DNA from: Rhodococcus sp. ABRD24
Lineage (GTDB): Bacteria; Actinomycetota; Actinomycetes; Mycobacteriales; Mycobacteriaceae
Assembly (NCBI RefSeq): GCF_004328705.1
Contig: NZ_CP035319.1
Location: forward strand, 558,001 to 622,000
Length of the DNA: 64,000 nt
Reading direction: 5' to 3'
In this document: positions 1-64,000 of the stretch, piece after piece
Layout of the letters: each line of letters opens with the position of its first letter
Position numbering within the stretch: position 1 is the stretch's first letter
The notes under the pieces: generated by a model
The model's input: the letters and a program-made list of their open reading frames with translations, nothing else
Databases searched by the model: none
What the model was told of the DNA's origin: nothing
Position numbers and translations under genes: made by a program

Positions 1-614
1 GCCAGCGCGGCAGTCAACGCCGCGTCAGCCATGTCCGAGAGCTGCTGTCCCACAATCTCGTACGGCACCACCGGTTCGTTCTCGACAGTGGCAGCCAAGT
101 CGGCCGCAGCGAGGATCATCATCTGATCCCGGTAGCACTTCCTCAGCGCCGCAACGGCTTCCGGACCAGTGAGCGCGGCCCGATACAGCATGGACGACGC
201 ATGGGGGCCGGTCTCAGGGGTGGCACCGACACTCGCGAGCAACCGCCGGGTCAGCTCCTCACGCGTCGGCAGCTGAACGTCGCCGGCGAGCAGCTTCCAC
301 GACGCCGGATCGGCGACGAGGTGGTCACCGAACGCGCTCGAGGCACCGAGCAGGCCGAACAGTCGGCCGCGCAGCCCCTTGTCTGTCCGCAGGGCAGCGT
401 CGAGCACGGCCCAGGAACCCTCGAGCCCATCTCGTAGCCGCACCAGAGTTCGCAACGCCAGATCGGCGTTGGCCGCGCGCGACAGCGCCCACAGCAGTTC
501 GATGCCGTCGACGTTCGACCAGCCGAGCGCCTCGAGCTCCGCCGGCGCGGTCGGCTCGACCAATCCCAACCGGCCTGCACCGGGCACCGTGGACCGATTG
601 GGTGGCGGCTTCAA
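1..614 (-). CDS. glnE: Glutamine synthetase adenylyltransferase, N-terminal part (partial)
   Basis: GlnE adenylylates and deadenylylates glutamine synthetase in response to nitrogen status. About 204 N-terminal codons are in the window and the gene runs off the left edge. The frame reads LGLVEPTAPAELEALGW near the start and later FGLLGASSAFGDHLVADP, typical of actinobacterial GlnE N-termini. I chose a TTG start (612-614) because GGAGG lies six bases upstream; no ATG fits. It is downstream of glnA2 on the same strand, as in M. tuberculosis (Rv2221c/Rv2222c), so enzyme and modifier are probably co-transcribed. The open frames called on either strand here are shadows of this frame. Confidence 0.9.
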   Translation of the reverse strand, partial: MKPPPNRSTVPGAGRLGLVEPTAPAELEALGWSNVDGIELLWALSRAANADLALRTLVRLRDGLEGSWAVLDAALRTDKGLRGRLFGLLGASSAFGDHLVADPASWKLLAGDVQLPTREELTRRLLASVGATPETGPHASSMLYRAALTGPEAVAALRKCYRDQMMILAAADLAATVENEPVVPYEIVGQQLSDMADAALTAAL

Positions 615-717
615 CGTGATCCTCCGACCTGTGCGTCATGACGAGCCACACTCGGAACGGCCGGACAGGGCACGCTTTTCACCTCTTCGGAATCGGCTGG
701 CGGTCGGGGCCGGACGG

Positions 718-2058
718 TCACAGACCCAGGTAGGCCTTGAGCTCGTACGGGGTGACGTGACTGCGGTACTCCTCCCACTCCCGGCGCTTGTTGCGCAGGA
801 AGAAGTCGAAGACGTGCTCGCCCAGAGCCTCCGCGACCAGTTCGGACTTCTCCATCTCGCGCAACGCCTCGACGAGGCTGCCCGGCAGCGAGCGGTAACC
901 CATCGCCCGGCGCTCGGCCGCGGTGAGCGACCACACGTCGTCCTCCGCCTCCGGCGGCAGTTCGTAGCCCTTCTCGATGCCGCGCAGACCGGCAGCGAGC
1001 AGTACCGCGAACGTCAGGTAGGGGTTGCAGGCTGAATCAGGGCTGCGGATCTCGACGCGCCTCGACGACGCCTTGTTCGGCGTGTACATCGGCACCCGCA
1101 CCAGTGCGGACCGGTTGGACGGACCCCACGTGGCCGCGGTCGGCGCCTCGCCGCCGTGCACGAGACGCTTGTAGGAGTTCACCCACTGGTTGGTCACCGC
1201 GCTGATCTCGTGAGCATGCTCGAGAATTCCGGCGATGAACGCCTTACCCGTCGCCGACAGCTGCATCGGATCGTCAGGGTTGTGGAAGGCGTTGGTGTCA
1301 CCTTCGAACAGACTCATGTGCGTGTGCATCGCCGAGCCGGCCTGACCGCCGAACGGCTTGGGCATGAATGACGCCCGCACGCCCTCGTCGATCGCGACCT
1401 CCTTGACGACGTAGCGGAACGTCATCACGTTGTCCGCCATCGAGAGTGCGTCGGCGTAGCGCAGGTCGATCTCCTGCTGACCCGGTGCGGCCTCGTGGTG
1501 ACTGAACTCCACCGAAATGCCCATCGACTCGAGCGCGTCGATTGCGTGGCGCCGAAAGTTCGGGGCTCGATCGTGCACCGCCTGGTCGAAATAGCCGCCG
1601 TTGTCGGCCGGCACCGGCGGGGTGCCGTCGATCGGTCCGTTCTCGATCAGGAAGAACTCGATCTCGGGGTGTACGTAGCACGAGAACCCGAGGTCACTGG
1701 CCTTGCTCAACTGACGGCGCAGCACGTGCCGCGGGTCCGCCCACGACGGCGTCCCGTCGGGCATCGCGATGTCGCAGAACATGCGCGCCGTGTGCTGGGC
1801 GCCGTCCTTGTGCGCCCAAGGCAGGATCTGGAATGTCGACGCGTCCGGCTTGGCAACGGTGTCGGCCTCCGAGACCCGGGAGAAGCCCTCGATCGCGGAG
1901 CCGTCGAACCCGATGCCCTCCTCGAAGGCTCCCTCGAGTTCCGCGGGCGCAATCGCCACCGATTTGAGGTACCCGAGCACGTCCGTGAACCACAGTCGAA
2001 CGAACCGAATATCGCGCTCTTCGAGGGTGCGAAGCACGAACTCCTTTTGGCGATCCAT
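718..2058 (-). CDS. glnA2: Type I glutamine synthetase GlnA2
   Basis: ATP-dependent ligation of ammonia to glutamate. The product is 446 residues from the ATG at 2058, the same length as mycobacterial GlnA2, and begins MDRQKEFVLRTLEERDIRF. Visible family motifs are GFDGSAIEGF in the N-terminal beta-grasp region, the metal/glutamate-site stretch HPEIEFFL, the ATP-site-like SAMHTHMSL, and RVEIRSPDSACNPYL in the C-terminal half. A TTG at 2076 would add six residues, but homologue length favours the ATG. No clear Shine-Dalgarno is visible. glnE follows after 103 bp. Start confidence is moderate, identity high. Confidence 0.95.
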   Translation of the reverse strand: MDRQKEFVLRTLEERDIRFVRLWFTDVLGYLKSVAIAPAELEGAFEEGIGFDGSAIEGFSRVSEADTVAKPDASTFQILPWAHKDGAQHTARMFCDIAMPDGTPSWADPRHVLRRQLSKASDLGFSCYVHPEIEFFLIENGPIDGTPPVPADNGGYFDQAVHDRAPNFRRHAIDALESMGISVEFSHHEAAPGQQEIDLRYADALSMADNVMTFRYVVKEVAIDEGVRASFMPKPFGGQAGSAMHTHMSLFEGDTNAFHNPDDPMQLSATGKAFIAGILEHAHEISAVTNQWVNSYKRLVHGGEAPTAATWGPSNRSALVRVPMYTPNKASSRRVEIRSPDSACNPYLTFAVLLAAGLRGIEKGYELPPEAEDDVWSLTAAERRAMGYRSLPGSLVEALREMEKSELVAEALGEHVFDFFLRNKRREWEEYRSHVTPYELKAYLGL

Positions 2059-2126
2059 GCCCGCGAGACTAGGCAAACTGCGTTAAATCTGTGTTACATC
2101 GTGAAATCGGTCTCGTCCGGTCCAGC

Positions 2127-3692
2127 TCAGCACATCAGATCGGGATCCGGAATCGTGAGGTCAACGAAGTAGTCCGTGACGGGATCGTCGATACACGACA
2201 CCCCGTCGAATGCCGCGGTGTGCTGCGTCCCCCGGTAGGTGATGAGGGCGCCACCGAGTTGCTTGGCGAGGTCGACACCGGCTTGGTAGGGGGTGGCCGG
2301 GTCCTCGGTCGTGGAAATCACCACCAGCGTCGGCAGGCCCCGCACGTCCAGACTGTGCGGCGCACCGGTGGGGGGAACCGGCCAGAACGCGCACGTATCC
2401 AACGGTGCCTGGCCTGTGCCGCGTCCATCGTCGAGGAACGGCGCGGCCTGCCGGTAGCGCATGTCGGCCTCACCGGCGACGGCCCGGTCGGTGATCGGCG
2501 GATCGTCGACACAGCGGACGGCGTTGAAGGCGTCCTCGAGGTTGGAGTAGCTGCCATCGTCCTGCCTTCCCTCATATCGGTCGGCAAGCAGGAGCAACGT
2601 GTCTCCGCGTCCCTCGGCCAGCGCACCGAGTCCAGCACGCAGCGAACCCCACAGGCTCGGCGAGTACAGCGCCTGCTGCACCCCCGTGAGCGCATCGGAG
2701 TAGCTCAGCCCCCGAGGATCGGTGGTGGCCGCCGGACGATCGACGAGCGGGTCGACAAGTGCCCGGAACCGGGCATCGGCCTTGCTCGGATCGGTGCCGA
2801 GCGGGCACTGCGCCGATGTGGCGCAGTCCGCGGCGAACGCGTCGAACGCCCGCTGGAATCCGACGCCCTGGAGCACGACCTCCTCGACGGGGCTCTGCTC
2901 GGGATCGAGTGCGCCGTCGAGAACCATGGCCCGCACGTTCTGCGGGAATGTCTCCGCATACACAGTCCCGATGCGGGTGCCGTACGAGAAGCCGAGGTAG
3001 TTGAGCGTCGCGTCGCCGAGCACCGAGCGGATGACGTCCATGTCGCGCACGACCTCGCGGGTTCCGACATGCGCGAGCAACGGCGCGCCCGACCGTTCTG
3101 CGCACAGCGCCGCGTACGTGCGGTTCTTGTCCTCGGTACGCGCGATGCCCTGCGGGCTCATGTCGAGATCGGATTCACGCCGTTCAGCATCGGTCTCCTG
3201 CGGTGTCCTGCACCGAACCTGCGGGGTAGAGGCGCCGATGCCGCGCGGGTCGAAGCCGATCACATCGAACCGCTCGGCCACCTCGGTTCCCTCCGCAACG
3301 GACGCGGTACTCAATCCCGACGCACCGGGTCCACCCGGGTTGACGAGCAGCGAACCCAACTTCTGCCCGGTCGCGGGCGACCGGGAAATCGCGATCTCGG
3401 CAGTGTCGCCGTCCGGGGCGTCGTAGTCGAGCGGCACGGTGACTCGGGCGCACTGGAGGCTCGGGCTCAGCTCCTCGTCACCGGTGTCGAAGTTGTCGCA
3501 CGACTCCCACGCGATCTGCTGCGTGTAGAACGACTCGAGTCCGGCCGGAATCTGTCCCGCCCCCGCGACCGCCGGTTCCGCAACTGAAGAGCCTGCGACA
3601 GCCCCCGGCGCAGGGTCCGCGCTGCAACCCGCCGCGACGACGATGACAGCCGCGCAGGCGGCCACAAGGAACGTTCGACGTCTGCAATGCAT
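2127..3692 (-). CDS. Lipoprotein alpha/beta-hydrolase, tripeptidyl aminopeptidase / Hip1 (CaeA)-like
   Basis: The protein has 521 residues. It starts with a basic then hydrophobic signal ending in the lipobox VVAAGC (Cys23), so it should be lipid-anchored outside the membrane. The alpha/beta-hydrolase core has an oxyanion-region NPGGPGASG, the nucleophile elbow GFSYGT (Ser236), and likely Asp464 (TTEDPATP) and His491 (TQHTAAF). The C-terminal cysteine-bearing domain is typical of tripeptidyl aminopeptidases. M. tuberculosis has two such genes (Rv2223c, Rv2224c/Hip1) between glnA2 and panB; only one copy is present here. Hip1 processes GroEL2 and affects envelope and immune responses. That role here is inference; the hydrolase family is clear. 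Confidence 0.9.
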   Translation of the reverse strand: MHCRRRTFLVAACAAVIVVAAGCSADPAPGAVAGSSVAEPAVAGAGQIPAGLESFYTQQIAWESCDNFDTGDEELSPSLQCARVTVPLDYDAPDGDTAEIAISRSPATGQKLGSLLVNPGGPGASGLSTASVAEGTEVAERFDVIGFDPRGIGASTPQVRCRTPQETDAERRESDLDMSPQGIARTEDKNRTYAALCAERSGAPLLAHVGTREVVRDMDVIRSVLGDATLNYLGFSYGTRIGTVYAETFPQNVRAMVLDGALDPEQSPVEEVVLQGVGFQRAFDAFAADCATSAQCPLGTDPSKADARFRALVDPLVDRPAATTDPRGLSYSDALTGVQQALYSPSLWGSLRAGLGALAEGRGDTLLLLADRYEGRQDDGSYSNLEDAFNAVRCVDDPPITDRAVAGEADMRYRQAAPFLDDGRGTGQAPLDTCAFWPVPPTGAPHSLDVRGLPTLVVISTTEDPATPYQAGVDLAKQLGGALITYRGTQHTAAFDGVSCIDDPVTDYFVDLTIPDPDLMC

Positions 3693-3710
3693 GACTTCGA
3701 TCGTGCCACG

Positions 3711-3756
3711 CGCTCGTGAACCTCCGGGCCGGGCGCTCGTGAACCTCCGGGCCGGG
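3711..3756. repeat. Perfect tandem 23-bp duplication upstream of panB
   Basis: The unit beginning CGCTCGTGAACCTCCGGG occurs twice head to tail (3711-3733 and 3734-3756) in the divergent region between the Hip1-like gene and panB. It has no obvious palindrome. It may be a recent slippage duplication in a promoter or leader; no function is assigned. Confidence 0.8.
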
Positions 3757-3895
3757 AAGGATCGGCCAACGGTGTGACGAAGAGCACCGAATCGGCCTCT
3801 TCGCGGCCCCGCAGAGCGGTGGCAGACTTGGCATCGTCAGCACTCCCAACCCGGGGACCCGCACAGGCGGGCCTCGAGGCCAGAAAGGGACAACG

Positions 3896-4744
3896 ATGTC
3901 CGATAACGCTGTCTACGGTTCTCCCGGTTCTGCCGGTTCCGCGGCGCCCAGGCGCAAGACGCGCATCCATCACCTTCAGACGATGAAGTCAGAGGGCACC
4001 CGGTGGGCGGAGCTCACTGCCTACGACTACTCCAGCGCCCGGCTCTTCGAGGAGGCGGGCATCCCAGTGCTGCTCGTGGGCGATTCGGCTGCGAACGTGG
4101 TCTACGGCTACGACACGACCGTGCCGGTCACCATCGAGGAGATGCTCCCCCTCGTGCGGGGCGTGGTGCGCGGCGCGCCCCATGCCCTCGTCATTGCCGA
4201 CCTCCCGTTCGGCACGTACGAAGCCTCCCCCCAGCAGGCACTCGAGACCGCCTTCCGCTTCATGAAGGAAGGCTTTGCGCACGCAGTCAAGCTCGAGGGC
4301 GGCGAACGCGTGGCGCCGCAGATCGCGGCCCTGACCGCCGCCGGGATCCCGGTTCAGGCGCACATCGGCTTCACCCCGCAGTCCGTCAACACCCTCGGCG
4401 GCTTCCGCGTGCAGGGCCGCGGTGACGGCGCCGAGCAGCTCATCGCCGACGCCATCGCCGTGCAGGAGGCCGGCGCGTTCTCTGTCGTGATGGAGATGGT
4501 GCCGGCCGAGCTCGCCGGTCAGGTGACTCGCAAGCTCACGATCCCGACGGTCGGTATCGGCGCGGGCAACGAATGCGACGCACAGGTGCTGGTGTGGCAG
4601 GACATGGCCGGCTTCACCAGCGGTAAGACGGCCAAGTTCGTCAAGCGCTTCGGCGAGGTCGGCGACGCACTGCGCGACGCGGCGGCCGCATATGCCACCG
4701 AGGTCGCTGCCGGAACATTCCCCGCCGAGGAACACAGCTTCTGA
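3896..4744 (+). CDS. panB: 3-methyl-2-oxobutanoate hydroxymethyltransferase
   Basis: First committed step of pantothenate synthesis: 5,10-methylene-THF plus alpha-ketoisovalerate gives ketopantoate (cytosol). The product has 282 residues, family-typical with a disordered N-terminal extension ([19 protein letters not shown]) as in mycobacteria. The TIM-barrel motifs are [33 protein letters not shown] (Mg-binding Asp), VKLEGGERV and [25 protein letters not shown] lies just upstream of the ATG. It is transcribed divergently from the Hip1-like gene. The position matches Rv2225 exactly. Confidence 0.96.
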
Positions 4745-4883
4745 CGGCTCCTCGTTCGCTTCCGAGACAGGGGCGCCGACCGACGCGCGGCCGGTGCCCC
4801 TGATCTTTGGCACACTCGACATCCCCGGCGCTCCGGGGACAGCCGGAAGCAATTCCCATCCCCGCAGAAAGCCCAGGTGCACC

Positions 4884-5315
4884 ATGACCCCACGCCGAGG
4901 ACGTCTCGCGACGGCCGCCGCCACCGCCACCGCCGTCGCTCTGATCAGCGGATGCAGCAGCGGCACCGGCGATTCCCCGACACCGGGCCAAAGTGCACAC
5001 ACCGCGGGGTCCACGGCCCCCACTGGGAACAGCGGCCCCGTTGCAGGTGTGAGCGACGCTCAGGCAGCCCAGCTGTGCACGGACATCGAGGCGCAGCTGC
5101 AGAACTGGCGGACCTACACCCCGACGCTCGGCAAGGGCGGGCTCAACACCGTCGTCGGGTCGTGGGCCACCGACAACGGGATGAACCTGCTGGAGCTGGC
5201 CGGTAACCGCGGACAGATCGACACCATCACCACCCTGCAGTGCCCGCAGGTGCGGCAGGGGGCACTCGACGCCCTAGAGATCCCGGATCTTGCCTCCGGG
5301 CTGATCGGCTTCTGA
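4884..5315 (+). CDS. Small putative lipoprotein, unknown function
   Basis: A 143-residue protein from the ATG at 4884. The N-terminus is a signal peptide (MTPRRGRLATAAATATAVAL) ending in lipobox LISGC, then a Ser/Thr/Gly/Pro-rich linker and a compact domain (about residues 55-143) with VSDAQAAQLCTDIEAQLQNW and a second Cys in TITTLQCPQ. It is probably lipid-anchored. The stop is four bases before the proline iminopeptidase start, so the two are probably co-transcribed. A longer reading frame from 4692 overlaps the 3' end of panB and lacks a signal peptide, so I rejected that start. I do not recognise the domain. Confidence 0.75.
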   Translation: MTPRRGRLATAAATATAVALISGCSSGTGDSPTPGQSAHTAGSTAPTGNSGPVAGVSDAQAAQLCTDIEAQLQNWRTYTPTLGKGGLNTVVGSWATDNGMNLLELAGNRGQIDTITTLQCPQVRQGALDALEIPDLASGLIGF

Positions 5316-5319
5316 CCCG

Positions 5320-6276
5320 ATGCGGACCCTGTACCCCGAAATCGCCCCTTACGACACCGGATTGCTCGAAGTCGGCGACGGTCAGCGGGTGTACTGGGAG
5401 GTCAGCGGTAACCCCGACGGCAAGCCGGTGGTGTTCCTGCACGGCGGCCCCGGCGGCGGCACTCATCCCGCGCACCGACAGTTCTTCGACCCCGGCGCCT
5501 ACCGCATCGTGCTGTTCGATCAGCGCGGCTGCGGGCGCTCCACGCCGCACGTCGCAGACGGAGCCGACCTGTCGGTCAACACCACCGGCCACCTCATCGC
5601 CGATATCGAAACGCTCCGTGGACATCTCGGCATCAACCGCTGGCAGGTGTTCGGCGGATCCTGGGGTTCGACGCTGGCTCTGACGTACGCGCAGCGGTTC
5701 CCGGACCGAGTCACCGAACTGGTGTTGCGGGGAATCTTCCTGCTGCGTCGCAGCGAAATCGACTGGTACTACAACGGCGGCGCGGGACACCTGTTCCCGG
5801 AACTGTGGGAGCAATTCCTCGCACCGGTGCCGGAGGCGGAACGCTCGGGCGACCTGGTGGCGGCCTACCACCGCCTGCTGCACGCCGACGACCCCGACAT
5901 CGCACTGCGGGCAGCGATCGCGTGGTCCAGTTGGGAGGGGGCGACGAGTTCGCTCCTGCCGCGGCCCGAGCACGTGGCGGAGACGTCCGAGCCGCGGTTC
6001 GCGTTGGCGTTCGCGCGGATCGAGAACCACTACTTCCACCACGGCGGGTTCCTGGACGACGGCCAGCTGCTCCGCGACGCCGGCACGTTGGAGTCGATCC
6101 CCGGTGTGATCGTGCAGGGCCGGTACGACGTGGTCTGCCCTGCGAAGAGCGCATGGGAGCTGCATCGCTCGTGGCCGGGTTCGTCGCTGCACGTAGTGGA
6201 CGACGCCGGCCACGCCGCGAACGAGCCGGGCATCACCCACCACCTCGTGGAGGCGACAGACCGCTTCCGCGGGTGA
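5320..6276 (+). CDS. pip: Proline iminopeptidase (alpha/beta hydrolase)
   Basis: Releases N-terminal proline from peptides. The 318 residues match the prokaryotic proline iminopeptidase length. Diagnostic motifs are the oxyanion segment LHGGPGGGTHP, FDQRGCGRSTPH, the nucleophile elbow GGSWGS (Ser114), then GRYDVVCP (Asp270) and DDAGHAANEP (His298), giving a full catalytic triad. It starts four bases after the small lipoprotein gene, so translation is probably coupled. There is no signal peptide, so the enzyme is cytosolic. Together with the Hip1-like peptidase it makes a small peptide-processing neighbourhood, though on opposite strands. Confidence 0.93.
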   Translation: MRTLYPEIAPYDTGLLEVGDGQRVYWEVSGNPDGKPVVFLHGGPGGGTHPAHRQFFDPGAYRIVLFDQRGCGRSTPHVADGADLSVNTTGHLIADIETLRGHLGINRWQVFGGSWGSTLALTYAQRFPDRVTELVLRGIFLLRRSEIDWYYNGGAGHLFPELWEQFLAPVPEAERSGDLVAAYHRLLHADDPDIALRAAIAWSSWEGATSSLLPRPEHVAETSEPRFALAFARIENHYFHHGGFLDDGQLLRDAGTLESIPGVIVQGRYDVVCPAKSAWELHRSWPGSSLHVVDDAGHAANEPGITHHLVEATDRFRG

Positions 6277-6324
6277 CGGTTTCGGCCCTCGACGCGCGGC
6301 GTGCGCACTGGTAGACCTTGAGCT

Positions 6325-7212
6325 ATGTCAGCACGAAAGCGCACGCAGGGTCCGTCGGCCGTGGCGGTGATCGTGCCCGCGGCACGCGACCACTACCTGA
6401 GCCTGACGGCCCTCGCCGCCGATGTCCGGGCGGAGGCCGACGACTCGGTACACCAAATGCGCGTGGCCGCGCGGCGGCTGCGGAGCCTGCTCGGGACGTT
6501 CCACGACCTGTTTCCGGCGGAGACGACCGCCAGCGCGCGCGACGAACTGCGCTGGCTCGGATCGATTCTGGGTAGGGCGCGGGATGCGGAGGTGCTCGCA
6601 GACCGTTTCCGCACGCTGCTCGATGCTCAGCCCGGAGACCTCGTGATCGGATCCGTTCACCAGCGGCTCGTCGGCACGCAGGAAGACCTGTACCGGGGTG
6701 CACATGCCGACGCTGTCGACGTCCTGGATGGTCCTCGGTATGCGGCACTGTGCGCGCTGCTCGACGACGCCACCTCCGAACCGAACCCCACCTCCGAAGC
6801 CCGGCCGACGCTGTATGACGGTCTCGATACGGCATACCGTCAGCTACGCAGGGCCGGGCGGAAGGTGCGCGCAGTACGCCGGGACGGCGGCGACATCGGA
6901 CCCGCGCTGCACCGAGTCCGCAAGCGCGCCAAGAAACTGCGGTACGCATCGGAAGCGGTGGCCAGCGCCGAGCCGTCTGCAGCTGGGCTGGGTGAGGCGG
7001 CGAAGGCGCTGCAGACGGTGCTCGGCGACCATCAGGACAGTGTGCTCGCGCGCCACTGGATCCTGGACGGCGCCGCACAGGCCCGCGACGACGACGAGGA
7101 CACCTTCACCTACGGGCTCCTCTACGCGATGGAGGAGCAGCGTGCCGCTGTCGCCGAGCGGGAGCTCGAGCAGCGCATCAAGGCTGTCCGCCGCGCCCAC
7201 CGCGCGCAGTGA
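6325..7212 (+). CDS. CHAD-domain protein
   Basis: The 295-residue, all-helical protein is one CHAD domain (conserved histidine alpha-helical), recognised by SVHQMRVAARRLRSLL, the motif ELRWLGSILGRARDAEVL and the later ALHRVRKRAKKLRYASE. CHAD domains bind polyphosphate through basic patches and are often fused to or neighbours of CYTH phosphatases. The syntenic M. tuberculosis gene Rv2226 carries CYTH-CHAD; here the CYTH half is absent and the N-terminus begins almost directly with CHAD. The ATG at 6325 has no strong ribosome site. The role (polyphosphate granule association) is inferred from the family. Confidence 0.88.
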   Translation: MSARKRTQGPSAVAVIVPAARDHYLSLTALAADVRAEADDSVHQMRVAARRLRSLLGTFHDLFPAETTASARDELRWLGSILGRARDAEVLADRFRTLLDAQPGDLVIGSVHQRLVGTQEDLYRGAHADAVDVLDGPRYAALCALLDDATSEPNPTSEARPTLYDGLDTAYRQLRRAGRKVRAVRRDGGDIGPALHRVRKRAKKLRYASEAVASAEPSAAGLGEAAKALQTVLGDHQDSVLARHWILDGAAQARDDDEDTFTYGLLYAMEEQRAAVAERELEQRIKAVRRAHRAQ

Positions 7213-7245
7213 CCCGGGTCATACCGATCGACCGCGGGCTGCCGT

Positions 7246-7431
7246 TCAATCGTTCCACTCCGCGTCGACGTCGTCCGCAGCCTTGTTTCGTTCGGCTGCG
7301 GTCTGCAGCGCGCGTTCGGCACTCTCCCGGTCGGGATACGGCCCCATCCGGTCGAATACGTCACTGTCCTTGCCCTGGCTCACCGAACCGTCGGACAGAT
7401 TGAAATACCACTGCGTGTCTTTGTCACTCAT
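7246..7431 (-). CDS. Small SPOR-like hypothetical protein
   Basis: A 61-residue soluble protein from the ATG at 7431, beginning MSDKDTQWYFNLSDGSVSQG and continuing with MGPYPDRESAERALQTAAER. The aromatic WYFNLSDG start and the GPYPDRESAERAL segment recall the short actinobacterial proteins annotated as SPOR domain-containing. A longer start at 7467 is possible but adds an uncharacteristic extension. It is convergent with the CHAD gene. Function unknown. Confidence 0.7.
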   Translation of the reverse strand: MSDKDTQWYFNLSDGSVSQGKDSDVFDRMGPYPDRESAERALQTAAERNKAADDVDAEWND

Positions 7432-7600
7432 AGCCTCAGTGTGCCCCGGACCGGCCGCCGTCACCATCGCAACGACGACGACGGGACGTAGGTCTGTGAG
7501 AATGAAGCCGCGACTGCTAACCTCTGCGCGTACCGCGCATTCTCGTCGACGCTACGCGTCACCGAACCACCGACGCGCCACGTCACAGATCGGAGCCCGC

Positions 7601-7708
7601 ATGTCCTACATCCTGTTCGATGCCCTCCTGCCCATCCTCGGCCACACGGCAGCCGAATACTGGGCCACGCTCCTGATGATCAACCCGCTCCCCGGTTTCC
7701 GGGTGTAG
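7601..7708 (+). CDS. Candidate 35-residue small protein
   Basis: A short open frame begins ATG at 7601 with CGGAGCCCGC just upstream, which provides a good GGAG ribosome site, and ends TAG at 7706-7708. It encodes a hydrophobic, aromatic peptide (starts MSYILFDALLPILGHTAAEY, ends GFRV). A strong hairpin follows 12 bases after the stop. The ribosome site, the terminator just after the stop and the absence of any other gene here support a real small protein. No homologue is recognised; a leader peptide or small membrane-associated protein is possible. Confidence 0.45.
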   Translation: MSYILFDALLPILGHTAAEYWATLLMINPLPGFRV

Positions 7709-7720
7709 CGCCCACAGCTA

Positions 7721-7757
7721 CGACGAAGGCCCCCGGCATCGCCGGGGGCCTTCGTCG
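7721..7757. terminator. Bidirectional intrinsic terminator
   Basis: A perfect 17-bp stem (arms 7721-7737 and 7741-7757) closes a 3-base loop. It separates the plus-strand small ORF from the minus-strand RNase P RNA and could terminate both. Confidence 0.85.
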
Positions 7758-7770
7758 TCTTCGAGTCCGG

Positions 7771-8220
7771 GCGGACGAGTTGGCGTGTAAGCCGGATCCT
7801 GTCCCCCGGCACTTGCGCGCCGGGTGGCGACCATCCATCTGGGCACACCGTCGCCGGGTACCTCGAGCGGTTCACCCGCAGGCTCGGGCGAGCAGCCCTC
7901 GAACACCTGCGCAGCCGCACACCGCACCCCGAAGGGCACCGGTGCGGCCTTCAACCTTGCTCCGGGCGGGGTTTACCGAGCCACCCCAGTCACCTGAGGC
8001 GCTGGTGCGCTCTTACCGCACCTTTTCACCCTTACCGACGTCCGTGTCACAAGGACACAGCCATCGGCGGTTTGTTCTCTGTGGCACTGTCCCGCGAGTC
8101 ACCTCGGGTTGCCGTTAGCAACCGCCCTGCTCTGTGGAGTCCGGACTTTCCTCGGCGCCGGGCCTGACACCTCGAGGATGTCGGTTCCCGTAGCCGCGGC
8201 CGCCCGGCCAACTCGTCCGC
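7771..8220 (-). ncRNA. rnpB: RNase P RNA (bacterial type A)
   Basis: Catalytic RNA of RNase P, which matures tRNA 5' ends. The 5' end (read from 8220 leftwards) begins GCGGACGAGTTGGC and the 3' end returns GCCAACTCGTCCGC at 7771-7784, forming helix P1. Conserved core elements are visible in the reverse complement: GAGGAAAGTCCGGACTCC near the 5' side, GGTAAGGGTGAAAAGGTGCGGTAAGAG in the middle (positions about 8008-8040) and AAGCCGGCTTAC-type sequence before the 3' arm. Length is about 450 nt. Exact ends are estimated from P1. Confidence 0.93.
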
Positions 8221-8291
8221 ACGATCAGACTACTGGGTTCCGCCCCCACGTCCGAACCAGCGGTGTCGCACACCGGGGTTAGGGTCCGACC

Positions 8292-8819
8292 ATGAGCAGA
8301 TACGTAGCCCTCCTGCGCGGTGTCAACGTCGGCGGAGTCAACATCAAGATGGCGGATCTGCGACGGGTGTTCACCAGGCTCGGTTTCACTGACGTGAAGA
8401 CCGTGCTGGCGTCGGGAAATGTGCTGTTCTCGGCCGGCACCTCGGACGCCGCGAAGCTGAAAGCGACGATCGAAGCGGCCCTGCGTGCCGAGTTCGGGTA
8501 TGAGGCATGGGTGTTCGTTCTCGATCCGGCCACGCTCGAGCAGATCGTCGAGCAGTACCCCTTCGAGCCGGAACGCGAGGGCTGGCACCCATACGTGATG
8601 TTCATCGCAGACCCGGCCGTGCTCGCGCGACTCCTCGAGGTCCGCGACGATCTCGACCCGGAGATCGAACGGATCGCGGGCGGCGACGGCGTCCTGTACT
8701 GGGAGGTCGAACGGGGTATGACCCTCCAGAGCGCGTTCGGCAAGAGCACCGGGAAGCCTGAACTCAAGTCGGTAGCGACCACCCGGAACCTCAGGACACT
8801 GGTGAAGCTGTTGAAGTAG
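8292..8819 (+). CDS. DUF1697 family protein
   Basis: A 175-residue soluble protein. The N-terminus RYVALLRGVNVGGVNIKMADL followed by VLASGNVLFSAG is the signature of the DUF1697 family, whose biochemical role is unknown. The C-terminal half carries VLYWEVERGMTLQSAFGK and a typical TTRNLRTLVKL end. The gene is full-length and convergent with the symporter gene that follows. Confidence 0.85.
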   Translation: MSRYVALLRGVNVGGVNIKMADLRRVFTRLGFTDVKTVLASGNVLFSAGTSDAAKLKATIEAALRAEFGYEAWVFVLDPATLEQIVEQYPFEPEREGWHPYVMFIADPAVLARLLEVRDDLDPEIERIAGGDGVLYWEVERGMTLQSAFGKSTGKPELKSVATTRNLRTLVKLLK

Positions 8820-8825
8820 CCCCCG

Positions 8826-10211
8826 TCAGGCCCGCGCAGGCTCGCGCGTCTCGTCGGCAAAGGGATCTCCGTGCCGTGGTGCGCTGTACAGGTCCTCGTT
8901 CAGGATGCCCTCACGCTTGGCCACGATGGTGGGCACGAGCGCCTGCCCTGTCACATTGAGCGCAGTGCGCCCCATGTCGACAATCGGCTCGACAGCCAGC
9001 AGCAGGCCCACTCCCGCGAGTGGAAGTCCTAGCGTGGACAGCGTCAGCGTGAGCATCACGGTCGCGCCGGTCGTACCCGCGGTGGCGGCCGAACCGATCA
9101 CCGAGACCACGACGATGAGCAGGTAGTCGGTCAGGCTGAGGTCGATACCGTAGAACTGAGCGACGAAGATCGCAGCGATCGCCGGGTAGACCGCGGCGCA
9201 GCCGTCCATCTTGGTGGTCGCGCCCAGTGGCACCGCGAACGACGCGTACTCCCGTGGCACACCGAGGTTGCGTTCGGTGACGCGCTCGGTGAGCGGCAAG
9301 GTTCCAATCGACGAGCGCGAAACGAATCCGAGCTGGGTGGCCGGCCACACACCAGTGAAAAAGCTCTTCACCGAAAGCCCGTGCACGCGAATCAGAATCG
9401 GGTAGACGACGAAGAACACGATCGCCAGTCCGATGTACACGGCGAGGGTGAACACACCCAGCTGACCGATCGCGTCCCAGCCGTAGGTGGCGACCGCCTT
9501 CGCGATCAGCGCGGCGGTACCGATCGGGGCCAGACGAATGATCCACCACAGCACCTTCTGCACGATCGCGAGCAGAGCGGCGTTGAAGTTCAGGAACGGC
9601 TCGGCCTTCTCCCCCACCTTGAGCGCGGCGATGCCGATCGCGATCGCGACGACGAGCAACTGCAGCACGTTGAAGCTCAGCGACGTCGTGGCGGAGAGAC
9701 TTCCGCCGGCCTCACCGGAGATCGTCGTCCTCGCGCCGAGGCCGAGGAAGTTCTGCGGCACCAGTCCGGTGAGAAACGCCCACCACGAGCCGGACGACTT
9801 CGGCGCGGACGCCGTATCCGCGTCGACGGTGGTGTTGGCGCCGGGCTGGGTGATCAGGCCGACGACGATGCCGATCACCACCGAGATCAGCGCGGTGATC
9901 GCGAACCACAGCAACGTCTGGACCGCCAGTCGGGCGGCGTTGGCCACATTGCGCAGGTTCGCGATCGAGCTGACGATGGCGGTGAAGATCAGCGGAATCA
10001 CCGCGACGGTCAGCAGCGCGACGTAGCTGGAACCGATGGTCCTGACCGTGCCGACAAGCCAATTGTCGTTGCCGTCGGCGGCGTCCGGAATGGACCGGGC
10101 AATCAGTCCGAGAACGACACCGATGATCAAACCCGCAACGATCTGCGGGCCGAAGGAGGTTGCCCACTTGGGCAGTGCGCGCCGGGGCGCGTCGAGGGTG
10201 GGGGCCGACAT
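8826..10211 (-). CDS. Dicarboxylate/amino acid:cation symporter (DAACS family, DctA/GltP-like)
   Basis: A 461-residue membrane protein from the ATG at 10211, preceded by GAAAGG. It has about eight hydrophobic segments, the serine-rich re-entrant loop (FVSRSSIGTLPLT), the substrate/cation motif VPLGATTKMDGCA and GTTGATVMLTLTLSTLGLP in the second hairpin. These are hallmarks of sodium- or proton-coupled uptake of C4-dicarboxylates or acidic amino acids. Substrate cannot be read from the sequence. A 13-residue longer start at 10250 lacks a ribosome site. The stop is seven bases beyond the convergent DUF1697 stop. Confidence 0.92.
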   Translation of the reverse strand: MSAPTLDAPRRALPKWATSFGPQIVAGLIIGVVLGLIARSIPDAADGNDNWLVGTVRTIGSSYVALLTVAVIPLIFTAIVSSIANLRNVANAARLAVQTLLWFAITALISVVIGIVVGLITQPGANTTVDADTASAPKSSGSWWAFLTGLVPQNFLGLGARTTISGEAGGSLSATTSLSFNVLQLLVVAIAIGIAALKVGEKAEPFLNFNAALLAIVQKVLWWIIRLAPIGTAALIAKAVATYGWDAIGQLGVFTLAVYIGLAIVFFVVYPILIRVHGLSVKSFFTGVWPATQLGFVSRSSIGTLPLTERVTERNLGVPREYASFAVPLGATTKMDGCAAVYPAIAAIFVAQFYGIDLSLTDYLLIVVVSVIGSAATAGTTGATVMLTLTLSTLGLPLAGVGLLLAVEPIVDMGRTALNVTGQALVPTIVAKREGILNEDLYSAPRHGDPFADETREPARA

Positions 10212-10531
10212 GAGGGCCTTTCGGGTGGAAATGTGGAAACGGCGGCGCACGACACTGCGCGCGCGACCGGAACAGGACGCGCGGAGGACTCGAGAAAGCC
10301 CGCCCGGGACTCGAAGGGTCTACCGGGATATCAGGCGTGACAGACCGCGCTCGCCTGCAGACAGTTGTCGACGTATCGGCGACAGGTCAGCAAGGCGTTC
10401 ACAACGAAAGAGAATACGCACACCCATCGCATCCGGATCCATCCGGGCGGGGTCGTGTGGATTCCGGCAGGAGCGGGTACTCGGTAGGACACACGCCGCC
10501 CACCCCACCGCTGCCCATCGAGGAGCGACCG
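10212..10531. other. Divergent intergenic region
   Basis: These 320 bp separate the symporter gene (minus) from the DUF4383 gene (plus). No RNA gene, remnant or clear palindrome was recognised; it should hold both promoters. Confidence 0.5.
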
Positions 10532-10987
10532 ATGACGGACTCCGAGGGCCTCGCCCGCACCACGACCCAACTCACCACGACGGTCGTCGCCGTGGGCTTC
10601 CTGCTGATCGGAATTCTCGGATTCGTCCCGGGCGTCACGGCCAACCTCGACGACATCACCTGGGCCGGACCCGGAACGGAGGCCCGGATCCTCGGTGTGA
10701 CGGAGGTGTCCGTCCTCCACAACATCGCGCACATCGTGGCCGGAGCAGTCGGACTCGCAATGTCCAGGACCCTCGCGGCCGCCGAGATGTTCCTCATCAG
10801 CGCAGGCCTGCTGAGTGTGCTGCACGGCGTATACGGCCTGGTGATCGATGCCGAGACGGCGTCGAACTTCATGCCGATCGACGAGGTCGGGAACTGGCTG
10901 CACCTCGTCGTCGGCGTCGGGCTGGTGTTTCTCGGCGTCGCACTCCCCAGGTACGACGACGGCCCTACAGATGCGACGTATCGTTGA
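10532..10987 (+). CDS. DUF4383 membrane protein
   Basis: A 151-residue protein with four predicted membrane segments: TTVVAVGFLLIGILGFVPG, a second around VSVLHNIAHIVAGAVGLAM, a third around AAAEMFLISAGLLSVLHGVYG and a fourth near LHLVVGVGLVFLGVALP. The pattern GFLLIGILGFVPG followed by LHNIAH marks the actinobacterial DUF4383 family, of unknown function. GAGGAG lies seven bases before the ATG. The 3' end overlaps the convergent RNase H gene by 23 bp. Confidence 0.82.
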   Translation: MTDSEGLARTTTQLTTTVVAVGFLLIGILGFVPGVTANLDDITWAGPGTEARILGVTEVSVLHNIAHIVAGAVGLAMSRTLAAAEMFLISAGLLSVLHGVYGLVIDAETASNFMPIDEVGNWLHLVVGVGLVFLGVALPRYDDGPTDATYR

Positions 10988-12089
10988 CCAGCCGCACCGA
11001 GGAGCCGCCGTCCGGGTAGAACTCGGCGATGCTCAGCGATGCGAGGTCCAGGTGCAGCCGGTAGAGCAGTGACGGTCCCGCATCGAGCGCCAGTTGCAGC
11101 AGCGTCTTGATCGGCGTGACGTGGGTGACGACGAGTATGTTCGATCCCGCGTACGACGTGGTCAGCTCGTCCCGGACGCGTTCGATTCGAGTGCGGACCT
11201 CATCGAAGCTCTCCCCTTCCGGGGGGCGTGCCGAGGTGTCCGACAGCCACCGTCCGTGCAGCTCTGGATCCCGCTGGGCGGCCTCGCCGAAGGTCAGTCC
11301 CTCCCACTTGCCGAAGTCCGTCTCGATGAGTCCCTCGTGGATGGTGACCGGCAGCCCCAGCGCTCGGGCCGCGACGTCCGCGGTCTCCAGCGCGCGGCCG
11401 AGCGGCGACGACACCACGGCGGCGACGGCGCCCTTCTCGGCAATCCGCTCGGCCGCAGCCCGTGCTTGCGCGCGGCCATGCTCCGTCAGCGGTGGGTTCC
11501 CACGACCGGAGTAGCGCCGCTCGACGGACAGTTCGGTCTGCCCGTGCCGCAACAACAGCATCCGGGAGGGGGCGCCAAGGGCGCCGGTCCACCCCGGCGC
11601 CTCGGCAGTGGCCCGTGCCGATGCCTCCGCTGCACCCGCGTCTATACCCGCGTCGGCGACAAAGCCAGAGGTGATCGGATCCTCGCCGTCCATCGCCTCG
11701 TTGGCCAGCCGGTCGGCGTGCGAGTTCTCTGCCCGTGGAATCCAGGAGTAGGTGACCCGCGCGAATGTTCCGGCCAGCTCCCGCGCCTGCCGTGCGAGCG
11801 GAATCATGTCGGGATGCTTGACCTTCCACCGTCCCGACATCTGCTCGACGATCAGCTTGGAGTCCATCCGGACATCCACCTCGCGGGCTCCGAGATCACG
11901 GGCCGCGGTCAGCCCGGCGATCAGACCTCGGTACTCGGCGACGTTGTTGGTAGTGACACCGAGGAACTCACGTCGCTCGGCGAGCACGCTGCGCCCGGCG
12001 GCGTCGAACACCACCGCGCCGTACCCAGCCGGGCCCGGGTTGCCCCTCGATCCGCCGTCAGTCTCGACGACGACCCGGTCGGAACTCAC
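10965..12089 (-). CDS. Bifunctional RNase HI / histidine-phosphatase protein
   Basis: The 374-residue protein is a fusion. Residues 1-135 are RNase HI with catalytic residues Asp11 (ETDGGSRGNPGPAGYG), Glu52 (NNVAEYRGL), Asp76 (RMDSKLIVEQ) and Asp126 (ENSHADRLAN). Residues 175-374 are a phosphoglycerate-mutase-like acid phosphatase with LLLRHGQTELS (phospho-acceptor His182). The syntenic mycobacterial protein Rv2228c acts on RNA/DNA hybrids and has been linked to the alpha-ribazole phosphatase (CobC-type) step, which would fit the nearby cob genes. I chose GTG 12089 because it overlaps the upstream stop as GTGA and has AAGGAG upstream. Confidence 0.93.
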   Translation of the reverse strand: MSSDRVVVETDGGSRGNPGPAGYGAVVFDAAGRSVLAERREFLGVTTNNVAEYRGLIAGLTAARDLGAREVDVRMDSKLIVEQMSGRWKVKHPDMIPLARQARELAGTFARVTYSWIPRAENSHADRLANEAMDGEDPITSGFVADAGIDAGAAEASARATAEAPGWTGALGAPSRMLLLRHGQTELSVERRYSGRGNPPLTEHGRAQARAAAERIAEKGAVAAVVSSPLGRALETADVAARALGLPVTIHEGLIETDFGKWEGLTFGEAAQRDPELHGRWLSDTSARPPEGESFDEVRTRIERVRDELTTSYAGSNILVVTHVTPIKTLLQLALDAGPSLLYRLHLDLASLSIAEFYPDGGSSVRLVNDTSHL

Positions 12090-12823
12090 AGACCGGACTC
12101 CTTGGTACGCACCATGATTGCGCCACACTCGGGACAGCGGACGACAACCTCGGCCGCGGTGGCGGCGATCCGGGCGATCTCGCCACGGTCGATTTCGATT
12201 CGGCAGGCACCGCATCGTCGGGACTGCAACAGCGCCGCACCGACACCGCGCTGTTCGCGCTGCTTCTCGTAGATCGCGAGCAGCTCGTCCGGGAGCTGCT
12301 CCACGAGCGCGGACCGATCGACGTCACAACGCTGCTGCGCGGTCGCGAGGTCGGCGACGGCGTCGTCGCGGCGGCGCTCGGCGTCGATCAACTCGTCTTC
12401 GATCTGGGTCAGCTGCGCACCGGCGTGGTCATGGTCGGCCTGTGAGGCCTCGCGGCGCTCCATCACCTCGAGCAACTCGTCCTCGAGTACGCTCTGGCGG
12501 CGTTCGAGGCTGCTCAGCTCGTGCTGCAACTCGGAGAGCTGCTTGGCCCCCACCGTGCCGCCCTCGAGCAGCTTCCGGTCGCGGGCCTCACGCTGGCGGA
12601 CGGCGTCCACCTCGCCCTCGAGCTTCTTGATGTCTCGGTCCAGGTCGTCGAGGACGATTTCGACGGAGACGGCCGCATCTTTGCGGGCGAGACGCTCAGC
12701 CTCGAGCCGCTCCACCTCCCGCTGTTCCGGCAGTGTCGAGCGACGGTGCGCTAGCCGGGCCAGCTCGGTGTCCACGCCGGCGAGCTGGAGAAGCTTGGAC
12801 TGCACTGAGGGATCGACATTCAC
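12086..12823 (-). CDS. Coiled-coil protein with C-terminal C4 zinc ribbon
   Basis: A 245-residue protein: residues about 10-180 form an unbroken, charged coiled coil (KKLEGEVDAVRQREARDRKLL, ELQHELSSLERRQSVLEDEL) and the C-terminus has a zinc ribbon with CGAC and CPEC pairs. This matches Rv2229c and the family of zinc-ribbon coiled-coil proteins next to NIF3-like genes. The start is GTG 12823 with GGAG about nine bases upstream. Translation of the RNase H gene is coupled (GTGA). It may act as a nucleic-acid binding or assembly factor; no direct function is known. Confidence 0.85.
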   Translation of the reverse strand: MNVDPSVQSKLLQLAGVDTELARLAHRRSTLPEQREVERLEAERLARKDAAVSVEIVLDDLDRDIKKLEGEVDAVRQREARDRKLLEGGTVGAKQLSELQHELSSLERRQSVLEDELLEVMERREASQADHDHAGAQLTQIEDELIDAERRRDDAVADLATAQQRCDVDRSALVEQLPDELLAIYEKQREQRGVGAALLQSRRCGACRIEIDRGEIARIAATAAEVVVRCPECGAIMVRTKESGL

Positions 12824-12971
12824 GCGTGGGAGCTCCTGCTGTGTTCTTGTATGCGGCGTACTTCGAGTTCATGCTCGGCCGGGCCGAGATCAGGTGTCAA
12901 CCGTACCTCCGAGAACACCGTGCGCCGACCACATCGGTCCCCCACTTCAGTGACAGGCGACGCGACCCGCA

Positions 12972-14117
12972 TCAGTGACAGGCGACGGTCCACGGATCCG
13001 TCCGCAGCTCGGTCACCCGCACGTCCCAGCCGTCCACATCGGAGAACCGCGCGTCGAGCACGTCCTTGGCCTGCGCGCACCACGGCTGCTCGCTGGCCCA
13101 GTGCGCGACATCGACCAGCGCCGGACCGCCCGTGCGCAGATGCTCGTCCGCAGGATGGTGACGCAGGTCCGCGGTCACGTAGGCATCGGCGCCGAGCGAG
13201 GACACGGTGTCCAGCAGTGAATCGCCCGATCCTCCGCACACCGCGACGGTGCGGATCTCCCGGTCCGGGTCACCGGCCGCTCGCACGCCCCACTCGGTGC
13301 GGGGCAGCACCGACGCAACCCGTGCAGTGAACTCACGCAGCGTTTGTGGCTGCGGCAGCTCGCCGATACGACCCAATCCCCGGCGTCCCGGGAAGTCCGC
13401 GGTCTCGAAGACGTCGAATGCCGGCTCCTCGTACGGGTGTGCCACCCGCAGCGCCGACAGCACTGCGGCGCGAGCCCTACGCGGTGCGATCATCTCGACG
13501 CGGTCCTCGGCAACCGACTCGACCTCGCCGACGGTGCCCAGGGTCGGATTCGCGCCGGGCACTGGCCGGAACTGGCCGTCCCCGGTCACCGTCCAACTGC
13601 ACTCGCGGTAGTCGCCGAGCTCGCCTGCCCCTGCCGCGAACAGCGCGTCACGCACCCGCGCGGTGTCGGTGGTCGGCACCATCACGACCCACTTGTCGGT
13701 CACCATGTCGGGGATGGGAATCAGCGGACGTGTGCCCAGAAGGCCCAGCGCACCCGCAAGCGCGTCGGAGACACCCGGATCGGCGCGGTCGGCATTGGTG
13801 TGCGCGCTGTACAGCGCGCAGCCGCCACGGATCAGCCGGTGCAGCAATGCGCCCTTGGGGGTGTGGGCGCCGACGGTGTCGACGCCGCGCAGCAACAGCG
13901 GATGGTGTACCAGCAGCAACTGCGCGCCCGACGCCAGCGCATCGTCGACGACCGCGGCCGTTGCGTCCACCGCGACGACCACCTTGCGTACCTCGTCGGC
14001 CGGGTCGCCGGCGACGAGTCCGACCGAGTCCCACGACTCTGCGAGGGCCGGCGGATAGGCGGTCTCGAGGGCCGAGATCACGTCGGCCAGGGTCGGCGTC
14101 GTCAGGATTCTCGTCAC
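12972..14117 (-). CDS. NIF3-like dinuclear metal centre protein
   Basis: A 381-residue member of the NIF3/YbgI/DUF34 family. Metal-site motifs are visible: HHPLLLRG (both histidines), the S-H-T segment in [11 protein letters not shown], and the C-terminal D/H pattern VCGGSGDS...[17 protein letters not shown]. Between the two halves, about residues 140-240, lies the CutA/PII-like insertion found in longer family members. The family binds two divalent metals and has been linked to GTP-cyclohydrolase-like or metal-insertase roles, none proven. Its ATG overlaps the cobC stop (ATGA). Confidence 0.9.
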
Positions 14118-15181
14118 GGCATCTCCCTCATCAGGTCCTTCATGGCGGCGATCAGCTGTTCGGTGTGCGGGCGCGGGCGCACCGCGACACGCAGAAAGTC
14201 CGGACCCAGGCCCGGGAAGGTGTCGCAGCGTCGCACCGCGATCCCCCGCGCCCTCAGGTGAGTGCGCATCCGCTCACCGTCGGACAGTCGCAAGAGCAGG
14301 AACGGCGCGGAGGCGGGCAAGTGGACATCCACGCCCGCGTCGCACAGCAATCCAGCCATGACAGCCCGGTCGGCGGCGATCCGCTCGGCGATCACACCGG
14401 CCTCGGCGACCGCGTCCGGTTCACTGCACGCGGTGATCGCCTCGAGCTGCAGGCTGCCGACCGGCCAATGTGCGCGCCCGTGCTGCAACCGCGCCAGTAC
14501 GTCGGGGTGACCGAGCACGTAGCCGCACCGCAGCCCGGCCAGTGCCCACGTCTTCGTCAGGCTCCGCAGGACCAGGACATCCGGCAGAGAATGCGCGGCC
14601 ACCGACTGCGTCTCCCCCGGCACCGCATCCATGAACGCCTCGTCGACCACCAGGATCCGGCCCGGACGCCGCAGCGCGAGAACGTCCGACGCCGGATGCA
14701 GCACCGAGGTGGGATTGGTCGGATTGCCGAGCACCACGAGGTCCGCGGAGTCCGGCACCGACGCCGGATCCAGCCGGTACGGCTCATCGAGGATCACGTG
14801 CCTCACCGGGACACCCGCCTCGCGCAACGCCAGTTCCGGCTCCGTGAACGACGGGTGGATCAGCGCGGCCTCTCGGATGTCGAGACGCGGGAGCATCGCA
14901 AATCCCTCGGCACCACCGGCCAGCGGCAGCACCTCCTCGGGTGCGCGCCCGTGCCGGGCCGCAACCTGTTCGCGTGCCCGCACGTCCGCGGCGACGGCCG
15001 GATAGGTGCCGAGACGTTCGAGCACACCGGCAAGCCTGCGCCGCAACCACTCCGGCGGTCCGTCACCCTGTACGTTGACCGCGAAGTCGAGCAGTCCCGG
15101 ACCGGCCTCGGCGTCGCCGTGGTGCCGCAGACGAGCGAGGGTCTCCTCCGACGACCCTGCCGATCCCGAACCGAATTCCAT
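14114..15181 (-). CDS. cobC: CobC-type aminotransferase (threonine-phosphate decarboxylase-like)
   Basis: A 355-residue fold-type I PLP enzyme. Visible motifs include [14 protein letters not shown] near the N-terminus, [32 protein letters not shown] (PLP pyridine Asp), the Schiff-base lysine segment [17 protein letters not shown] and LRVAVRPR at the C-terminus. Family members supply the aminopropanol arm of cobalamin or act as histidinol-phosphate-like aminotransferases. Position and sequence equal Rv2231c (cobC). The gene leads an overlapping operon with the NIF3-like gene and is divergent from the HAD gene. Confidence 0.88.
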
Positions 15182-15224
15182 AGCCGCCGAGCCTACGGCG
15201 CGTCAGATGGCGCACCTGCCCGGG

Positions 15225-15285
15225 CGTCTGTCCGCGGTGACAGCACCGTCTGTCCGCGGTGACAGCACAACGGCCGTGACAGCAC
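15225..15285. repeat. Tandem 22-bp repeats, each holding CTGTC-N6-GACAG
   Basis: Two perfect 22-bp units (15225-15246, 15247-15268) and a partial third (CCGTGACAGCAC at about 15274-15285) sit between cobC (minus) and the HAD gene (plus). Each full unit includes the interrupted palindrome CTGTC-N6-GACAG. The spacing of two helical turns and the divergent promoter position make this a candidate operator. Confidence 0.6.
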
Positions 15286-15294
15286 AATGGTGCC

Positions 15295-15987
15295 GTGACA
15301 CTCTCCTCTCCCGGCCACACATCGGCCCCCGTCGCGCCGGTCATGCTGTTCGACCTCGACGGCACCCTCACCGACTCCGCACCCGGCATTCACAACGGTT
15401 TCCGACACGCCCTCGCTGCGGTCCGCGGCCCCGAACCCACCCCGGAGATGCTGGCGACGGTGATCGGCCCGCCGCTGATGGATTCGATGCGCGGGATGGG
15501 ACTCGGCGACGAGGCTACCGCGGCCGCGCTGACGGCCTACTTCGAGCGCTACGACGCGATCGGCTGGTCCGAGAACGCGGTCTACGAGGGCATCGAGTCG
15601 ATGCTCACTTCCGCCCGTGGCACCGGAGCACGGCTGGCGGTGGCGACCTCGAAGACCGAGAAGTTCGCGGTCCGGATCCTCGAGCACTTCGGCCTCGCCG
15701 GGTACTTCGAGGTGATCGGCGGCGCGAGCAGCGACGGCCGTCGACGGGCGAAGGCCGACGTCATCGAGCATGTCCTCGGCGGGTTGGGCCTGCCCGCCGC
15801 GCCGGGCGGGACGTCCGGCGTCGTCATGATCGGCGACCGGGAACACGACGTCCACGGGGCCGCGCACTGGGGAATCCCCACCGTGTTCGTCGAGTGGGGC
15901 TACGGCACCCCCGAGGAGGCGCGGGGCGCGCAGTGGTCGGCGCCCACCGTCTCGCATCTCGAGCAGATCCTGGTCGGGGGTGCGTGA
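15295..15987 (+). CDS. HAD-superfamily phosphatase, PtkA-like
   Basis: A 230-residue haloacid dehalogenase. Motif I is FDLDGTLTDS (Asp20, Asp22), motif II lies in AVATSKTEKFAV, and motif IV is MIGDREHDVHGA. It resembles phosphoglycolate phosphatase/PtkA. In M. tuberculosis the equivalent gene (Rv2232, ptkA) is a protein tyrosine kinase that phosphorylates the adjacent phosphatase PtpA. The GTG start at 15295 is the only one in frame before motif I that fits. ptpA begins two bases after this stop. Confidence 0.85.
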   Translation: MTLSSPGHTSAPVAPVMLFDLDGTLTDSAPGIHNGFRHALAAVRGPEPTPEMLATVIGPPLMDSMRGMGLGDEATAAALTAYFERYDAIGWSENAVYEGIESMLTSARGTGARLAVATSKTEKFAVRILEHFGLAGYFEVIGGASSDGRRRAKADVIEHVLGGLGLPAAPGGTSGVVMIGDREHDVHGAAHWGIPTVFVEWGYGTPEEARGAQWSAPTVSHLEQILVGGA

Positions 15988-15988
15988 G

Positions 15989-16450
15989 ATGACCATGATT
16001 CACGTCACGTTCGTGTGCACCGGCAACATCTGTCGCTCGCCGATGGCGGAGCGGATCTTCGCCGAACACGTGCGCCGCGCGGGATTGGACGGCCGGGTCC
16101 GGGTCAGCAGTGCGGGCACCCACGACTACCACGTCGGTGACGGTGCCGATCGGCGCACCGACGTGGTCCTCGAAGCAGCCGGCTACCCCACCGGGCATCG
16201 AGCTCAGCACGTCGGCGACGACCATCTGTCCGCCGACCTCGTCGTCGCGCTGGATCGCGGGCACGACCGGCTCCTGGCACACCGTGGTGTCCCGACCGAC
16301 CGGCGCCGGCTGCTGCGCAGCTTCGACCCCGACGCGGACGGCGACTCGGTCCCCGACCCCTATTACGGCGATATCGCCGACTTCGAACTGGTCCGGGACC
16401 AGATCGAGGCCGCCGTACCCGGGCTGTTGGACTGGGTGCGGCAGAACTGA
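15989..16450 (+). CDS. ptpA: Low-molecular-weight protein tyrosine phosphatase
   Basis: A 153-residue LMW-PTP. The P-loop VCTGNICRS has catalytic Cys10 and Arg16, and the general acid lies in DPYYGD near the C-terminus. The ATG at 15989 follows the HAD stop (TGAGATGA) with GGGGG upstream. In pathogenic relatives PtpA is secreted and blocks phagosome maturation. Whether it is secreted here cannot be judged, since no signal peptide is present, as in M. tuberculosis. It is co-transcribed with the HAD gene and SURF1. Confidence 0.93.
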   Translation: MTMIHVTFVCTGNICRSPMAERIFAEHVRRAGLDGRVRVSSAGTHDYHVGDGADRRTDVVLEAAGYPTGHRAQHVGDDHLSADLVVALDRGHDRLLAHRGVPTDRRRLLRSFDPDADGDSVPDPYYGDIADFELVRDQIEAAVPGLLDWVRQN

Positions 16451-16470
16451 CGGCTGCGCGAGCCAGTACC

Positions 16471-17427
16471 GTGGGAGACGTGCGAAGGCTCAAGTTTCTG
16501 CTGCGACCCGGCTGGCTGGCATTGGCAGCCGTGGTGGCCGGTTTCGCCTTCATGTGTTTCACCGTCCTGGCGCCGTGGCAGCTCGGCAAGAACACCAAGA
16601 CCGAGGAGCGCAACGGCCTGCTCGAGCAGTCCATCAATGCCGACGCGGTGTCGATCGACACACTGATCGGTGGTACCGGTCCGGCCGAGGACGACGAGTG
16701 GCGCAAGGTCCTCGCGACCGGCACCTACGTACCCGACAGCGATCTGCTGGTCAGGCTCCGGTCGGTACAGGAGGCCCCGGCATACGAGGTGCTCACGCCG
16801 ATGCGCCTCACCGGCGGCGAAACCCTGCTCGTCAATCGCGGTTTCGTGCGCCCGCTCGAGGGCACCCGGCCACCACCGATTCCGGCGCCCCCAGCCGGAG
16901 AGGTCACGGTGGAGGGCCGCATCCGGATGTCGGAGGTCACGGTTCCCGGCAAGGAGCCGATCAGCGAATCCGGAACCAGACAGGTCTACTTCATCGACTC
17001 GGGCCAGATCGGGCAGTTCATCGGCACCGACCTGATCAACGGCTACCTACAGCTCGACGACGCCCAGCCGGGCGGCCTCGGCACCATCCCGCTGCCGCAA
17101 CTCGACGCCGGGCCCTATCTGTCCTACGGGCTGCAGTGGCTGGCGTTCGGCATCATGGCACCGCTCGGCTTGGCGTATTTCGTCCGCGCAGAGCTGCGCG
17201 AGCGGCGCAAGGCGAAGCAGTCCGCATCCGAACTTCCCGCCCCGGAACCGGCCACCGCGACGATTGTCCCTGTAGCGCCGGAGCCGACGGTCACCACCGA
17301 CAGTCCCGTCGACGAGTTCGAGTTGCCGGCTCGCCGCCGCGGACTGCGCAAGAAGGATCCTGCTCCCGCGGCGCCGCTGACGGCGTCGGAGGCCAAGATG
17401 GCCGACCGGTACGGCAAGCAGCGCTGA
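16471..17427 (+). CDS. SURF1-family cytochrome oxidase assembly protein
   Basis: A 318-residue membrane protein with two transmembrane segments: residues about 12-35 (PGWLALAAVVAGFAFMCFTV) and about 225-245 (LQWLAFGIMAPLGLAYFV). The large extracytoplasmic loop contains LLVNRGFVRP, the SURF1 signature. The family assists haem a insertion into cytochrome c oxidase. A charged Pro/Ala-rich cytoplasmic tail of about 70 residues follows the second helix. The start may be GTG 16471 or GTG 16480; neither has a well-spaced ribosome site. Syntenic with Rv2235. Confidence 0.9.
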   Translation: MGDVRRLKFLLRPGWLALAAVVAGFAFMCFTVLAPWQLGKNTKTEERNGLLEQSINADAVSIDTLIGGTGPAEDDEWRKVLATGTYVPDSDLLVRLRSVQEAPAYEVLTPMRLTGGETLLVNRGFVRPLEGTRPPPIPAPPAGEVTVEGRIRMSEVTVPGKEPISESGTRQVYFIDSGQIGQFIGTDLINGYLQLDDAQPGGLGTIPLPQLDAGPYLSYGLQWLAFGIMAPLGLAYFVRAELRERRKAKQSASELPAPEPATATIVPVAPEPTVTTDSPVDEFELPARRRGLRKKDPAPAAPLTASEAKMADRYGKQR

Positions 17428-17429
17428 CC

Positions 17430-18470
17430 TCACGGAAGCAGCCCTCCGCACCAACGCGCGAAGCCGCCGACCCCTCGCGGGTATCGGCGGCGACGGCCGA
17501 CGGCCAGAGCCAGGACTGCCGCAGTGACGGCCGCGCCCGCCTGGACGATCGACGACAAACGGGCGGCGCGCTCGAGATCGGCGACGTCGGGAGCCGGTCC
17601 CGAGCCGAGCGTCGGGCGCATCTCGATGCCGTGCGCGTACTCGGTTCGCCCGCCGAGCTGAATGCCCAGAGCGCCGGCGGTGGATGCTTCCGCCACCCCC
17701 GCGTTGGGGCTCGGATGATTCGACGCATCGCGCCACCACGCCGATACGGCCCCGCTCGCGGACCCACCCGCGGTCGGTGCCGCCGCGACAGTGAGCACAC
17801 CGGTGAGACGGGCCGGGACGAAGTTCACCAGGTCGTCCCAGCGGGCGGCCGCCCACCCGAACCGGTTGTACTTGGCCGAGCGGTAGCCGATCATCGCGTC
17901 GAGCGTGTTCGATGCGCGATACGCGAGCAAACCGGGCACGCCCGCCACCGCACCCCAGAAGAGCGCGCCCACGGCCGCATCGGAGGTGTTCTCGGCGACC
18001 GATTCCAAGGTGGCGCGAGCGATGCCGTCCGCGTCGAGAACGCTCGGATCACGACCGCACAGCGACGGCAGCAGCGCGCGGGCAGCCGCCATGTCGTCGG
18101 CCTCCAGGTGCCGGGCCATGGTGCGTCCGGCACCCGCCAACGACGTGCCTCCCAGCACGGTCCACGTCGCCGCGGCGGTCACCGCGGCCTCCCCGGCCCA
18201 GCCGCAGCGCGCACCGAGGCGCTGAGCGATCGCTCCGCCCGCCGCTGTCGCGCCTACCAGGACCACGACGTGCGCCGCACCGGACAGTCGACTGTCGGCG
18301 TAGGTCCTCTGTTCCAATCTCATTGCAGCCAAACCGAATCCGGCCACCGGATGCCATCTCTTCGGGTCAGCGAACAGGCGGTCGGCGGCGTAGCCGAGCA
18401 GTAGACCGGCAGCACGCGCGGTGGGGCGCGAACGGCGGACGGGAACAACCCAACGGGATTTGCGAAGCAC
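17430..18470 (-). CDS. cobD: Adenosylcobinamide-phosphate synthase CobD/CbiB
   Basis: A polytopic membrane enzyme that attaches aminopropanol (phosphate) to adenosylcobyric acid. The 346 residues start at GTG 18470, with AGGA eight bases upstream. Signature motifs: GYAADRLFADPKRWHPVAGFG, ATLESVAENTSDAAVGALFW, AYRASNTLDAMIGYRS, and a late NAGVAEASTAGALGIQLGG. Longer frames extending to 18593 run into the PadR remnant and lack CobD-like sequence. The gene is convergent with SURF1 (two-base gap) and matches Rv2236c. With cobC nearby it argues for B12 synthesis in this organism. Confidence 0.92.
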   Translation of the reverse strand: MLRKSRWVVPVRRSRPTARAAGLLLGYAADRLFADPKRWHPVAGFGLAAMRLEQRTYADSRLSGAAHVVVLVGATAAGGAIAQRLGARCGWAGEAAVTAAATWTVLGGTSLAGAGRTMARHLEADDMAAARALLPSLCGRDPSVLDADGIARATLESVAENTSDAAVGALFWGAVAGVPGLLAYRASNTLDAMIGYRSAKYNRFGWAAARWDDLVNFVPARLTGVLTVAAAPTAGGSASGAVSAWWRDASNHPSPNAGVAEASTAGALGIQLGGRTEYAHGIEMRPTLGSGPAPDVADLERAARLSSIVQAGAAVTAAVLALAVGRRRRYPRGVGGFARWCGGLLP

Positions 18471-18471
18471 G

Positions 18472-18720
18472 ATGGTATTCCTATCAACCCTGATGCCTCG
18501 GCAACCCACGGGTCTGCTGGCCGAACAGCCGCGGCACGGTTTCGACCTGGAGAAGGTCATCGACGCGCGCGGCATACGGCAGTGGACGGACATCGGGTTC
18601 TCGTCGATCTACCGCCTACTCGGCAAACTCCTCGCCGAGTCGTCCCGGTCACTGCACCGACGCGATCACTCGAGGCCAAGCAATGACGAACAAGCAGAAC
18701 AGGTCAGCGCACCTGTGTAA
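18472..18720 (+). pseudogene. Truncated PadR-family regulator remnant
   Basis: The short frame contains LLAEQPRHGFDLEKVIDARG and then WTDIGFSSIYRLLGKL, closely matching the winged-helix core of PadR regulators. The usual start and the C-terminal dimerisation helix are missing. The upstream sequence (VFLSTLMPRQPT) is degenerate, and after LGKL the frame becomes an unrelated Ser/Arg-rich tail. It abuts the cobD start with no room for a promoter. It is best read as the leftover of a deleted gene. Recognisable homology covers about 18511-18630. Confidence 0.7.
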
Positions 18721-18789
18721 GGCGCCTGTGCAAACCGATAGTATGTCGGGTGCAGTTGGTTCGCCTGCATTGGTCGTGAGGAGCCCCGA

Positions 18790-18995
18790 AGACCGGTGTC
18801 GGTGTCAAAGCATGTCCTTGTCCTTGGACTGAGCATGCGAAGAGGGAACCCGGTGGGAGTCCGGGACTGTCCCGCAGCGGTGAGTGGGAACGACCGCCGT
18901 CATCAGCACTGGGCCTCGAGCCTGGGAAGCGACGGCCAGTAGATCCGGTGTCAGCACAGGGCGCCCACGAGTCCGAAGACCTGCCTGCTGCGTCG
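18790..18995 (+). promoter_or_regulatory. Cobalamin (B12) riboswitch upstream of metE
   Basis: The leader contains the conserved cobalamin-aptamer core: GAAGAGGGAACCCGGTGGGA, then GTCCGGGACTGTCCCGCAGC, GGGAAGCGACGGCCAGTAG and the 3' B12-box region ending GTCCGAAGACCTGCC. A 7-bp hairpin (arms 18991-18997 and 19007-19013) overlaps the 3' end and could be the switching element. Binding of adenosylcobalamin should switch off the B12-independent methionine synthase downstream. A possible -10 (TAGTAT, 18739-18744) lies upstream. Confidence 0.93.
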
Positions 18996-19141
18996 GGTGC
19001 GCCGTGCCCGACGGTCCGCCGCCTCGGGGAATGGGCGTGTAGACCCGCTCGTGTCAAAGCCATACGCGTCTTCGGGGCTTCGAGGGGTGTACTCGTTCTG
19101 CCGGTGGTGGTCCATCCTGCGTAGGTAACTGGAGACATACC

Positions 19142-21403
19142 GTGACTACCCCTTTCACCGCGACCGTACTGGGCTCACCTCGTATCGGTCCCAACCGCGA
19201 ACTCAAGAAGGCCGTCGAGGCCTACTGGGCCGGCCGTACCGACGCCGATGCGCTGGCCGAGGTCGGTGCGGCCCTGCGCCGACAGACGTGGACCGAGCTC
19301 CGCGACGCCGGCCTGGATTCGATCCCGATCAACACGTTCTCGTACTACGACCAGATGCTCGACACCGCCGTGATGCTCGGCGCCCTCCCGGAGCGAGTCG
19401 CGACCATCACCAACGGTCTCGATCGGTACTTCGCCGCAGCTCGCGGAACCGTCAGCGTGACGCCGCTGGAGATGACGAAGTGGTTCGACACCAACTACCA
19501 CTACCTGGTTCCGGAGATCACCCCGTCGACATCGTTTTCCCTCGATGCATCGAAGGTGATCTCCGAACTCGGTGAGGCACTCGAACTCGGCGTGCCTGCG
19601 CGGCCCGTGATCATCGGCCCGGTCACATTCTTGCTGCTGTCGAAGGCAGTCGGCTCCGATGCGCCGCTGCTCGATCGGATAGACGAGCTCTTGCCGCTCT
19701 ACGCCGAACTTCTCGGGCAGCTCCAGAGCGGTGGAGCGGAGTGGGTGCAGATCGACGAACCAGCACTGGTCGCAGACCGAACCGCCGGCGAGATCGCCGT
19801 CGCCAAGCAGGTTTACGACCATCTCGCCGCCGTTCCGCGACGTCCTGCCATCCTGGTGGCCTCGTACTTCGGCATCCTCGGCGAGGCCCTGCCCGCACTC
19901 GCGGCGACCGATGTCGAGGGACTTGCCGTCGACTTCGTTGCCAGAGCCGATGCTCCTGCCGCAATCCCCGAACTGGCCCGCAAGCACCTTGTTGCCGGTG
20001 TCGTCGACGGCCGAAACATCTGGCGCACCAACCTCGACCAGGCTTTGACCACCCTGGGCACCCTCGTCGGGAGCACTGGGTCGCTGGCAGTGTCGACTTC
20101 GTGCTCGCTCCTGCATGTGCCCTACACGCTCGATGCGGAGAAGAACCTCGACGCCGCTCTGCGGTCGTGGCTGGCTTTCGGGTCGGAAAAGGTCCAGGAG
20201 GTGGTGACCCTCGCCACCGCACTGACACAGGGCCGGGAAACGGTGGAAGGCTGCCTCGCGGCCGATCGAGCGGCACGATCGACGCGGGCCACCGATCCGC
20301 GCCTGCACGACGGCACCGTCCGCGACCGCCTCGAGTCGATCCTGGCTTCCGATCCGGGCCGGTCACCGGCCGATCAGCGTCGTAGGGCCCAGACCGGGCT
20401 GGACCTGCCGTTGCTGCCGACCACGACGATCGGCTCGTATCCGCAGACGACGGAGATCCGCGTCGCGCGCGCGGCCCTGCGTAAGGGCGAGATCACTGAG
20501 GCGGAATACCTCGATCGCATGCGCGCCGAGATCGCCGACGTCGTGGCCCTGCAGGAAGAGCTGGGGATCGACGTCCTGGTGCACGGTGAGCCCGAACGGA
20601 ACGACATGGTCCAATACTTCGCCGAGCAGCTGGACGGGTTCTTCGCCACCAGCAACGGCTGGGTGCAGTCCTACGGCAGCCGCTGCGTGCGACCACCGAT
20701 CCTCTACGGCGACGTCCGCCGGCCCGCCGCCATGACCGTCGACTGGATCACCTACGCACAATCGCTGACGAACCGCCCGGTCAAGGGCATGCTCACCGGC
20801 CCGGTGACGATCCTGGCGTGGTCGTTCGTGCGTGACGATCAGCCCCTGGCCGAGTCCGCGAATCAGGTTGCCCTGGCCATCCGCGACGAGACCGTCGATC
20901 TGCAGGGCGCCGGTATCCGTATCGTGCAGGTCGACGAGCCCGCACTGCGTGAGCTGCTCCCGCTGCGCGCTGCGGAGCAGCCTGCCTACCTGGACTGGGC
21001 TGTCGGATCGTTCCGACTCTCGACATCCGGTGTCGCGGACTCGACGCAGATCCACACCCATCTGTGCTATTCGGAGTTCGGTGAGGTGATCGATGCGATC
21101 GCGAACCTCGATGCGGATGTGACCTCGATCGAGGCGGCACGCTCACACATGGAGGTGCTCGACGATCTCAACGCCGTCGGGTTCGATCTGGGTGTCGGTC
21201 CGGGTGTCTACGACATCCATTCTCCCCGCGTTCCGAACGTCGAGGAGATCGTCACGTCGCTGCATGAAGCGCTGAAAGCCGTCCCCGCTGAGCGCTTGTG
21301 GGTCAATCCCGACTGTGGTCTCAAGACCCGCGGTCGCACCGAGGTCGAGGCGTCGCTGCGCAACATGGTGGACGCCGCGAAGCGGGTTCGCGCGGACCTC
21401 TGA
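19142..21403 (+). CDS. metE: Cobalamin-independent methionine synthase
   Basis: Transfers a methyl group from 5-methyltetrahydropteroyl-triglutamate to homocysteine. The 753 residues are family length with two barrel domains. The N-terminal domain starts [19 protein letters not shown]. The C-terminal domain starts [15 protein letters not shown] and carries zinc ligands in HTHLCYSEF (His, Cys) and NPDCGLKTR (Cys), with EAARS supplying the Glu. The GTG start has GGAG eight bases upstream. The gene is controlled by the upstream B12 riboswitch, so it is the fallback to B12-dependent MetH, which is not in this window. Confidence 0.97.
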
Positions 21404-21509
21404 TCCGAAGGCTGTGGCACCGCACCGATCTGGTGCGGGGCCACAGCCCTGCGAGCTTCGGCACCGCTTTGGTCGTTCCTCGCCGACTCAACTGCCCGAC
21501 CATTGTGCT

Positions 21510-21665
21510 CGTTCCTTCTGTAAGGATGCCAGCGTACATCTCAGGTGTCAGGGCATTGAGCTTCTCGGGTCGATCGAAGGTGACTGTGGTAACCGTGTCC
21601 ACCTTCTCGACGATCAGGTTGCTGGTCGCGGTATGAGGTTCGGTCGACATCGCGATCGTTGTCAT
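21510..21665 (-). pseudogene. 5' fragment of an enoyl-CoA hydratase/isomerase (crotonase) gene
   Basis: Reading leftwards from ATG 21665, the frame contains LIVEKVDTVTTVTFDRPEKL then NALTPEMYAGIL, the N-terminal signature of crotonase-fold enzymes. After about 45 residues the similarity stops and the frame runs into sequence that overlaps the metE end in another reading frame. The oxyanion-hole and catalytic regions are absent, so the gene is a truncated remnant. Confidence 0.65.
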
Positions 21666-22093
21666 GGTGTCCTCAACGAGTTGGGAATGCACAAGCGTGG
21701 CGTGCGTCTTTCGTAGACGCTACCCATATTGCAGGCAAGACGAAATGCATTGTTTAAGAGTAGTTTTGAGGCTTCATTCGCGCGCATTCGAGAACTGCGC
21801 AAACCTGTTCGGCACGTTCACTGGCCGGAGCTGTCTTGGCCTTGGTCGAGTACCATTCGCGAAGATCGGCACATCTCACTCGGCGTGTTCTCGCCGATTG
21901 GTTCAGACGTTCCTGTTGCCTCTGCGTCGATTCAACTCGTCATACGCGTCGACCGGGTCACTTGATGACCACCAGGAGATCGTTGCGTTCGACCTGCCGC
22001 GCTCCGCGCCCACGGCGCCAAGGCAACACTGCGACCCGCACCGAGACTTCAGCGCGGGTCCGGGAGATTCAGGAGGTCCGGGAGATTCAGAAA
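21666..22093. other. Gene-poor region between the crotonase remnant and prpC
   Basis: About 430 bp with slightly lower GC content and no recognisable protein in any frame. A 15-bp direct repeat (22058-22072 and 22076-22090) lies just before the prpC terminator. With the neighbouring remnant it looks like a scar of gene loss. Confidence 0.5.
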
Positions 22094-22149
22094 AGGGGGC
22101 GCCCCGGGGTGCAGGAGCCGGTGATGCCAATGACCAGGCCCCGGGGCGC
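22094..22149 (-). terminator. Intrinsic terminator of prpDBC
   Basis: Eleven-base arms (22099-22109 and 22139-22149) form a GC-rich stem. On the minus strand the stem is followed by CCCCTTTT, as expected for a rho-independent terminator 12 bases beyond the prpC stop. Confidence 0.75.
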
Positions 22150-22160
22150 TGATCGTGGGC

Positions 22161-23282
22161 TCAGGCCACCACCGAGCGTTGCGGCACGCCGGTGTACTCA
22201 CTGAGCGGTCGGATCAAGGCATTGGATTCGCCCTGTTCGATGATGTGCGCGGTCCATCCGGTGATGCGGCTCATCACGAAGATGGGGGTGAAGACCTCGA
22301 CGTCGAAGCCCATCAGGTAGTACGCGGGCCCGGTGGGAAAGTCGAGATTGGGCTTGATGCCGGTGGCCTCGTTCATGGTCCGCTCGAGGATCTCGTAGAT
22401 CCGGACCCACTTATCGCCGCCGGTCTGTGCGGCGACGTCGAAGAACGCCTTCCGCATCGTCGGGACACGCGAGTCGCCGTTCTTGTACACGCGGTGACCG
22501 AAGCCCATGACCTTGTCCTTGCGGGCCAACTTGTCCTTCATCCAAACCTCGGCGCGCTCGGGTTCGCCGATCTCGAGCATGTCGTGCATGACCGCCTCGT
22601 TGGCGCCGCCGTGCAGCGGACCCTTGAGGGTGCCGATCGCCGCGGTGACGGCGCTGTAGATGTCCGACAGCGTCGAGGTGACCACGCGAGCGGCGAAGGT
22701 CGACGCGTTGAAGCTGTGCTCCGCGTACAGGATCAGCGATACCTCGAACGCCCTGACGATCTCCCGATCCGGGATCTCGCCGAAGCACATGCCCAGGAAG
22801 TTCTCGGCGAATCCGAGATGGCTGTGCGGGGCGATCGGATCGAGCCCGCGGCGACGGCGATGATCGGCCGCGACGATGGTCGGCAGCACCGCCATCATGC
22901 GAAGCGCCTTCTCTCGATTGGCCTTCGGGGAGTTGTCCCACTCTTCCGGGTCCTCGGCCCCGAGGAAGCTGATCGCGGTGCGGACCACATCCATCGGGTG
23001 GCAGTTGTCCGGCAGCTTCGCCACCAGCGAGAGCAGCGAACGGTCGGCACGCCGACTGGCACGCTCGCGCTGGCAGAACAGCTCGAGCTGGGCATCGGTG
23101 GGCAGCTCACCGTTCCACAGGAGGTACGCGACCTGCTCGAAGCTGCAGTTGGCCGCCAGGTCCTGGACCGCGTAGCCACGGTAGGTCAGCGAGTTCGTCT
23201 CGGGTACAACCTTGGAGATCGCGGTGGTGTCGACGACAACACCGGCCAGGCCTTTGTAGATCGTCGGGACTGCATTCGTCAT
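22161..23282 (-). CDS. prpC: 2-methylcitrate synthase
   Basis: Condenses propionyl-CoA with oxaloacetate in the methylcitrate cycle. A 373-residue citrate-synthase-fold protein with GPLHGGANEAVMH (catalytic His), GFGHRVYKNGDSRVP (second catalytic His) and NLDFPTGPAYYLMGF (the catalytic Asp). N-terminal motifs AGVVVDTTAISKV and YRGYAVQDLA are typical of PrpC/GltA2-like enzymes. It is the last gene of prpD-prpB-prpC; its ATG overlaps the prpB stop by four bases. Confidence 0.94.
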   Translation of the reverse strand: MTNAVPTIYKGLAGVVVDTTAISKVVPETNSLTYRGYAVQDLAANCSFEQVAYLLWNGELPTDAQLELFCQRERASRRADRSLLSLVAKLPDNCHPMDVVRTAISFLGAEDPEEWDNSPKANREKALRMMAVLPTIVAADHRRRRGLDPIAPHSHLGFAENFLGMCFGEIPDREIVRAFEVSLILYAEHSFNASTFAARVVTSTLSDIYSAVTAAIGTLKGPLHGGANEAVMHDMLEIGEPERAEVWMKDKLARKDKVMGFGHRVYKNGDSRVPTMRKAFFDVAAQTGGDKWVRIYEILERTMNEATGIKPNLDFPTGPAYYLMGFDVEVFTPIFVMSRITGWTAHIIEQGESNALIRPLSEYTGVPQRSVVA

Positions 23283-24241
23283 TGGTTCCCTCCGAGCGTG
23301 AAATTGAAGACTCCGGAATCGAATTCGTTGTAGCGCTCGTACTCGAGCAGTTCGTACAGCCGTGAGCGGGTCTGCATCTGGTCGAGCTGCCCCTCCTGCG
23401 TGCCGGTCGCGTGGATCTCGCGCAGGCCGCGTTCGATGGCGCCCATCGCCAGCCGCAGGGTGGTGACCGGGTAGATCACCGCGTTGTAGCCGATGTCCTC
23501 GAGGGTCTGCGCGGGGATCAGCTGGGACTTACCGAACTCGGTCATGTTCGCGAGCAGCGGGATATCCACGGCGGCACGGAACTTCGCGAAGTCTGCCTCA
23601 GTGTGCAGGGCCTCGGTGAAGATCAGGTCGGCGCCGGCGTCCGCGTAGGCCTTGGCTCGCTCGATCGCGGCGTCGATGCCCACCTTGCCGGAGGCGGCCA
23701 TGTCACCGCGGCCGGAGGCGGCCATGTCACCGATGCCGGCGGCGTCGGTGCGGGCGCAGATCACGAAGTTCGGGTCACGTCGGGCCGTGACGGCGGCGCG
23801 CAGGCGACGGACCATCTCGTCGGTGGGCACGATCGCCTTGCCGTCGAGGTGGCCGCAGCGCTTCGGGTTGACCTGGTCTTCGAGGTGCAGGCCGGCGATG
23901 CCGGCGTCCTCGGCGGCGAGGACGGTGCGTGCTGCCGACATTGGCTCACCGAAACCTGTGTCGGCGTCGATGAGGACGGGCAGGTCGGTGACACCGGCGA
24001 TCTGGCGGCTGTGCGCGACTACCTCGGTGAGCGTGGTCAGTCCGATGTCGGGCAGGCCGAGCCCGGCGGAGAACGCGCCGCCCGAGATGTACACGCCCTC
24101 GAACCCGATCGCCTGGATCAGCTTGGCGGTCAACGGGTTGATCGCGCCGGGCAGGCGCTGGATCTTCCCGGAGGTGAGGCCGGCACGGAACGCGACACGC
24201 TTGTCGGCGGCCGAGGTGCTGGCGGCGATGAGACCGGTCAT
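23279..24241 (-). CDS. prpB: 2-methylisocitrate lyase
   Basis: Splits 2-methylisocitrate into pyruvate and succinate. A 320-residue ICL/PEPM-superfamily TIM barrel: substrate-loop motif PKRCGH, metal-site IDADTGFGEP and EDQVNPKRC. The family sequence ARTDA...DAAIERAKAYADAGAD is interrupted here by an in-frame duplication of GDMAAS-type sequence (see the repeat at 23687-23732). It is translationally coupled to prpC, and starts one base from the prpD stop. Confidence 0.94.
   Translation of the reverse strand: MTGLIAASTSAADKRVAFRAGLTSGKIQRLPGAINPLTAKLIQAIGFEGVYISGGAFSAGLGLPDIGLTTLTEVVAHSRQIAGVTDLPVLIDADTGFGEPMSAARTVLAAEDAGIAGLHLEDQVNPKRCGHLDGKAIVPTDEMVRRLRAAVTARRDPNFVICARTDAAGIGDMAASGRGDMAASGKVGIDAAIERAKAYADAGADLIFTEALHTEADFAKFRAAVDIPLLANMTEFGKSQLIPAQTLEDIGYNAVIYPVTTLRLAMGAIERGLREIHATGTQEGQLDQMQTRSRLYELLEYERYNEFDSGVFNFTLGGNQ
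23687..23732. repeat. In-frame 24-bp tandem duplication inside prpB
   Basis: A 22-bp unit beginning GCCGGAGGCGGCCATGTC occurs at 23687-23708 and again at 23711-23732, a 24-base period. It duplicates eight codons (GDMAASGR then GDMAASGK) in a surface loop between the ARTDA strand and the DAAIERA helix of methylisocitrate lyase. Confidence 0.85.
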
Positions 24242-24242
24242 G

Positions 24243-25745
24243 TCAGAACAGTCCCTTCGGCGACTCGGGCGAGCGCGCGAGGACGTCGTCGGAGACGGAG
24301 AACGTGAGCTGGTTCAGCTCGCCGGCCTTCAGTTCCGGGGTGCGTTGTGCGGCTTCGAGGAACCGGTCCTGCTCGGCCGGCTCGATTACACCCTCGGCGA
24401 GCGCGCGAAACTTCGCGATGTACTGTTCGCGGGCGAAGGGCCGGGCGCCGAGCGGGTGTGCGTCGGCGATCGCGAGTTCGTCGACGATGACCTCGCCGCT
24501 GCGCAGCGTGACCTCGGCGCGGGCACCGAACGCCTTCTCGTCCGGGTCGGTCGAGTGGTAACGGCGCGTCCACTCGGGATCCTCGGCGGTGGAGATCTTC
24601 TTCCACAGCTCGATGGTGTCCGGGCGCTGCGCGCGCTCCGGAGCGTACGAGCGCTCGTGGTGCCACGTACCGTCCTGCAGCGCAACGGCGAAGATGTACA
24701 TCACCGAGTGGTCTAGGGTCTCGCGGCTGGCGTTCGGATCGAACTTCTGCGGATCGTTCGAGCCGGTGCCGATCACGACGTGGGTGTGGTGGCTGGTGTG
24801 CAGGACGATCGACGCGATCTGGTCCAAGTCACCGATCCGCTCGCGCATTCGGCGGGCCAGGTCGATCGGCGCCTGGCTCTGGTACTCGGCCGAATGCTCC
24901 TTGGTGTAGGTGTCAAGGATCGCGCGCTTCGCTTCTCCTGGAGTCGGCAGTGACACAGCGTATTCCGCGTCGGGTCCGCCGAGCAGCCACGCGATCACAC
25001 CGTCCTCGCCCTCCCAGATCGGGGACGGTGCACCCTCCCCGCGCATCGCGCGGTCCACAGCCTCGACTGCCATCTTGCCTGCGAACGCCGGTGCGTAGGC
25101 CTTCCAGCTCGAAATCTCGCCCTTGCGGGACTGACGCGTCGCGGTGGTGGTGTGCAGCGCCTGACCGATCGCCTGGTAGACCGTCTCTGTGTCGAGGTCC
25201 AGGAGCGTGCCGATGCCGGCGGCAGCGGACGGGCCGAGGTGAGCGACGTGGTCGATCTTGTGCTCGTGCAGGCAGATTGCACGCACCAGATCCACCTGAA
25301 CCTCGTAGCCGGTGGCCAGGCCCCGGATCAGATCGGCGCCACCGCGGCCGGTGTGCTGGGCGACCGCGAGGATCGACGGAATGTTGTCGCCCGGATGCGA
25401 GTACTCGGCGGCCAGGAACGTGTCATGGAAGTCGAGCTCACGCACCGCGACGCCGTTGGCCCACGCCGCCCACTCGGGCGAGTAGCCGCCACCCACGCCG
25501 AAGACCGTCGAACCCGGGCTGTACGGATGAGCCAGCGCCTGGGTGCGGGCGTTCGCGACCGGGCGACGGGTCACCGAGGCCGCCGCAACGGCCGCGTTGT
25601 CGATGATCCGGTTGACGATCATCTCCGCCGCGTCGGCAGGTACCTCCACCGGATCGGTGGCGACCTCGGCGACCTTCCACGCGAGATGCTCGCTCTTGGG
25701 GAACTGGTCGGCGGAGCGGCGGGTGCGAACGGAGTACGTCTTCAA
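24243..25745 (-). CDS. prpD: 2-methylcitrate dehydratase
   Basis: Dehydrates 2-methylcitrate to 2-methyl-cis-aconitate. A 500-residue MmgE/PrpD-family protein: [20 protein letters not shown], the [15 protein letters not shown] [20 protein letters not shown], and [21 protein letters not shown] chose TTG 25745 with GAAGGA about ten bases upstream, because the remaining frame up to 25949 runs into the prpR operator and has no PrpD-like sequence. First gene of the prpDBC operon, divergent from prpR. Confidence 0.93.
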
Positions 25746-25899
25746 CTTGGTGTGTCCTTCGGTGGTGCTGCCGAGTCGGCTGCTGAGTTTGCGCCCGTGA
25801 GCCCAAGGCGCACGACGTGTCGATAGTTGCAGCATATGCACGTCCCAGAGGCTCGAGAAGCTACTGAATATGCGTAGTTTTGCGGTGTGAATCGGGCAT

Positions 25900-25909
25900 A
25901 TTTGCAAAT
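25900..25909. promoter_or_regulatory. PrpR operator (TTTGCAAA) in the prpD-prpR divergent promoter
   Basis: The perfect palindrome ATTTGCAAAT occurs once, between the divergent prpD and prpR genes. TTTGCAAA is the recognition sequence reported for mycobacterial PrpR. Degenerate partners (TTTTGCG at about 25878 and TTTGCG at about 25787) may be secondary sites. Confidence 0.8.
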
Positions 25910-25981
25910 GGTGCGAATCTTGATGATCGTGTTTGAGTGAACAGTGCACAGCGCGGGAGTACGAGCCGAAGGGATGCGAAG

Positions 25982-27415
25982 ATGCAGAAGATCTACGGTG
26001 GCCCCCGACTGCGACGATTGCGCGAGGAACGCGGACTCACCCAGCTCGAGTTGGCGCGGGTCCTCGATCTGTCCGCGAGCTACATGAACCAGCTCGAAAA
26101 CGATCAGCGCCCGTTGACAGTGCCCGTCCTGCTCAAACTCAACACAACCTTCAACCTCGACGCGCAGTTCTTCGCCGCCGAGGAGGACGCCCGTCTCGCG
26201 GCCGATCTCCACGACGTCCTCACCGCCGTCGGTGTCGCCGCACCGAGTCCAACCCTCATCGAAGAGTTCGTCGCCCGGATGCCGGAGATCGGCAACACCC
26301 TCGTCAACGTGCACCGCCGGCTCGTCGCTGCGACGGAACAGCTCGAGCAGTACAGCGCACACCTCGCCGGCCCAGCCGATGGAGCGACCGATCCGTCGAT
26401 CCCGATGCCGTTCGAAGAGGTCCGAGACTTCTTCTACGACAAACACAATCACATCGCCGAACTCGACGACGCCGCAGAGCGACTGTTCGTCGAGAGCGGT
26501 CTACGCATCGGATCGCTCGACACGCAGCTGACGGCACTGCTCGAGTCCGAACACGACATCGTCGTCCGCCTGCGCACCGATCCGCCCGACCTACCCGGCC
26601 CCAAGCGCGTGTACGACCCGAACGACCGCATCCTCACTCTGTCGAGGCATCTGTCACCGGGACAGCGTGCCTTCCAGATCGCCACGCAGCTGGCCTTTCT
26701 CACCCAGTCGGCAATCATCGAACAGCAGGTGGACGCGGCGACCACGCTCAGTGAGAACGCCCGCGAGCTGGCGAAGATCGGCCTGGCGAACTACTTCGCC
26801 GGCGCCTTGCTACTGCCGTATACCCAGTTCCACGATGCCGCAGAGTCTCTGAATTACGACATCGAGATGCTGACGCTGCAGTTCGAGGTCGGGTTCGAGA
26901 CGGTCTGTCACCGCCTCTCCACGATGCAGCGCCGCACCCGGCGGGGCGTGCCGTTCTTCTTCGTACGCACCGACCGTGCCGGCAACATCTCGAAGCGGCA
27001 GTCCGCCACAGCATTCCACTTCTCCCGGGTGGGCGGCAGCTGCCCACTGTGGGTCGTGCACGACGCATTCAGCACGCCCGGCCGAATCCTCACCCAGGTG
27101 GCCCAGATGCCAGACGGCCGTACCTACCTGTGGATCGTCCGCACCACCGACGACGAAGCCCGCCCCTACGGCGTCCCGGAACGCAGCTTCGCTGTCGGAC
27201 TCGGCTGCGACATCACCCACGCCGATCGACTCGTCTACTCGCGGGGACTGCGCCTCGACGAACAGATGTCGCCCGTCCCGATCGGTTCCGGATGCAAGAT
27301 CTGCGAACGCACCGACTGCGCGCAGCGCGCATTTCCCCAGATCGGCCGCCCTATCCGCGCCGACATCGACTTCAGCAGCAGACTTCCGTACCCGCCTCGA
27401 CGTCCGAGCACATAG
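25982..27415 (+). CDS. prpR: PrpR-type short-chain acyl-CoA regulator
   Basis: A 477-residue transcription factor. Residues about 6-60 are an XRE-type HTH ([35 protein letters not shown]). The middle is the ImmA/DUF955-like domain ([34 protein letters not shown]), and the C-terminus is the short-chain fatty acyl-CoA regulator domain with cysteines in GGSCPLW and [15 protein letters not shown]. In M. tuberculosis Rv1129c these relate to acyl-CoA/Fe-S sensing. Start ATG 25982 gives the HTH a normal N-terminus. It should activate prpDBC when propionyl-CoA accumulates. Confidence 0.93.
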
Positions 27416-27645
27416 GGCATACGACTGCACTGACCCGACCGGTTGAACACTTCGATACAGATCCACGCCGAACTGTCCGACCAGCTGACCCACTGGTCGT
27501 CCGGCGTCTCCCCTACCCCCTCGGCCGGTGGGCTACCCACCATCCGCGGGTCCACACACGCACTCGAGGCGGAATCGAGCGCGGAGACTTCGGGCAGCCT
27601 TGCATTGCTGGTGGCACTTGCCACGCGGTAATACTGTTGCGGACT

Positions 27646-28392
27646 GTGGACGATGATCAAAAGTCACCAAGCACCGAGACCGCGAACGGCGCGCACGCAG
27701 CCGAACCCCACGCCGCCGGGCTGTCGTCGCGGCTCAACTGGCTTCGTGCCGGAGTTCTCGGCGCGAACGATGGCATCGTCTCGGTTGCCGGCCTGGTTGT
27801 CGGCGTCGCCGCCGCCACTACCGACCGGGGCCCGATCCTCACAGCCGGCCTCGCAGGCCTCGCCGCCGGCGCGGTGTCGATGGCATTGGGCGAGTACGTA
27901 TCCGTCAGCACCCAGCGCGACACCGAACGAGCACTGCTGGCCAAGGAGCGGCACGAGCTGGCCACCATTCCCGACGCCGAGCTCGAGGAACTGGCGTCCC
28001 TGTACGAGGCGAAGGGCCTGTCCCCCGCGACCGCACGCACCGTCGCCGAGGAACTCACCGAGCACGACGCGTTCGCGGCGCACGCGGAGGTCGAGCTGGG
28101 CATCGACCCCAACGACCTCACCAATCCATGGCATGCGGCGTTCGCCTCCGCAATCGCGTTCACGGTCGGAGCGATACTGCCGATGCTGGCCATCCTCCTT
28201 CCCCCCGCGAGCGCCCGAATCCCGGTCACGTTCGTGGCGATGCTCGCCGCACTGGCCATCACCGGCAGCCTCAGTGCCCGGCTCGGCGGCGCCAAGAGAT
28301 CGCGCGCCGTGATCCGCGTCGTCACCGGCGGTGCGCTGGCAATGGCGGTTACCTACGGCATCGGGCAATTGCTCGGCGTGGCAGGCATCTGA
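27646..28392 (+). CDS. VIT1/CCC1 family transporter (Fe2+/Mn2+)
   Basis: A 248-residue membrane protein: a short hydrophilic N-terminus, then LRAGVLGANDGIVSVAGLVV (first helix, family signature), GLAAGAVSMALGEYVSVSTQ (second helix, metal-coordinating Met/Glu), a cytoplasmic metal-binding domain rich in Glu (about 95-155), and three more helices. Family members export or sequester ferrous iron or manganese. The only plausible start is GTG 27646, with no Shine-Dalgarno but an AT-rich -10-like element (27629-27637) just upstream, so a leaderless transcript is possible. Confidence 0.88.
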   Translation: MDDDQKSPSTETANGAHAAEPHAAGLSSRLNWLRAGVLGANDGIVSVAGLVVGVAAATTDRGPILTAGLAGLAAGAVSMALGEYVSVSTQRDTERALLAKERHELATIPDAELEELASLYEAKGLSPATARTVAEELTEHDAFAAHAEVELGIDPNDLTNPWHAAFASAIAFTVGAILPMLAILLPPASARIPVTFVAMLAALAITGSLSARLGGAKRSRAVIRVVTGGALAMAVTYGIGQLLGVAGI

Positions 28393-28760
28393 GCCTCGCT
28401 GTGGGGCGCAATCATGATTCAGGCGCGACCGACGGCCACTTCTGTGGTCGATCACCCCAGACACCCTGTCCTGCAAACAGTCTCGACAATTCTCGCACTC
28501 GGGGAATCTCTGCCGCCTTCGGACGGCGCGTAGCGGAAGCACAGGCCTCGACCGAAAGCACAGGCAGCCGCTAGTTTCTGGAGTCCGGCTGTGTACTTGA
28601 ACACCTCTGCGACGCAGTTTCGGCGAACGAAACCTCACCTGAAACGTAGTTATAGGTAAAGAGTATTTAATCGATAGCTTTCATAGATTGGACCTATTCA
28701 GTGCTTGATAGCTAACCTATCGAACGTCTGGTACCCAACTTCGACCGAACAGAGGTTCAC
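28393..28760. other. ahpC upstream region
   Basis: These 368 bp hold no gene. The last 120 bp are AT-rich against the surrounding 65-70% GC and contain the OxyR-like elements listed separately, so this is the ahpC promoter. Confidence 0.6.
28683..28721 (+). promoter_or_regulatory. OxyR-like binding elements before ahpC
   Basis: ATAG-N7-CTAT occurs at 28683-28697 and the related GATAG-N5-CTATC at 28707-28721, with a further ATAG at 28674-28677. ATAG-N7-CTAT half-operators are the classical OxyR footprint. Location 40-80 bp before the ahpC start fits activation by peroxide. Confidence 0.7.
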
Positions 28761-29324
28761 ATGGCCCTGATCAACAAGCAGATCAAGCCCTTCACCGCGA
28801 CCGCGTACAAGGATGGCGCGTTCATCGACGTGTCCTCCGACGACATCACGGGCAAGTGGGCGATCTTCTTCTTCTACCCGGCCGACTTCACCTTCGTCTG
28901 CCCGACGGAGCTCGGTGACCTCGCCGATCACTACGACGAGCTGCAGCGTCTCGGTGTCGAGGTCTTCTCGGTGTCCACCGACACCCACTTCACGCACAAG
29001 GCGTGGCACGACTCCTCGGCCACGATCGGCAAGATCCGGTACGCGATGATCGGCGACCCGACCCTCGAGATCAGCACCAACTTCGAGGTGCTTCGCGAGA
29101 ACCAGGGCCTGGCCGACCGCGGCACCTTCCTCGTCGACCCCGACGGCGTCATCCAGTTCATGGAGGTCACTGCGGAGGGCATCGGCCGCAACGCTGCCGA
29201 GCTGCTGCGCAAGGTCAAGGCCGCTCAGTACGTCCGGTCACACCCGGGCGAGGTCTGCCCCGCCAAGTGGGAAGAGGGCGAGGAGACCCTCGCTCCGTCG
29301 CTGGACCTCGTCGGCAAGATCTGA
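28761..29324 (+). CDS. ahpC: Alkyl hydroperoxide reductase, peroxiredoxin subunit
   Basis: A 187-residue typical 2-Cys peroxiredoxin, closely like the enterobacterial Ahp[14 protein letters not shown] with peroxidatic Cys47, and resolving Cys166 in VCPAKW. Reduces H2O2, alkyl peroxides and peroxynitrite using AhpF. AGAGG lies eight bases before the ATG. Pairing with ahpF, rather than ahpD as in mycobacteria, sets the electron route to NAD(P)H via AhpF. Confidence 0.96.
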
Positions 29325-29357
29325 CGTAAGTCACTTCAGCTGACGTAAGTCGCTTCG
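29322..29357. repeat. Imperfect 19-bp tandem repeat after ahpC
   Basis: TGACGTAAGTCACTTCAGC (29322-29340) is followed directly by a variant starting TGACGTAAGTCGCTTC. The first copy includes the ahpC stop codon. Confidence 0.7.
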
Positions 29358-29361
29358 GGCG

Positions 29362-29390
29362 GCGCGGGCCCGGACGTTCCGGGCCCGCGC
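29362..29390 (+). terminator. Hairpin between ahpC and ahpF
   Basis: A perfect 13-bp GC stem (29362-29374 and 29378-29390) with a 3-base loop and no U-run. It may act as a partial terminator or as an RNA-stabilising structure that makes ahpC expression exceed ahpF. Confidence 0.65.
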
Positions 29391-29498
29391 TCCACCCCCT
29401 TCTGTCTCGCTCTATCTGGCACCGCACCTGCCCGGACCGCAGGACAACCAGGTCCCGTTCCCGATCACAGCCCTCCCCCACGGATGGAGTAGATCCGC

Positions 29499-31088
29499 AT
29501 GCTCGACGCCTCACTTGCCGGCCAACTGAAGTCCCTCCTCGAGCGGCTGACCCTGCCGATCGAGCTCGTGTCCTCCCTCGACGACGGACCCAAGTCGATC
29601 GAACTCGCCGAACTGCTCACCGAGATCGCCGCGATGTCGGACAAGATCACCTACGAACGTCGCGACGACGACGCTCGGCGCCCGTCGTTCGCCATCCACC
29701 GCACCGGCACCGACATCGAGGTCCGCTTCGCCGGTATCCCGCTCGGCCACGAGTTCACCTCGCTCGCACTCGCTTTGCTCCAGGTCGGCGGCTACCCGTC
29801 GAAGGAAGCACCCGAATTGCTCGAGCAGGTCCAGCGCCTCGAGGGCCAGTTCCACTTCGAAACCTACTTCTCGCTGTCCTGCCAGAACTGCCCCGATGTC
29901 GTGCAGGCTCTGAACCTGATGGCCGTCCTCAACCCGGGTGTCAGCCACGTCGCGATCGACGGCGCCCTGTACCAGGACGAGGTCGACGGCCGCCAGATCA
30001 TGGCGGTGCCGACGGTGTACCTCAACGGCGAACTTTTCGGCTCGGGACGCATGAGCCTCGAGGAGATCGTCGGCAAGCTCGACGTTGGCGCCGCGGACCG
30101 TGCCGCGGCTGCGATCGCCGAGAAGGATCCCTTCGACGTGCTCATCGTCGGTGGTGGACCGGCCGGTGCCGCGGCAGCAATCTACGCCGCGCGCAAGGGA
30201 ATCCGCACAGGTATCGCCGCTGAGCGGTTCGGCGGTCAGGTGCTGGATACGATGGCAATCGAGAACTACATCTCCGTCCCCCACACCGAGGGGCCGAAGT
30301 TCGCTGCGGAGCTCGAGAACCACGTCCGGCAGTACGACGTCGACATCATGAACACCCAGCGGGCCGCGAAACTCGTCCCCGCGGTCACCAAGAACGGTCT
30401 CGTCGAGGTCGAACTGGAGAGCGGCGCTTCGCTACTCGCCCGCACGGTGATCCTGTCGACCGGCGCGCGCTGGCGCTCGATGAACGTGCCCGGCGAGACC
30501 GAGTACCGGAACAAGGGCGTCACCTACTGCCCGCACTGCGACGGACCGCTCTTCAAGGGCAAGCGCGTGGCTGTAGTCGGTGGCGGCAACTCGGGAGTCG
30601 AAGCAGCTATCGACCTCGCGGGCGTCGTCGAGCACGTCACGCTCATCGAGTTCGACTCGATGCTACGTGCCGACGAGGTGCTGCAGCGCAAGCTTCGCAG
30701 CCTGCCCAATGTCGACATCCTCCTCAGCACTCTCACCACAGAGGTCCTCGGCGATGGCAACAAGGTCACCGGTCTGGCCTACCAGGACCGCACGAACGAA
30801 GAGTCACACACGCTCGAACTCGAGGGTGTTTTCGTCCAGATCGGTCTGTTGCCCAACACCGAATGGCTAACGGGTGGCATCGAACTATCCCCTCGTGGCG
30901 AGATCGTCATCGACGACCACGGCCGCACCTCGGTGCCCGGTGTATTCGCCGCAGGCGACTGCACCACCGTGCCGTACAAGCAGATCGTGATCGCCGCCGG
31001 TGCCGGGGCGACAGCAGCACTGTCGGCCTTCGACCACCTCATCCGTACGAGTGCTCCGGCAACGGAATCAGCCGCCGTAGCCCAGTAG
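29499..31088 (+). CDS. ahpF: Alkyl hydroperoxide reductase subunit F
   Basis: A 529-residue NAD(P)H-dependent disulfide reductase that recycles AhpC. The N-terminal domain is a double thioredoxin fold with redox CQNC (Cys128, Cys131). From about residue 210 comes a thioredoxin-reductase-like flavoprotein: [21 protein letters not shown] (FAD), active-site [24 protein letters not shown] (NADH) and [16 protein letters not shown] (FAD). Lies 174 bp downstream of ahpC in the same direction. Confidence 0.96.
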
Positions 31089-31171
31089 AAATGGCCTCGT
31101 TCGAGCGGTAGGGCCGAGAGTTCTGTGACGCCTTCGAACGGCCACAAGCGAATGAAGTCGAAGCTGCAGGG

Positions 31172-31224
31172 CAAAGAAAGTCCCCCTGAACTGCACACTC
31201 TGCAGTTCAGGGGGACTTTCTTTG
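31172..31224. terminator. Strong bidirectional terminator after ahpF
   Basis: A perfect 24-bp stem (31172-31195 and 31201-31224) with a 5-base loop, ending in A/T-rich bases on both sides. It separates ahpCF (plus) from tRNA-Val and ahpE (minus). Confidence 0.92.
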
Positions 31225-31296
31225 TGGGCGCGGAGGGTTTCGAACCCCCGACCGCTGGTGTGTAAAACCAGAGCTCTACCACTGAGCTACACGCCC
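31225..31296 (-). tRNA. tRNA-Val (anticodon UAC)
   Basis: Reading the minus strand, the sequence starts GGGCGTGTAGCTCAGTGG and folds into a full cloverleaf. The acceptor arms are GGGCGTG and CGCGCCC, the anticodon loop is TTTACAC (anticodon TAC, decoding GUA), and the T-loop is GGTTCGAAACC-like. The 3' CCA is not encoded. Confidence 0.93.
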
Positions 31297-31330
31297 GAAC
31301 TCCGGCGGAGAAAACACCGCCGGAGTCGCA

Positions 31331-31795
31331 TCAGGACTTTAGCGCGGCGAGCGCATTCTCCCAAGCTGCCTGGTCACGGGGCTCTCCGGGACCGTTCATC
31401 TCGGCAAAGCGGATGATGCCGTTCTTGTCGACCGCAAAGGTGCCGCGGTTGGCGAAGCCGAGCGTGTCGTTGAACACCCCGTACGCCTCGGCTACTGCGC
31501 CGTGTGGCCAGAAATCGGACAGCAGCGGGAACGTGTAGCCCTGTTCGGCCGCCCAGATCTTGTGGGTCGGCGACGGGCCCACCGAGATCGCTAGGATCTC
31601 GGCGTCGTCGTTCTGAAACTTGGGCAGTTCATCACGCACGCGGCACAGTTCGCCCTGGCAGACGCCGGTGAACGCAAGCGGGTAGAACACGATCAGGACA
31701 TTCTTCTTACCGCGGAAGTCGGAGAGCGTCACTTCCTGGTTGTTCTGGTCCTTGAGCGTGAAATCGGGTGCGGTGGCACCCACCTCGAGAGGCAT
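31331..31795 (-). CDS. ahpE: Peroxiredoxin AhpE
   Basis: A 154-residue one-Cys-type peroxiredoxin: APDFTLKDQNNQEVTL near the N-terminus and the active site FYPLAFTGVCQGELC, with peroxidatic Cys46 and a second cysteine at 51. It matches M. tuberculosis AhpE (Rv2238c). The enzyme reduces peroxynitrite and fatty-acid hydroperoxides using mycothiol/mycoredoxin. It sits after tRNA-Val and before the DUF3052 gene, as in mycobacteria. Confidence 0.94.
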   Translation of the reverse strand: MPLEVGATAPDFTLKDQNNQEVTLSDFRGKKNVLIVFYPLAFTGVCQGELCRVRDELPKFQNDDAEILAISVGPSPTHKIWAAEQGYTFPLLSDFWPHGAVAEAYGVFNDTLGFANRGTFAVDKNGIIRFAEMNGPGEPRDQAAWENALAALKS

Positions 31796-31885
31796 GTCTA
31801 GTCCTAACGTCGATGCGTCGGCGGATCCACCGGTGACGGCAAACTTACGCCGCCGGGATCCAGCCGAAGAAGGGATTGAGAGTGA

Positions 31886-32308
31886 TCAGCGCTTGGATGC
31901 GCGAGCCTTGGGCTGCACCAGCCGGCTCCCGCTCCACAATCCCAGGTTGGCGGCCGAGGTCTGCGTCATCCCCGCCGTCGGTGCCGATTCGGCAATCTCA
32001 CTCGGCTCGACGTGGCCGGGCTGGCCGGTCTTCGGAGTGAGAACCCACACGAAGCCCTCGTCGGACAGTGGTCCGATGGCGTCCATCAGGGCGTCGACCA
32101 GATCGCCGTCGCCGTCGCGCCACCACAGCAGCACGACATCCATTACCTCGTCGGAGTCCTCGTCGAGCATCTCCCCACCGATGGTCTCCTCCACCACCGA
32201 GCGAATATCGTCGTCGGTATCCTCGTCCCAGCCCAGTTCCTGGACCACCATGTCGTGGGTAATACCAAGTTTCTGAGCGTAGTTCTGAGCGTCCGCCGCG
32301 GCGACCAC
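31886..32308 (-). CDS. DUF3052 family protein
   Basis: A 140-residue acidic soluble protein: QKLGITHDMVVQELGWDEDT, DEVMDVVLLWWRDGDGDLVD and DEGFVWVLTPKTGQPGHVEP, the conserved blocks of the actinobacterial DUF3052 family (Rv2239c/Rv2240c region). I placed the start at GTG 32308, which has GAGGAGGA upstream; a frame reaching 32428 is rejected. Function unknown. A palindrome 60 bp upstream may control it. Confidence 0.85.
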   Translation of the reverse strand: MVAAADAQNYAQKLGITHDMVVQELGWDEDTDDDIRSVVEETIGGEMLDEDSDEVMDVVLLWWRDGDGDLVDALMDAIGPLSDEGFVWVLTPKTGQPGHVEPSEIAESAPTAGMTQTSAANLGLWSGSRLVQPKARASKR

Positions 32309-32681
32309 GGTGGTGTCCTCCTCTGTTCGGTGGGTTGCGGGTCCGATCGACCCGCAGAACCCAGTGGCGATCGACAAGTGTGTCGATCGATATAGGTGAA
32401 GCGAACATGGTCGGAGCCGATAGCGCAAGCCAACGGCCCTTAATTTTTCGAGAAAGTGAGGGAGCCCGTCCCGGCACGTCCCTGATCAGGGCGAATCGTA
32501 CGGGACCCCGTTCGGTTCCGCGACACGCTGCCGAACAGCAGGAGCGGGGGTGCCTCTCCGGACACGATGGGGAAAGATGAGTCGTGCGCCATATTCATAT
32601 GGAAATCGGTCGTTCCTAACAAGGACCGGCCGGATGGAGCGGACGCGATACCGCGCGTCCCACCACAATGAGGAGCACACC
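32309..32681. other. Divergent region between DUF3052 and aceE
   Basis: These 373 bp must hold both promoters. The one clear element is the palindrome at 32368-32389. An AT-rich patch (CATATTCATATGG, about 32588-32600) lies about 85 bp before aceE and could be its promoter region. No gene is visible. Confidence 0.5.
32368..32389. promoter_or_regulatory. 22-bp palindrome upstream of DUF3052 / aceE
   Basis: Perfect nine-base arms CGATCGACA and TGTCGATCG flank AGTG. It lies 60 bp upstream of the DUF3052 start in the divergent region with aceE. It is a candidate operator for an unidentified regulator. Confidence 0.55.
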
Positions 32682-35555
<2,874 letters not shown>

Positions 35556-35582
35556 GCCGCACTGACCAGCAACTGATCGACC

Positions 35583-35628
35583 CCCACCGCCGGCGCGAGT
35601 GTCCCTACGACCTCGCGCCGGCGGTGGG
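35583..35628 (+). terminator. Terminator-like hairpin after aceE
   Basis: Perfect 17-bp arms (35583-35599 and 35612-35628) with a 12-base loop, 27 bases past the aceE stop and 15 bases before the MabR-like ATG. No U-run, so termination may be partial. Confidence 0.7.
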
Positions 35629-35643
35629 CGTAAGTTCCTCTCT

Positions 35644-36978
35644 ATGGCCGAGGACAGCCCCGAGACGCCGACTACCGCCCCGGGACCGCGACGCCGCGGC
35701 GCCCAGACGAAGATCCCGGCCGGCGGTCTGACGCGGGCCAGGTCCAGCCGTGATTCGCTGCCCGATGCGCTGCTACGCCGGGTCAAACAGTTCTCCGGGA
35801 GGCTCTCCACCGAGGCAATCGCCTCGATGCAGGATCAACTGCCGTTCTTCGCCGATCTCGACGCTGCGCAACGCGCCAGCGTGCAGATGCTCGTCCAGAC
35901 ATCGGTGGTCGACTTTCTCGAGTGGCTCACCGACTCCGACTCCGACATCCAATTCAGCCTGGACGGCTTCCAGGTGATTCCGCAGGATCTGGCACGTCGG
36001 CTGACGCTGCGGCAGACGGTCGACATGGTCCGTGCGGCAATGGAGTTCTTCGAGCAGCGACTGCCCGCACTGGCCCGCAACGACCAGCAGTTGGTCGCGC
36101 TCACCGAGGCGATCCTCCGGTACGGGCGCGAGCTGGGGTTCGCGGCGGCGTCGGTGTATGCAAGCGCCGCCGAGTCCCGCGGCGCATGGGACACCCGACT
36201 CGAGGCACTCGTCGTCGACGCGGTGGTGCGGGGCGACACCGGCTCGGACATGCAGTCCCGCGCCGCAACCCTCAACTGGGATACGACGGCGCCGGCCACC
36301 GTCATCGTCGGCACGCCCCCGCCCGAGGAAGGTGTGTCGGTGATCGGCACAGTTCACACGATCGCGCAACGGCACGGCCGCTCGGCACTCGCCGTGATCC
36401 AGGGCGACCGGTTGGTAATGGTGGTCAGTGGCGAACTGCACGGCACCAAGGGCGCCGGTGCGTTCATGACGGAGCTGTTGCAGAACTTCTCCGACGGCCC
36501 GGTGGTGATCGGACCGACCACTCCGACCCTGGGGACCGCCCACTTCAGCGCCGTCGAGGCTCTCGCCGGAATGGAGGCCGTCGTCGGGTGGCGGGGCGCA
36601 CCACGTCCGGTCCATGCGGCCGAACTACTGCCGGAGCGAGCACTTCTCGGTGATATCGCGGCAATCGATGCTTTGAACGAACGTTTGATCCAACCGCTCT
36701 CGGCCGCCGGGTCGGCGCTGTCGAACACGCTCGACGCCTACCTGGACTGTGGAGGCGCGGTCGAGACCTGTGCCCGTCAGCTGTTTGTTCATCCAAATAC
36801 CGTCCGTTACCGATTGAAGCGAATCGCAGAGATCACCCGGCGTGATCCGACGCACCCACGGGACGCTTACGTACTCCGAGTTGCAGCAACAGTGGGTCGA
36901 CTTGCCCAAACACGTCACGAAACGGCGACTTCTGCCACTCCAGTCACAAGGTTCACATTCAGGGAGGCTGAGGCGTAA
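35644..36978 (+). CDS. mabR: PucR-family regulator of FAS-II (MabR-like)
   Basis: A 444-residue transcription factor. A disordered basic N-terminus is followed by a helical sensor region (about 45-190), a GGDEF-like domain characteristic of PucR proteins (about 200-340) and a C-terminal HTH (residues about 360-415, ALSNTLDAYLDCGGAVETCA then LFVHPNTVRYRLKRIAEITR). Location immediately upstream of fabD and a TTTTGT-N9-ACAAAA palindrome between them match MabR (Rv2242), the regulator of the mycobacterial fasII operon. Ligand specificity (long acyl-CoAs in mycobacteria) is inferred. Confidence 0.9.
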   Translation: MAEDSPETPTTAPGPRRRGAQTKIPAGGLTRARSSRDSLPDALLRRVKQFSGRLSTEAIASMQDQLPFFADLDAAQRASVQMLVQTSVVDFLEWLTDSDSDIQFSLDGFQVIPQDLARRLTLRQTVDMVRAAMEFFEQRLPALARNDQQLVALTEAILRYGRELGFAAASVYASAAESRGAWDTRLEALVVDAVVRGDTGSDMQSRAATLNWDTTAPATVIVGTPPPEEGVSVIGTVHTIAQRHGRSALAVIQGDRLVMVVSGELHGTKGAGAFMTELLQNFSDGPVVIGPTTPTLGTAHFSAVEALAGMEAVVGWRGAPRPVHAAELLPERALLGDIAAIDALNERLIQPLSAAGSALSNTLDAYLDCGGAVETCARQLFVHPNTVRYRLKRIAEITRRDPTHPRDAYVLRVAATVGRLAQTRHETATSATPVTRFTFREAEA

Positions 36979-37019
36979 CGCGGAACTGTCCAGATCCGAT
37001 CGATCCAACCGACGTGCCG

Positions 37020-37040
37020 TTTTGTAGGAAACCTACAAAA
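37020..37040. promoter_or_regulatory. MabR operator before the FAS-II operon
   Basis: TTTTGT (37020-37025), nine bases AGGAAACCT, ACAAAA (37035-37040): a perfect 21-bp palindrome 67 bp before fabD. It equals the inverted repeat TTTTGT-N9-ACAAAA reported for MabR at the mycobacterial fasII promoter. Confidence 0.85.
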
Positions 37041-37106
37041 CACCTGTCCAGAGTTCATAGTCGACAACATCTCGTGTCGGCTCCGCAACGGTGTTCTCTT
37101 GAATGC

Positions 37107-38024
37107 GTGATTTCCTTGCTAACCCCGGGGCAGGGCTCCCAGACCCCCGGCATGCTCAGCCCATGGCTGGAACTGCCGGGCACGCAGGACCGCTTGGCCC
37201 TGTGGTCCAAGGGCTCCGGCCTGGATCTCCTCCGGCTCGGTACCACTGCCACCGCGGAGGAGATCACGGATACCGCAGTGACGCAGCCACTCGTCGTGGC
37301 CGCGGCCCTGCTCGCATATGAGGAGCTCGAACGTCTCGACCTCATTCCGGCGGACACCATCGCGGCGGGCCATTCGGTCGGCGAACTCGCGGCAGCTGTT
37401 GTTGCCGGAGTGCTCTCGGCCGACGAGGCCGTGATGCTGGCCGCGGTACGTGGCAGCGAGATGGCCAAGGCGTGCGCGCTCGAACCAACCGGAATGTCAG
37501 CCGTACTCGGCGGCGACGAGGACGCCGTCCTGTCCCGGCTCGAGGAGCTCGATCTGACACCGGCGAACCGAAACGCGTCGGGCCAGATCGTCGCGGCCGG
37601 TCGCCTCGACGCGCTCGAACAGCTCGCGACGAATCCGCCGGAGAAGGCCCGCGTGCGTGCCCTCCCGGTCGCCGGCGCCTTCCATACCAAGTACATGGCA
37701 CCGGCACAGGATGCAGTCGCCGCGGCCGCCGCCAAGATCACACCGAACGATCCGACGCGGACCCTGCTCTCCAACTCGGACGGCGCGCCGGTCACCTCCG
37801 GCTCGGACGCTCTGACTAAGCTTGCCGCGCAGGTAACCAGACCTGTGCGTTGGGATCTGTGTACCGCAAGCCTGCGGTCTGCCCAGGTCTCGGCAATCGC
37901 GGAACTCCCTCCGGCAGGCACCCTGATCGGCATCGCCAAGCGCGAAATGCGTGGCACACCGACCGTTGCGCTGAAGGCGCCCGAGGACCTTTCCGCACTC
38001 ACCGAATTCACCGACGCCGGTTAG
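37107..38024 (+). CDS. fabD: Malonyl-CoA:ACP transacylase
   Basis: Loads malonyl groups onto AcpM for mycolate chain elongation. The 305 residues start at GTG 37107 (VISLLTPGQGSQTPGMLSPW). The nucleophile elbow is AGHSVGE (Ser90), the arginine lies in AAVRGSEMAKAC, and the catalytic His in AGAFHTKYM. First gene of fabD-acpM-kasA-accD6. The Shine-Dalgarno is weak. A 31-residue upstream extension overlaps the operator and is rejected. Confidence 0.94.
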   Translation: MISLLTPGQGSQTPGMLSPWLELPGTQDRLALWSKGSGLDLLRLGTTATAEEITDTAVTQPLVVAAALLAYEELERLDLIPADTIAAGHSVGELAAAVVAGVLSADEAVMLAAVRGSEMAKACALEPTGMSAVLGGDEDAVLSRLEELDLTPANRNASGQIVAAGRLDALEQLATNPPEKARVRALPVAGAFHTKYMAPAQDAVAAAAAKITPNDPTRTLLSNSDGAPVTSGSDALTKLAAQVTRPVRWDLCTASLRSAQVSAIAELPPAGTLIGIAKREMRGTPTVALKAPEDLSALTEFTDAG

Positions 38025-38122
38025 TTCGCTGCGCGGGCACGATGCGCGCACCCGGGGTGGCTCCGGCCACTCGACACCTCCAGAAGCAGACAAACCGAAT
38101 CGATCAAGAAGGGAGCCACCCA

Positions 38123-38434
38123 GTGGCCACCAACCAGGAAGAAATCATCGCCGGCCTCGCGGAGATCATCGAGGAGGTCACCGGCATCGAGCCCTCCGAG
38201 GTGACCATCGACAAGTCGTTCGTCGACGATCTCGACATCGACTCGCTTTCCATGGTGGAAATCGCGGTCCAGACCGAGGACAAGTACGGCGTGAAGGTTC
38301 CGGACGAGGACCTCGCGGGCCTGCGCACCGTCGGCGACATCGTCGCGTACATCCAGAAGCTCGAAGCCGAGGGCGGCGAGACCGCCGACACCGTCAAGGC
38401 CAAGCTCGAGGCCGCCAAGAACGACGACGAGTGA
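38123..38434 (+). CDS. acpM: Meromycolate extension acyl carrier protein
   Basis: A 103-residue acyl carrier protein with [11 protein letters not shown] (phosphopantetheine on Ser41) and the extended acidic/Ala C-terminal tail ([20 protein letters not shown]) that separates AcpM from ordinary ACP. GTG 38123 has AAGGGAG nine bases upstream. Carries the growing meromycolyl chain between FAS-II enzymes. Confidence 0.96.
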
Positions 38435-38441
38435 GCCGAAC

Positions 38442-39689
38442 GTGACTTCCGCTTCTACCAAAGGGAGATTCCCCAACATCGTCGTCACGAGCCTCGCGGC
38501 CACGACGTCGGTCGCTGGTGATGTGGATGGCACGTGGAAGGGCCTGCTGGCCGGTCAGACCGGCATCGACGTGCTCCACGGTTCGTTCGTCGAGGAGTTC
38601 GACCTTCCAGTGCGGATCGGGGCCCAACTCAAGGTCCCGGTCGACGATGCACTGACTCGGGTCGAAATCCGGCGGATGAGCTACGTCGAGCGCCTCGCTC
38701 TCGTTCTGGGTCGGCAGGTCTGGCAGAACGCCGGCAACCCCGAGGTCGACAAGGATCGGCTCGGGGTTGTCATCGGCACCGGACTGGGCGGCGGTGAGGC
38801 ACTCATCGACGCGGTCGACAAGATGCGTGCCGGCGGGTATCGGAAGATCTCACCGTTCGCGGTTCAGATGGTGATGCCGAATGGTCCTTCGGCCACCGTC
38901 GGACTCGAACTCGGCGCACGCGCCGGTGTCATCACGCCGGTCTCGGCGTGTTCGTCCGGATCCGAGGCCATCGCGCATGCATTCCGCATGATCGCGATGG
39001 GCGATGCGGACATCGTCGTCACGGGCGGCGTCGAAGGCAACATCGACGCCATGCCGATCGCGAGCTTCGCCATGATGCGCGCACTCAGCACCCGAAACGA
39101 CGACCCGAAGGCGGCCTCGCGCCCCTTCGAGAAGGATCGTGACGGCTTCGTCTTCGGCGAGGCCGGCGCACTGATGGTCCTCGAGACCGAGGACCATGCG
39201 AGGGCTCGCGGGGCCACGATTCACGCCCGCCTGCTCGGTGCCGGGATCACCTCGGACGGTTACCACATCGTGGCACCGGATCCGGAGGGCACCGGCGCGG
39301 CACGCGCCATGTCCCGGGCCATCGAGACCGCAGGTCTCACCAAGGCCGACATCAAGCATGTCAACGCGCATGCCACCGCCACACCGATCGGCGACATTGC
39401 CGAGTCGCTGGCCATCAGGGCAGCGGTCGGTCCGCACGCGGCGGTGTATGCACCCAAGTCGGCACTGGGCCACTCGATCGGCGCCGTCGGCGCCCTCGAA
39501 GCAGTACTCACGGTCCTGAGTGTGCGAGAGGGCGCGATTCCGCCCACACTGAATCTCGACAATCAGGATCCTGAGATCGATCTCGACGTCGTGAAGGGTG
39601 AACCCCGCTACTGCGACATCGATTTCGCAATCAACAACTCGTTCGGTTTCGGTGGGCACAATGTCGCACTCGCCTTCGGCCGGGCATAA
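38442..39689 (+). CDS. kasA: Beta-ketoacyl-ACP synthase KasA
   Basis: Elongating condensing enzyme of FAS-II. 415 residues. The catalytic triad is Cys170 ([10 protein letters not shown]), His310 (VNAHATATP) and His344 (LGHSIGA), with Lys339 (APKSALGHS). The start is GTG 38442, seven bases after the acpM stop. Only one condensing enzyme gene is present before accD6; the kasB paralogue that follows kasA in mycobacteria is missing. Confidence 0.95.
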
Positions 39690-39786
39690 CCCAGCCGAAC
39701 CCGCTGGATCGTCAGGTGGGGACTCCGCACCCGGGGTCCCCACCCCAGAACTTCCCGCCCCACGTGGGCTCGCTCAGGAGGACACG

Positions 39787-41220
39787 ATGACTGTCTTGGC
39801 CCCAGCGACGCACTCCGAAGCATCGACCGACCCACGCGATCCGCTCACGCGCCTCGCTAATCTCTTCGATGCCGGTACCGTCGTTCCCCTACATCCCCGC
39901 GACAAGTCCGGTGTGCTCGCTGCATCGGGTGAGATCGACGGCGTTCGCACCATCGCCTACTGCTCCGACGCCACCGTCATGGGCGGCGCCATGGGTGTCG
40001 AAGGCTGTGAGCACATCGTCGCTGCCATCGACACCGCCATAGCCGAGAAGGCACCTGTCGTCGGCCTGTGGCATTCCGGCGGCGCACGCCTGGCCGAGGG
40101 CGTCGAAGCCCTCCATGCTGTCGGTCTGGTCTTCGAGGCAATGGTCCGCGCGTCCGGGCTGGTCCCGCAGATCTCCGTCGTACTCGGCTTCGCTGCCGGC
40201 GGCGCCGCCTACGGCCCCGCACTCACCGACGTCGTGATCATGGCCCCCGAGGGCCGTGTGTTCGTCACCGGTCCCGACGTCGTCAAGAGCGTGACCGGCG
40301 AGCAGGTCGACATGGCCTCCCTCGGCGGTCCGGACACCCACACCAAGAAGTCCGGCGTCGCGCACATCGCTGCCAGTGACGAGAACGACGCCTATCACCG
40401 CGCTCGCCGCCTGGTGTCGATGTTCTGCGAGCAGGGACAGTTCGACCTCGCTGCCGCAGCGCACGGCGATACCGACCTGCGCGCGCTGATGCCAGAGTCG
40501 GCCAAGCGCGCATACGACGTGCGCCCGATCGTGCACGAGCTGCTCGACAACGTCGAAGGCGAGTCGAGCTTCGAAGAGCTGCAAGGCAACTGGGCTCGCA
40601 GCATCGTCACCGGTGTGGGCCGCCTCGGCGGCCGTACTGTCGGCGTCATCGCGAACAACCCGCTACGCCTCGGCGGCTGCCTCAACTCTGAGAGCGCCGA
40701 GAAGTCCGCTCGCTTCGTCCGACTTTGCGACGCATTCGGCATCCCCCTCGTCGTGATCGTCGACGTCCCCGGCTACCTGCCCGGCGTCAGCCAGGAGTGG
40801 GACGGCGTGGTACGCCGCGGCGCGAAGCTGCTGCACGCGTTCGCCGAAGCCACCGTTCCTCGCGTCACACTGGTCACCCGCAAGATCTACGGCGGTGCCT
40901 ACATCGCAATGAACTCGCGGGCACTGGGCGCCACCGCGGTCTACGCGTGGCCCGAGTCCGAGGTCGCGGTGATGGGTGCGAAGGCTGCCGTCGGCATCCT
41001 GCACAAGCGCGCCCTGGCAGCCGCACCGGAGGAGGAGCGCGAGGCACTGCACGATCGCCTGGCCGCCGAGCACGAGGCGATCGCCGGCGGCGTCGGCCGT
41101 GCGATCTCGATCGGTGTCGTCGACGAGACAATCGATCCCGCCAAGACGCGCAGCGTCATCACAGCGGCCCTCGCCGCGGCCCCGGCCAACCGCGGAAGGC
41201 ACAAGAACATCCCGCTGTAA
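39787..41220 (+). CDS. accD6: Acyl-CoA carboxylase beta subunit AccD6
   Basis: Carboxyltransferase subunit that makes malonyl-CoA for FAS-I and FAS-II. The 477 residues run from ATG 39787, with AGGAGG-type sequence six bases upstream. Motifs include ARLAEGVEAL, SVVLGFAAGGAAYGPALTD (oxyanion hole) and IVDVPGYLPGVSQEWDG with KIYGGAYIAMNSRALGA (biotin-side pocket). Last gene of the FAS-II operon; a hairpin terminator follows 16 bases downstream. Confidence 0.95.
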   Translation: MTVLAPATHSEASTDPRDPLTRLANLFDAGTVVPLHPRDKSGVLAASGEIDGVRTIAYCSDATVMGGAMGVEGCEHIVAAIDTAIAEKAPVVGLWHSGGARLAEGVEALHAVGLVFEAMVRASGLVPQISVVLGFAAGGAAYGPALTDVVIMAPEGRVFVTGPDVVKSVTGEQVDMASLGGPDTHTKKSGVAHIAASDENDAYHRARRLVSMFCEQGQFDLAAAAHGDTDLRALMPESAKRAYDVRPIVHELLDNVEGESSFEELQGNWARSIVTGVGRLGGRTVGVIANNPLRLGGCLNSESAEKSARFVRLCDAFGIPLVVIVDVPGYLPGVSQEWDGVVRRGAKLLHAFAEATVPRVTLVTRKIYGGAYIAMNSRALGATAVYAWPESEVAVMGAKAAVGILHKRALAAAPEEEREALHDRLAAEHEAIAGGVGRAISIGVVDETIDPAKTRSVITAALAAAPANRGRHKNIPL

Positions 41221-41236
41221 GCCGACCGAACCGCTG

Positions 41237-41265
41237 AAGGGGCTCCGCTATGCGCGGAGCCCCTT
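41237..41265 (+). terminator. Terminator of the FAS-II operon
   Basis: Perfect 12-bp arms (41237-41248 and 41254-41265) with a 5-base loop. It also lies 29 bases past the convergent secreted-protein gene stop, so it may serve both. Confidence 0.8.
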
Positions 41266-41293
41266 CGCGTTTCGCGTGGTGCGGCACGGTCGG

Positions 41294-42046
41294 TCAGCTA
41301 CCGAGGCTGCCCGCTACGCTCCCGACAATGCCTGTCAAGCTTCCGACAATGTCGGAACTCCCCAGGCTCCCCAAGCTTCCCGGGGTCGGATCGGGACTGA
41401 AATCCCAATTGGTGCAGCCGAATTGCAGGGAGTCCACGTTCGACGTGCTGCCACCCTGACCGGTGCCGACGTTCACCCCGTACGCGAAGATCAACGCATT
41501 GGGATTGGCCGCCTTGATCTGGGACAGCGGAACGGGATTCGCCTGCCCACCGGTGGCACCCGCAATCGACTGTGTGCTCCACCAATTCCCGTTCTCGAGA
41601 TTGGTCAGACCCACCCATCCCGGGGTCGGTCCGTTGGGAATCCCGGACCAGACGAGCGATGTGAATCCCAGTGGGCTGCCGTCAGTCCGGTTAGCTCCCA
41701 CCACTTTCAGCTGATAGGACGCCGATCCACCGGCCGAGGTGTTGACCCGGTACCCGAGGGTGGTTGCGCCCGCCAGCGGCACCAGCAGACGCTGGTAGTA
41801 GTCCACCTTCTGGGTGTTGTCCGTCACGCTCAACTCGATCGAGCCGTCGTCGACGGCGCCGGGTGGCCCTTCGACGAACTCAGGAGCCGTCCCGTCGAGT
41901 GGAGCCCAACCCCGCTGAGACGACGGGTGCACCGACTGGGTCCCACATCCGCCGATCTGAGCATCGGCCGCGGGCGGTACCATCACCCCCGCCATCACCG
42001 CTGCCGTCGCCGCCGTTCCCGCAAACACTCTACGCAATTTGGTCAT
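41294..42046 (-). CDS. Secreted protein, unknown function
   Basis: A 250-residue protein from ATG 42046, with GGAGGGG nine bases upstream. The signal peptide (MTKLRRVFAGTAATAAVMAG, cleavage after ADA) gives a mature secreted protein starting QIGGCGTQS. The body contains YYQRLLVPLAGATTLGYRVN, a beta-rich segment and ALIFAYGVNVGTGQGG, and it ends in a low-complexity Gly/Ser tail (GSLGSLGSSDIVGSL). The pattern suggests a cell-wall-associated actinobacterial protein; I do not recognise a catalytic site. Confidence 0.75.
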   Translation of the reverse strand: MTKLRRVFAGTAATAAVMAGVMVPPAADAQIGGCGTQSVHPSSQRGWAPLDGTAPEFVEGPPGAVDDGSIELSVTDNTQKVDYYQRLLVPLAGATTLGYRVNTSAGGSASYQLKVVGANRTDGSPLGFTSLVWSGIPNGPTPGWVGLTNLENGNWWSTQSIAGATGGQANPVPLSQIKAANPNALIFAYGVNVGTGQGGSTSNVDSLQFGCTNWDFSPDPTPGSLGSLGSSDIVGSLTGIVGSVAGSLGS

Positions 42047-42367
42047 TCCACGCCCCTCCGAAAGAATTCGAGAAGTCATCGAACTGTCGATTCGCACGTC
42101 GACAACCCCACAATGACGACCGCCGGGTTGAGACGTTCCACGTACTTCCGACCACGCGTAACAAGGGACGGTATCGGCACTACCTCGCGATCGTGACACG
42201 ATTCGCGGAATTGGCACTAACCCATATCTCGGTGATCTCTTCGAGAACGCATGAATTGCACTGAGGTACAACACTATTCACGCCAAATTCGGACAGCCGT
42301 CCATTTGACTTGATTCCATTGTGCAACAAGAGAATTCAATCAGTCATGCGCGGAGATCCGCATTCGC
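42047..42367. other. Intergenic region upstream of the secreted protein
   Basis: About 320 bp with lower GC than its surroundings. It holds the secreted protein's promoter and the end of the DUF3145 transcript. No gene, RNA or clear hairpin was recognised. Confidence 0.5.
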
Positions 42368-42880
42368 TCAGCCCACGTCGCGGCGCAACCAGGTCACTTC
42401 TGCGCCCTCACCGCCGCTGCGGTACGGCTCGAGAGCCTCGTCCCACCGCGTGCCCAGTGCGTGCTCGACAGCCACCGCGAGATCCCCACTCCCCTGCGCC
42501 AGCATGGTTCGCAGCCGCATCTCGCCGACCACGATGTCACCGTTGGCGCTCGTCGATCCCCGCCACAGACCGAGCCCGGGTACGTGGCTGAATCGCTCGC
42601 CGTCGACGCCCTGACTCGGATCCTCGGTGACCTCGAAGTACAGCAAGGGCCAGGCTCGCAAGGCGCCAGCGAGCCGAGAACCGGTGCCGACGGGGCCCAC
42701 CCAGTCACAAGTTGCGCGAAGTGTGCCAGCGGAAGCGGGCTGGGCCGTCCAGCGAAGATTGGCGTGGGCGTCGAGAATCGCGGTCAGTGCCCACTCGACG
42801 TGCGGACACAGCGCAGCCGGCGACGAGTGGACGTAGATCACTCCAGTCGTCGCATCCGCAAACTGGTTCAACGAGCGCAC
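42368..42880 (-). CDS. DUF3145 family protein
   Basis: A 170-residue protein starting at GTG 42880 with GGAGGTG eight bases upstream. The N-terminal block NQFADATTGVIYVHSSPAAL and CPHVEWALTAIL identify the actinobacterial DUF3145 family. Later blocks are GTLRATCDWVGPVGTGSRLA and WPLLYFEVTEDPSQGVDGER. Conserved in mycolic-acid bacteria near lipid genes; function unknown. Confidence 0.85.
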   Translation of the reverse strand: MRSLNQFADATTGVIYVHSSPAALCPHVEWALTAILDAHANLRWTAQPASAGTLRATCDWVGPVGTGSRLAGALRAWPLLYFEVTEDPSQGVDGERFSHVPGLGLWRGSTSANGDIVVGEMRLRTMLAQGSGDLAVAVEHALGTRWDEALEPYRSGGEGAEVTWLRRDVG

Positions 42881-43023
42881 TGCAACACCTCCAGCTTCGA
42901 CGAGGACGTCTTCCCCAACGGCCTCGATCGGTCAGCTGTCTGCGCCGCAGCACGACACAACGTCGACCAGTGTGCCCTGTGATGCCACTGTTACGCCAGT
43001 GATAGCAGAAAATTGACCTGGGT

Positions 43024-43839
43024 TCAGCTCCGCAACTCGTCGACGACGCCATCGCTGAGCTCCGGCCACAGGGGCTTGGCCCAGTCACCGAAAGCGTGGT
43101 CGGTGAGTACGACGCACGCCGCATCCGCCCTCGGGTCGACCCAGAGGAAGGTTCCGGACTGACCGAAGTGCCCGTAAGTGACCGGCGAGTTGCGGGTGCC
43201 GGTCCAATGCGGGTTCTTGCCGTCCCGAATCTCGAAGCCCAGACCCCAGTCGTTGGGACGCTGCGCTCCGTAGCCTGGCAGCAACCCGGCAAGGCCCGGG
43301 AACTGCACGCTGGTGGCCTCGGTGTGTGTCTGCGGCGAGATCAGCGTCGGCCGCAGCAGTTCGGTAGCAAATGCCGAGAGATCGGCTGTGCTCGCCTGCG
43401 CGCCGTGACCGGCGGGCCCGACAAGGGCGGCGTTCGCCATCCCGAGCGGCACGAACACGGCCTCGGCCACGTAGTCGGCGAACCCGATGCCCGTCTCCGT
43501 CTCGACGACCTCGGCCAGCACCTCGAACCCCGCGCTCGAGTAGATCCGCTTGGTACCGGCTTCTGCCTGTACCGTGCGCTCAGCGAACGCCAGTCCGGAC
43601 GCGTGAGCCAGCAGGTGCCGCACTGTGGCCCCGGGCGGACCCGCGGGCTGGTCCAGTTCGATGGCGCCCTCCTCCACGGCGACGAGTGCGGCGTAGGCGC
43701 ACAGCAGCTTGGTCACCGACGCCAGCGGATACACCCGCTGCTGGTCGCCGAAACGACTGACGCCTCGGCCACCGTCGCGTACGACGGCCGCCGAGGCGTT
43801 GTCCACCGGCCATTGCCCGATCCGATCGAGAGTCTGCAC
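43024..43839 (-). CDS. Serine hydrolase of the beta-lactamase/penicillin-binding family
   Basis: A 271-residue class C-type fold: SxxK motif in YPLASVTKLLCAYAALV, tyrosine motif YSSAG, and a late GHFGQSGTFLWV (HxG-type third motif). There is no signal peptide, so it is probably cytosolic; esterase or carboxypeptidase activity is likely but the substrate cannot be told. The start is GTG 43839. Confidence 0.86.
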   Translation of the reverse strand: MQTLDRIGQWPVDNASAAVVRDGGRGVSRFGDQQRVYPLASVTKLLCAYAALVAVEEGAIELDQPAGPPGATVRHLLAHASGLAFAERTVQAEAGTKRIYSSAGFEVLAEVVETETGIGFADYVAEAVFVPLGMANAALVGPAGHGAQASTADLSAFATELLRPTLISPQTHTEATSVQFPGLAGLLPGYGAQRPNDWGLGFEIRDGKNPHWTGTRNSPVTYGHFGQSGTFLWVDPRADAACVVLTDHAFGDWAKPLWPELSDGVVDELRS

Positions 43840-43873
43840 CCGATCAGACTACGAGGAGCGTCCGATCAGCAGT

Positions 43874-45001
43874 TCACCAGTCCGCTTCGGTGTAGCGGAC
43901 GACACCACGGATGTTCTTGCCGTCGAGCATGTCCCGGTAGCCGTCGTTGACCTGCTCGAGCGAGTAGGTGTTGGTGATCATGTCCTCGAGATTGAGCAGG
44001 CCGGCCCGGTACAGGTTCAGCAGGTTCGGGATGTCCACGCGGGCGTTGCAGCCACCGAAGATGTTGCCCTGCAGGTCCTTCTGCAGCATCGCGAACAGGA
44101 AGGAGTTGAGCTTGACGTCCATGTCCGCCATGTGGCCCATCGCGGTGATGACGCAGCGACCGTTCTTGGCAGTCAGCGTGAGGGCCGGGTCGACGTACTC
44201 GCCCTTCATCTCGCCGACCGTGATGATCGTCTTCTGGCACATCCGGCCCCAGGTGATCTCCATGATCGGCGCGATCGCCTCCTCCATCGAGGCGAAGGCG
44301 TGTGTGGCACCGAACTTGAGTGCCTGCTCGCGCTTGAACGGAACCGGGTCGATCGCGAACACGTGGCGTGCGCCCGATGCGACGGCACCCTGCAGTGCGC
44401 TCATGCCGACACCGCCGATGCCGATGATGGCAACCGAGTCACCGGCCTTGACGTCGGCGACGTTCGTGGCCGAACCCCATCCGGTCGGGACACCGCAGCC
44501 CACCAGCGCCGCAAGCTCGAACGGAATGTCCTTCTCGATCTTCACCGCCTGGGACTCGTGCACAGTCATGTACGGCGAGAAGGTGCCGAGCAGGCACATC
44601 GGGATGACATTCTGGCCGCGCGCCTGGATACGGTGGGTACCGTCGGCGATCGCCTGACCACTGAGCAGCCCCATGCCCAGATCGCACAGGTTCGAATGGC
44701 CCGACGAACACGACGGGCAGCGACCACAGGCCGGGATGAACGAGAGGACGACGTGGTCGCCCACCTCGAGGTCCTTGACACCCTCGCCGACCTTGGTGAT
44801 CACACCCGCGCCCTCGTGGCCACCCATCGCAGGGTAGGACGGCATCGGCGTCGCACCGGTGACGATGTGGTGGTCGGAGTGGCACATGCCGGCGGCTTCC
44901 ATGCGGATCTGCACCTCGCCGGCAACCGGATCACCGAGCTCGATCTCCTCGATCGACCACTTCTCGTTGATGCCCCACAGCAACGCACCCTTGGTCTTCA
45001 T
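43874..45001 (-). CDS. NDMA-dependent zinc alcohol dehydrogenase
   Basis: A 375-residue class III-like zinc ADH: catalytic-zinc region GMCHSDHHIVTG and GGHEGAGVI, structural zinc CGRCPSCSSGHSNLC, and Rossmann motif IGIGGVGMSALQGA. Sequence and length fit the actinobacterial NDMA-dependent enzyme with tightly bound NAD, which oxidises alcohols using an unusual electron acceptor (mycofactocin-linked in relatives). A KstR-like palindrome 61 bp upstream suggests control with sterol/lipid catabolism. Confidence 0.92.
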   Translation of the reverse strand: MKTKGALLWGINEKWSIEEIELGDPVAGEVQIRMEAAGMCHSDHHIVTGATPMPSYPAMGGHEGAGVITKVGEGVKDLEVGDHVVLSFIPACGRCPSCSSGHSNLCDLGMGLLSGQAIADGTHRIQARGQNVIPMCLLGTFSPYMTVHESQAVKIEKDIPFELAALVGCGVPTGWGSATNVADVKAGDSVAIIGIGGVGMSALQGAVASGARHVFAIDPVPFKREQALKFGATHAFASMEEAIAPIMEITWGRMCQKTIITVGEMKGEYVDPALTLTAKNGRCVITAMGHMADMDVKLNSFLFAMLQKDLQGNIFGGCNARVDIPNLLNLYRAGLLNLEDMITNTYSLEQVNDGYRDMLDGKNIRGVVRYTEADW

Positions 45002-45061
45002 TACATCCGCCCTTCCGTCCTAACATCCGTTGATGTGACGATAGCCACAAACTGGTCAAAT

Positions 45062-45075
45062 TGAAACACGTTCTA
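45062..45075 (-). promoter_or_regulatory. KstR-like palindrome upstream of the alcohol dehydrogenase
   Basis: On the minus strand the 14-mer TAGAACGTGTTTCA fits the KstR consensus TnnAACnnGTTnnA at every fixed position. It lies beside TTGACA, a possible -35, and 61 bp before the ADH start. Confidence 0.55.
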
Positions 45076-45256
45076 GGTGTCAAGTAACCAATCGACTCAT
45101 TGACCGGGGCATTTCCGCTGGTAAACGCCGGAACTGACGGCGAATTTCACCCCCGACCCCGTCCTCTCGGAGCCCGCGCGGCGGGATTCGCACACGCAGA
45201 ATGGAGAGCCATCGAGAGCCCCTCAGCCGACACCGATTTCTGGTATCCGATGCACC

Positions 45257-45790
45257 TCAGGCGCGGAGACTCGAGGCGAGGTTGCGCATGAGCTCGCCGA
45301 CGCGCCCTCCTCCGGGAGGCGCGGCGGGCAGTCGGCCGAGCACTGCGGTGACCGCTGACGGCGCATGACGGCCCGCCCACTCGAGGGACGCCGCGCCGGC
45401 GCTCCGTTCGTCTCCAGACGCCAGTTCTTCAGCTCGCGCCGCGTGAGCGGCCGATCCGAGAATGTGTTTCACCTGATGAGCACTTGCCAAGGGGTGCAGA
45501 AATGCGGCGGCGGCAGCGTGACTGGCCGCCCGCGCCGCGTCGGCCGCCGCGGGTGACGTGGCCTCTCGGGCCGCCTCGAGCGCCCCCCACGCGCTCCGCC
45601 GCAGAGCGTTCGTCCTCCGGTCCCCGTCGGCGAAAGCTCGTGCGGCATCGATAGCGTCACGAGGGCGCGTGTCGTCAGGGCGATTCTGTTCGAAGAGCGA
45701 GAGCACCCTGCGCGCACAATCAGCTGCGTAGCCCGCGATGTCGCGGAGTTCCTGTTCGCTCAGCTCGATCGGATCCCGCTCGGTCGGCAC
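45257..45790 (-). CDS. Imm5-like putative immunity protein
   Basis: A 177-residue helical, alanine-rich protein. The opening ELSEQELRDIAGYAADCARR and LFEQNRPDDTRPRDAIDAAR followed by repeated Ala-rich helices (SHAAAAAFLHPLASAHQVKH) is the pattern of the actinobacterial Imm5-like family, often misannotated as SbcC. No toxin partner lies next to it. I chose GTG 45790; ATG 45832 extends it without a ribosome site, and longer starts read through the att repeat. It sits directly beside the left att site of the element. Confidence 0.65.
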   Translation of the reverse strand: MPTERDPIELSEQELRDIAGYAADCARRVLSLFEQNRPDDTRPRDAIDAARAFADGDRRTNALRRSAWGALEAAREATSPAAADAARAASHAAAAAFLHPLASAHQVKHILGSAAHAARAEELASGDERSAGAASLEWAGRHAPSAVTAVLGRLPAAPPGGGRVGELMRNLASSLRA

Positions 45791-45848
45791 GGCCCAACCC
45801 TGCCACACGTCGCCAGAACGCCTGCCCAACATGCGAAAGGTCTCAACT

Positions 45849-45888
45849 GTGGGGCGGGCGGGGCTCGAACCCGCGACCAATGGATTAT
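45849..45888. repeat. Left attachment site: duplicated 3' half of the CAT-anticodon tRNA
   Basis: Forty bases identical to 55552-55591, covering the tRNA 3' end, T-arm and anticodon region (for example GGGGCTCGAACCCGCGACC). Beyond 45888 the identity stops, so only a 3' tRNA fragment is present here. It marks one end of the integrated element. Confidence 0.92.
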
Positions 45889-46156
45889 CGAACGGGGGTG
45901 GCCAATAGACCCCACTGATTCTCGTTACTTGTTGCGTGCCAGTGCAGTTCGACGAACCACCGCCCCGATGTTATTCCGCCCGTTCCCAGCGAATCTCACT
46001 CATAAACGCTGAATAAGCGATGGGTTCGCCCCACTCAGAGATCATTGCACGAGGGCGTGCCGACGACCAGGCGGCGAGTCAGTACCCACCTCCCTGTTCC
46101 TAGAAGTCCCTTCTGCGAGAATCTGCCAAGGCAATCTCGGAACCAGGGGGCGTTTG
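45889..46156. other. Element end between the left att site and the cargo gene
   Basis: About 270 bp without a recognisable gene; it presumably holds the cargo gene promoter and possibly integrase arm sites. No clear repeats were seen. Confidence 0.5.
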
Positions 46157-47335
46157 ATGGGCAAGAGCGGGAAGCGGAACCGTCGAGCACGGAAGCCGGT
46201 CACAACGACAAACTTGCACATCTCGGTTGCGAACGCCTCCAGCAACCGGGCCTTTAACCTCCGCGATGAGATTCGCCAGTCTCAAGCCGCGCTGCTTTAC
46301 GCGGACTCCGTGACGCTCATCAGTCCCCGCGCCAACCTCATTCATTCGGTTGCGGCGATCGAGGACGCGAAAGACCTCGAAATGTTCCAACTGCTGTTGG
46401 ACGTGGCCCCTCACTACGCGCCGGACGCAGTCCCTCAGCTCCAGGAGTTTCTCCACCTCGTTCAATCAGCACCGCCCGATAGCCGACGCGCTCAGTTGCA
46501 GAGGATGGCCGTCAGGTTGCGCCCAATCAGCACCGTGATCCAGGACCGGGTCCGCGACCAGCTTTCAGAGTCGGCATATTCGGAACTGAAGCTGGCGATG
46601 CGGGCCGGCCTACTGACTATCGACAGCCTCCCTGGCGCGGACGTCCGCGACCTCGGAGATGAAGAGATCGCGGAGCGCTACTTTGCCCGGATCCAGGAGA
46701 CCCTCACCTCTGGAAATACCTACCCCTTGTTCGACCACGCTACAAGCAACCTCGTAGCCCTCGGTGTTGAGGCGGGCGTCTTGGCTCCCGTCCCCGCAGC
46801 TCGCCGAAATGGCCGCGACGCCGCGCTCGCGAGTGGCCTATTCGATCAGCTGCCGAACTTCGAACACGCGTCCATGTCCGAAGTTCTCGACATCCGCGAC
46901 GAGCTGCGGAACCCCCTCCAGCGGTTTAGGCAGGGCATCCGAGAAATTTCGAAGGACATCGAGACTGTCCCTGAGAGCCCCGAGTTCGCTCATGAGGTGG
47001 CCGATGCTTGGACTCATCGTGTCGCGCCCGCACTGGCTGAAATCGAGGACGCCATCACAGAAAACACCTCACTGAGAGACCTCGTGCGAAGGGGAATCCA
47101 GGACCCTGCAGGTCTATCAGGCATCGGCGGCCTGGCAGGTTTGGTCGTCGCCGCAGGCCCGGCATCCGGCGCCGCGTCAGCCGCTGCGCTGTTTCTCTCC
47201 AGCACAGTCGCAACTACCGGCCTCGGCGTTGCATCGATACGCGCCACTATGGCACAGCGGGCTGCCACGAAAGAGGCAACCGAGGCGCAGTTCTATTTTC
47301 TGTATGGAGCGAACTCACGCATGGGAAGCAATTAG
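46157..47335 (+). CDS. Unrecognised 392-residue cargo protein of the element
   Basis: The ATG at 46157 has AGGGGG seven bases upstream. The first 20 residues are basic (GKSGKRNRRARKPV). The body is helical and charged (SVAAIEDAKDLEMFQLLLDV, GDEEIAERYFARIQETLTSG, LDIRDELRNPLQRFRQGIRE), and residues about 325-365 are a long Gly/Ala-rich hydrophobic stretch that could form one or two membrane helices (LAGLVVAAGPASGAASAAAL). I recognise no family. The position at the att-distal end, in its own transcription unit facing the head operon, is where phage satellites and prophages often carry defence or fitness genes. A membrane-linked antiphage effector is a guess only. Confidence 0.7.
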   Translation: MGKSGKRNRRARKPVTTTNLHISVANASSNRAFNLRDEIRQSQAALLYADSVTLISPRANLIHSVAAIEDAKDLEMFQLLLDVAPHYAPDAVPQLQEFLHLVQSAPPDSRRAQLQRMAVRLRPISTVIQDRVRDQLSESAYSELKLAMRAGLLTIDSLPGADVRDLGDEEIAERYFARIQETLTSGNTYPLFDHATSNLVALGVEAGVLAPVPAARRNGRDAALASGLFDQLPNFEHASMSEVLDIRDELRNPLQRFRQGIREISKDIETVPESPEFAHEVADAWTHRVAPALAEIEDAITENTSLRDLVRRGIQDPAGLSGIGGLAGLVVAAGPASGAASAAALFLSSTVATTGLGVASIRATMAQRAATKEATEAQFYFLYGANSRMGSN

Positions 47336-47392
47336 TTGCGGTCCGGATGACCCGCAAGGCACCCGTCCGACCCGATCTCGTCAGCGGTGTGG

Positions 47393-47438
47393 AAAAAAAC
47401 GTCGGAGAGAGACGCGCCCTGACTGGCGGCGAGTCAGG
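47393..47438 (-). terminator. Hairpin plus T-run downstream of the head operon
   Basis: CCTGACT and AGTCAGG (47418-47424, 47432-47438) form a 7-bp stem on either strand; seven A bases at 47393-47399 read as T on the minus strand 19 bases beyond. The spacing is not classical, so it is probably a backup terminator. Confidence 0.4.
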
Positions 47439-47489
47439 AGACACGCACCCCCCTTGATGATTTTCGGGGAGGGGTCATCGTGGTGCAGG

Positions 47490-47524
47490 ACGACCCCCGA
47501 GCGGTGAGGGCTCGGGGGTCGTCT
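47490..47524. terminator. Bidirectional terminator between cargo gene and head operon
   Basis: A perfect 14-bp GC stem (47490-47503 and 47511-47524) with a 7-base loop, ten bases beyond the last head-module stop. It can end both converging transcripts. Confidence 0.8.
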
Positions 47525-47533
47525 GGTGTGCGG

Positions 47534-48007
47534 CTAGCGGAACCAGGGGGCGGTTTCGACGACGTCGTTGTCGCCGAAGTCGTCTCCCGTGCCGTAGCCG
47601 ATTTCCTTCATCGGGATGGTGTTGTCCGGGATGGACGCGAGCGTGTCGGCCATCGTGGGGTCGGCCTCGATGAGGTTGAACCAGTGCTTTTCGCGGGAGG
47701 GTGGGATCTTGCCGCGTCGCATGGAGTCGGTCAGCAGGTCGGTGATGTCGCGCTTCCTGGCGGCGGCCGCCAGGACACGGCCTTGCTCGGCGTCGGCCTT
47801 GAGTTGGTCGAGTGCGTTGCGGCCGGCCGATGCGAGGACAGCGGCGGCGGCGACGGCGTTCTCGCTGCCGGGTGCGATGGTGAGTTCTTCGACGGCCACG
47901 ACTACGGTCTCGGCTGCTGTGTCGGCGGCGAGGCCGAGTGCTTCGGTCAGGCGTCCCCAGAGTTCTGCGCTGAGGGTGGTCTCGGTTGCGGTGGTGGTGT
48001 CAGCCAT
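47534..48007 (-). CDS. Capsid scaffold-like protein (C-terminal half of Mu gpI type)
   Basis: A 157-residue protein. An alanine-rich coiled-coil part (GSENAVAAAAVLASAGRNAL, DQLKADAEQGRVLAAAARKR) is followed by DSMRRGKIPPSREKHWFNLI and a short tail ending WFR. This is the layout of the scaffold part that normally forms the C-terminus of Mu gpI-like protease-scaffold proteins in actinobacterial prophages. Here it is a free gene, last in the operon, while the protease is a separate gene at 49791-50417. It overlaps the upstream gene by eight bases. Confidence 0.7.
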   Translation of the reverse strand: MADTTTATETTLSAELWGRLTEALGLAADTAAETVVVAVEELTIAPGSENAVAAAAVLASAGRNALDQLKADAEQGRVLAAAARKRDITDLLTDSMRRGKIPPSREKHWFNLIEADPTMADTLASIPDNTIPMKEIGYGTGDDFGDNDVVETAPWFR

Positions 48008-48521
48008 GATGCTGCTGCTCCTTCTCGTCGAGCTGGTTGACGGCGGCGATGAGCTGGTCTTTGGTGTAGCTCTCGGCGTCGGTGGGATCGATTCCGCGAT
48101 CCTTGGCGTATGCGACCCACTTCTCGGTGGTGGCGGTCATTCGTGGTCGGCGGGCCTGCTCGGCTGCCGGCATCGGGGCGGCGGCGCTGGCGTGGGGAAT
48201 TTCCCCAGCCTCCTCGAGGGCCTTTCGGATGCTCCCCACGGTCTTGTGGTCGACACCGATTTCCTCGGCGTGCCGACGGTTCGACAGATGGGGTTCGGCC
48301 TTGAGTGCTTCGGCGATCCGGGCGCGCTTGTCCTCGCGCGAGCCTTCCGCGGCAACCGAGGTCATGACGACCTCGGTTGTCGTCTCAGTGGCTCCGATGG
48401 CGTCCAGCTCCGCGGCGGTGGCTTCGTCGACGTCGATCGTCTGGCCGTGGGTGGCGAGGCGGGGTGTGCCGTCCGGGTCGGTCCAGCGGGCGAGTGCGTG
48501 GGCGACGGTGCGGGTGGGCAT
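48000..48521 (-). CDS. Phage head-module protein with HTH segment
   Basis: A 173-residue protein from ATG 48521. Residues 1-55 (ALARWTDPDGTPRLATHGQT, DVDEATAAELDAIGA) resemble short phage proteins encoded just after the capsid gene. Residues about 75-110 form an HTH-like segment (LSNRRHAEEIGVDHKTVGSI). The C-terminus (WVAYAKDRGIDPTDAESYTK, DQLIAAVNQL) looks like a Rho-N/HeH-type nucleic acid binding helix pair. This combination is unusual. Role unknown: connector, DNA-binding head protein or late regulator. Confidence 0.55.
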   Translation of the reverse strand: MPTRTVAHALARWTDPDGTPRLATHGQTIDVDEATAAELDAIGATETTTEVVMTSVAAEGSREDKRARIAEALKAEPHLSNRRHAEEIGVDHKTVGSIRKALEEAGEIPHASAAAPMPAAEQARRPRMTATTEKWVAYAKDRGIDPTDAESYTKDQLIAAVNQLDEKEQQHHG

Positions 48522-48523
48522 GG

Positions 48524-49408
48524 TCAGCCTGCCAGTCCGGTGAGCTTCTTGACCGCGTAGGGCTTTTCGACGGCGAAGGCGGGGACGGCGTATGCCTGGA
48601 CCCACTTGGATCGGGTGGCGCGGTCGTCGTACGACTCGACGGTCAGCGGGGTCTCGAATCCGACGACACCGGCTTCGGACTTCTTGAGCGCGTACGCGAC
48701 ACCGGGCTGGACGCGCGGGGTGACGAACTTCGAGACGCCGGCGGACTCGAGCATGGCGGCGAGCTTGTCCCCGTAGGCGACGTTCAGGGCGTGCTCCTGA
48801 GTCGGGTGCATCACGAGCAGGTCGTGCACGACACCGAGTTCCTGCATGGTCGCGGCGAGCTGTGCGGCCGACAGGTCAGCGGACGGGCGCTCCGAGTTCG
48901 GGGTCAGATCCGCCTCGGGGCCGACCGTGACCACGTTCGACCAGTTGTGTCCGGCGAGGGTGTTCTCGGCGCCGATGTGCTCCTCGATAGCGGCGAGGGC
49001 GGCGTCGTTGAGCTTGCGGACGATCGTGTTCGTCAGCTGGGTGGTCTGCTGGTCGATGTACGAGACGTCGTTGCGGTTGATCTGCTCGTCGAGGATCTGG
49101 AACTTGCCGCCCCAGTCGTCGACAGTCGCGAGCTTGGGCTCGAGGTCGACGCCTTCGACGACGGCGTACTCGCGGCCGGGGCCGCGCTTCTCGACATCGT
49201 TCGCGGTGTAGAAGTCGCTGGCCTTGATGATCGAGAAGAGGATGCCGCCGCCTTCGACCTTCTGGCCGGAGCTGGTGAAGAACTTGTCGAGAACGAGCTG
49301 AGGGTCGGCAAGCTCGGCGATCCTGTTTCGCAGGATGGTGGGCTGCTGGAGGGCGACGTCGACGGTGAGGCGGCGGCCCTGCAGGTCGGGGAGCAGCGAG
49401 TAGGTCAT
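48524..49408 (-). CDS. Major capsid protein (HK97-fold)
   Basis: A 294-residue protein. The sequence FFTSSGQKVEGGGILFSIIK, KFQILDEQINRNDVSYIDQQ, LNDAALAAIEEHIGAENTLA and VVHDLLVMHPTQEHALNVAY fits actinophage major capsid proteins of the HK97 fold. The C-terminal SKWVQAYAVPAFAVEKPYAV is a typical A-domain end. Its position right after the decoration gene is normal. Length is complete, with no frameshift, so the gene appears functional. Confidence 0.82.
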   Translation of the reverse strand: MTYSLLPDLQGRRLTVDVALQQPTILRNRIAELADPQLVLDKFFTSSGQKVEGGGILFSIIKASDFYTANDVEKRGPGREYAVVEGVDLEPKLATVDDWGGKFQILDEQINRNDVSYIDQQTTQLTNTIVRKLNDAALAAIEEHIGAENTLAGHNWSNVVTVGPEADLTPNSERPSADLSAAQLAATMQELGVVHDLLVMHPTQEHALNVAYGDKLAAMLESAGVSKFVTPRVQPGVAYALKKSEAGVVGFETPLTVESYDDRATRSKWVQAYAVPAFAVEKPYAVKKLTGLAG

Positions 49409-49422
49409 GGTGTGGGTCCTTT

Positions 49423-49794
49423 TCAGAGCAGGGAGATGTGGGCGTCGGAGCCGGGGATGGCGGCGGTGACGGCGTAGCCGACGACGTGGCCGGTGTCGGC
49501 GGTGATGGCCTTACCGTCCGGGCCGACCTCGACTTCGGCGAACGCGGCGATGGAGCCGCCCGCGGTCACCTTCACGACGCGGGAGTGTCCGCGGACGACG
49601 AGCGCGATTGCGTCCTTGGCTGCGTCGTCGGCTGCCACGCCTGCGACGCGGCCGCCGGCAGTGGCGTGGGCGACGGACAGGTTCCCGCTCGAGCTGCGGT
49701 TGCCGCTGATGCGGACGAACCGCTTGGCGGTGATGGCGTCGGTCGCGACGGCGGTGAGGTCGCGGCCGGGGTTGTAGACGTCGATCTGGTTCAT
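49423..49794 (-). CDS. Capsid decoration protein (DUF2190-like)
   Basis: A 123-residue beta-rich, Gly/Ala/Val-rich protein (AITAKRFVRISGNRSSSGNL, GRVAGVAADDAAKDAIALVV, GPDGKAITADTGHVVGYAVT). These features match DUF2190/capsid-stabilising proteins, which sit next to the major capsid gene in many phages. The ATG overlaps the protease stop (ATGA), so the two are translationally coupled. Confidence 0.72.
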   Translation of the reverse strand: MNQIDVYNPGRDLTAVATDAITAKRFVRISGNRSSSGNLSVAHATAGGRVAGVAADDAAKDAIALVVRGHSRVVKVTAGGSIAAFAEVEVGPDGKAITADTGHVVGYAVTAAIPGSDAHISLL

Positions 49795-50417
49795 GGTGTT
49801 TCGCTTTCGGTGAGGGTTGCGAGCAGGTAGTCGGCGGTGCGCCGGCGGCGGCGGGCCGCTGCGACGCGGACGCGGACCCGTTCGCGGGGCGGGAGGGTGT
49901 GCAGCGTGGAGGTGCGCTCGGATGCGTGGACCACGGTGAGGGTGACCGGGGTGCCGGCCGATGCCGCGACGTCGTACAGCTCGCGAACGTCCGACAGCGA
50001 TGTCAGTGCCGGGATACCGGGTTTGGTGACCCCGAGCAGGGCGACAGCGGTCAGTGCGAGCGCGTGGGTGGTGCCATCCGACAGCTCGAGGTCGTGGACC
50101 GCTTCGACGGACCGGTTGGGGTAAGCGGACGCGGCGATCGACGCTAGCCAGGCCGGGACCCCGACCAGATCACCGACGAGAGTGTTGCCGTCATCGCGGA
50201 TCTCGAGATTGTCGACCCACCCGAGTGCAGGTTCACCATCGAACCGCGAATCGATGTGGCCGAGCTTGACGATCGGCTTGGGGACAGAGCCGGAGTCGTG
50301 GGCGGCCTTGGCTGCGGCAAGCAGCTCCGGGGTGACGTTCCATGTGCCGGTGCTGACTTCCCACGTCCCGGTCTTGACGAGCTCGACGCCGGGGATGGTG
50401 CGCAGATCGGCGTTCAT
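49791..50417 (-). CDS. Prohead protease-like protein (N-terminal half of Mu gpI type)
   Basis: A 208-residue protein. VELVKTGTWEVSTGTWNVTP, PKPIVKLGHIDSRFDGEPAL, GDLVGVPAWLASIAASAYPN and THALALTAVALLGVTKPGIP are conserved blocks of Mu gpI-like proteases, including a candidate catalytic His in KLGH and Ser in NRSVEA. The C-terminus (PPRERVRVRVAAARRRRRTA) is basic and differs from phage relatives, where a scaffold follows. The scaffold-like part is separately encoded at 47534-48007. Confidence 0.75.
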   Translation of the reverse strand: MNADLRTIPGVELVKTGTWEVSTGTWNVTPELLAAAKAAHDSGSVPKPIVKLGHIDSRFDGEPALGWVDNLEIRDDGNTLVGDLVGVPAWLASIAASAYPNRSVEAVHDLELSDGTTHALALTAVALLGVTKPGIPALTSLSDVRELYDVAASAGTPVTLTVVHASERTSTLHTLPPRERVRVRVAAARRRRRTADYLLATLTESETP

Positions 50418-50438
50418 CGGCGCACCATCCCCGCGGTG

Positions 50439-50816
50439 TCAGGCTGTGCGAGCGTGGACGGCGTCAGCGGAGACGAGCCAGCGGTTCCCGACGCGGCGGC
50501 CGGGTAGCGTCCCCCGCCGGACGAGATAGCGGACGTTCGCGGGAGAGCACCCGAGAACCTCGGCGGCGGTGATGGTGTCGACGAACTCATGACCCAACAG
50601 TGGCGAACTTGCGGACTGCTCTGCCAGTTTCCTTGCGCTGGCGTCAGTTTGACTTACGCACGCGGCAACAAGGTCCGACTGAATCCGTCGCATCTTCGGT
50701 GTCCACTGCCGACCGGTCTTGATCAGAGCGTCCTCGCAGTAGGCCAGAGCGTCCGCGACGTCCTTCGCGACCTCCGGTGAGAGGTACACGCCGTCGAGGC
50801 GTCTGACGTCAGTCAC
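50439..50816 (-). CDS. HTH-domain protein (excisionase-like C-terminus)
   Basis: A 125-residue protein from GTG 50816, overlapping the upstream stop by eight bases. The C-terminal 45 residues (DTITAAEVLGCSPANVRYLV then RRGTLPGRRVGNRWLVSADA) are a MerR/Xis-like winged HTH. The N-terminal helical part (YLSPEVAKDVADALAYCEDA) is unrecognised. Placed at the head of the capsid module, it could regulate late expression. Confidence 0.65.
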   Translation of the reverse strand: MTDVRRLDGVYLSPEVAKDVADALAYCEDALIKTGRQWTPKMRRIQSDLVAACVSQTDASARKLAEQSASSPLLGHEFVDTITAAEVLGCSPANVRYLVRRGTLPGRRVGNRWLVSADAVHARTA

Positions 50817-51066
50817 CGGACGCCTCGATCCTCGCGTACCCGAGAAGCCGCTCACGCAGATTCCCCACCCTCCCCAACAGGTGGGGAAATTCGTCCGTCA
50901 GCAGAGTCACCACCGCCATCGGCAAGCGGACGATGGAATACTCGCCCTCCTCGAGGGTGTCCATCATGACCGCTCGAATGCCGTCGTCGTTGTCGTCGAG
51001 CATATGCACCACGAGGGCCGCGGCGCGGCGGTGATACTTGGCTTGATCTGGGGTTTCGTCGATCAT
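50809..51066 (-). CDS. Small element protein, unknown
   Basis: An 85-residue acidic helical protein from ATG 51066 with AAGGA seven bases upstream. It contains YHRRAAALVVHMLDDNDDGI and RLPMAVVTLLTDEFPHLLGR. First gene after the internal terminator at 51113-51147, so it probably begins the head transcription unit. No family recognised. Confidence 0.6.
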   Translation of the reverse strand: MIDETPDQAKYHRRAAALVVHMLDDNDDGIRAVMMDTLEEGEYSIVRLPMAVVTLLTDEFPHLLGRVGNLRERLLGYARIEASGD

Positions 51067-51112
51067 CGGGTGTCCTTCCGAGTTGGCTTCGCACGTGAGT
51101 TCCAGGGCTCCG

Positions 51113-51147
51113 TAAAAAAACGCATGACTGGCGGCCAAGGAGTCATG
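51113..51147 (-). terminator. Internal terminator splitting the element's minus-strand genes
   Basis: CATGACT (51123-51129) and AGTCATG (51141-51147) form a stem. On the minus strand it is followed within three bases by seven T residues (A-run 51114-51120). It separates early genes (51180-53613) from the head module (47534-51066). Confidence 0.72.
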
Positions 51148-51179
51148 TGGGGGTGGGGTCGAAAAATTTCGAGGGGGGG

Positions 51180-51428
51180 TCAGCGGCCGGTCTCGGTGGC
51201 GTCGACGAGCCGGTCTGCGAGGTCTCGGGCCTCGTTGGGGCTGAGGCCGTAGGTGTGCCCGCCGATAGTGAGCAGAATCGGCCGGCGGTCTCGCGGGCTT
51301 CGTGTCACGCGTGGGTCGATCGTGCTGGGCTGTACGCGCATTGCGGGCTCCTGGTGGTCGGGGCAGTGCCCGGACGGGTGCCTGGTGAGGTGCCGGCACC
51401 CGTCCAAGTGGCACAGGGTCGGTGTCAT
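51180..51428 (-). CDS. Small protein with Cys/His cluster and LTxxEAxxLA tail
   Basis: An 82-residue protein. The N-terminus is CHLDGCRHLTRHPSGHCPDH, which may bind zinc. The C-terminus IGGHTYGLSPNEARDLADRL shares a pattern with two other element proteins (51425-51772 and 52880-53416). The ATG overlaps the next upstream gene's stop (ATGA). Function unknown. Confidence 0.6.
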   Translation of the reverse strand: MTPTLCHLDGCRHLTRHPSGHCPDHQEPAMRVQPSTIDPRVTRSPRDRRPILLTIGGHTYGLSPNEARDLADRLVDATETGR

Positions 51429-51772
51429 GCGCCGACGGCGTCGATGGTGGCGGCGAGATGGTGCAGGGAGTTCGCGAGTTCGCGTGCGTCGCTGGCGGTC
51501 AGTGACCACGGTCCGAGTTCAATCTGTTCACCGGTGAGGCCGTTGAGAACGTGGGTCGCGGTGACTGTGACGTCCTCGTACTCGTCGTGCACGTCGTGGT
51601 GCAGCTGGATCGTGTGACGGCCGATCAGGAACCGAGGAGCGTCGTCGAAAGTCGGGTGTGCCGCGTCGTCGGGCAGCTCGACCCACGGCGCCGATGCTGC
51701 CCTGGTGTCAAGGGCTTGGTGGTTGGTCGTGATTGTGGTGGTGACGGTGGTCAGGTGTCGCTTGGTGGTCAT
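51425..51772 (-). CDS. Small element protein with SLTxxDARELA tail
   Basis: A 115-residue protein from ATG 51772 with AGAGG eight bases upstream. Residues about 30-75 (PWVELPDDAAHPTFDDAPRF, GRHTIQLHHDVHDEYEDVTV) look beta-rich. The end GPWSLTASDARELANSLHHL matches the shared C-terminal pattern of the element's small proteins. Unknown role. Confidence 0.6.
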   Translation of the reverse strand: MTTKRHLTTVTTTITTNHQALDTRAASAPWVELPDDAAHPTFDDAPRFLIGRHTIQLHHDVHDEYEDVTVTATHVLNGLTGEQIELGPWSLTASDARELANSLHHLAATIDAVGA

Positions 51773-51812
51773 GCTGTGGCCTCTCGGGTGGTGTGGCTGT
51801 TGGTGCGGCGGG

Positions 51813-51983
51813 TCATCGGATGAGTGAGTGGTCGTTGACGTCCGCGGTCTTTCGGAGGTGTGGCCGGCATTGCAGGCATGGGATGGGGCGGCCGTCGAGG
51901 TCTTGGCCGAGCCATCCGGATCGGCACCGTGGGTCGTGTGCCGGTCGGCCCTCGTTCGGCTCATCTCCATATCGATCAGGCAT
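51813..51983 (-). CDS. 56-residue protein with CxxC
   Basis: From ATG 51983 with GAGGAG upstream. It includes DPRCRSGWLGQDLDGRPIPC and LQCRPHLRKT, a possible small zinc knuckle (Cys, Cys-x2-Cys, His). It lies just left of the iteron region. Function unknown. Confidence 0.5.
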   Translation of the reverse strand: MPDRYGDEPNEGRPAHDPRCRSGWLGQDLDGRPIPCLQCRPHLRKTADVNDHSLIR

Positions 51984-52260
51984 GGTTTCTCCTCGCGCGC
52001 ACGTGCGGTCGTGAGTTGCGTTCTCAAGCCGGGGACGGATCTCTGTGGTTGGTAGGTGGTTGGTATAGGTAGGTGGTGTGGCATGGGCGCCACGCAGACT
52101 CGCGCCAAATGCCACGCAGACTTTTCTAAATGCCACGCAGACTTTGAGATTGGGGCTATCTCTACGTGGCATGGATGCCATGCAGAGGTAGGCCTGTGGA
52201 TAACTCTCTGCGTGGCAGCAGTGCCACGCAGACATGTCGCCCCTCTGCGGGACCCGCGCC
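51984..52260. other. Origin-bearing intergenic region of the element
   Basis: About 280 bp. Left part (about 52045-52080) is a GT-rich low-complexity run of GGTTGGTA/GGTAGGTGG units. The right part (52079-52240) holds iterons and a DnaA box. Confidence 0.7.
52079..52240. other. Putative replication origin: iterons plus DnaA box
   Basis: GCCACGCAGACT occurs directly at 52089-52100, 52111-52122 and 52132-52143 (21-22 bp period). GCCACGCAGAC occurs again at 52223-52233, an inverted copy (TCTGCGTGGC) at 52207-52216, and a degenerate copy at 52177-52187. The palindrome TGGCAT-GG-ATGCCA lies at 52167-52180. A perfect DnaA box (TGTGGATAA, complement of TTATCCACA) lies at 52195-52203. Adjacent to the candidate initiator gene, this is the layout of an iteron-controlled origin. 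Confidence 0.72.
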
Positions 52261-52662
52261 TCACGCCATCCCCTCGGCATGGTCCTCATTGGGGTTCAAC
52301 AGCTTCAGCTCGAGCAGGTTCACGGGGAGCGTGAGTCGGTATTCGTTCGCCTGCCCGGTGTATCGATTCCCCTGCTTCGACATCTGCAGGAATCCATTCG
52401 CGACAAGCCAGTTCTTGGCGCGGTTCGTCGATGAGAGCGAGAGCAGACAGACGCGCGACAGACGTGCATCACTGGGATAGACGCGACTGCCATCAGGGTC
52501 CGCGTAGGTAGCCAGCATGACGGCGACGAGTTTGACGGTTGAACCCTTCACTCGATCGGCCTGAATGGCCTCGTCTGAGAGGCGGCGAATGATTCGCTGC
52601 CACTCGAACGTGGCCGCGGGCTGAGGCCCCTCAACCCACTCGTCTACTGGCTGGGCGGTCAT
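52261..52662 (-). CDS. Candidate replication initiator (winged-helix)
   Basis: A 133-residue protein. The region EWQRIIRRLSDEAIQADRVK then VKLVAVMLATYADPDGSRVY and PSDARLSRVCLLSLSSTNRA form a helix-turn-helix of the kind seen at the start of replication initiators and phage replisome organisers (cf. helix-turn-helix 36-type domains). GNRYTGQANEYRLTLPVNLL is a wing-like end. It lies directly beside the iteron/DnaA-box origin. The ribosome site is weak. A primase or helicase domain is absent, so it would need host or helper enzymes. Confidence 0.6.
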   Translation of the reverse strand: MTAQPVDEWVEGPQPAATFEWQRIIRRLSDEAIQADRVKGSTVKLVAVMLATYADPDGSRVYPSDARLSRVCLLSLSSTNRAKNWLVANGFLQMSKQGNRYTGQANEYRLTLPVNLLELKLLNPNEDHAEGMA

Positions 52663-52664
52663 GA

Positions 52665-52769
52665 TCAGTCGCCGCGCCTTTCGGGATCGAAGCGGGCGTA
52701 GTCGGTGAGCAGCCACGCGAGGGACTGCATGACAAGCACTGCGGCGAGGGCGATCTCAAGGGCCGTCAT
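52665..52769 (-). CDS. 34-residue single-pass membrane peptide
   Basis: From ATG 52769 to TGA 52665-52667: MTALEIALAAVLVMQSLAWL followed by LTDYARFDPERRGD. One hydrophobic helix with a charged tail. It ends two bases before the candidate initiator ATG, and starts three bases after the previous small ORF, so the compact coupling supports it. Confidence 0.45.
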   Translation of the reverse strand: MTALEIALAAVLVMQSLAWLLTDYARFDPERRGD

Positions 52770-52772
52770 CAG

Positions 52773-52883
52773 CTAGGCCGCCTTGCCTTTGTCGTGCCCG
52801 AGGTGCTCAAGCAGTTCAGCGAGGACGGTGGAGGCCTTCACCCCGCGGGCGTTGGCGATCAGGATCAACTCTGTGGCGGTCAC
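52773..52883 (-). CDS. 36-residue peptide
   Basis: From GTG 52883 (overlapping the upstream stop as GTGA) to TAG 52773-52775. The product begins VTATELILIANARGVKASTV and ends HDKGKAA; it is amphipathic-helical. Translational coupling is the only support. Confidence 0.4.
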   Translation of the reverse strand: MTATELILIANARGVKASTVLAELLEHLGHDKGKAA

Positions 52884-53416
52884 ACCTGCCCCCCAAGTGC
52901 TTCGCGTGCAGCGGCGACGGCGAGTGTGAGTGTGTACGCCAGTTCTTCGGCTTCGTCGATGGTCAGCCCGTAGTCCGATCCACTGATCAACGCATGCGTG
53001 CCGTTGACAGCTGCCCAGCGTTCGACGTGGATGTAAGGCTCTCGGGCTCCGGCGTGCTGCCTGATATCGACGTACGCGAGAGCGGGCTCGATCTTGCCCT
53101 TGCTATCCGAGACGACGCCGGGGTGCCGGCGCAGGGCTACGGCGGCAGGGGCGGAGAGCATCGTTGCGGACGTGGCAGTCGAACCGACGTAGGTGATCTC
53201 GTCGCACCACGCGGGCTTGCGGTGGTCGGGCACCACGTTGTCGGCGGCGATGCTGTCGATACGGCCGTCCAGAGTGTTCCACTGGGCGAGGGCGGTGATG
53301 TTCGATACAGTCACGGTCGAATCAAGTCCTTCTTGGGTGTTGGTCTGGTTCTCACTGCCCTCGCCCCCGGTGGCCGCCGGGGCGAGGGTCTCTTGCACTG
53401 GAGGTCGGAACGGCAT
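52880..53416 (-). CDS. Element protein with YGLTIDEAEELA tail
   Basis: A 178-residue protein if started at ATG 53416, which overlaps the excisionase stop (ATGA); a GTG at 53314 gives 144 residues. The first 34 residues are low complexity. The body includes RIDSIAADNVVPDHRKPAWC, EPALAYVDIRQHAGAREPYI and the C-terminal SDYGLTIDEAEELAYTLTLA, a pattern shared with two other genes in the element. Unknown role. Confidence 0.6.
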   Translation of the reverse strand: MPFRPPVQETLAPAATGGEGSENQTNTQEGLDSTVTVSNITALAQWNTLDGRIDSIAADNVVPDHRKPAWCDEITYVGSTATSATMLSAPAAVALRRHPGVVSDSKGKIEPALAYVDIRQHAGAREPYIHVERWAAVNGTHALISGSDYGLTIDEAEELAYTLTLAVAAAREALGGQV

Positions 53417-53613
53417 CAGTCGCCGCCGCCGCGAGTTGCTTGGGCGTCTTCCCAGGCGATGAGGTCGCTCATCTTGTAGCGGGCGAATCGGCCGATCTTC
53501 GAGAAACGCGGCCCCTTCCCCTGACTCGCCCACTGGGCCAAGGTTTTGACCGGCAACTTGATTCGACCCGCAACCTCTTCGCGACTCAGCCAGTAGTCCT
53601 CGCTGGTTTGCAT
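53416..53613 (-). CDS. Excisionase-like HTH protein (AlpA/MerR type)
   Basis: A 65-residue protein from ATG 53613 with AGGAG five bases upstream. EDYWLSREEVAGRIKLPVKT, LAQWASQGKGPRFSKIGRFA and YKMSDLIAWEDAQ form a compact winged HTH of the excisionase family. First gene of the early leftward operon and divergent from the repressor. Likely excisionase and/or Cro-like regulator. Confidence 0.75.
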   Translation of the reverse strand: MQTSEDYWLSREEVAGRIKLPVKTLAQWASQGKGPRFSKIGRFARYKMSDLIAWEDAQATRGGGD

Positions 53614-53719
53614 TCGCACTCCTGTGGGTATTTCCACTCATTCCGGCGATTCTGCCGCTGTCTCCACAAACGCTACATCTGCCTGTCGATTTCCACAAGT
53701 TCCCGCTAGGCTGTGGGAT
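53614..53719. promoter_or_regulatory. Divergent control region with TCCACA/TGTGG repeats
   Basis: The 106 bp between excisionase and repressor contain TGTGGG (53623-53628), TTCCAC (53632-53637), TCCACAA (53663-53669), TTCCACAAG (53691-53699) and TGTGGG (53713-53718). These recurring elements are likely repressor operators. TAGGCT (53707-53712) lies seven bases before the repressor ATG, which suggests a leaderless repressor transcript. Confidence 0.6.
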
Positions 53720-54346
53720 ATGACGCAACAGCAGTGGGCCGAAGAACAGGCTCAGCGGATCGCCCAGACTGTGAAAGACCTGCGAGGTAAGCGATCTGGC
53801 CAATGGTTGTCCGACAGGACCGCAGAGGCGGGCCATCGGATCTCACGCAGCACAATCGCCGACCTGGAGTCAGGCCGTCGAAAGTACGTAACGACAGCCG
53901 AGTTGAGCGTGCTCGCCTGGGCCTTGCAGATCCCTCCCATTTCGCTCCTCTATCCAGCACTGCCAGACGGCGAGGTCGAACTCGTGCCGGGCAACCGCGT
54001 CAGTTCGATCACCGCAGCAACCTGGTTCTCCGGGGAAACTACTTTCCAGCCAGACCTGTTCGCATCAGACGGGGAGCCGCTGCCTGAGGACGAACGTCTT
54101 CGTAACCTTGAGCAGGTCCGGGCCGTGGAGGACGGTGCACGGCTGGTCTACCTGTCGCGTGAGCGCATCAAGACGGAATCGGAGATCGACAGGCTGACGC
54201 GAGTCGCCGCCCGGATGCGCACCGCAGGCTCGGACGAAGTCGCCACGCAGATGTTCAGCGAGGTCAACGCCAAGCAGCACTACCTCGACTATTTGAGCCA
54301 GGAGCTCAAGAAGACTCCCGGCGCGGTCGTGAGCGATGGCGGGTAG
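53720..54346 (+). CDS. XRE-family immunity repressor
   Basis: A 208-residue protein. Residues about 8-85 form a lambda-repressor-type HTH (RIAQTVKDLRGKRSGQWLSD, TAEAGHRISRSTIADLESGR), followed by a C-terminal coiled-coil-like part (RERIKTESEIDRLTRVAARM). No ImmA-like or LexA-like protease domain is seen, so induction is not self-cleavage. It overlaps the integrase gene by 11 bases and faces the excisionase operon. Probable maintenance repressor of the integrated state. Confidence 0.8.
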   Translation: MTQQQWAEEQAQRIAQTVKDLRGKRSGQWLSDRTAEAGHRISRSTIADLESGRRKYVTTAELSVLAWALQIPPISLLYPALPDGEVELVPGNRVSSITAATWFSGETTFQPDLFASDGEPLPEDERLRNLEQVRAVEDGARLVYLSRERIKTESEIDRLTRVAARMRTAGSDEVATQMFSEVNAKQHYLDYLSQELKKTPGAVVSDGG

Positions 54347-55508
54347 GCCGCCACTGCGCATCGGGCAGCACGGCAAAATCGGACGAATCGACCAAGGCGG
54401 CGGCGTATGGCTTGCCCGGTGCCGGTTCCGTGATGACGACGGCGTGGTGCGGATTGTCGAGCGTCGTTCCCCTGCCGGCCGACGTGATCAGTACGGCAAG
54501 TTGGCCGAAGAGGAACTACGCGATGCACTCGATGCGCGGCGAACACCGACCGAGGACGAGATCGACCGCGACACGCTAGTGCTGTCCCTGTGCCGAACGC
54601 ATCTACGCCGCCTCGAGGAAGAGGGCCGGTCTGCGGCCACGATGTCGACGTACGAGTTCGCGCTCGGGAAGCTGGAACCGCGGATCGCAGGCATTCGCGT
54701 GGGTGAAGCATCCCCAGGCCGTGTGGACGCCGCGCTGCGGGCGATGGTGAAGGCTCACGGGCCGACGATGGCGCGGCAGTCCAAAACGATCCTGCGTGGC
54801 GCGCTCGCGATGGCAGTTCTCGGTGGCGCCCTCGACACGAACCCTGTCGGCGAGGTCTCACAGATCCGATCCAAGAACCCACCCAAGGGCGCACGGGCCC
54901 TCACGGGCGATGAGCTCCGCGTGCTGGTCACCGCCGTGCAAGAGTCGGACTACTGCCTGGCCAATGACATTGCCGACCCGATCCTGTTGCTGATTGCGAC
55001 CGGCGTACGGCGGTCGGAGCTGTTGGCAATTAGGTGGCAGGACATCGACGACGAAGCTGGAACCGTGTCGATCAGCGGCAAGGTTGTGCGAGTGAAGGGG
55101 CAGGGCCTGGTTCGCGTGGAGGCCGCGAAGACTGCTGCAGGCCTACGCACGATCCCCCTCCCCCGGTTCGCGCTCGACATGCTCGAGAAGCGGGCCGCGC
55201 AGCCGCGCCTGGGTGACCTCGGCGTGGTGTTCCCATCGACGGCGGGAACTTTGCGGGATCCCAACAACTTCGGGAAGCAGTGGCGCAAGGTGCGCGATGA
55301 CCTCGGCGTCGCGGAGACAACGACCCACACGTTTCGGAAGTCGGTGGCGACGCTGATCGACGACGAGGGCCTGTCGGCGCGGATCGGCGCCGATCATCTT
55401 GGGCACCGTCACGTGTCGATGACTCAGGACAAGTACATGACGCGAGGCCGGCAGCACACGGTCGTCGCCGATCTGCTCGATAGGACCGTCGCCATAAGCG
55501 ATGAATAA
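54336..55508 (+). CDS. int: Tyrosine recombinase integrase
   Basis: A 390-residue phage-type integrase: N-terminal arm-binding part, SAM-like core-binding domain (about 80-170) and catalytic domain. Catalytic residues are Arg225 (ATGVRRSELL), Lys265 (EAAKTAAGL), His331 and Arg334 (HTFRKS), His357 (LGHRHVS) and Tyr367 (DKYMTR). It lies 43 bp from the right att site, as typical for tRNA-integrating elements, and is coupled to the repressor gene. A hairpin terminator follows. Confidence 0.93.
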   Translation: MAGRPPLRIGQHGKIGRIDQGGGVWLARCRFRDDDGVVRIVERRSPAGRRDQYGKLAEEELRDALDARRTPTEDEIDRDTLVLSLCRTHLRRLEEEGRSAATMSTYEFALGKLEPRIAGIRVGEASPGRVDAALRAMVKAHGPTMARQSKTILRGALAMAVLGGALDTNPVGEVSQIRSKNPPKGARALTGDELRVLVTAVQESDYCLANDIADPILLLIATGVRRSELLAIRWQDIDDEAGTVSISGKVVRVKGQGLVRVEAAKTAAGLRTIPLPRFALDMLEKRAAQPRLGDLGVVFPSTAGTLRDPNNFGKQWRKVRDDLGVAETTTHTFRKSVATLIDDEGLSARIGADHLGHRHVSMTQDKYMTRGRQHTVVADLLDRTVAISDE

Positions 55509-55515
55509 ACGATGG

Positions 55516-55547
55516 ATGCCCCTCTCTCGACTTCGAGAAAGGGGCAT
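55516..55547 (+). terminator. Terminator after integrase
   Basis: Arms 55516-55529 and 55534-55547 pair with one mismatch around a 4-base loop, eight bases past the integrase stop and five bases before the att core. It shields the tRNA from readthrough. Confidence 0.8.
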
Positions 55548-55551
55548 TTAC

Positions 55552-55591
55552 GTGGGGCGGGCGGGGCTCGAACCCGCGACCAATGGATTAT
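55552..55591. repeat. Right attachment site inside the intact tRNA
   Basis: Second copy of the perfect 40-bp repeat (45849-45888). It covers the tRNA 3' end through the anticodon loop, so integration re-created a complete tRNA. Confidence 0.92.
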
Positions 55592-55626
55592 GAGTCCACG
55601 GCTCTAACCGACTGAGCTACCGCCCC
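55553..55626 (-). tRNA. tRNA with CAU anticodon (Met elongator, or Ile2)
   Basis: Reading the minus strand, the gene starts GGGGCGGTAGCTCAGTCGG and has a perfect 7-bp acceptor stem with CCGCCCC. The anticodon loop is CTCATAA (anticodon CAT) and the T-loop GGTTCGAGCC. CCA is not encoded. CAT tRNAs can be elongator Met or lysidine-modified Ile2; I cannot separate the two with confidence here. Target of the integrated element. Confidence 0.88.
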
Positions 55627-55797
55627 CTGCTGCGACGATACCTCGCCGACAGCCGAATGTTACCGTCCGCCCTCGCCTGCTCCTGTCTGCGGGGTGGCGC
55701 ATGTCGCGAGTATGCCGAGACATGTCGGTGCCAGCCCGCACACTTACCTACGGCACGATCTGACAGCAAGTCTCGGCTACACCCGAAGGACCCCGAA

Positions 55798-56484
55798 GTG
55801 AACAACTGGACCACCCGACCGATCTGCGCATTCGACCTGGAAACAACTGGCCGAGACCCACTCTCGGCACGCATCGTGACCGCGTGTGTCGTCATCGCCG
55901 ACGGTGGAGAGTCCCGCACGCGCAACTGGCTGGTTGATCCGGGAGTCGAGATTCCGGCCGGTGCCATTGACGTGCACGGCATTTCCACGTCCTACGCCCG
56001 CGAGCACGGCCGTGACTACACCGAGGGATACCGGGAGATCCGTCAGGCACTCACGGAAGCGTGGGCGGCCGGCTACGCCGTCGTCGCATTCAACGCGTCG
56101 TACGACCTGACCGTGATGGACGCGGAAGGGCGGCGCCTCGGACTGCCGCCGATGGACGACTACGGGCTCGTGGTGGACCCGTATGTGATTGACCGCGAGG
56201 TTGATCGTCACCGCCGCGGCAAGCGCACGTTGAGCGCGCTGTGCGAGCACTACGGAGTCGATCTCGGAAGTGCACACGAGGCGGAGGCGGACGCGCTCGC
56301 CGCAGCTCAGCTGGCGCGGATTCTGCCGGAACGTTTCCCGGAGCTCGCCGATCTCGACGATGTGATGACGAGCCAGGCGAGCTGGCACGCCGAACGCCAG
56401 CGCGACTTTGCCGAGTATTTGTTGAGCACGGGCCGTGATGCGTCGGATGTCGACGGGCAGTGGCCTATTCGGGCCGCCGCCTGA
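55798..56484 (+). CDS. DnaQ-like 3'-5' exonuclease
   Basis: A 228-residue DEDD-family exonuclease. ExoI motif CAFDLETTGRDP (Asp, Glu), ExoII region VVAFNASYDLTVMD (Asp) and ExoIII segment GSAHEAEADALAAAQL (His and Asp) are complete. It starts at GTG 55798 with GAAGGA seven bases upstream. Probably a stand-alone proofreading or RNA-trimming exonuclease; it lies outside the att sites and belongs to the host. Confidence 0.9.
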   Translation: MNNWTTRPICAFDLETTGRDPLSARIVTACVVIADGGESRTRNWLVDPGVEIPAGAIDVHGISTSYAREHGRDYTEGYREIRQALTEAWAAGYAVVAFNASYDLTVMDAEGRRLGLPPMDDYGLVVDPYVIDREVDRHRRGKRTLSALCEHYGVDLGSAHEAEADALAAAQLARILPERFPELADLDDVMTSQASWHAERQRDFAEYLLSTGRDASDVDGQWPIRAAA

Positions 56485-56555
56485 CGGAACACCACGCACG
56501 GCCCCCAGTCTGCGATGATGCAGGAAATCGGAAGATGCCGGACGAGGGAGGGTTC

Positions 56556-56702
56556 ATGGCGCGCGTGTCGTGGCGGGAAATGAGTGTCGGCGAGCTTGGA
56601 CGCGCCTGGTGGGACTACGAGCGGCACCGGATGCGGTGGGGGCTGCCGATCCTCGCCTTCGCACTCGCTGCCGCGATGCTGCTGATGACGACGGGACGCT
56701 GA
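56556..56702 (+). CDS. Small single-pass membrane protein
   Basis: A 48-residue protein with GAGGGAGG before the ATG. The N-terminus is polar (ARVSWREMSVGELGRAWWDY) and the end is one hydrophobic helix (GLPILAFALAAAMLLMTTG). It starts 71 bases after the exonuclease stop and is immediately before the PLDc_N gene. Unknown function. Confidence 0.6.
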   Translation: MARVSWREMSVGELGRAWWDYERHRMRWGLPILAFALAAAMLLMTTGR

Positions 56703-56703
56703 A

Positions 56704-56952
56704 GTGGACGAGCACGATCCGACCCTGCCCCTGGCATTCGACATCGCATGGATGGCGCTGGTACTGCTATGGCTCATCCTGGTCGTGTCGACAAGCATCT
56801 CGGTGCTCCGTGCCCGCCACATCACCACGCCCGCCAAGATCGCCTGGATTCTCCTGGTGCTGGCGCTGCCAGTCCTCGGCTCGCTGTTATGGCTGCTGAT
56901 AGGTAACAAACCCGGCACCGACGATGTGGCTTCCGGCCATCGTCCCCACTGA
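56704..56952 (+). CDS. PLDc_N-domain small membrane protein
   Basis: An 82-residue protein with two membrane helices (WMALVLLWLILVVSTSISVL and AKIAWILLVLALPVLGSLLW) joined by a short basic loop, and ending LLIGNKP. This matches the phospholipase D nuclease N-terminal (PLDc_N) family, without a catalytic PLD domain. The start is GTG 56704, one base after the previous stop. Confidence 0.78.
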   Translation: MDEHDPTLPLAFDIAWMALVLLWLILVVSTSISVLRARHITTPAKIAWILLVLALPVLGSLLWLLIGNKPGTDDVASGHRPH

Positions 56953-56984
56953 GCATCGTCCGAATGGACGGCATTCGAGAACGC

Positions 56985-57020
56985 AGAAGGCCCCTCATCC
57001 GCTAGGATGAGGGGCCTTCT
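56985..57020. terminator. Bidirectional terminator before tRNA-Asn
   Basis: A perfect 16-bp stem (56985-57000 and 57005-57020) with a 4-base loop separates the plus-strand membrane gene from the minus-strand tRNA. Confidence 0.9.
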
Positions 57021-57026
57021 GTCTGG

Positions 57027-57099
57027 CTCCCCCGGCTGGACTCGAACCAGCAACCGTTCGATTAACAGTCGAATGCTCTGCCAATTGAGCTACAGGGGA
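57027..57099 (-). tRNA. tRNA-Asn (anticodon GUU)
   Basis: The minus-strand sequence starts TCCCCTGTAGCTCAATTGG. The anticodon loop is CTGTTAA (anticodon GTT), the acceptor 3' side CGGGGGA pairs with the 5' end, and CCA is encoded (57024-57026). The tRNA-Asn near dnaG fits the mycobacterial order. Confidence 0.94.
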
Positions 57100-57235
57100 T
57101 TGCCTGGGTGTGGCGCACCGTTTCCGGCGGCGCCTGGAGAACTTTAGCTCATACCCCCACCCAAGTACCAAATCCCCTGAACAGAGACGGATCAGGCAGG
57201 ATGTAGCCAGGCAGTTCGACGGGAGGATTCCGGAA

Positions 57236-57484
57236 ATGTTGCGGTTGTTGGTAGGCGTCGCGGCGGGCTACGTGCTGGGTACCCGAGCGGGCCGAGCGCG
57301 GTACGAACAGATCAGCAAGGCCGCGAGAGCGGTCGCGACCAGCCCCGCCACGAAAAAGGTCATCGAGACCGGACGGCAGAAGCTCGCAGATTCGCTGAGC
57401 ACCCAACCCAAGCTGGAGCCGATGAAGCCGATCGACGAGCAGACGACGATCCTGATCCCCCGTGATCAGCTGCGGAGGAACTAG
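57236..57484 (+). CDS. Small conserved actinobacterial protein (Rv2342-like)
   Basis: An 82-residue protein. The N-terminus LRLLVGVAAGYVLGTRAGRA is hydrophobic then basic, followed by RYEQISKAARAVATSPATKK and an extended C-terminus (DEQTTILIPRDQLRRN). It looks YtxH-like (membrane-anchored small stress protein). GGGAGG precedes the ATG. Convergent with dnaG with no gap. Confidence 0.75.
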   Translation: MLRLLVGVAAGYVLGTRAGRARYEQISKAARAVATSPATKKVIETGRQKLADSLSTQPKLEPMKPIDEQTTILIPRDQLRRN

Positions 57485-59410
57485 TCAGGTGATGCCCTCG
57501 CCGCTTGTGTCACCGATCGCCTGATCGAGCAGGCTGCGCCGATACTGTTCGAGCGCAACCAGATCCCCCAGCAACGAGTGGAATTCATCCGAATCCGTCG
57601 TCGGCGACACCCGCTGCAACTTCGACTTGAGCTCGGCAACCTGCTCGCCGACCCAGACCTCCTGCAAACGTGCAAGCACACCCCGGATATAGCGGGGCGC
57701 GGTGTCGTCGTCAGCCGGCAACGGGTCGACTGCGAGCTCCATCACCAGAGACTGCGCGGTGTGGTCCGTGGTGCTGCGGCCGACCGCGTCCACCCACTCC
57801 CCACCCCCGAGGCCGGCGCCGGTCCCGCCCGCGGCCGCAACAGCCTCCCGCACCGCGGCATAGGCCGGGTGCGTGAACGTCTCGCGCGGCAGGGAGTCGA
57901 AGACTGTCCCCGCGATGGCCGGATACTGCAGTGCCGCCTTGAGTGCATCCCGCTGCGGCCACAGAGCCGGATCATTCGGCCGTGGCCGGGCCAGCCGCCG
58001 TTCCGCCGCCTCCGTGGCCGCGGCGGTCTCGTCAGCCGACCGACGCTTGGGCGGCGTCGAACCGCCACCGCGAGCGAACTTGCGCGCCTCGTCCCGGACC
58101 CGGCGGCGGACCGCCGGGATGTCGTCCCAGCCCACCCAGCCGGACAGCTGCACCGCGTAGCCGTCTCGCAGTGTCGGCTCCTTGATTCGTGCCACCACCG
58201 GGACAGTCCGACGCAGCGCCTCGACGCGCCCCTCGGCGGTATCCAGATCATGTTCGGCCAGAAAGGATTTGACGACAAACTCGAACATCGGGGTGCGTCG
58301 CGCGACCAGATCGCGAACGGCAGCATCTCCCGACTTCTGGCGCAGCTCACATGGGTCCATACCGTCGGGCGCGACCGCGACGAAAGTCTGCCCCGCCATC
58401 TTCTGGTCACCTTCGAACGCCTTCATCGCGGCGGCCTGCCCGGCCGCGTCGCCGTCGAACGTGTAGATCACTTCACCGCGGAAGTAACTGTCGTCCATCA
58501 GTAGCCGGCGCAGCATCGCGAGGTGCTCGTCGCCGAATGCGGTGCCACACGCAGCGACGGCGGTCTTCACCCCGGCCAGGTGCATCGCCATCACGTCGGT
58601 GTAACCCTCGACAACCACCGCCTGATGGCCCTTGGCGATGTCCCGCTTGGCAAGGTCCAGCCCGAACAGCACCTGTGACTTCTTGTACAGCATGGTCTCG
58701 GGGGTGTTGACGTACTTGCCCGGCATCGTGTCGTCGTCGAACAACTTGCGGGCGCCGAAGCCGATGACGTCGCCCGACAGGTTCCGGATCGGCCACAGCA
58801 GCCGGCGGTGAAACCGGTCGATCGGGCCGCGCCGCCCCTCCTTCGACAGGCCCGCCGCCTCGAGTTCCTTGGCCTCGAAGCCCTTGGCCATCAGATGCTT
58901 GGTGAGTACGTCCCAGCCGTCGGGCGCGTATCCGCAACCGAACTGGGCGGCCGCGGCGGCGTCGAAGTTTCGTTCGGTGAGGTAGTCCCACGCGGCCTGG
59001 GCGTCGGGCTCCTCGAGCCGGGCCGCGTAGAACTCCTGCGCGGCCGCGTTCGCCGCCACCAACCGCGCACGAGTGCCGCGGTCGCGCTGGACGGAAGGGC
59101 CGCCGCCCTCGTAGGAGATCTGGTAGTTCAGCCGGTCCGCGAGCTGCTCGACGGCCTCTACGAAACTGACGTGTTCGATCTTCTGCAGGAATGAGTAGAC
59201 GTCGCCGCCCTCACCGCAGCCGAAGCAGTGGTAGTGGCCGTGGTTGGGGCGGACGTGGAACGATGGCGACTTCTCGTCGTGGAAGGGGCACAACCCCTTC
59301 ATCGAATCGCCGCCCGCACGCTTGAGCGAGACGTACTCGCCGACGATGTCCTCGATCCGTGTGCGCTCGCGAACGGTCGCGATGTCTCTGTCAGGAATTC
59401 GGCCGGCCAC
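57485..59410 (-). CDS. dnaG: DNA primase
   Basis: Synthesises RNA primers at replication forks. The 641 residues show the N-terminal zinc ribbon (GLCPFHDEKSPSFHVRPNHG then HYHCFGCGEGGD), the primase core RFHRRLLWPIRNLSGDVIGF, and TOPRIM motifs VVVEGYTDVMAM and YTFDGDAAGQ. The C-terminal DnaB-binding region follows. The start is GTG 59410. Syntenic with Rv2343c and adjacent to dgt, as in mycobacteria. Confidence 0.97.
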   Translation of the reverse strand: MAGRIPDRDIATVRERTRIEDIVGEYVSLKRAGGDSMKGLCPFHDEKSPSFHVRPNHGHYHCFGCGEGGDVYSFLQKIEHVSFVEAVEQLADRLNYQISYEGGGPSVQRDRGTRARLVAANAAAQEFYAARLEEPDAQAAWDYLTERNFDAAAAAQFGCGYAPDGWDVLTKHLMAKGFEAKELEAAGLSKEGRRGPIDRFHRRLLWPIRNLSGDVIGFGARKLFDDDTMPGKYVNTPETMLYKKSQVLFGLDLAKRDIAKGHQAVVVEGYTDVMAMHLAGVKTAVAACGTAFGDEHLAMLRRLLMDDSYFRGEVIYTFDGDAAGQAAAMKAFEGDQKMAGQTFVAVAPDGMDPCELRQKSGDAAVRDLVARRTPMFEFVVKSFLAEHDLDTAEGRVEALRRTVPVVARIKEPTLRDGYAVQLSGWVGWDDIPAVRRRVRDEARKFARGGGSTPPKRRSADETAAATEAAERRLARPRPNDPALWPQRDALKAALQYPAIAGTVFDSLPRETFTHPAYAAVREAVAAAGGTGAGLGGGEWVDAVGRSTTDHTAQSLVMELAVDPLPADDDTAPRYIRGVLARLQEVWVGEQVAELKSKLQRVSPTTDSDEFHSLLGDLVALEQYRRSLLDQAIGDTSGEGIT

Positions 59411-59432
59411 GAGGGCAGTCTAGGCGCTTCGC

Positions 59433-59480
59433 GCCTGTGCGCCTTTGGGGTGGCCCACACCACCAGAAAGGCGCACAGGC
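59433..59480 (-). terminator. Hairpin terminator of dgt
   Basis: Perfect 14-bp arms (59433-59446 and 59467-59480) with a 20-base loop lie 12 bases beyond the dgt stop and just before dnaG, so dnaG may have its own promoter. Confidence 0.65.
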
Positions 59481-59491
59481 AGCTCCGCTGC

Positions 59492-60781
59492 CTACCCCCA
59501 ACTGGCCTGGGCGCCCAGGCTCTGCTTGTCGATCCGCTCGAGCCGGCTCTCAGTGCACGACGCAATCTGGTCGACGATCACCCGCACCCGGGCAGGGTCG
59601 TCGGCCGCCGCATGCCAGGCCGGCAGGAACAGGGGATCGAGGCCGGCGGGCGCACTGCGCAACAGCCACTCGGCAACCCGATACAACCGATCCCGCTGCC
59701 GCTCCTGACGGTTCTTGTGACCGGCATCGGACATCACATAGTGCAGCGCGACGGTCTTGAGCAGTGCCACCTCCGCGGCAACGATCGGCGGGACCTCGAG
59801 GTCAGCCTGATACCGCGCGATCGGTCCGGGACCTGTGACGCGGCGCGTCCCGGTGACCGCCGCGGTGGCATATCGGCCCACGAGCTCACTGGTGAGATTC
59901 TTGAGCGCCACCGAACTGGCGAGCGTGCCGTCGTAGCCACCGATCGCCGCCACCACCGGAAGCTTCGACAGCCGCTCGGCTGCCTCTACCAGCTCGTCGA
60001 CAACCAGGCCGTTGAACTCGGATGCCCCCAGCTCGGCGAGCGCGCGCACCTCGGCCGCGTCGCGGAGCACCCGCAGATCGATGCGTCCGGCGATGACGCC
60101 GTCCTCGACGTCGTGCACCGAGTATGCGACGTCGTCCGCCCAGTCCATCACCTGCGCTTCCAGGCACTGTCGACCCTCTGGAGCACCGTCCCGTACCCAC
60201 GCGAGAACGCCGGCATCGTCATCGTAGGCACCGAACTTCGCGCCGGGGCGGGGACGAGTCCACGGGTACTTGATCGCGGCGTCGAGCGACGCCCGGGTGA
60301 GGTTGAGACCGACGCTTCGCCCTTCCTGATCAAGGATCTTGGGCTCGAGACTGGTGAGAATCCGCAGATTCTGCGCATTGCCCTCGAAGCCGCCACAGCT
60401 CGCCGCAACCTCGTCGAGCGCCTTCTCCCCGTTGTGTCCGTACGGCGGGTGGCCGATGTCATGGGCGAGCCCGGCCAGATCCACCAGGTCGGGGTCGAGG
60501 CCCAGGCCGTCCGCGATGCCACGTCCGATCTGCGCGACCTCCATCGAGTGCGTGAGCCGCGTGCGCGGGGTGTCACCGTCACGCGGCCCCACCACCTGAG
60601 TCTTGTCGGCGAGACGGCGCAATGCCGCCGAGTGCTGGACGCGGGCCCGGTCACGGGAGAAGTCGGACCGGTGCTGACCGGACTCGACGGTGGGACCGAT
60701 TCCGGCCGACTTCGGCGCTTCTCGCACCCTGCGCTCGATGTCGTGATCGGTGTATGCGGCGCGGGAGGTTCGGTCCGTCAC
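59492..60781 (-). CDS. dgt: dGTP triphosphohydrolase
   Basis: Hydrolyses dNTPs (dGTP first) to nucleosides and tripolyphosphate. A 429-residue HD-domain enzyme: [40 protein letters not shown] (metal-binding His-Asp pair) and the C-terminal regulatory region. The start is GTG 60781, overlapping the DUF218 stop (GTGA). It is on the dnaG side as in Rv2344c. Confidence 0.94.
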
Positions 60782-61473
60782 TGGCCCGCCGTGTACGGGA
60801 AGTCGGCCGAGAAGTGCGTGAGCTGATACCAGAGCAAAGCGCCTGTCTCCCTAGTGATTCCGTGCAGTTGCGACTCGCGGGTGATGACCGCGGGTCCTTG
60901 CCGGGTGGGTGCGGTCCACGCCTCGAGCCCAGCGTCACGAGCCATGGTCCGGGTCCGCAGCGAATGCCACGGGTCGCTCACCAGAACGACAGACCGCATT
61001 CCCTGCTCCCCCATCTCACGGCTGACGGCCTCGATGCTCAGCAGTGTGTCCGAGCCCTCCTGAACCGCGGTGATCCGATCACCCGGCACTCCCTGGTCCA
61101 TCAGATAGTTGCGGCCCGAAGCCGCCTCGGTGTACTCGTCGCCCTCCTGCTTACCCCCGACCGTGATGATCGCCGGTGCGACACCCTGTTCGTACAGCTT
61201 CCGGGCCTGGTCCAGGCGGGCCTCGAACACTGACGACGGGGTGCCCGCATACTGCGCCGCACCGAGCACGACGATCGCGTCGGCACGAGCGGTGTCGGTG
61301 ATTCGTGCGACCTGCCACACCCGGAACGCGGTGCCGCCGACCAGAATCAATCCGATCAGCACGGCCCCGAGCACCAGCCGACGGACCCATCTGCCTACCG
61401 CGGAACCGAACGAGCGGCGCGGAGCAGAACGGGGCGACAGCTCGGGGAGGTCGTAACTGGGGGCGGTACTCAC
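60778..61473 (-). CDS. YdcF/SanA-like DUF218 membrane protein
   Basis: A 231-residue protein with an N-terminal membrane anchor ([20 protein letters not shown]) and a DUF218 domain ([60 protein letters not shown]). The family is linked to cell-wall barrier function (SanA) and ElyC-type peptidoglycan processes. The start is GTG 61473. It is coupled to dgt. Confidence 0.85.
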
Positions 61474-61541
61474 TCCACGATTCTGCCAGTCCGGTGTCCG
61501 GGCCGGGCCTGACGACGCGCCACAGCGGATAGATTCGATAC

Positions 61542-63590
61542 ATGGCACATGCACCGTCGCGTCCACGCACACGTCACGATGTCGCGCGCCGATCGGCCGC
61601 CATCGGCGCCCTGCTCGCGCTGCTCGCGCTGGTCTTCTCCCCCGTGACCGCCACCGCCGAGGCACCATCGCGGCTGCCCGACCACATCACCGACTCCGCC
61701 GGCGTTCTCGACCCGGGACAGCGGTCGGATGTGCAGGACGCGCTCGATTCGCTGTACGACGAACACAAGGTCGCACTGTGGGTGGTATACGTGGCCGACT
61801 TCGGCGGGATCGACCCGCAGACATGGACGCAGCGCACCGCGGAGATGAGCGGGCTCGGCAACAACGACGCACTCCTCGCGGTCGCGACGACGGATCGCTC
61901 GTACTACTTCGATGTGCCCCAGGCGCTCTCGCAGGTCACCAATGCCGAACTACAGTCGGTTCGTTCCGACTCCGTGGAACCGGCCCTGCGCGAGACAGAC
62001 TGGTCCGGCGCGGCGATCGCCGCCGCAGGCGGAATCGGCGACGCAATGACGGCGACTCGCACGTCTCTGAAGGTACTCGGCGTCGGCATCGGGATAGTGG
62101 CGCTGGTCGGTGGCGGCGTCTTCCTGTACTTGCGGAAGAAGCGGAGCGACCGACTCGAGGACACCGTCGCTGCTGCCCGTCAGATCGATCCCACTGACCC
62201 CGAAGCCCTGGCTGCACTGCCGATTCCGGCGCTCGACGCGCTCGCGAAGGACGCACTGGTCGAGATGGACAACGCGATCCGCACCAGTGAGGAAGAGCTG
62301 AACCTGGCCGTCGGCGAGTTCGGCACCGATGCCACCGCGCCGTTCACCTCCGCGTTCGACCAGGCCCGCGCGACACTGGCGGCCGCATTCACCATCCGCC
62401 AGCGACTCGACGACGAACTTCCGGAAACCCCGCAGCAGCAACGCGAGCTGCTCCTCGAGCTCATCACCACGTGCGGGCGCGCCGACCGCGAACTGAACGC
62501 CCGCGTTGCGGAGTTCGACTCGATGCGCGATTTGCTGCTCGACGCCCCGGCCCGCCTGGACGCGCTCACTCGGGATGTCGTCGCCCTCACCGTCCGGATC
62601 CCCGCAGCGGACGCAACCCTCACCGCGCTGCGCGGCGAGTTCCCCGCCTCGGTGCTGGCGACCGTCGAGCACAATCCCGCCATGGCGCGGGAGCGGATCA
62701 CATTCGCGGAGCAGAACATCGCAGCCGGACGCGACGCCACGGCTCTTCCGGCCGGAAAGCAGGGGCCCGCGGTGATCGCGATCCGCGCGGCGGAAGGGGC
62801 GCTGAACCAGGCCCGCCAGCTACTCGACGCCGTCGAGCGCGCCGACACCGACATCCGGCACGCCATCGCGACCCTCCCTGCCGCGATGGACGATGCCGCG
62901 CAGGGCATCGCGGCCGCCGGCCCGCTCGCCCAGCAGGGCGGAAAGAAGCTCTCCGATGCCCGCGATGCCGCGGACGCGGCCCTGCGAATGGCGCAGGACG
63001 CCAAGGACACAGATCCGCTGGGTAGCTTCACCAAGATCGTCGAGGCCGACGCGAAGCTCGATGCCGTTCTGGCCGAGGCAAGGGAGGCCGGCCAACAGGC
63101 CGACCGGGCGCGCGCACGGCTGGACCAGGATCTGACGGCGGCGCAGTCTCAGGTCACCGCCGCCGCAGACTTCATCTCGACGCGCCGCGGGGCCGTCGGC
63201 GCCGAGGCGCGGACCCGCCTGTCGGAGGCACAGCGGCACCTCGAGGCGGCCCGGCAACTCACCGCGTCCGATCCGTCCAAGGCTCTGCAGCACGCCCAGA
63301 CCGCCACCGAACTGGGGTCGCGCGCGCTGTGGGCTGCGCAGGCAGACGTCAACCGCTATCAGGACAACCAACGACCGCCGAGCGGCGGTGTCGCTGGAGG
63401 TGGCGCAAACGCGGCCGGCGCGATCCTCGGTGGCATCCTGATCGACAGCATGCTTCGAGGCGGTTTCGGTGGCCGAGGCGGCAACTGGGGTGGCCGCGGT
63501 GGCGGCGGCTGGGGCGGGCCGGGACCCGGTTCATTCGGTGGCCCGAGCAGTTCCGGTCGGATCGGCCGCGGTGGCGGAGGCCGGTTTTAG
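61542..63590 (+). CDS. TPM-domain secreted/membrane protein
   Basis: A 682-residue protein. After an N-terminal signal peptide (GALLALLALVFSPVTATAEA), residues about 45-165 are a TPM domain (LPDHITDSAGVLDPGQRSDV, DNDALLAVA-like GLGNNDALLAVATTDRSYYF). A membrane helix (VLGVGIGIVALVGGGVFLYL) follows, then a long coiled coil (about 215-620), and a Gly-rich tail (FGGRGGNWGGRGGGGWGGPG). Homologous to Rv2345. TPM domains occur in phosphatase-like and photosystem-repair proteins; activity here is unproven. Confidence 0.88.
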   Translation: MAHAPSRPRTRHDVARRSAAIGALLALLALVFSPVTATAEAPSRLPDHITDSAGVLDPGQRSDVQDALDSLYDEHKVALWVVYVADFGGIDPQTWTQRTAEMSGLGNNDALLAVATTDRSYYFDVPQALSQVTNAELQSVRSDSVEPALRETDWSGAAIAAAGGIGDAMTATRTSLKVLGVGIGIVALVGGGVFLYLRKKRSDRLEDTVAAARQIDPTDPEALAALPIPALDALAKDALVEMDNAIRTSEEELNLAVGEFGTDATAPFTSAFDQARATLAAAFTIRQRLDDELPETPQQQRELLLELITTCGRADRELNARVAEFDSMRDLLLDAPARLDALTRDVVALTVRIPAADATLTALRGEFPASVLATVEHNPAMARERITFAEQNIAAGRDATALPAGKQGPAVIAIRAAEGALNQARQLLDAVERADTDIRHAIATLPAAMDDAAQGIAAAGPLAQQGGKKLSDARDAADAALRMAQDAKDTDPLGSFTKIVEADAKLDAVLAEAREAGQQADRARARLDQDLTAAQSQVTAAADFISTRRGAVGAEARTRLSEAQRHLEAARQLTASDPSKALQHAQTATELGSRALWAAQADVNRYQDNQRPPSGGVAGGGANAAGAILGGILIDSMLRGGFGGRGGNWGGRGGGGWGGPGPGSFGGPSSSGRIGRGGGGRF

Positions 63591-63599
63591 GGCCTGCGG

Positions 63600-63645
63600 C
63601 CCGTGCGCGGTTGGCGAGTCCAGGGACTCGCCAACCGCGCACGGG
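63600..63645. terminator. Strong bidirectional terminator
   Basis: A perfect 21-bp stem (63600-63620 and 63625-63645) with a 4-base loop sits between the TPM gene (plus) and glyS (minus). Confidence 0.93.
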
Positions 63646-63647
63646 CG

Positions 63648-64000
63648 CTAGGCGCCTAGCAAGCGCTGCGCGAGGTAGCCCTCGACCTGGTCGAGAGCGA
63701 CGCGTTCCTGCGCCATGGTGTCGCGCTCACGGACGGTGACCGCGTGGTCGTCGAGGGTGTCGAAGTCGACAGTGATGCAGAAGGGGGTACCGATCTCGTC
63801 CTGACGGCGGTAGCGACGGCCGATGGCGCCGGCGTCGTCGAACTCGATGTTCCAGTGCTGACGCAGCGTGGTCGCGAGATCCTTCGCCTTGGGCGAGAGG
63901 TCGGCGTTGCGGCTCAGCGGCAGCACCGCGGCCTTGACCGGCGCCAGGCGACGATCCAGGCGGAGCACGGTGCGGGTGTCGACGCCGCCCTTGGCATTGG
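63648..64000 (-). CDS. glyS: Glycyl-tRNA synthetase, C-terminal part (partial)
   Basis: The last 117 or so residues of a class II homodimeric glycyl-tRNA synthetase: [20 protein letters not shown] then [40 protein letters not shown] and [20 protein letters not shown]. This is the anticodon-binding domain. The frame continues past the right edge ([10 protein letters not shown]). The stop is TAG at 63648-63650. Confidence 0.93.

What the first reader, a model, noticed from the sequence alone, without database searches (positions are those of the whole stretch)
45849..55591. Capsid-encoding phage satellite integrated in a tRNA gene
A perfect 40-bp att duplication, an intact tyrosine integrase, repressor, excisionase-like gene, candidate Rep with origin, and a complete head set (protease, decoration, major capsid, scaffold-like) occupy only 9.7 kb, but no portal, terminase, tail or lysis gene is visible. 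Known satellites (PICI, cf-PICI, P4-type) remodel or borrow helper capsids, and capsid-forming PICIs also encode packaging genes. An element with capsid and protease but no portal or terminase would be a distinct type, perhaps needing a helper for packaging and tails. A degenerate prophage is the competing view, but the tight, overlapping, unbroken genes argue against simple decay.
Basis: partly seen in the sequence, partly recalled or inferred. Interest (0 to 1): 0.9.

Follow-up and report, generated by a model that had tools for sequence, protein, structure and literature searches.

The report
Capsid-encoding satellite without packaging genes
A 9.7-kb mobile element in this bacterium encodes its own virus shell but no recognisable machinery to fill it or attach a tail, and belongs to a widespread, well-preserved family of such elements that probably travel by borrowing those missing parts from a true virus.

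Summary
In detail: a perfect 40-bp repeat (45849-45888; 55552-55591, 3' end of tRNA-Met) bounds a 9.7-kb element with integrase, regulators, Rep with an iteron cluster, and an unbroken head operon. No portal, large-terminase or tail gene was found. It is not a lone decaying prophage. Of 43 loci with MCP relatives, 29 share one order: HTH protein "S_f", short protease, decoration (27 of 29), capsid, scaffold-type protein. Satellite capsids form one clade beside Schnabeltier-type phages; relatives' head genes are under purifying selection. In 19 of 29, tRNA att repeats give 9.6-12.6 kb (median 10.7). Portal and large-terminase profiles hit 1 of 43 loci, a complete prophage. New details: the phage protease's C-terminal, scaffold-type domain is a separate gene behind the capsid gene, and the protease gained an Arg-rich stretch. 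Best reading: a satellite that builds its own small shell and borrows portal, terminase and tail from a helper. It lacks portal and TerL, which define capsid-forming PICIs. Loosely defined "candidate PICIs" (integrase plus capsid) are published for Mycobacterium, so this is a new variant of a known kind. Small shells, helper use, the scaffold name and the role of S_f are inferred.

The parts
45849..45888 (.). attL, 40-bp perfect repeat (3' end of tRNA-Met)
46011..46022 (+). arm-site-like motif GAATAAGCGATG near the left end
   Evidence: 3 of 3 window matches lie in the element ends; expected 2.07 by chance, so the count alone is not significant
46157..47335 (+). cargo gene, 392 aa, unknown function; 19 proteins found (its own relatives), no Pfam family above cut-off
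47534..48007 (-). scaffold-type protein: stand-alone C-terminal domain of the phage head protease, lying behind MCP
   Evidence: the scaffold role is recalled knowledge, from no call
48000..48521 (-). connector-like protein (phrog_2322) with an HTH_23 segment; the connector profile hits only some relatives
48524..49408 (-). major capsid protein (PF25209, NF042926)
49423..49794 (-). decoration/cement protein (PF09956; phrog_673)
49791..50417 (-). short head protease (N-terminal domain only) with an Arg-rich C-terminal stretch
50439..50816 (-). S_f: helical hairpin plus winged HTH, directly upstream of the head genes; found in 38 of 43 loci (alternative start 50855)
50809..51066 (-). S_e, small ORF of unknown function; relative in L001
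51180..51428 (-). S_d, small ORF, weak HNH-family similarity (phrog_144, 0.0011)
51425..51970 (-). S_c, ORF of unknown function (phrog_17603)
52088..52234 (.). iteron cluster, putative replication origin (AGTCTGCGTGGCA, 7 sites)
52261..52716 (-). Rep-like initiator (phrog_270; HTH_36 just below its cut-off)
52880..53416 (-). ORF, weak DUF6907 similarity below cut-off
53416..53613 (-). Xis-like HTH_17 protein
53720..54346 (+). HTH regulator (putative repressor; alternative start 53624)
54336..55508 (+). tyrosine integrase
55492..55514 (+). two arm-site-like motifs near the right end
55552..55591 (.). attR, inside tRNA-Met (55552-55626 -)

Best explanation
A functional phage satellite of a conserved family found in Mycobacterium, Rhodococcus and relatives. 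Shown by sequence: integration in tRNA-Met; own Xis-like gene, Rep-like gene and iteron cluster; own shell set (MCP, decoration, protease, scaffold-type protein) of a kind kept under purifying selection in relatives; no recognisable portal, large terminase, adaptor, stopper or major tail gene. Inferred: when a related helper phage enters, the element excises and replicates. It assembles its own small procapsids, whose size is set by its separately expressed scaffold. The procapsids take in the helper's portal, are filled by the helper's terminase (perhaps redirected by S_f), and receive helper necks and tails. The element then reintegrates at tRNA-Met. The narrow size of about 10.7 kb would fit a T=3-like shell if the phage shell is T=7 (assumed, not tested).
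For: Order S_f-protease-(decoration)-MCP-scaffold in 29 of 43 loci with MCP relatives, no order violations. TerL and portal profiles hit 1 of 43 loci, the complete prophage L083. Second set: of 49 IMG/VR contigs with the scaffold-type domain, 6 have it split and all 6 carry S_f and no TerL/portal; 43 have it fused, 42 of them with TerL or portal (the other, L158, begins inside the protease gene). MCP tree: 38 satellite rows in one 100/100 clade, sister to Schnabeltier, prophiGD08-3 and L083. dN/dS in the pairs printed: MCP 0.04-0.21, protease 0.13-0.29, decoration 0.04-0.32, scaffold 0.11-0.32. Att-bounded size in 19 of 29: median 10,678 (9,572-12,613). No TerL match in the own genome, so a helper would come from outside.
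Against: No excision, particle or helper was observed. S_f is not clearly homologous to phage TerS: hhalign probability 0.4%; the best single score is 7.4 bits to Stiles gene 1, which I took as TerS by position; PHROG TerS family at only 0.03. No similarity to Schnabeltier genome ends above shuffles. The empty-site test was inconclusive. Several relatives have broken MCPs (L013, L019, L085, L086) and the L054 protease looks frameshifted, so decay also happens. None of the pairs printed for dN/dS includes the window itself, and S_f reaches 0.69 in one pair. Which protein is the scaffold is uncertain: records and PHROGs give that name to the decoration-type gene in some phages and to the protease gene in others.
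Confidence: 0.7

Rival explanations
1. A defective prophage remnant that lost terminase, portal, tail and lysis genes and is decaying.
For: Genes clearly come from a tailed phage; some relatives have frameshifted MCPs.
Against: Same reduced set and order in 29 of 43 loci, one capsid clade, purifying selection, narrow size, and shared traits not seen in the phages compared: the split protease, and an Arg-rich protease stretch (30 of 30 satellite proteases with at least 4 R/K in 8 residues, L054 doubtful; 0 of 10 phage proteases in residues 151-260).
Confidence: 0.08
2. An interference island: the head proteins are expressed during phage infection to poison or resize helper capsids, protecting the host, with little or no own transfer.
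For: Loci with S_f plus MCP but no protease or scaffold match (L078, L084, L085, L015) and loci with S_f plus a scaffold-type protein without MCP match (L176-L180, L183) would fit partial-shell interference.
Against: Complete shell set, integrase, Xis-like and Rep-like genes and narrow size point to transfer; interference can go with transfer, as in SaPIs (recalled).
Confidence: 0.15
3. A self-packaging element with an unrecognised portal and motor among the unknown ORFs.
For: Six ORFs (S_c, S_d, S_e, S_f, 52880-53416 and the cargo) have no assigned function.
Against: Apart from the cargo (392 aa) they are 82-181 aa, far below the 426-566 aa of portals and complete large terminases in the ten phages (lengths). 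The cargo was not found in the other satellite loci at E 1e-5.
Confidence: 0.04

Closest known systems
Candidate Mycobacterium PICIs, including phiRv1/phiRv2 (PMC10654092)
   Same: Integrase plus major capsid gene, tRNA sites for tyrosine integrases, prophage-like; some with scaffold genes.
   Different: Defined there only by integrase and MCP; some carry terminase. Section 9, read whole, mentions neither a split protease/scaffold, a gene like S_f nor a consistent lack of portal/TerL. phiRv1/2 sequences were not compared here.
Capsid-forming PICIs (cf-PICIs)
   Same: Own MCP and head protease; tails presumably from a helper.
   Different: By the definition in PMC10690885 (passages read) they also encode portal, connectors, TerL, TerS and HNH; here portal and TerL are not found.
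SaPI / P4 satellites with proteins that resize helper capsids (Sid, CpmB, Rcm; passages of PMC10690885 and PMC12409344)
   Same: A satellite scaffold-type protein that would set a small shell.
   Different: They remodel helper capsids; this element brings its own MCP, decoration protein and protease.
MulchRoom/MiniFlayer satellites of Streptomyces phages (PMC10690885, passages)
   Same: Actinobacterial satellites with own capsids.
   Different: They encode terminases and portal. The paper reports similarity to PICIs only for the portal, with predicted Actinomycetota PICIs, so some of those do carry a portal.
Gordonia phage Schnabeltier and M. abscessus prophages such as prophiGD08-3
   Same: Closest phage capsid relatives: MCP 41-42% identical, decoration 54-62%.
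   Different: Complete tailed phages with TerS-TerL-portal and a one-piece protease.

Membership tests
cf-PICI | own major capsid protein and head maturation protease | tested here: met
cf-PICI | portal protein | tested here: not met
   profile rings in L083, not in the element; 0 of 27 host genomes, no positive control in that call
cf-PICI | large terminase subunit | tested here: not met
   rings in L083, not in the element; no match in the own genome
cf-PICI | small terminase subunit | tested here: inconclusive
   no TerS profile hit in the element; S_f is an HTH protein in that position, phrog_57 TerS at 0.03, no clear TerS homology
cf-PICI | HNH endonuclease | tested here: inconclusive
   S_d only weakly resembles phrog_144 (0.0011) over residues 25-62
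cf-PICI | head-tail connectors | tested here: inconclusive
   one connector-like gene, phrog_2322; adaptor and stopper profiles do not hit
[quoted passage not shown]
candidate Mycobacterium PICI (PMC10654092) | tRNA att site with tyrosine integrase | tested here: met
   repeats at tRNA genes in 19 of 29 complete loci, the window included
PICI (general) | induced and packaged by a helper phage | not testable with these tools
   needs infection experiments
defective prophage | non-conserved, relaxed or broken genes | tested here: not met
   conserved order in 29 of 43 and low dN/dS in relatives; some relatives are broken
tailed phage / prophage | terminase, portal and tail genes | tested here: not met

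The most novel reading that the evidence does not exclude
A superfamily of actinobacterial satellites unified by S_f, a new kind of packaging or switch protein. Each member carries an interchangeable head module placed behind S_f: a full shell, MCP alone, scaffold alone, or an unrelated protease-MCP fusion. The full-shell branch forms a class between SaPI/P4 and cf-PICI: it builds a small shell but takes portal, motor and tail from the helper. Splitting scaffold from protease was the step that shrank the shell.
Probability: 0.35. Interest if true: 0.82.

Novelty: new variant of a known kind. Interest (0 to 1): 0.62.

Why it matters
If right, a satellite can supply the shell alone and rely on the helper's portal to start assembly and the helper's motor to fill it, which would test how specific portal-shell and motor-shell contacts are. 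The split protease in one clade, next to one-piece phage relatives, gives a direct system to ask what sets capsid size. It also gives a more precise gene definition for a widespread but loosely defined set of mycobacterial and rhodococcal islands.

Tried and rejected
TerS identity of S_f: profile-profile comparison gives 0.4% probability; in a search of 12 sequences the best score is 7.4 bits (E 0.0039) to Stiles gene 1, annotated hypothetical and taken by me as TerS by position; the others score 1.2 bits or less. Fold search: best match mycobacteriophage Pukovnik Xis, HTH part only, E 0.0076; no terminase among the 50 rows shown. The model is of medium quality (pLDDT 77, pTM 0.38). Helper cos site: best 24.3 bits to the Schnabeltier genome ends, below the best of shuffled controls (20 shuffles, top five 26.3-36.2). 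Cargo function: no Pfam, PADLOC or NCBIfam match to the cargo itself, only weak PHROG matches (best phrog_305 tape measure, 0.024), weak AlphaFold model (pLDDT 64) and no fold match at E below 0.001. Solved structures related to the MCP by sequence: none credible. Plasmid records with the MCP: none. MCP in IMG/VR: none of 13 pattern matches confirmed, so the scaffold alignment was used. Shared 13-mers as packaging motifs: at most 8 of 19 elements share any 13-mer; where these lie was not mapped. Active-site motifs of the protease by my own patterns: H-type in 26 of 30 satellites and 4 of 10 phages, S-type in 23 of 30 and 2 of 10, so uninformative. Empty site: in all 13 own-genus relatives the best match starts at or within 3 bases of the tRNA 3' end and none spans the junction. 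S_f profile as a stand-alone marker: 211 of 346 genomes at 1e-6, but many of the weaker rows listed cover only the HTH. Paper searches. The SatelliteFinder paper was not held; the original cf-PICI paper was not looked up, so its definition comes from passages of other papers.
Full report
OBSERVATION. The 40-bp repeat, its tRNA-Met location and the gene set are as described. The element is 9,703 bp from repeat to repeat. Genes: integrase, HTH regulator, Xis-like protein, Rep-like initiator with seven iteron-like sites within 147 bp just behind it, four unassigned ORFs (52880-53416, 51425-51970, 51180-51428, 50809-51066), S_f, protease, decoration protein, MCP, connector-like protein, scaffold-type protein, and a convergent 392-aa cargo gene of unknown function. 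S_f, S_c, S_d and S_e are my labels.

THE HEAD OPERON. In ten phage or prophage records read with annotation the order is terminase large subunit, portal, protease, decoration-type gene, MCP, small protein; the large terminase lies at the cut edge in DrYang, and two Arthrobacter phages (DrYang, Bumble) carry extra genes between portal and protease. The protease is one protein of 385-492 aa. In the window it is split: the N-terminal protease (208 aa) stays in place, and the C-terminal domain (157 aa) is a gene of its own behind the capsid gene. It matches residues 322-476 of the 480-aa Schnabeltier protease and ends in WFR where that phage has WFDSAPTAP before its end. When it is searched in 50,697 phage records, 17 match and all 17 matches lie in genes annotated as capsid or head maturation protease. 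I call this domain the scaffold from recall of Mu-type protease/scaffold proteins; annotations disagree, giving 'scaffolding protein' to the decoration-type gene in some records and to the protease gene in several Arthrobacter phages.

CONSERVATION. The MCP has 283 protein relatives at E up to 1e-3, of which 120 were listed (58-100% identity); 186 phage records matched, all below 60%, best 41.9%. I examined 43 distinct loci (duplicates L002 and L003 dropped; seven are contig ends shorter than 13 kb). Profiles made from up to ten phages find TerL, portal, adaptor, stopper or major tail protein in 1 of 43, the complete prophage L083; the tail-terminator profile hit none, L083 included, so it is uninformative. 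TerS profile matches besides L083: L054 behind its scaffold gene (4e-9) and L056 on the other strand (2e-5). S_f is found in 38 of 43. The five without it are L083, L016 (undetermined; no terminase match in the 20 kb held), L086 (broken MCP), and two contigs cut off before it, L057 and L076. The set S_f, protease, MCP and separate scaffold-type gene is complete in 29, always in that order; decoration in 27 of these. In L054, one of the 29, the protease match lies in two frames.

SECOND SET. With the scaffold alignment, 49 IMG/VR contigs were confirmed. Six carry the domain split behind the MCP; all six carry S_f and none has TerL or portal. Forty-three carry it fused; 42 have TerL or portal and the other is cut off inside the protease gene; one (L173) has a partial S_f match on the other strand. 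Fisher exact p for 6 and 43 is 7e-8, but contigs share ancestry. In 346 Mycobacterium genomes 55 matches were listed: the 31 strongest lie in open frames of 158-350 aa, 13 weaker ones in frames of 404-722 aa, as expected for split and fused forms, and 11 further weak or partial ones in frames of 85-196 aa that I did not look at.

SELECTION, ORIGIN AND SIZE. In a tree of 50 capsids, 38 satellite capsids form one clade (100/100) beside Schnabeltier, prophiGD08-3 and L083 (L013, L019 and L086 were left out because no single piece was long enough, L085 entered with its longer piece, and the tool warns of long branches). dN/dS among pairs above 70% identity is well below 1 for all four shell genes; I saw the 12 closest pairs of each (of 57 for MCP, 15 protease, 50 decoration, 13 scaffold) and all 5 for S_f; six loci were left out, and no printed pair includes the window. 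Of the 29 complete loci, 19 have a repeat of 20 bp or more overlapping a tRNA (Leu, Val, Gly, Arg, Pro, Tyr, Ala, Met), with sizes 9,572-12,613, median 10,678; ten have none by this rule, among them L001 with a 25-bp repeat outside a tRNA (9,768 bp) and several contig ends. Loci of about 20 kb or less were searched, so much larger elements would not have been seen. If a T=7 shell holds 46.9 kb, volume scaling gives 13.2 kb for T=3 and 20.3 kb for T=4; that Schnabeltier is T=7 is an assumption.

SATELLITE-ONLY TRAITS. All 30 satellite proteases examined contain a basic stretch (at least 4 of 8 residues R or K) after residue 140, mostly RRRRT- or RRTR-like; in L054 it may be a frameshift product. 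None of ten phage proteases has one in residues 151-260. S_f combines an N-terminal helical hairpin with a C-terminal winged HTH of Xis type. Its place directly before the head genes, where phages have TerS-TerL-portal, suggests a packaging or late-switch role, but no clear homology to TerS was found.

A WIDER FAMILY. Strong S_f matches also occur before other head genes: scaffold-type proteins without an MCP match (L176-L180, L183), a protease-MCP fusion of another lineage (L174) and another head protease (L186). S_f-plus-MCP forms without protease, decoration or scaffold match exist too (L015, L078, L084, L085; L015 and L084 are short contigs). This suggests a modular family, but these loci were only surveyed; L183 also has a minor-tail-like ORF about 4 kb downstream.

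MECHANISM. Most likely the element is a satellite that supplies the shell and borrows portal, terminase and tail. The own genome has no TerL match in two searches, so a helper would have to infect. Small shells, helper use and transfer are inferred.

KNOWN OR NEW. PMC10654092 (passages, and section 9 read whole) describes candidate Mycobacterium PICIs with integrase and MCP, some in tRNA genes, and links phiRv1/phiRv2 to them. cf-PICIs by definition carry portal and terminases (PMC10690885), and the same is said or implied in PMC12409344 and PMC13230959; PMC11389934 lists the satellite families; of these four I saw passages only. The element therefore fits the loose first category, fails the second, and adds features I did not see in what I read. 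I rate it a new variant of a known kind.

Noticed in passing
L013:4849-14997 (G000:C1, about 300.8-311.0 kb): A second satellite-like element in the same genome, with a 27-bp repeat at tRNA-Leu and a 10,148-bp span; its MCP is broken over several frames.
   Followed up: partly
L176, L177, L178, L179, L180, L183: S_f followed by a scaffold-type protein but no MCP match; possible satellites that resize helper capsids with a scaffold only. L183 has two such pairs.
   Followed up: partly
L174:7938-9764 and L186:5453-6493: S_f followed by an unrelated head protease, in L174 fused to a major head protein; same slot, different capsid lineage.
   Followed up: partly
L015, L078, L084, L085: S_f and MCP without recognisable protease, decoration or scaffold genes: reduced head modules (L015 and L084 are short contigs; the MCP of L085 is frameshifted).
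   Followed up: no
L135:4903-7642 and 16572-17642: Two satellite head modules about 11.7 kb apart on one viral contig, perhaps tandem elements.
   Followed up: no
L127, L128: IMG/VR contigs of 11.2 and 11.5 kb ending in exact direct repeats of 52 and 72 nt; the L128 repeat shares a 13-nt stretch with the L001 flanking repeat, possibly att sites or a circular form.
   Followed up: partly
window, about 49794-49860 (C-terminal end of the protease gene): Arg-rich protease stretch present in 30 of 30 satellite proteases examined (L054 doubtful) and in none of 10 phage proteases.
   Followed up: partly
G305:C1 3591891-3624369; G308:C12 660995-667349: Two other own-genus genomes carry a second exact copy (36-38 bp) of the tRNA-Met end about 32 kb and 6 kb away, so this tRNA appears to be a recurrent integration site.
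   Followed up: no
window 45257-45880: Imm5-like immunity protein gene just outside attL; the 250 nt left of attL are not found next to this tRNA in the 13 other own-genus genomes, so it may belong to another accessory region.
   Followed up: no
window 48000-48521: Connector-like protein with an HTH_23 segment inside it.
   Followed up: no
L054:10988-11416 of the oriented locus: TerS-like match (4e-9) behind the scaffold-type gene in one satellite.
   Followed up: no
window 49423-49794 versus 48524-49408: The decoration protein is closer to phage relatives (54-62%) than the MCP is (41-42%), which would fit selection for changed MCP geometry.
   Followed up: no
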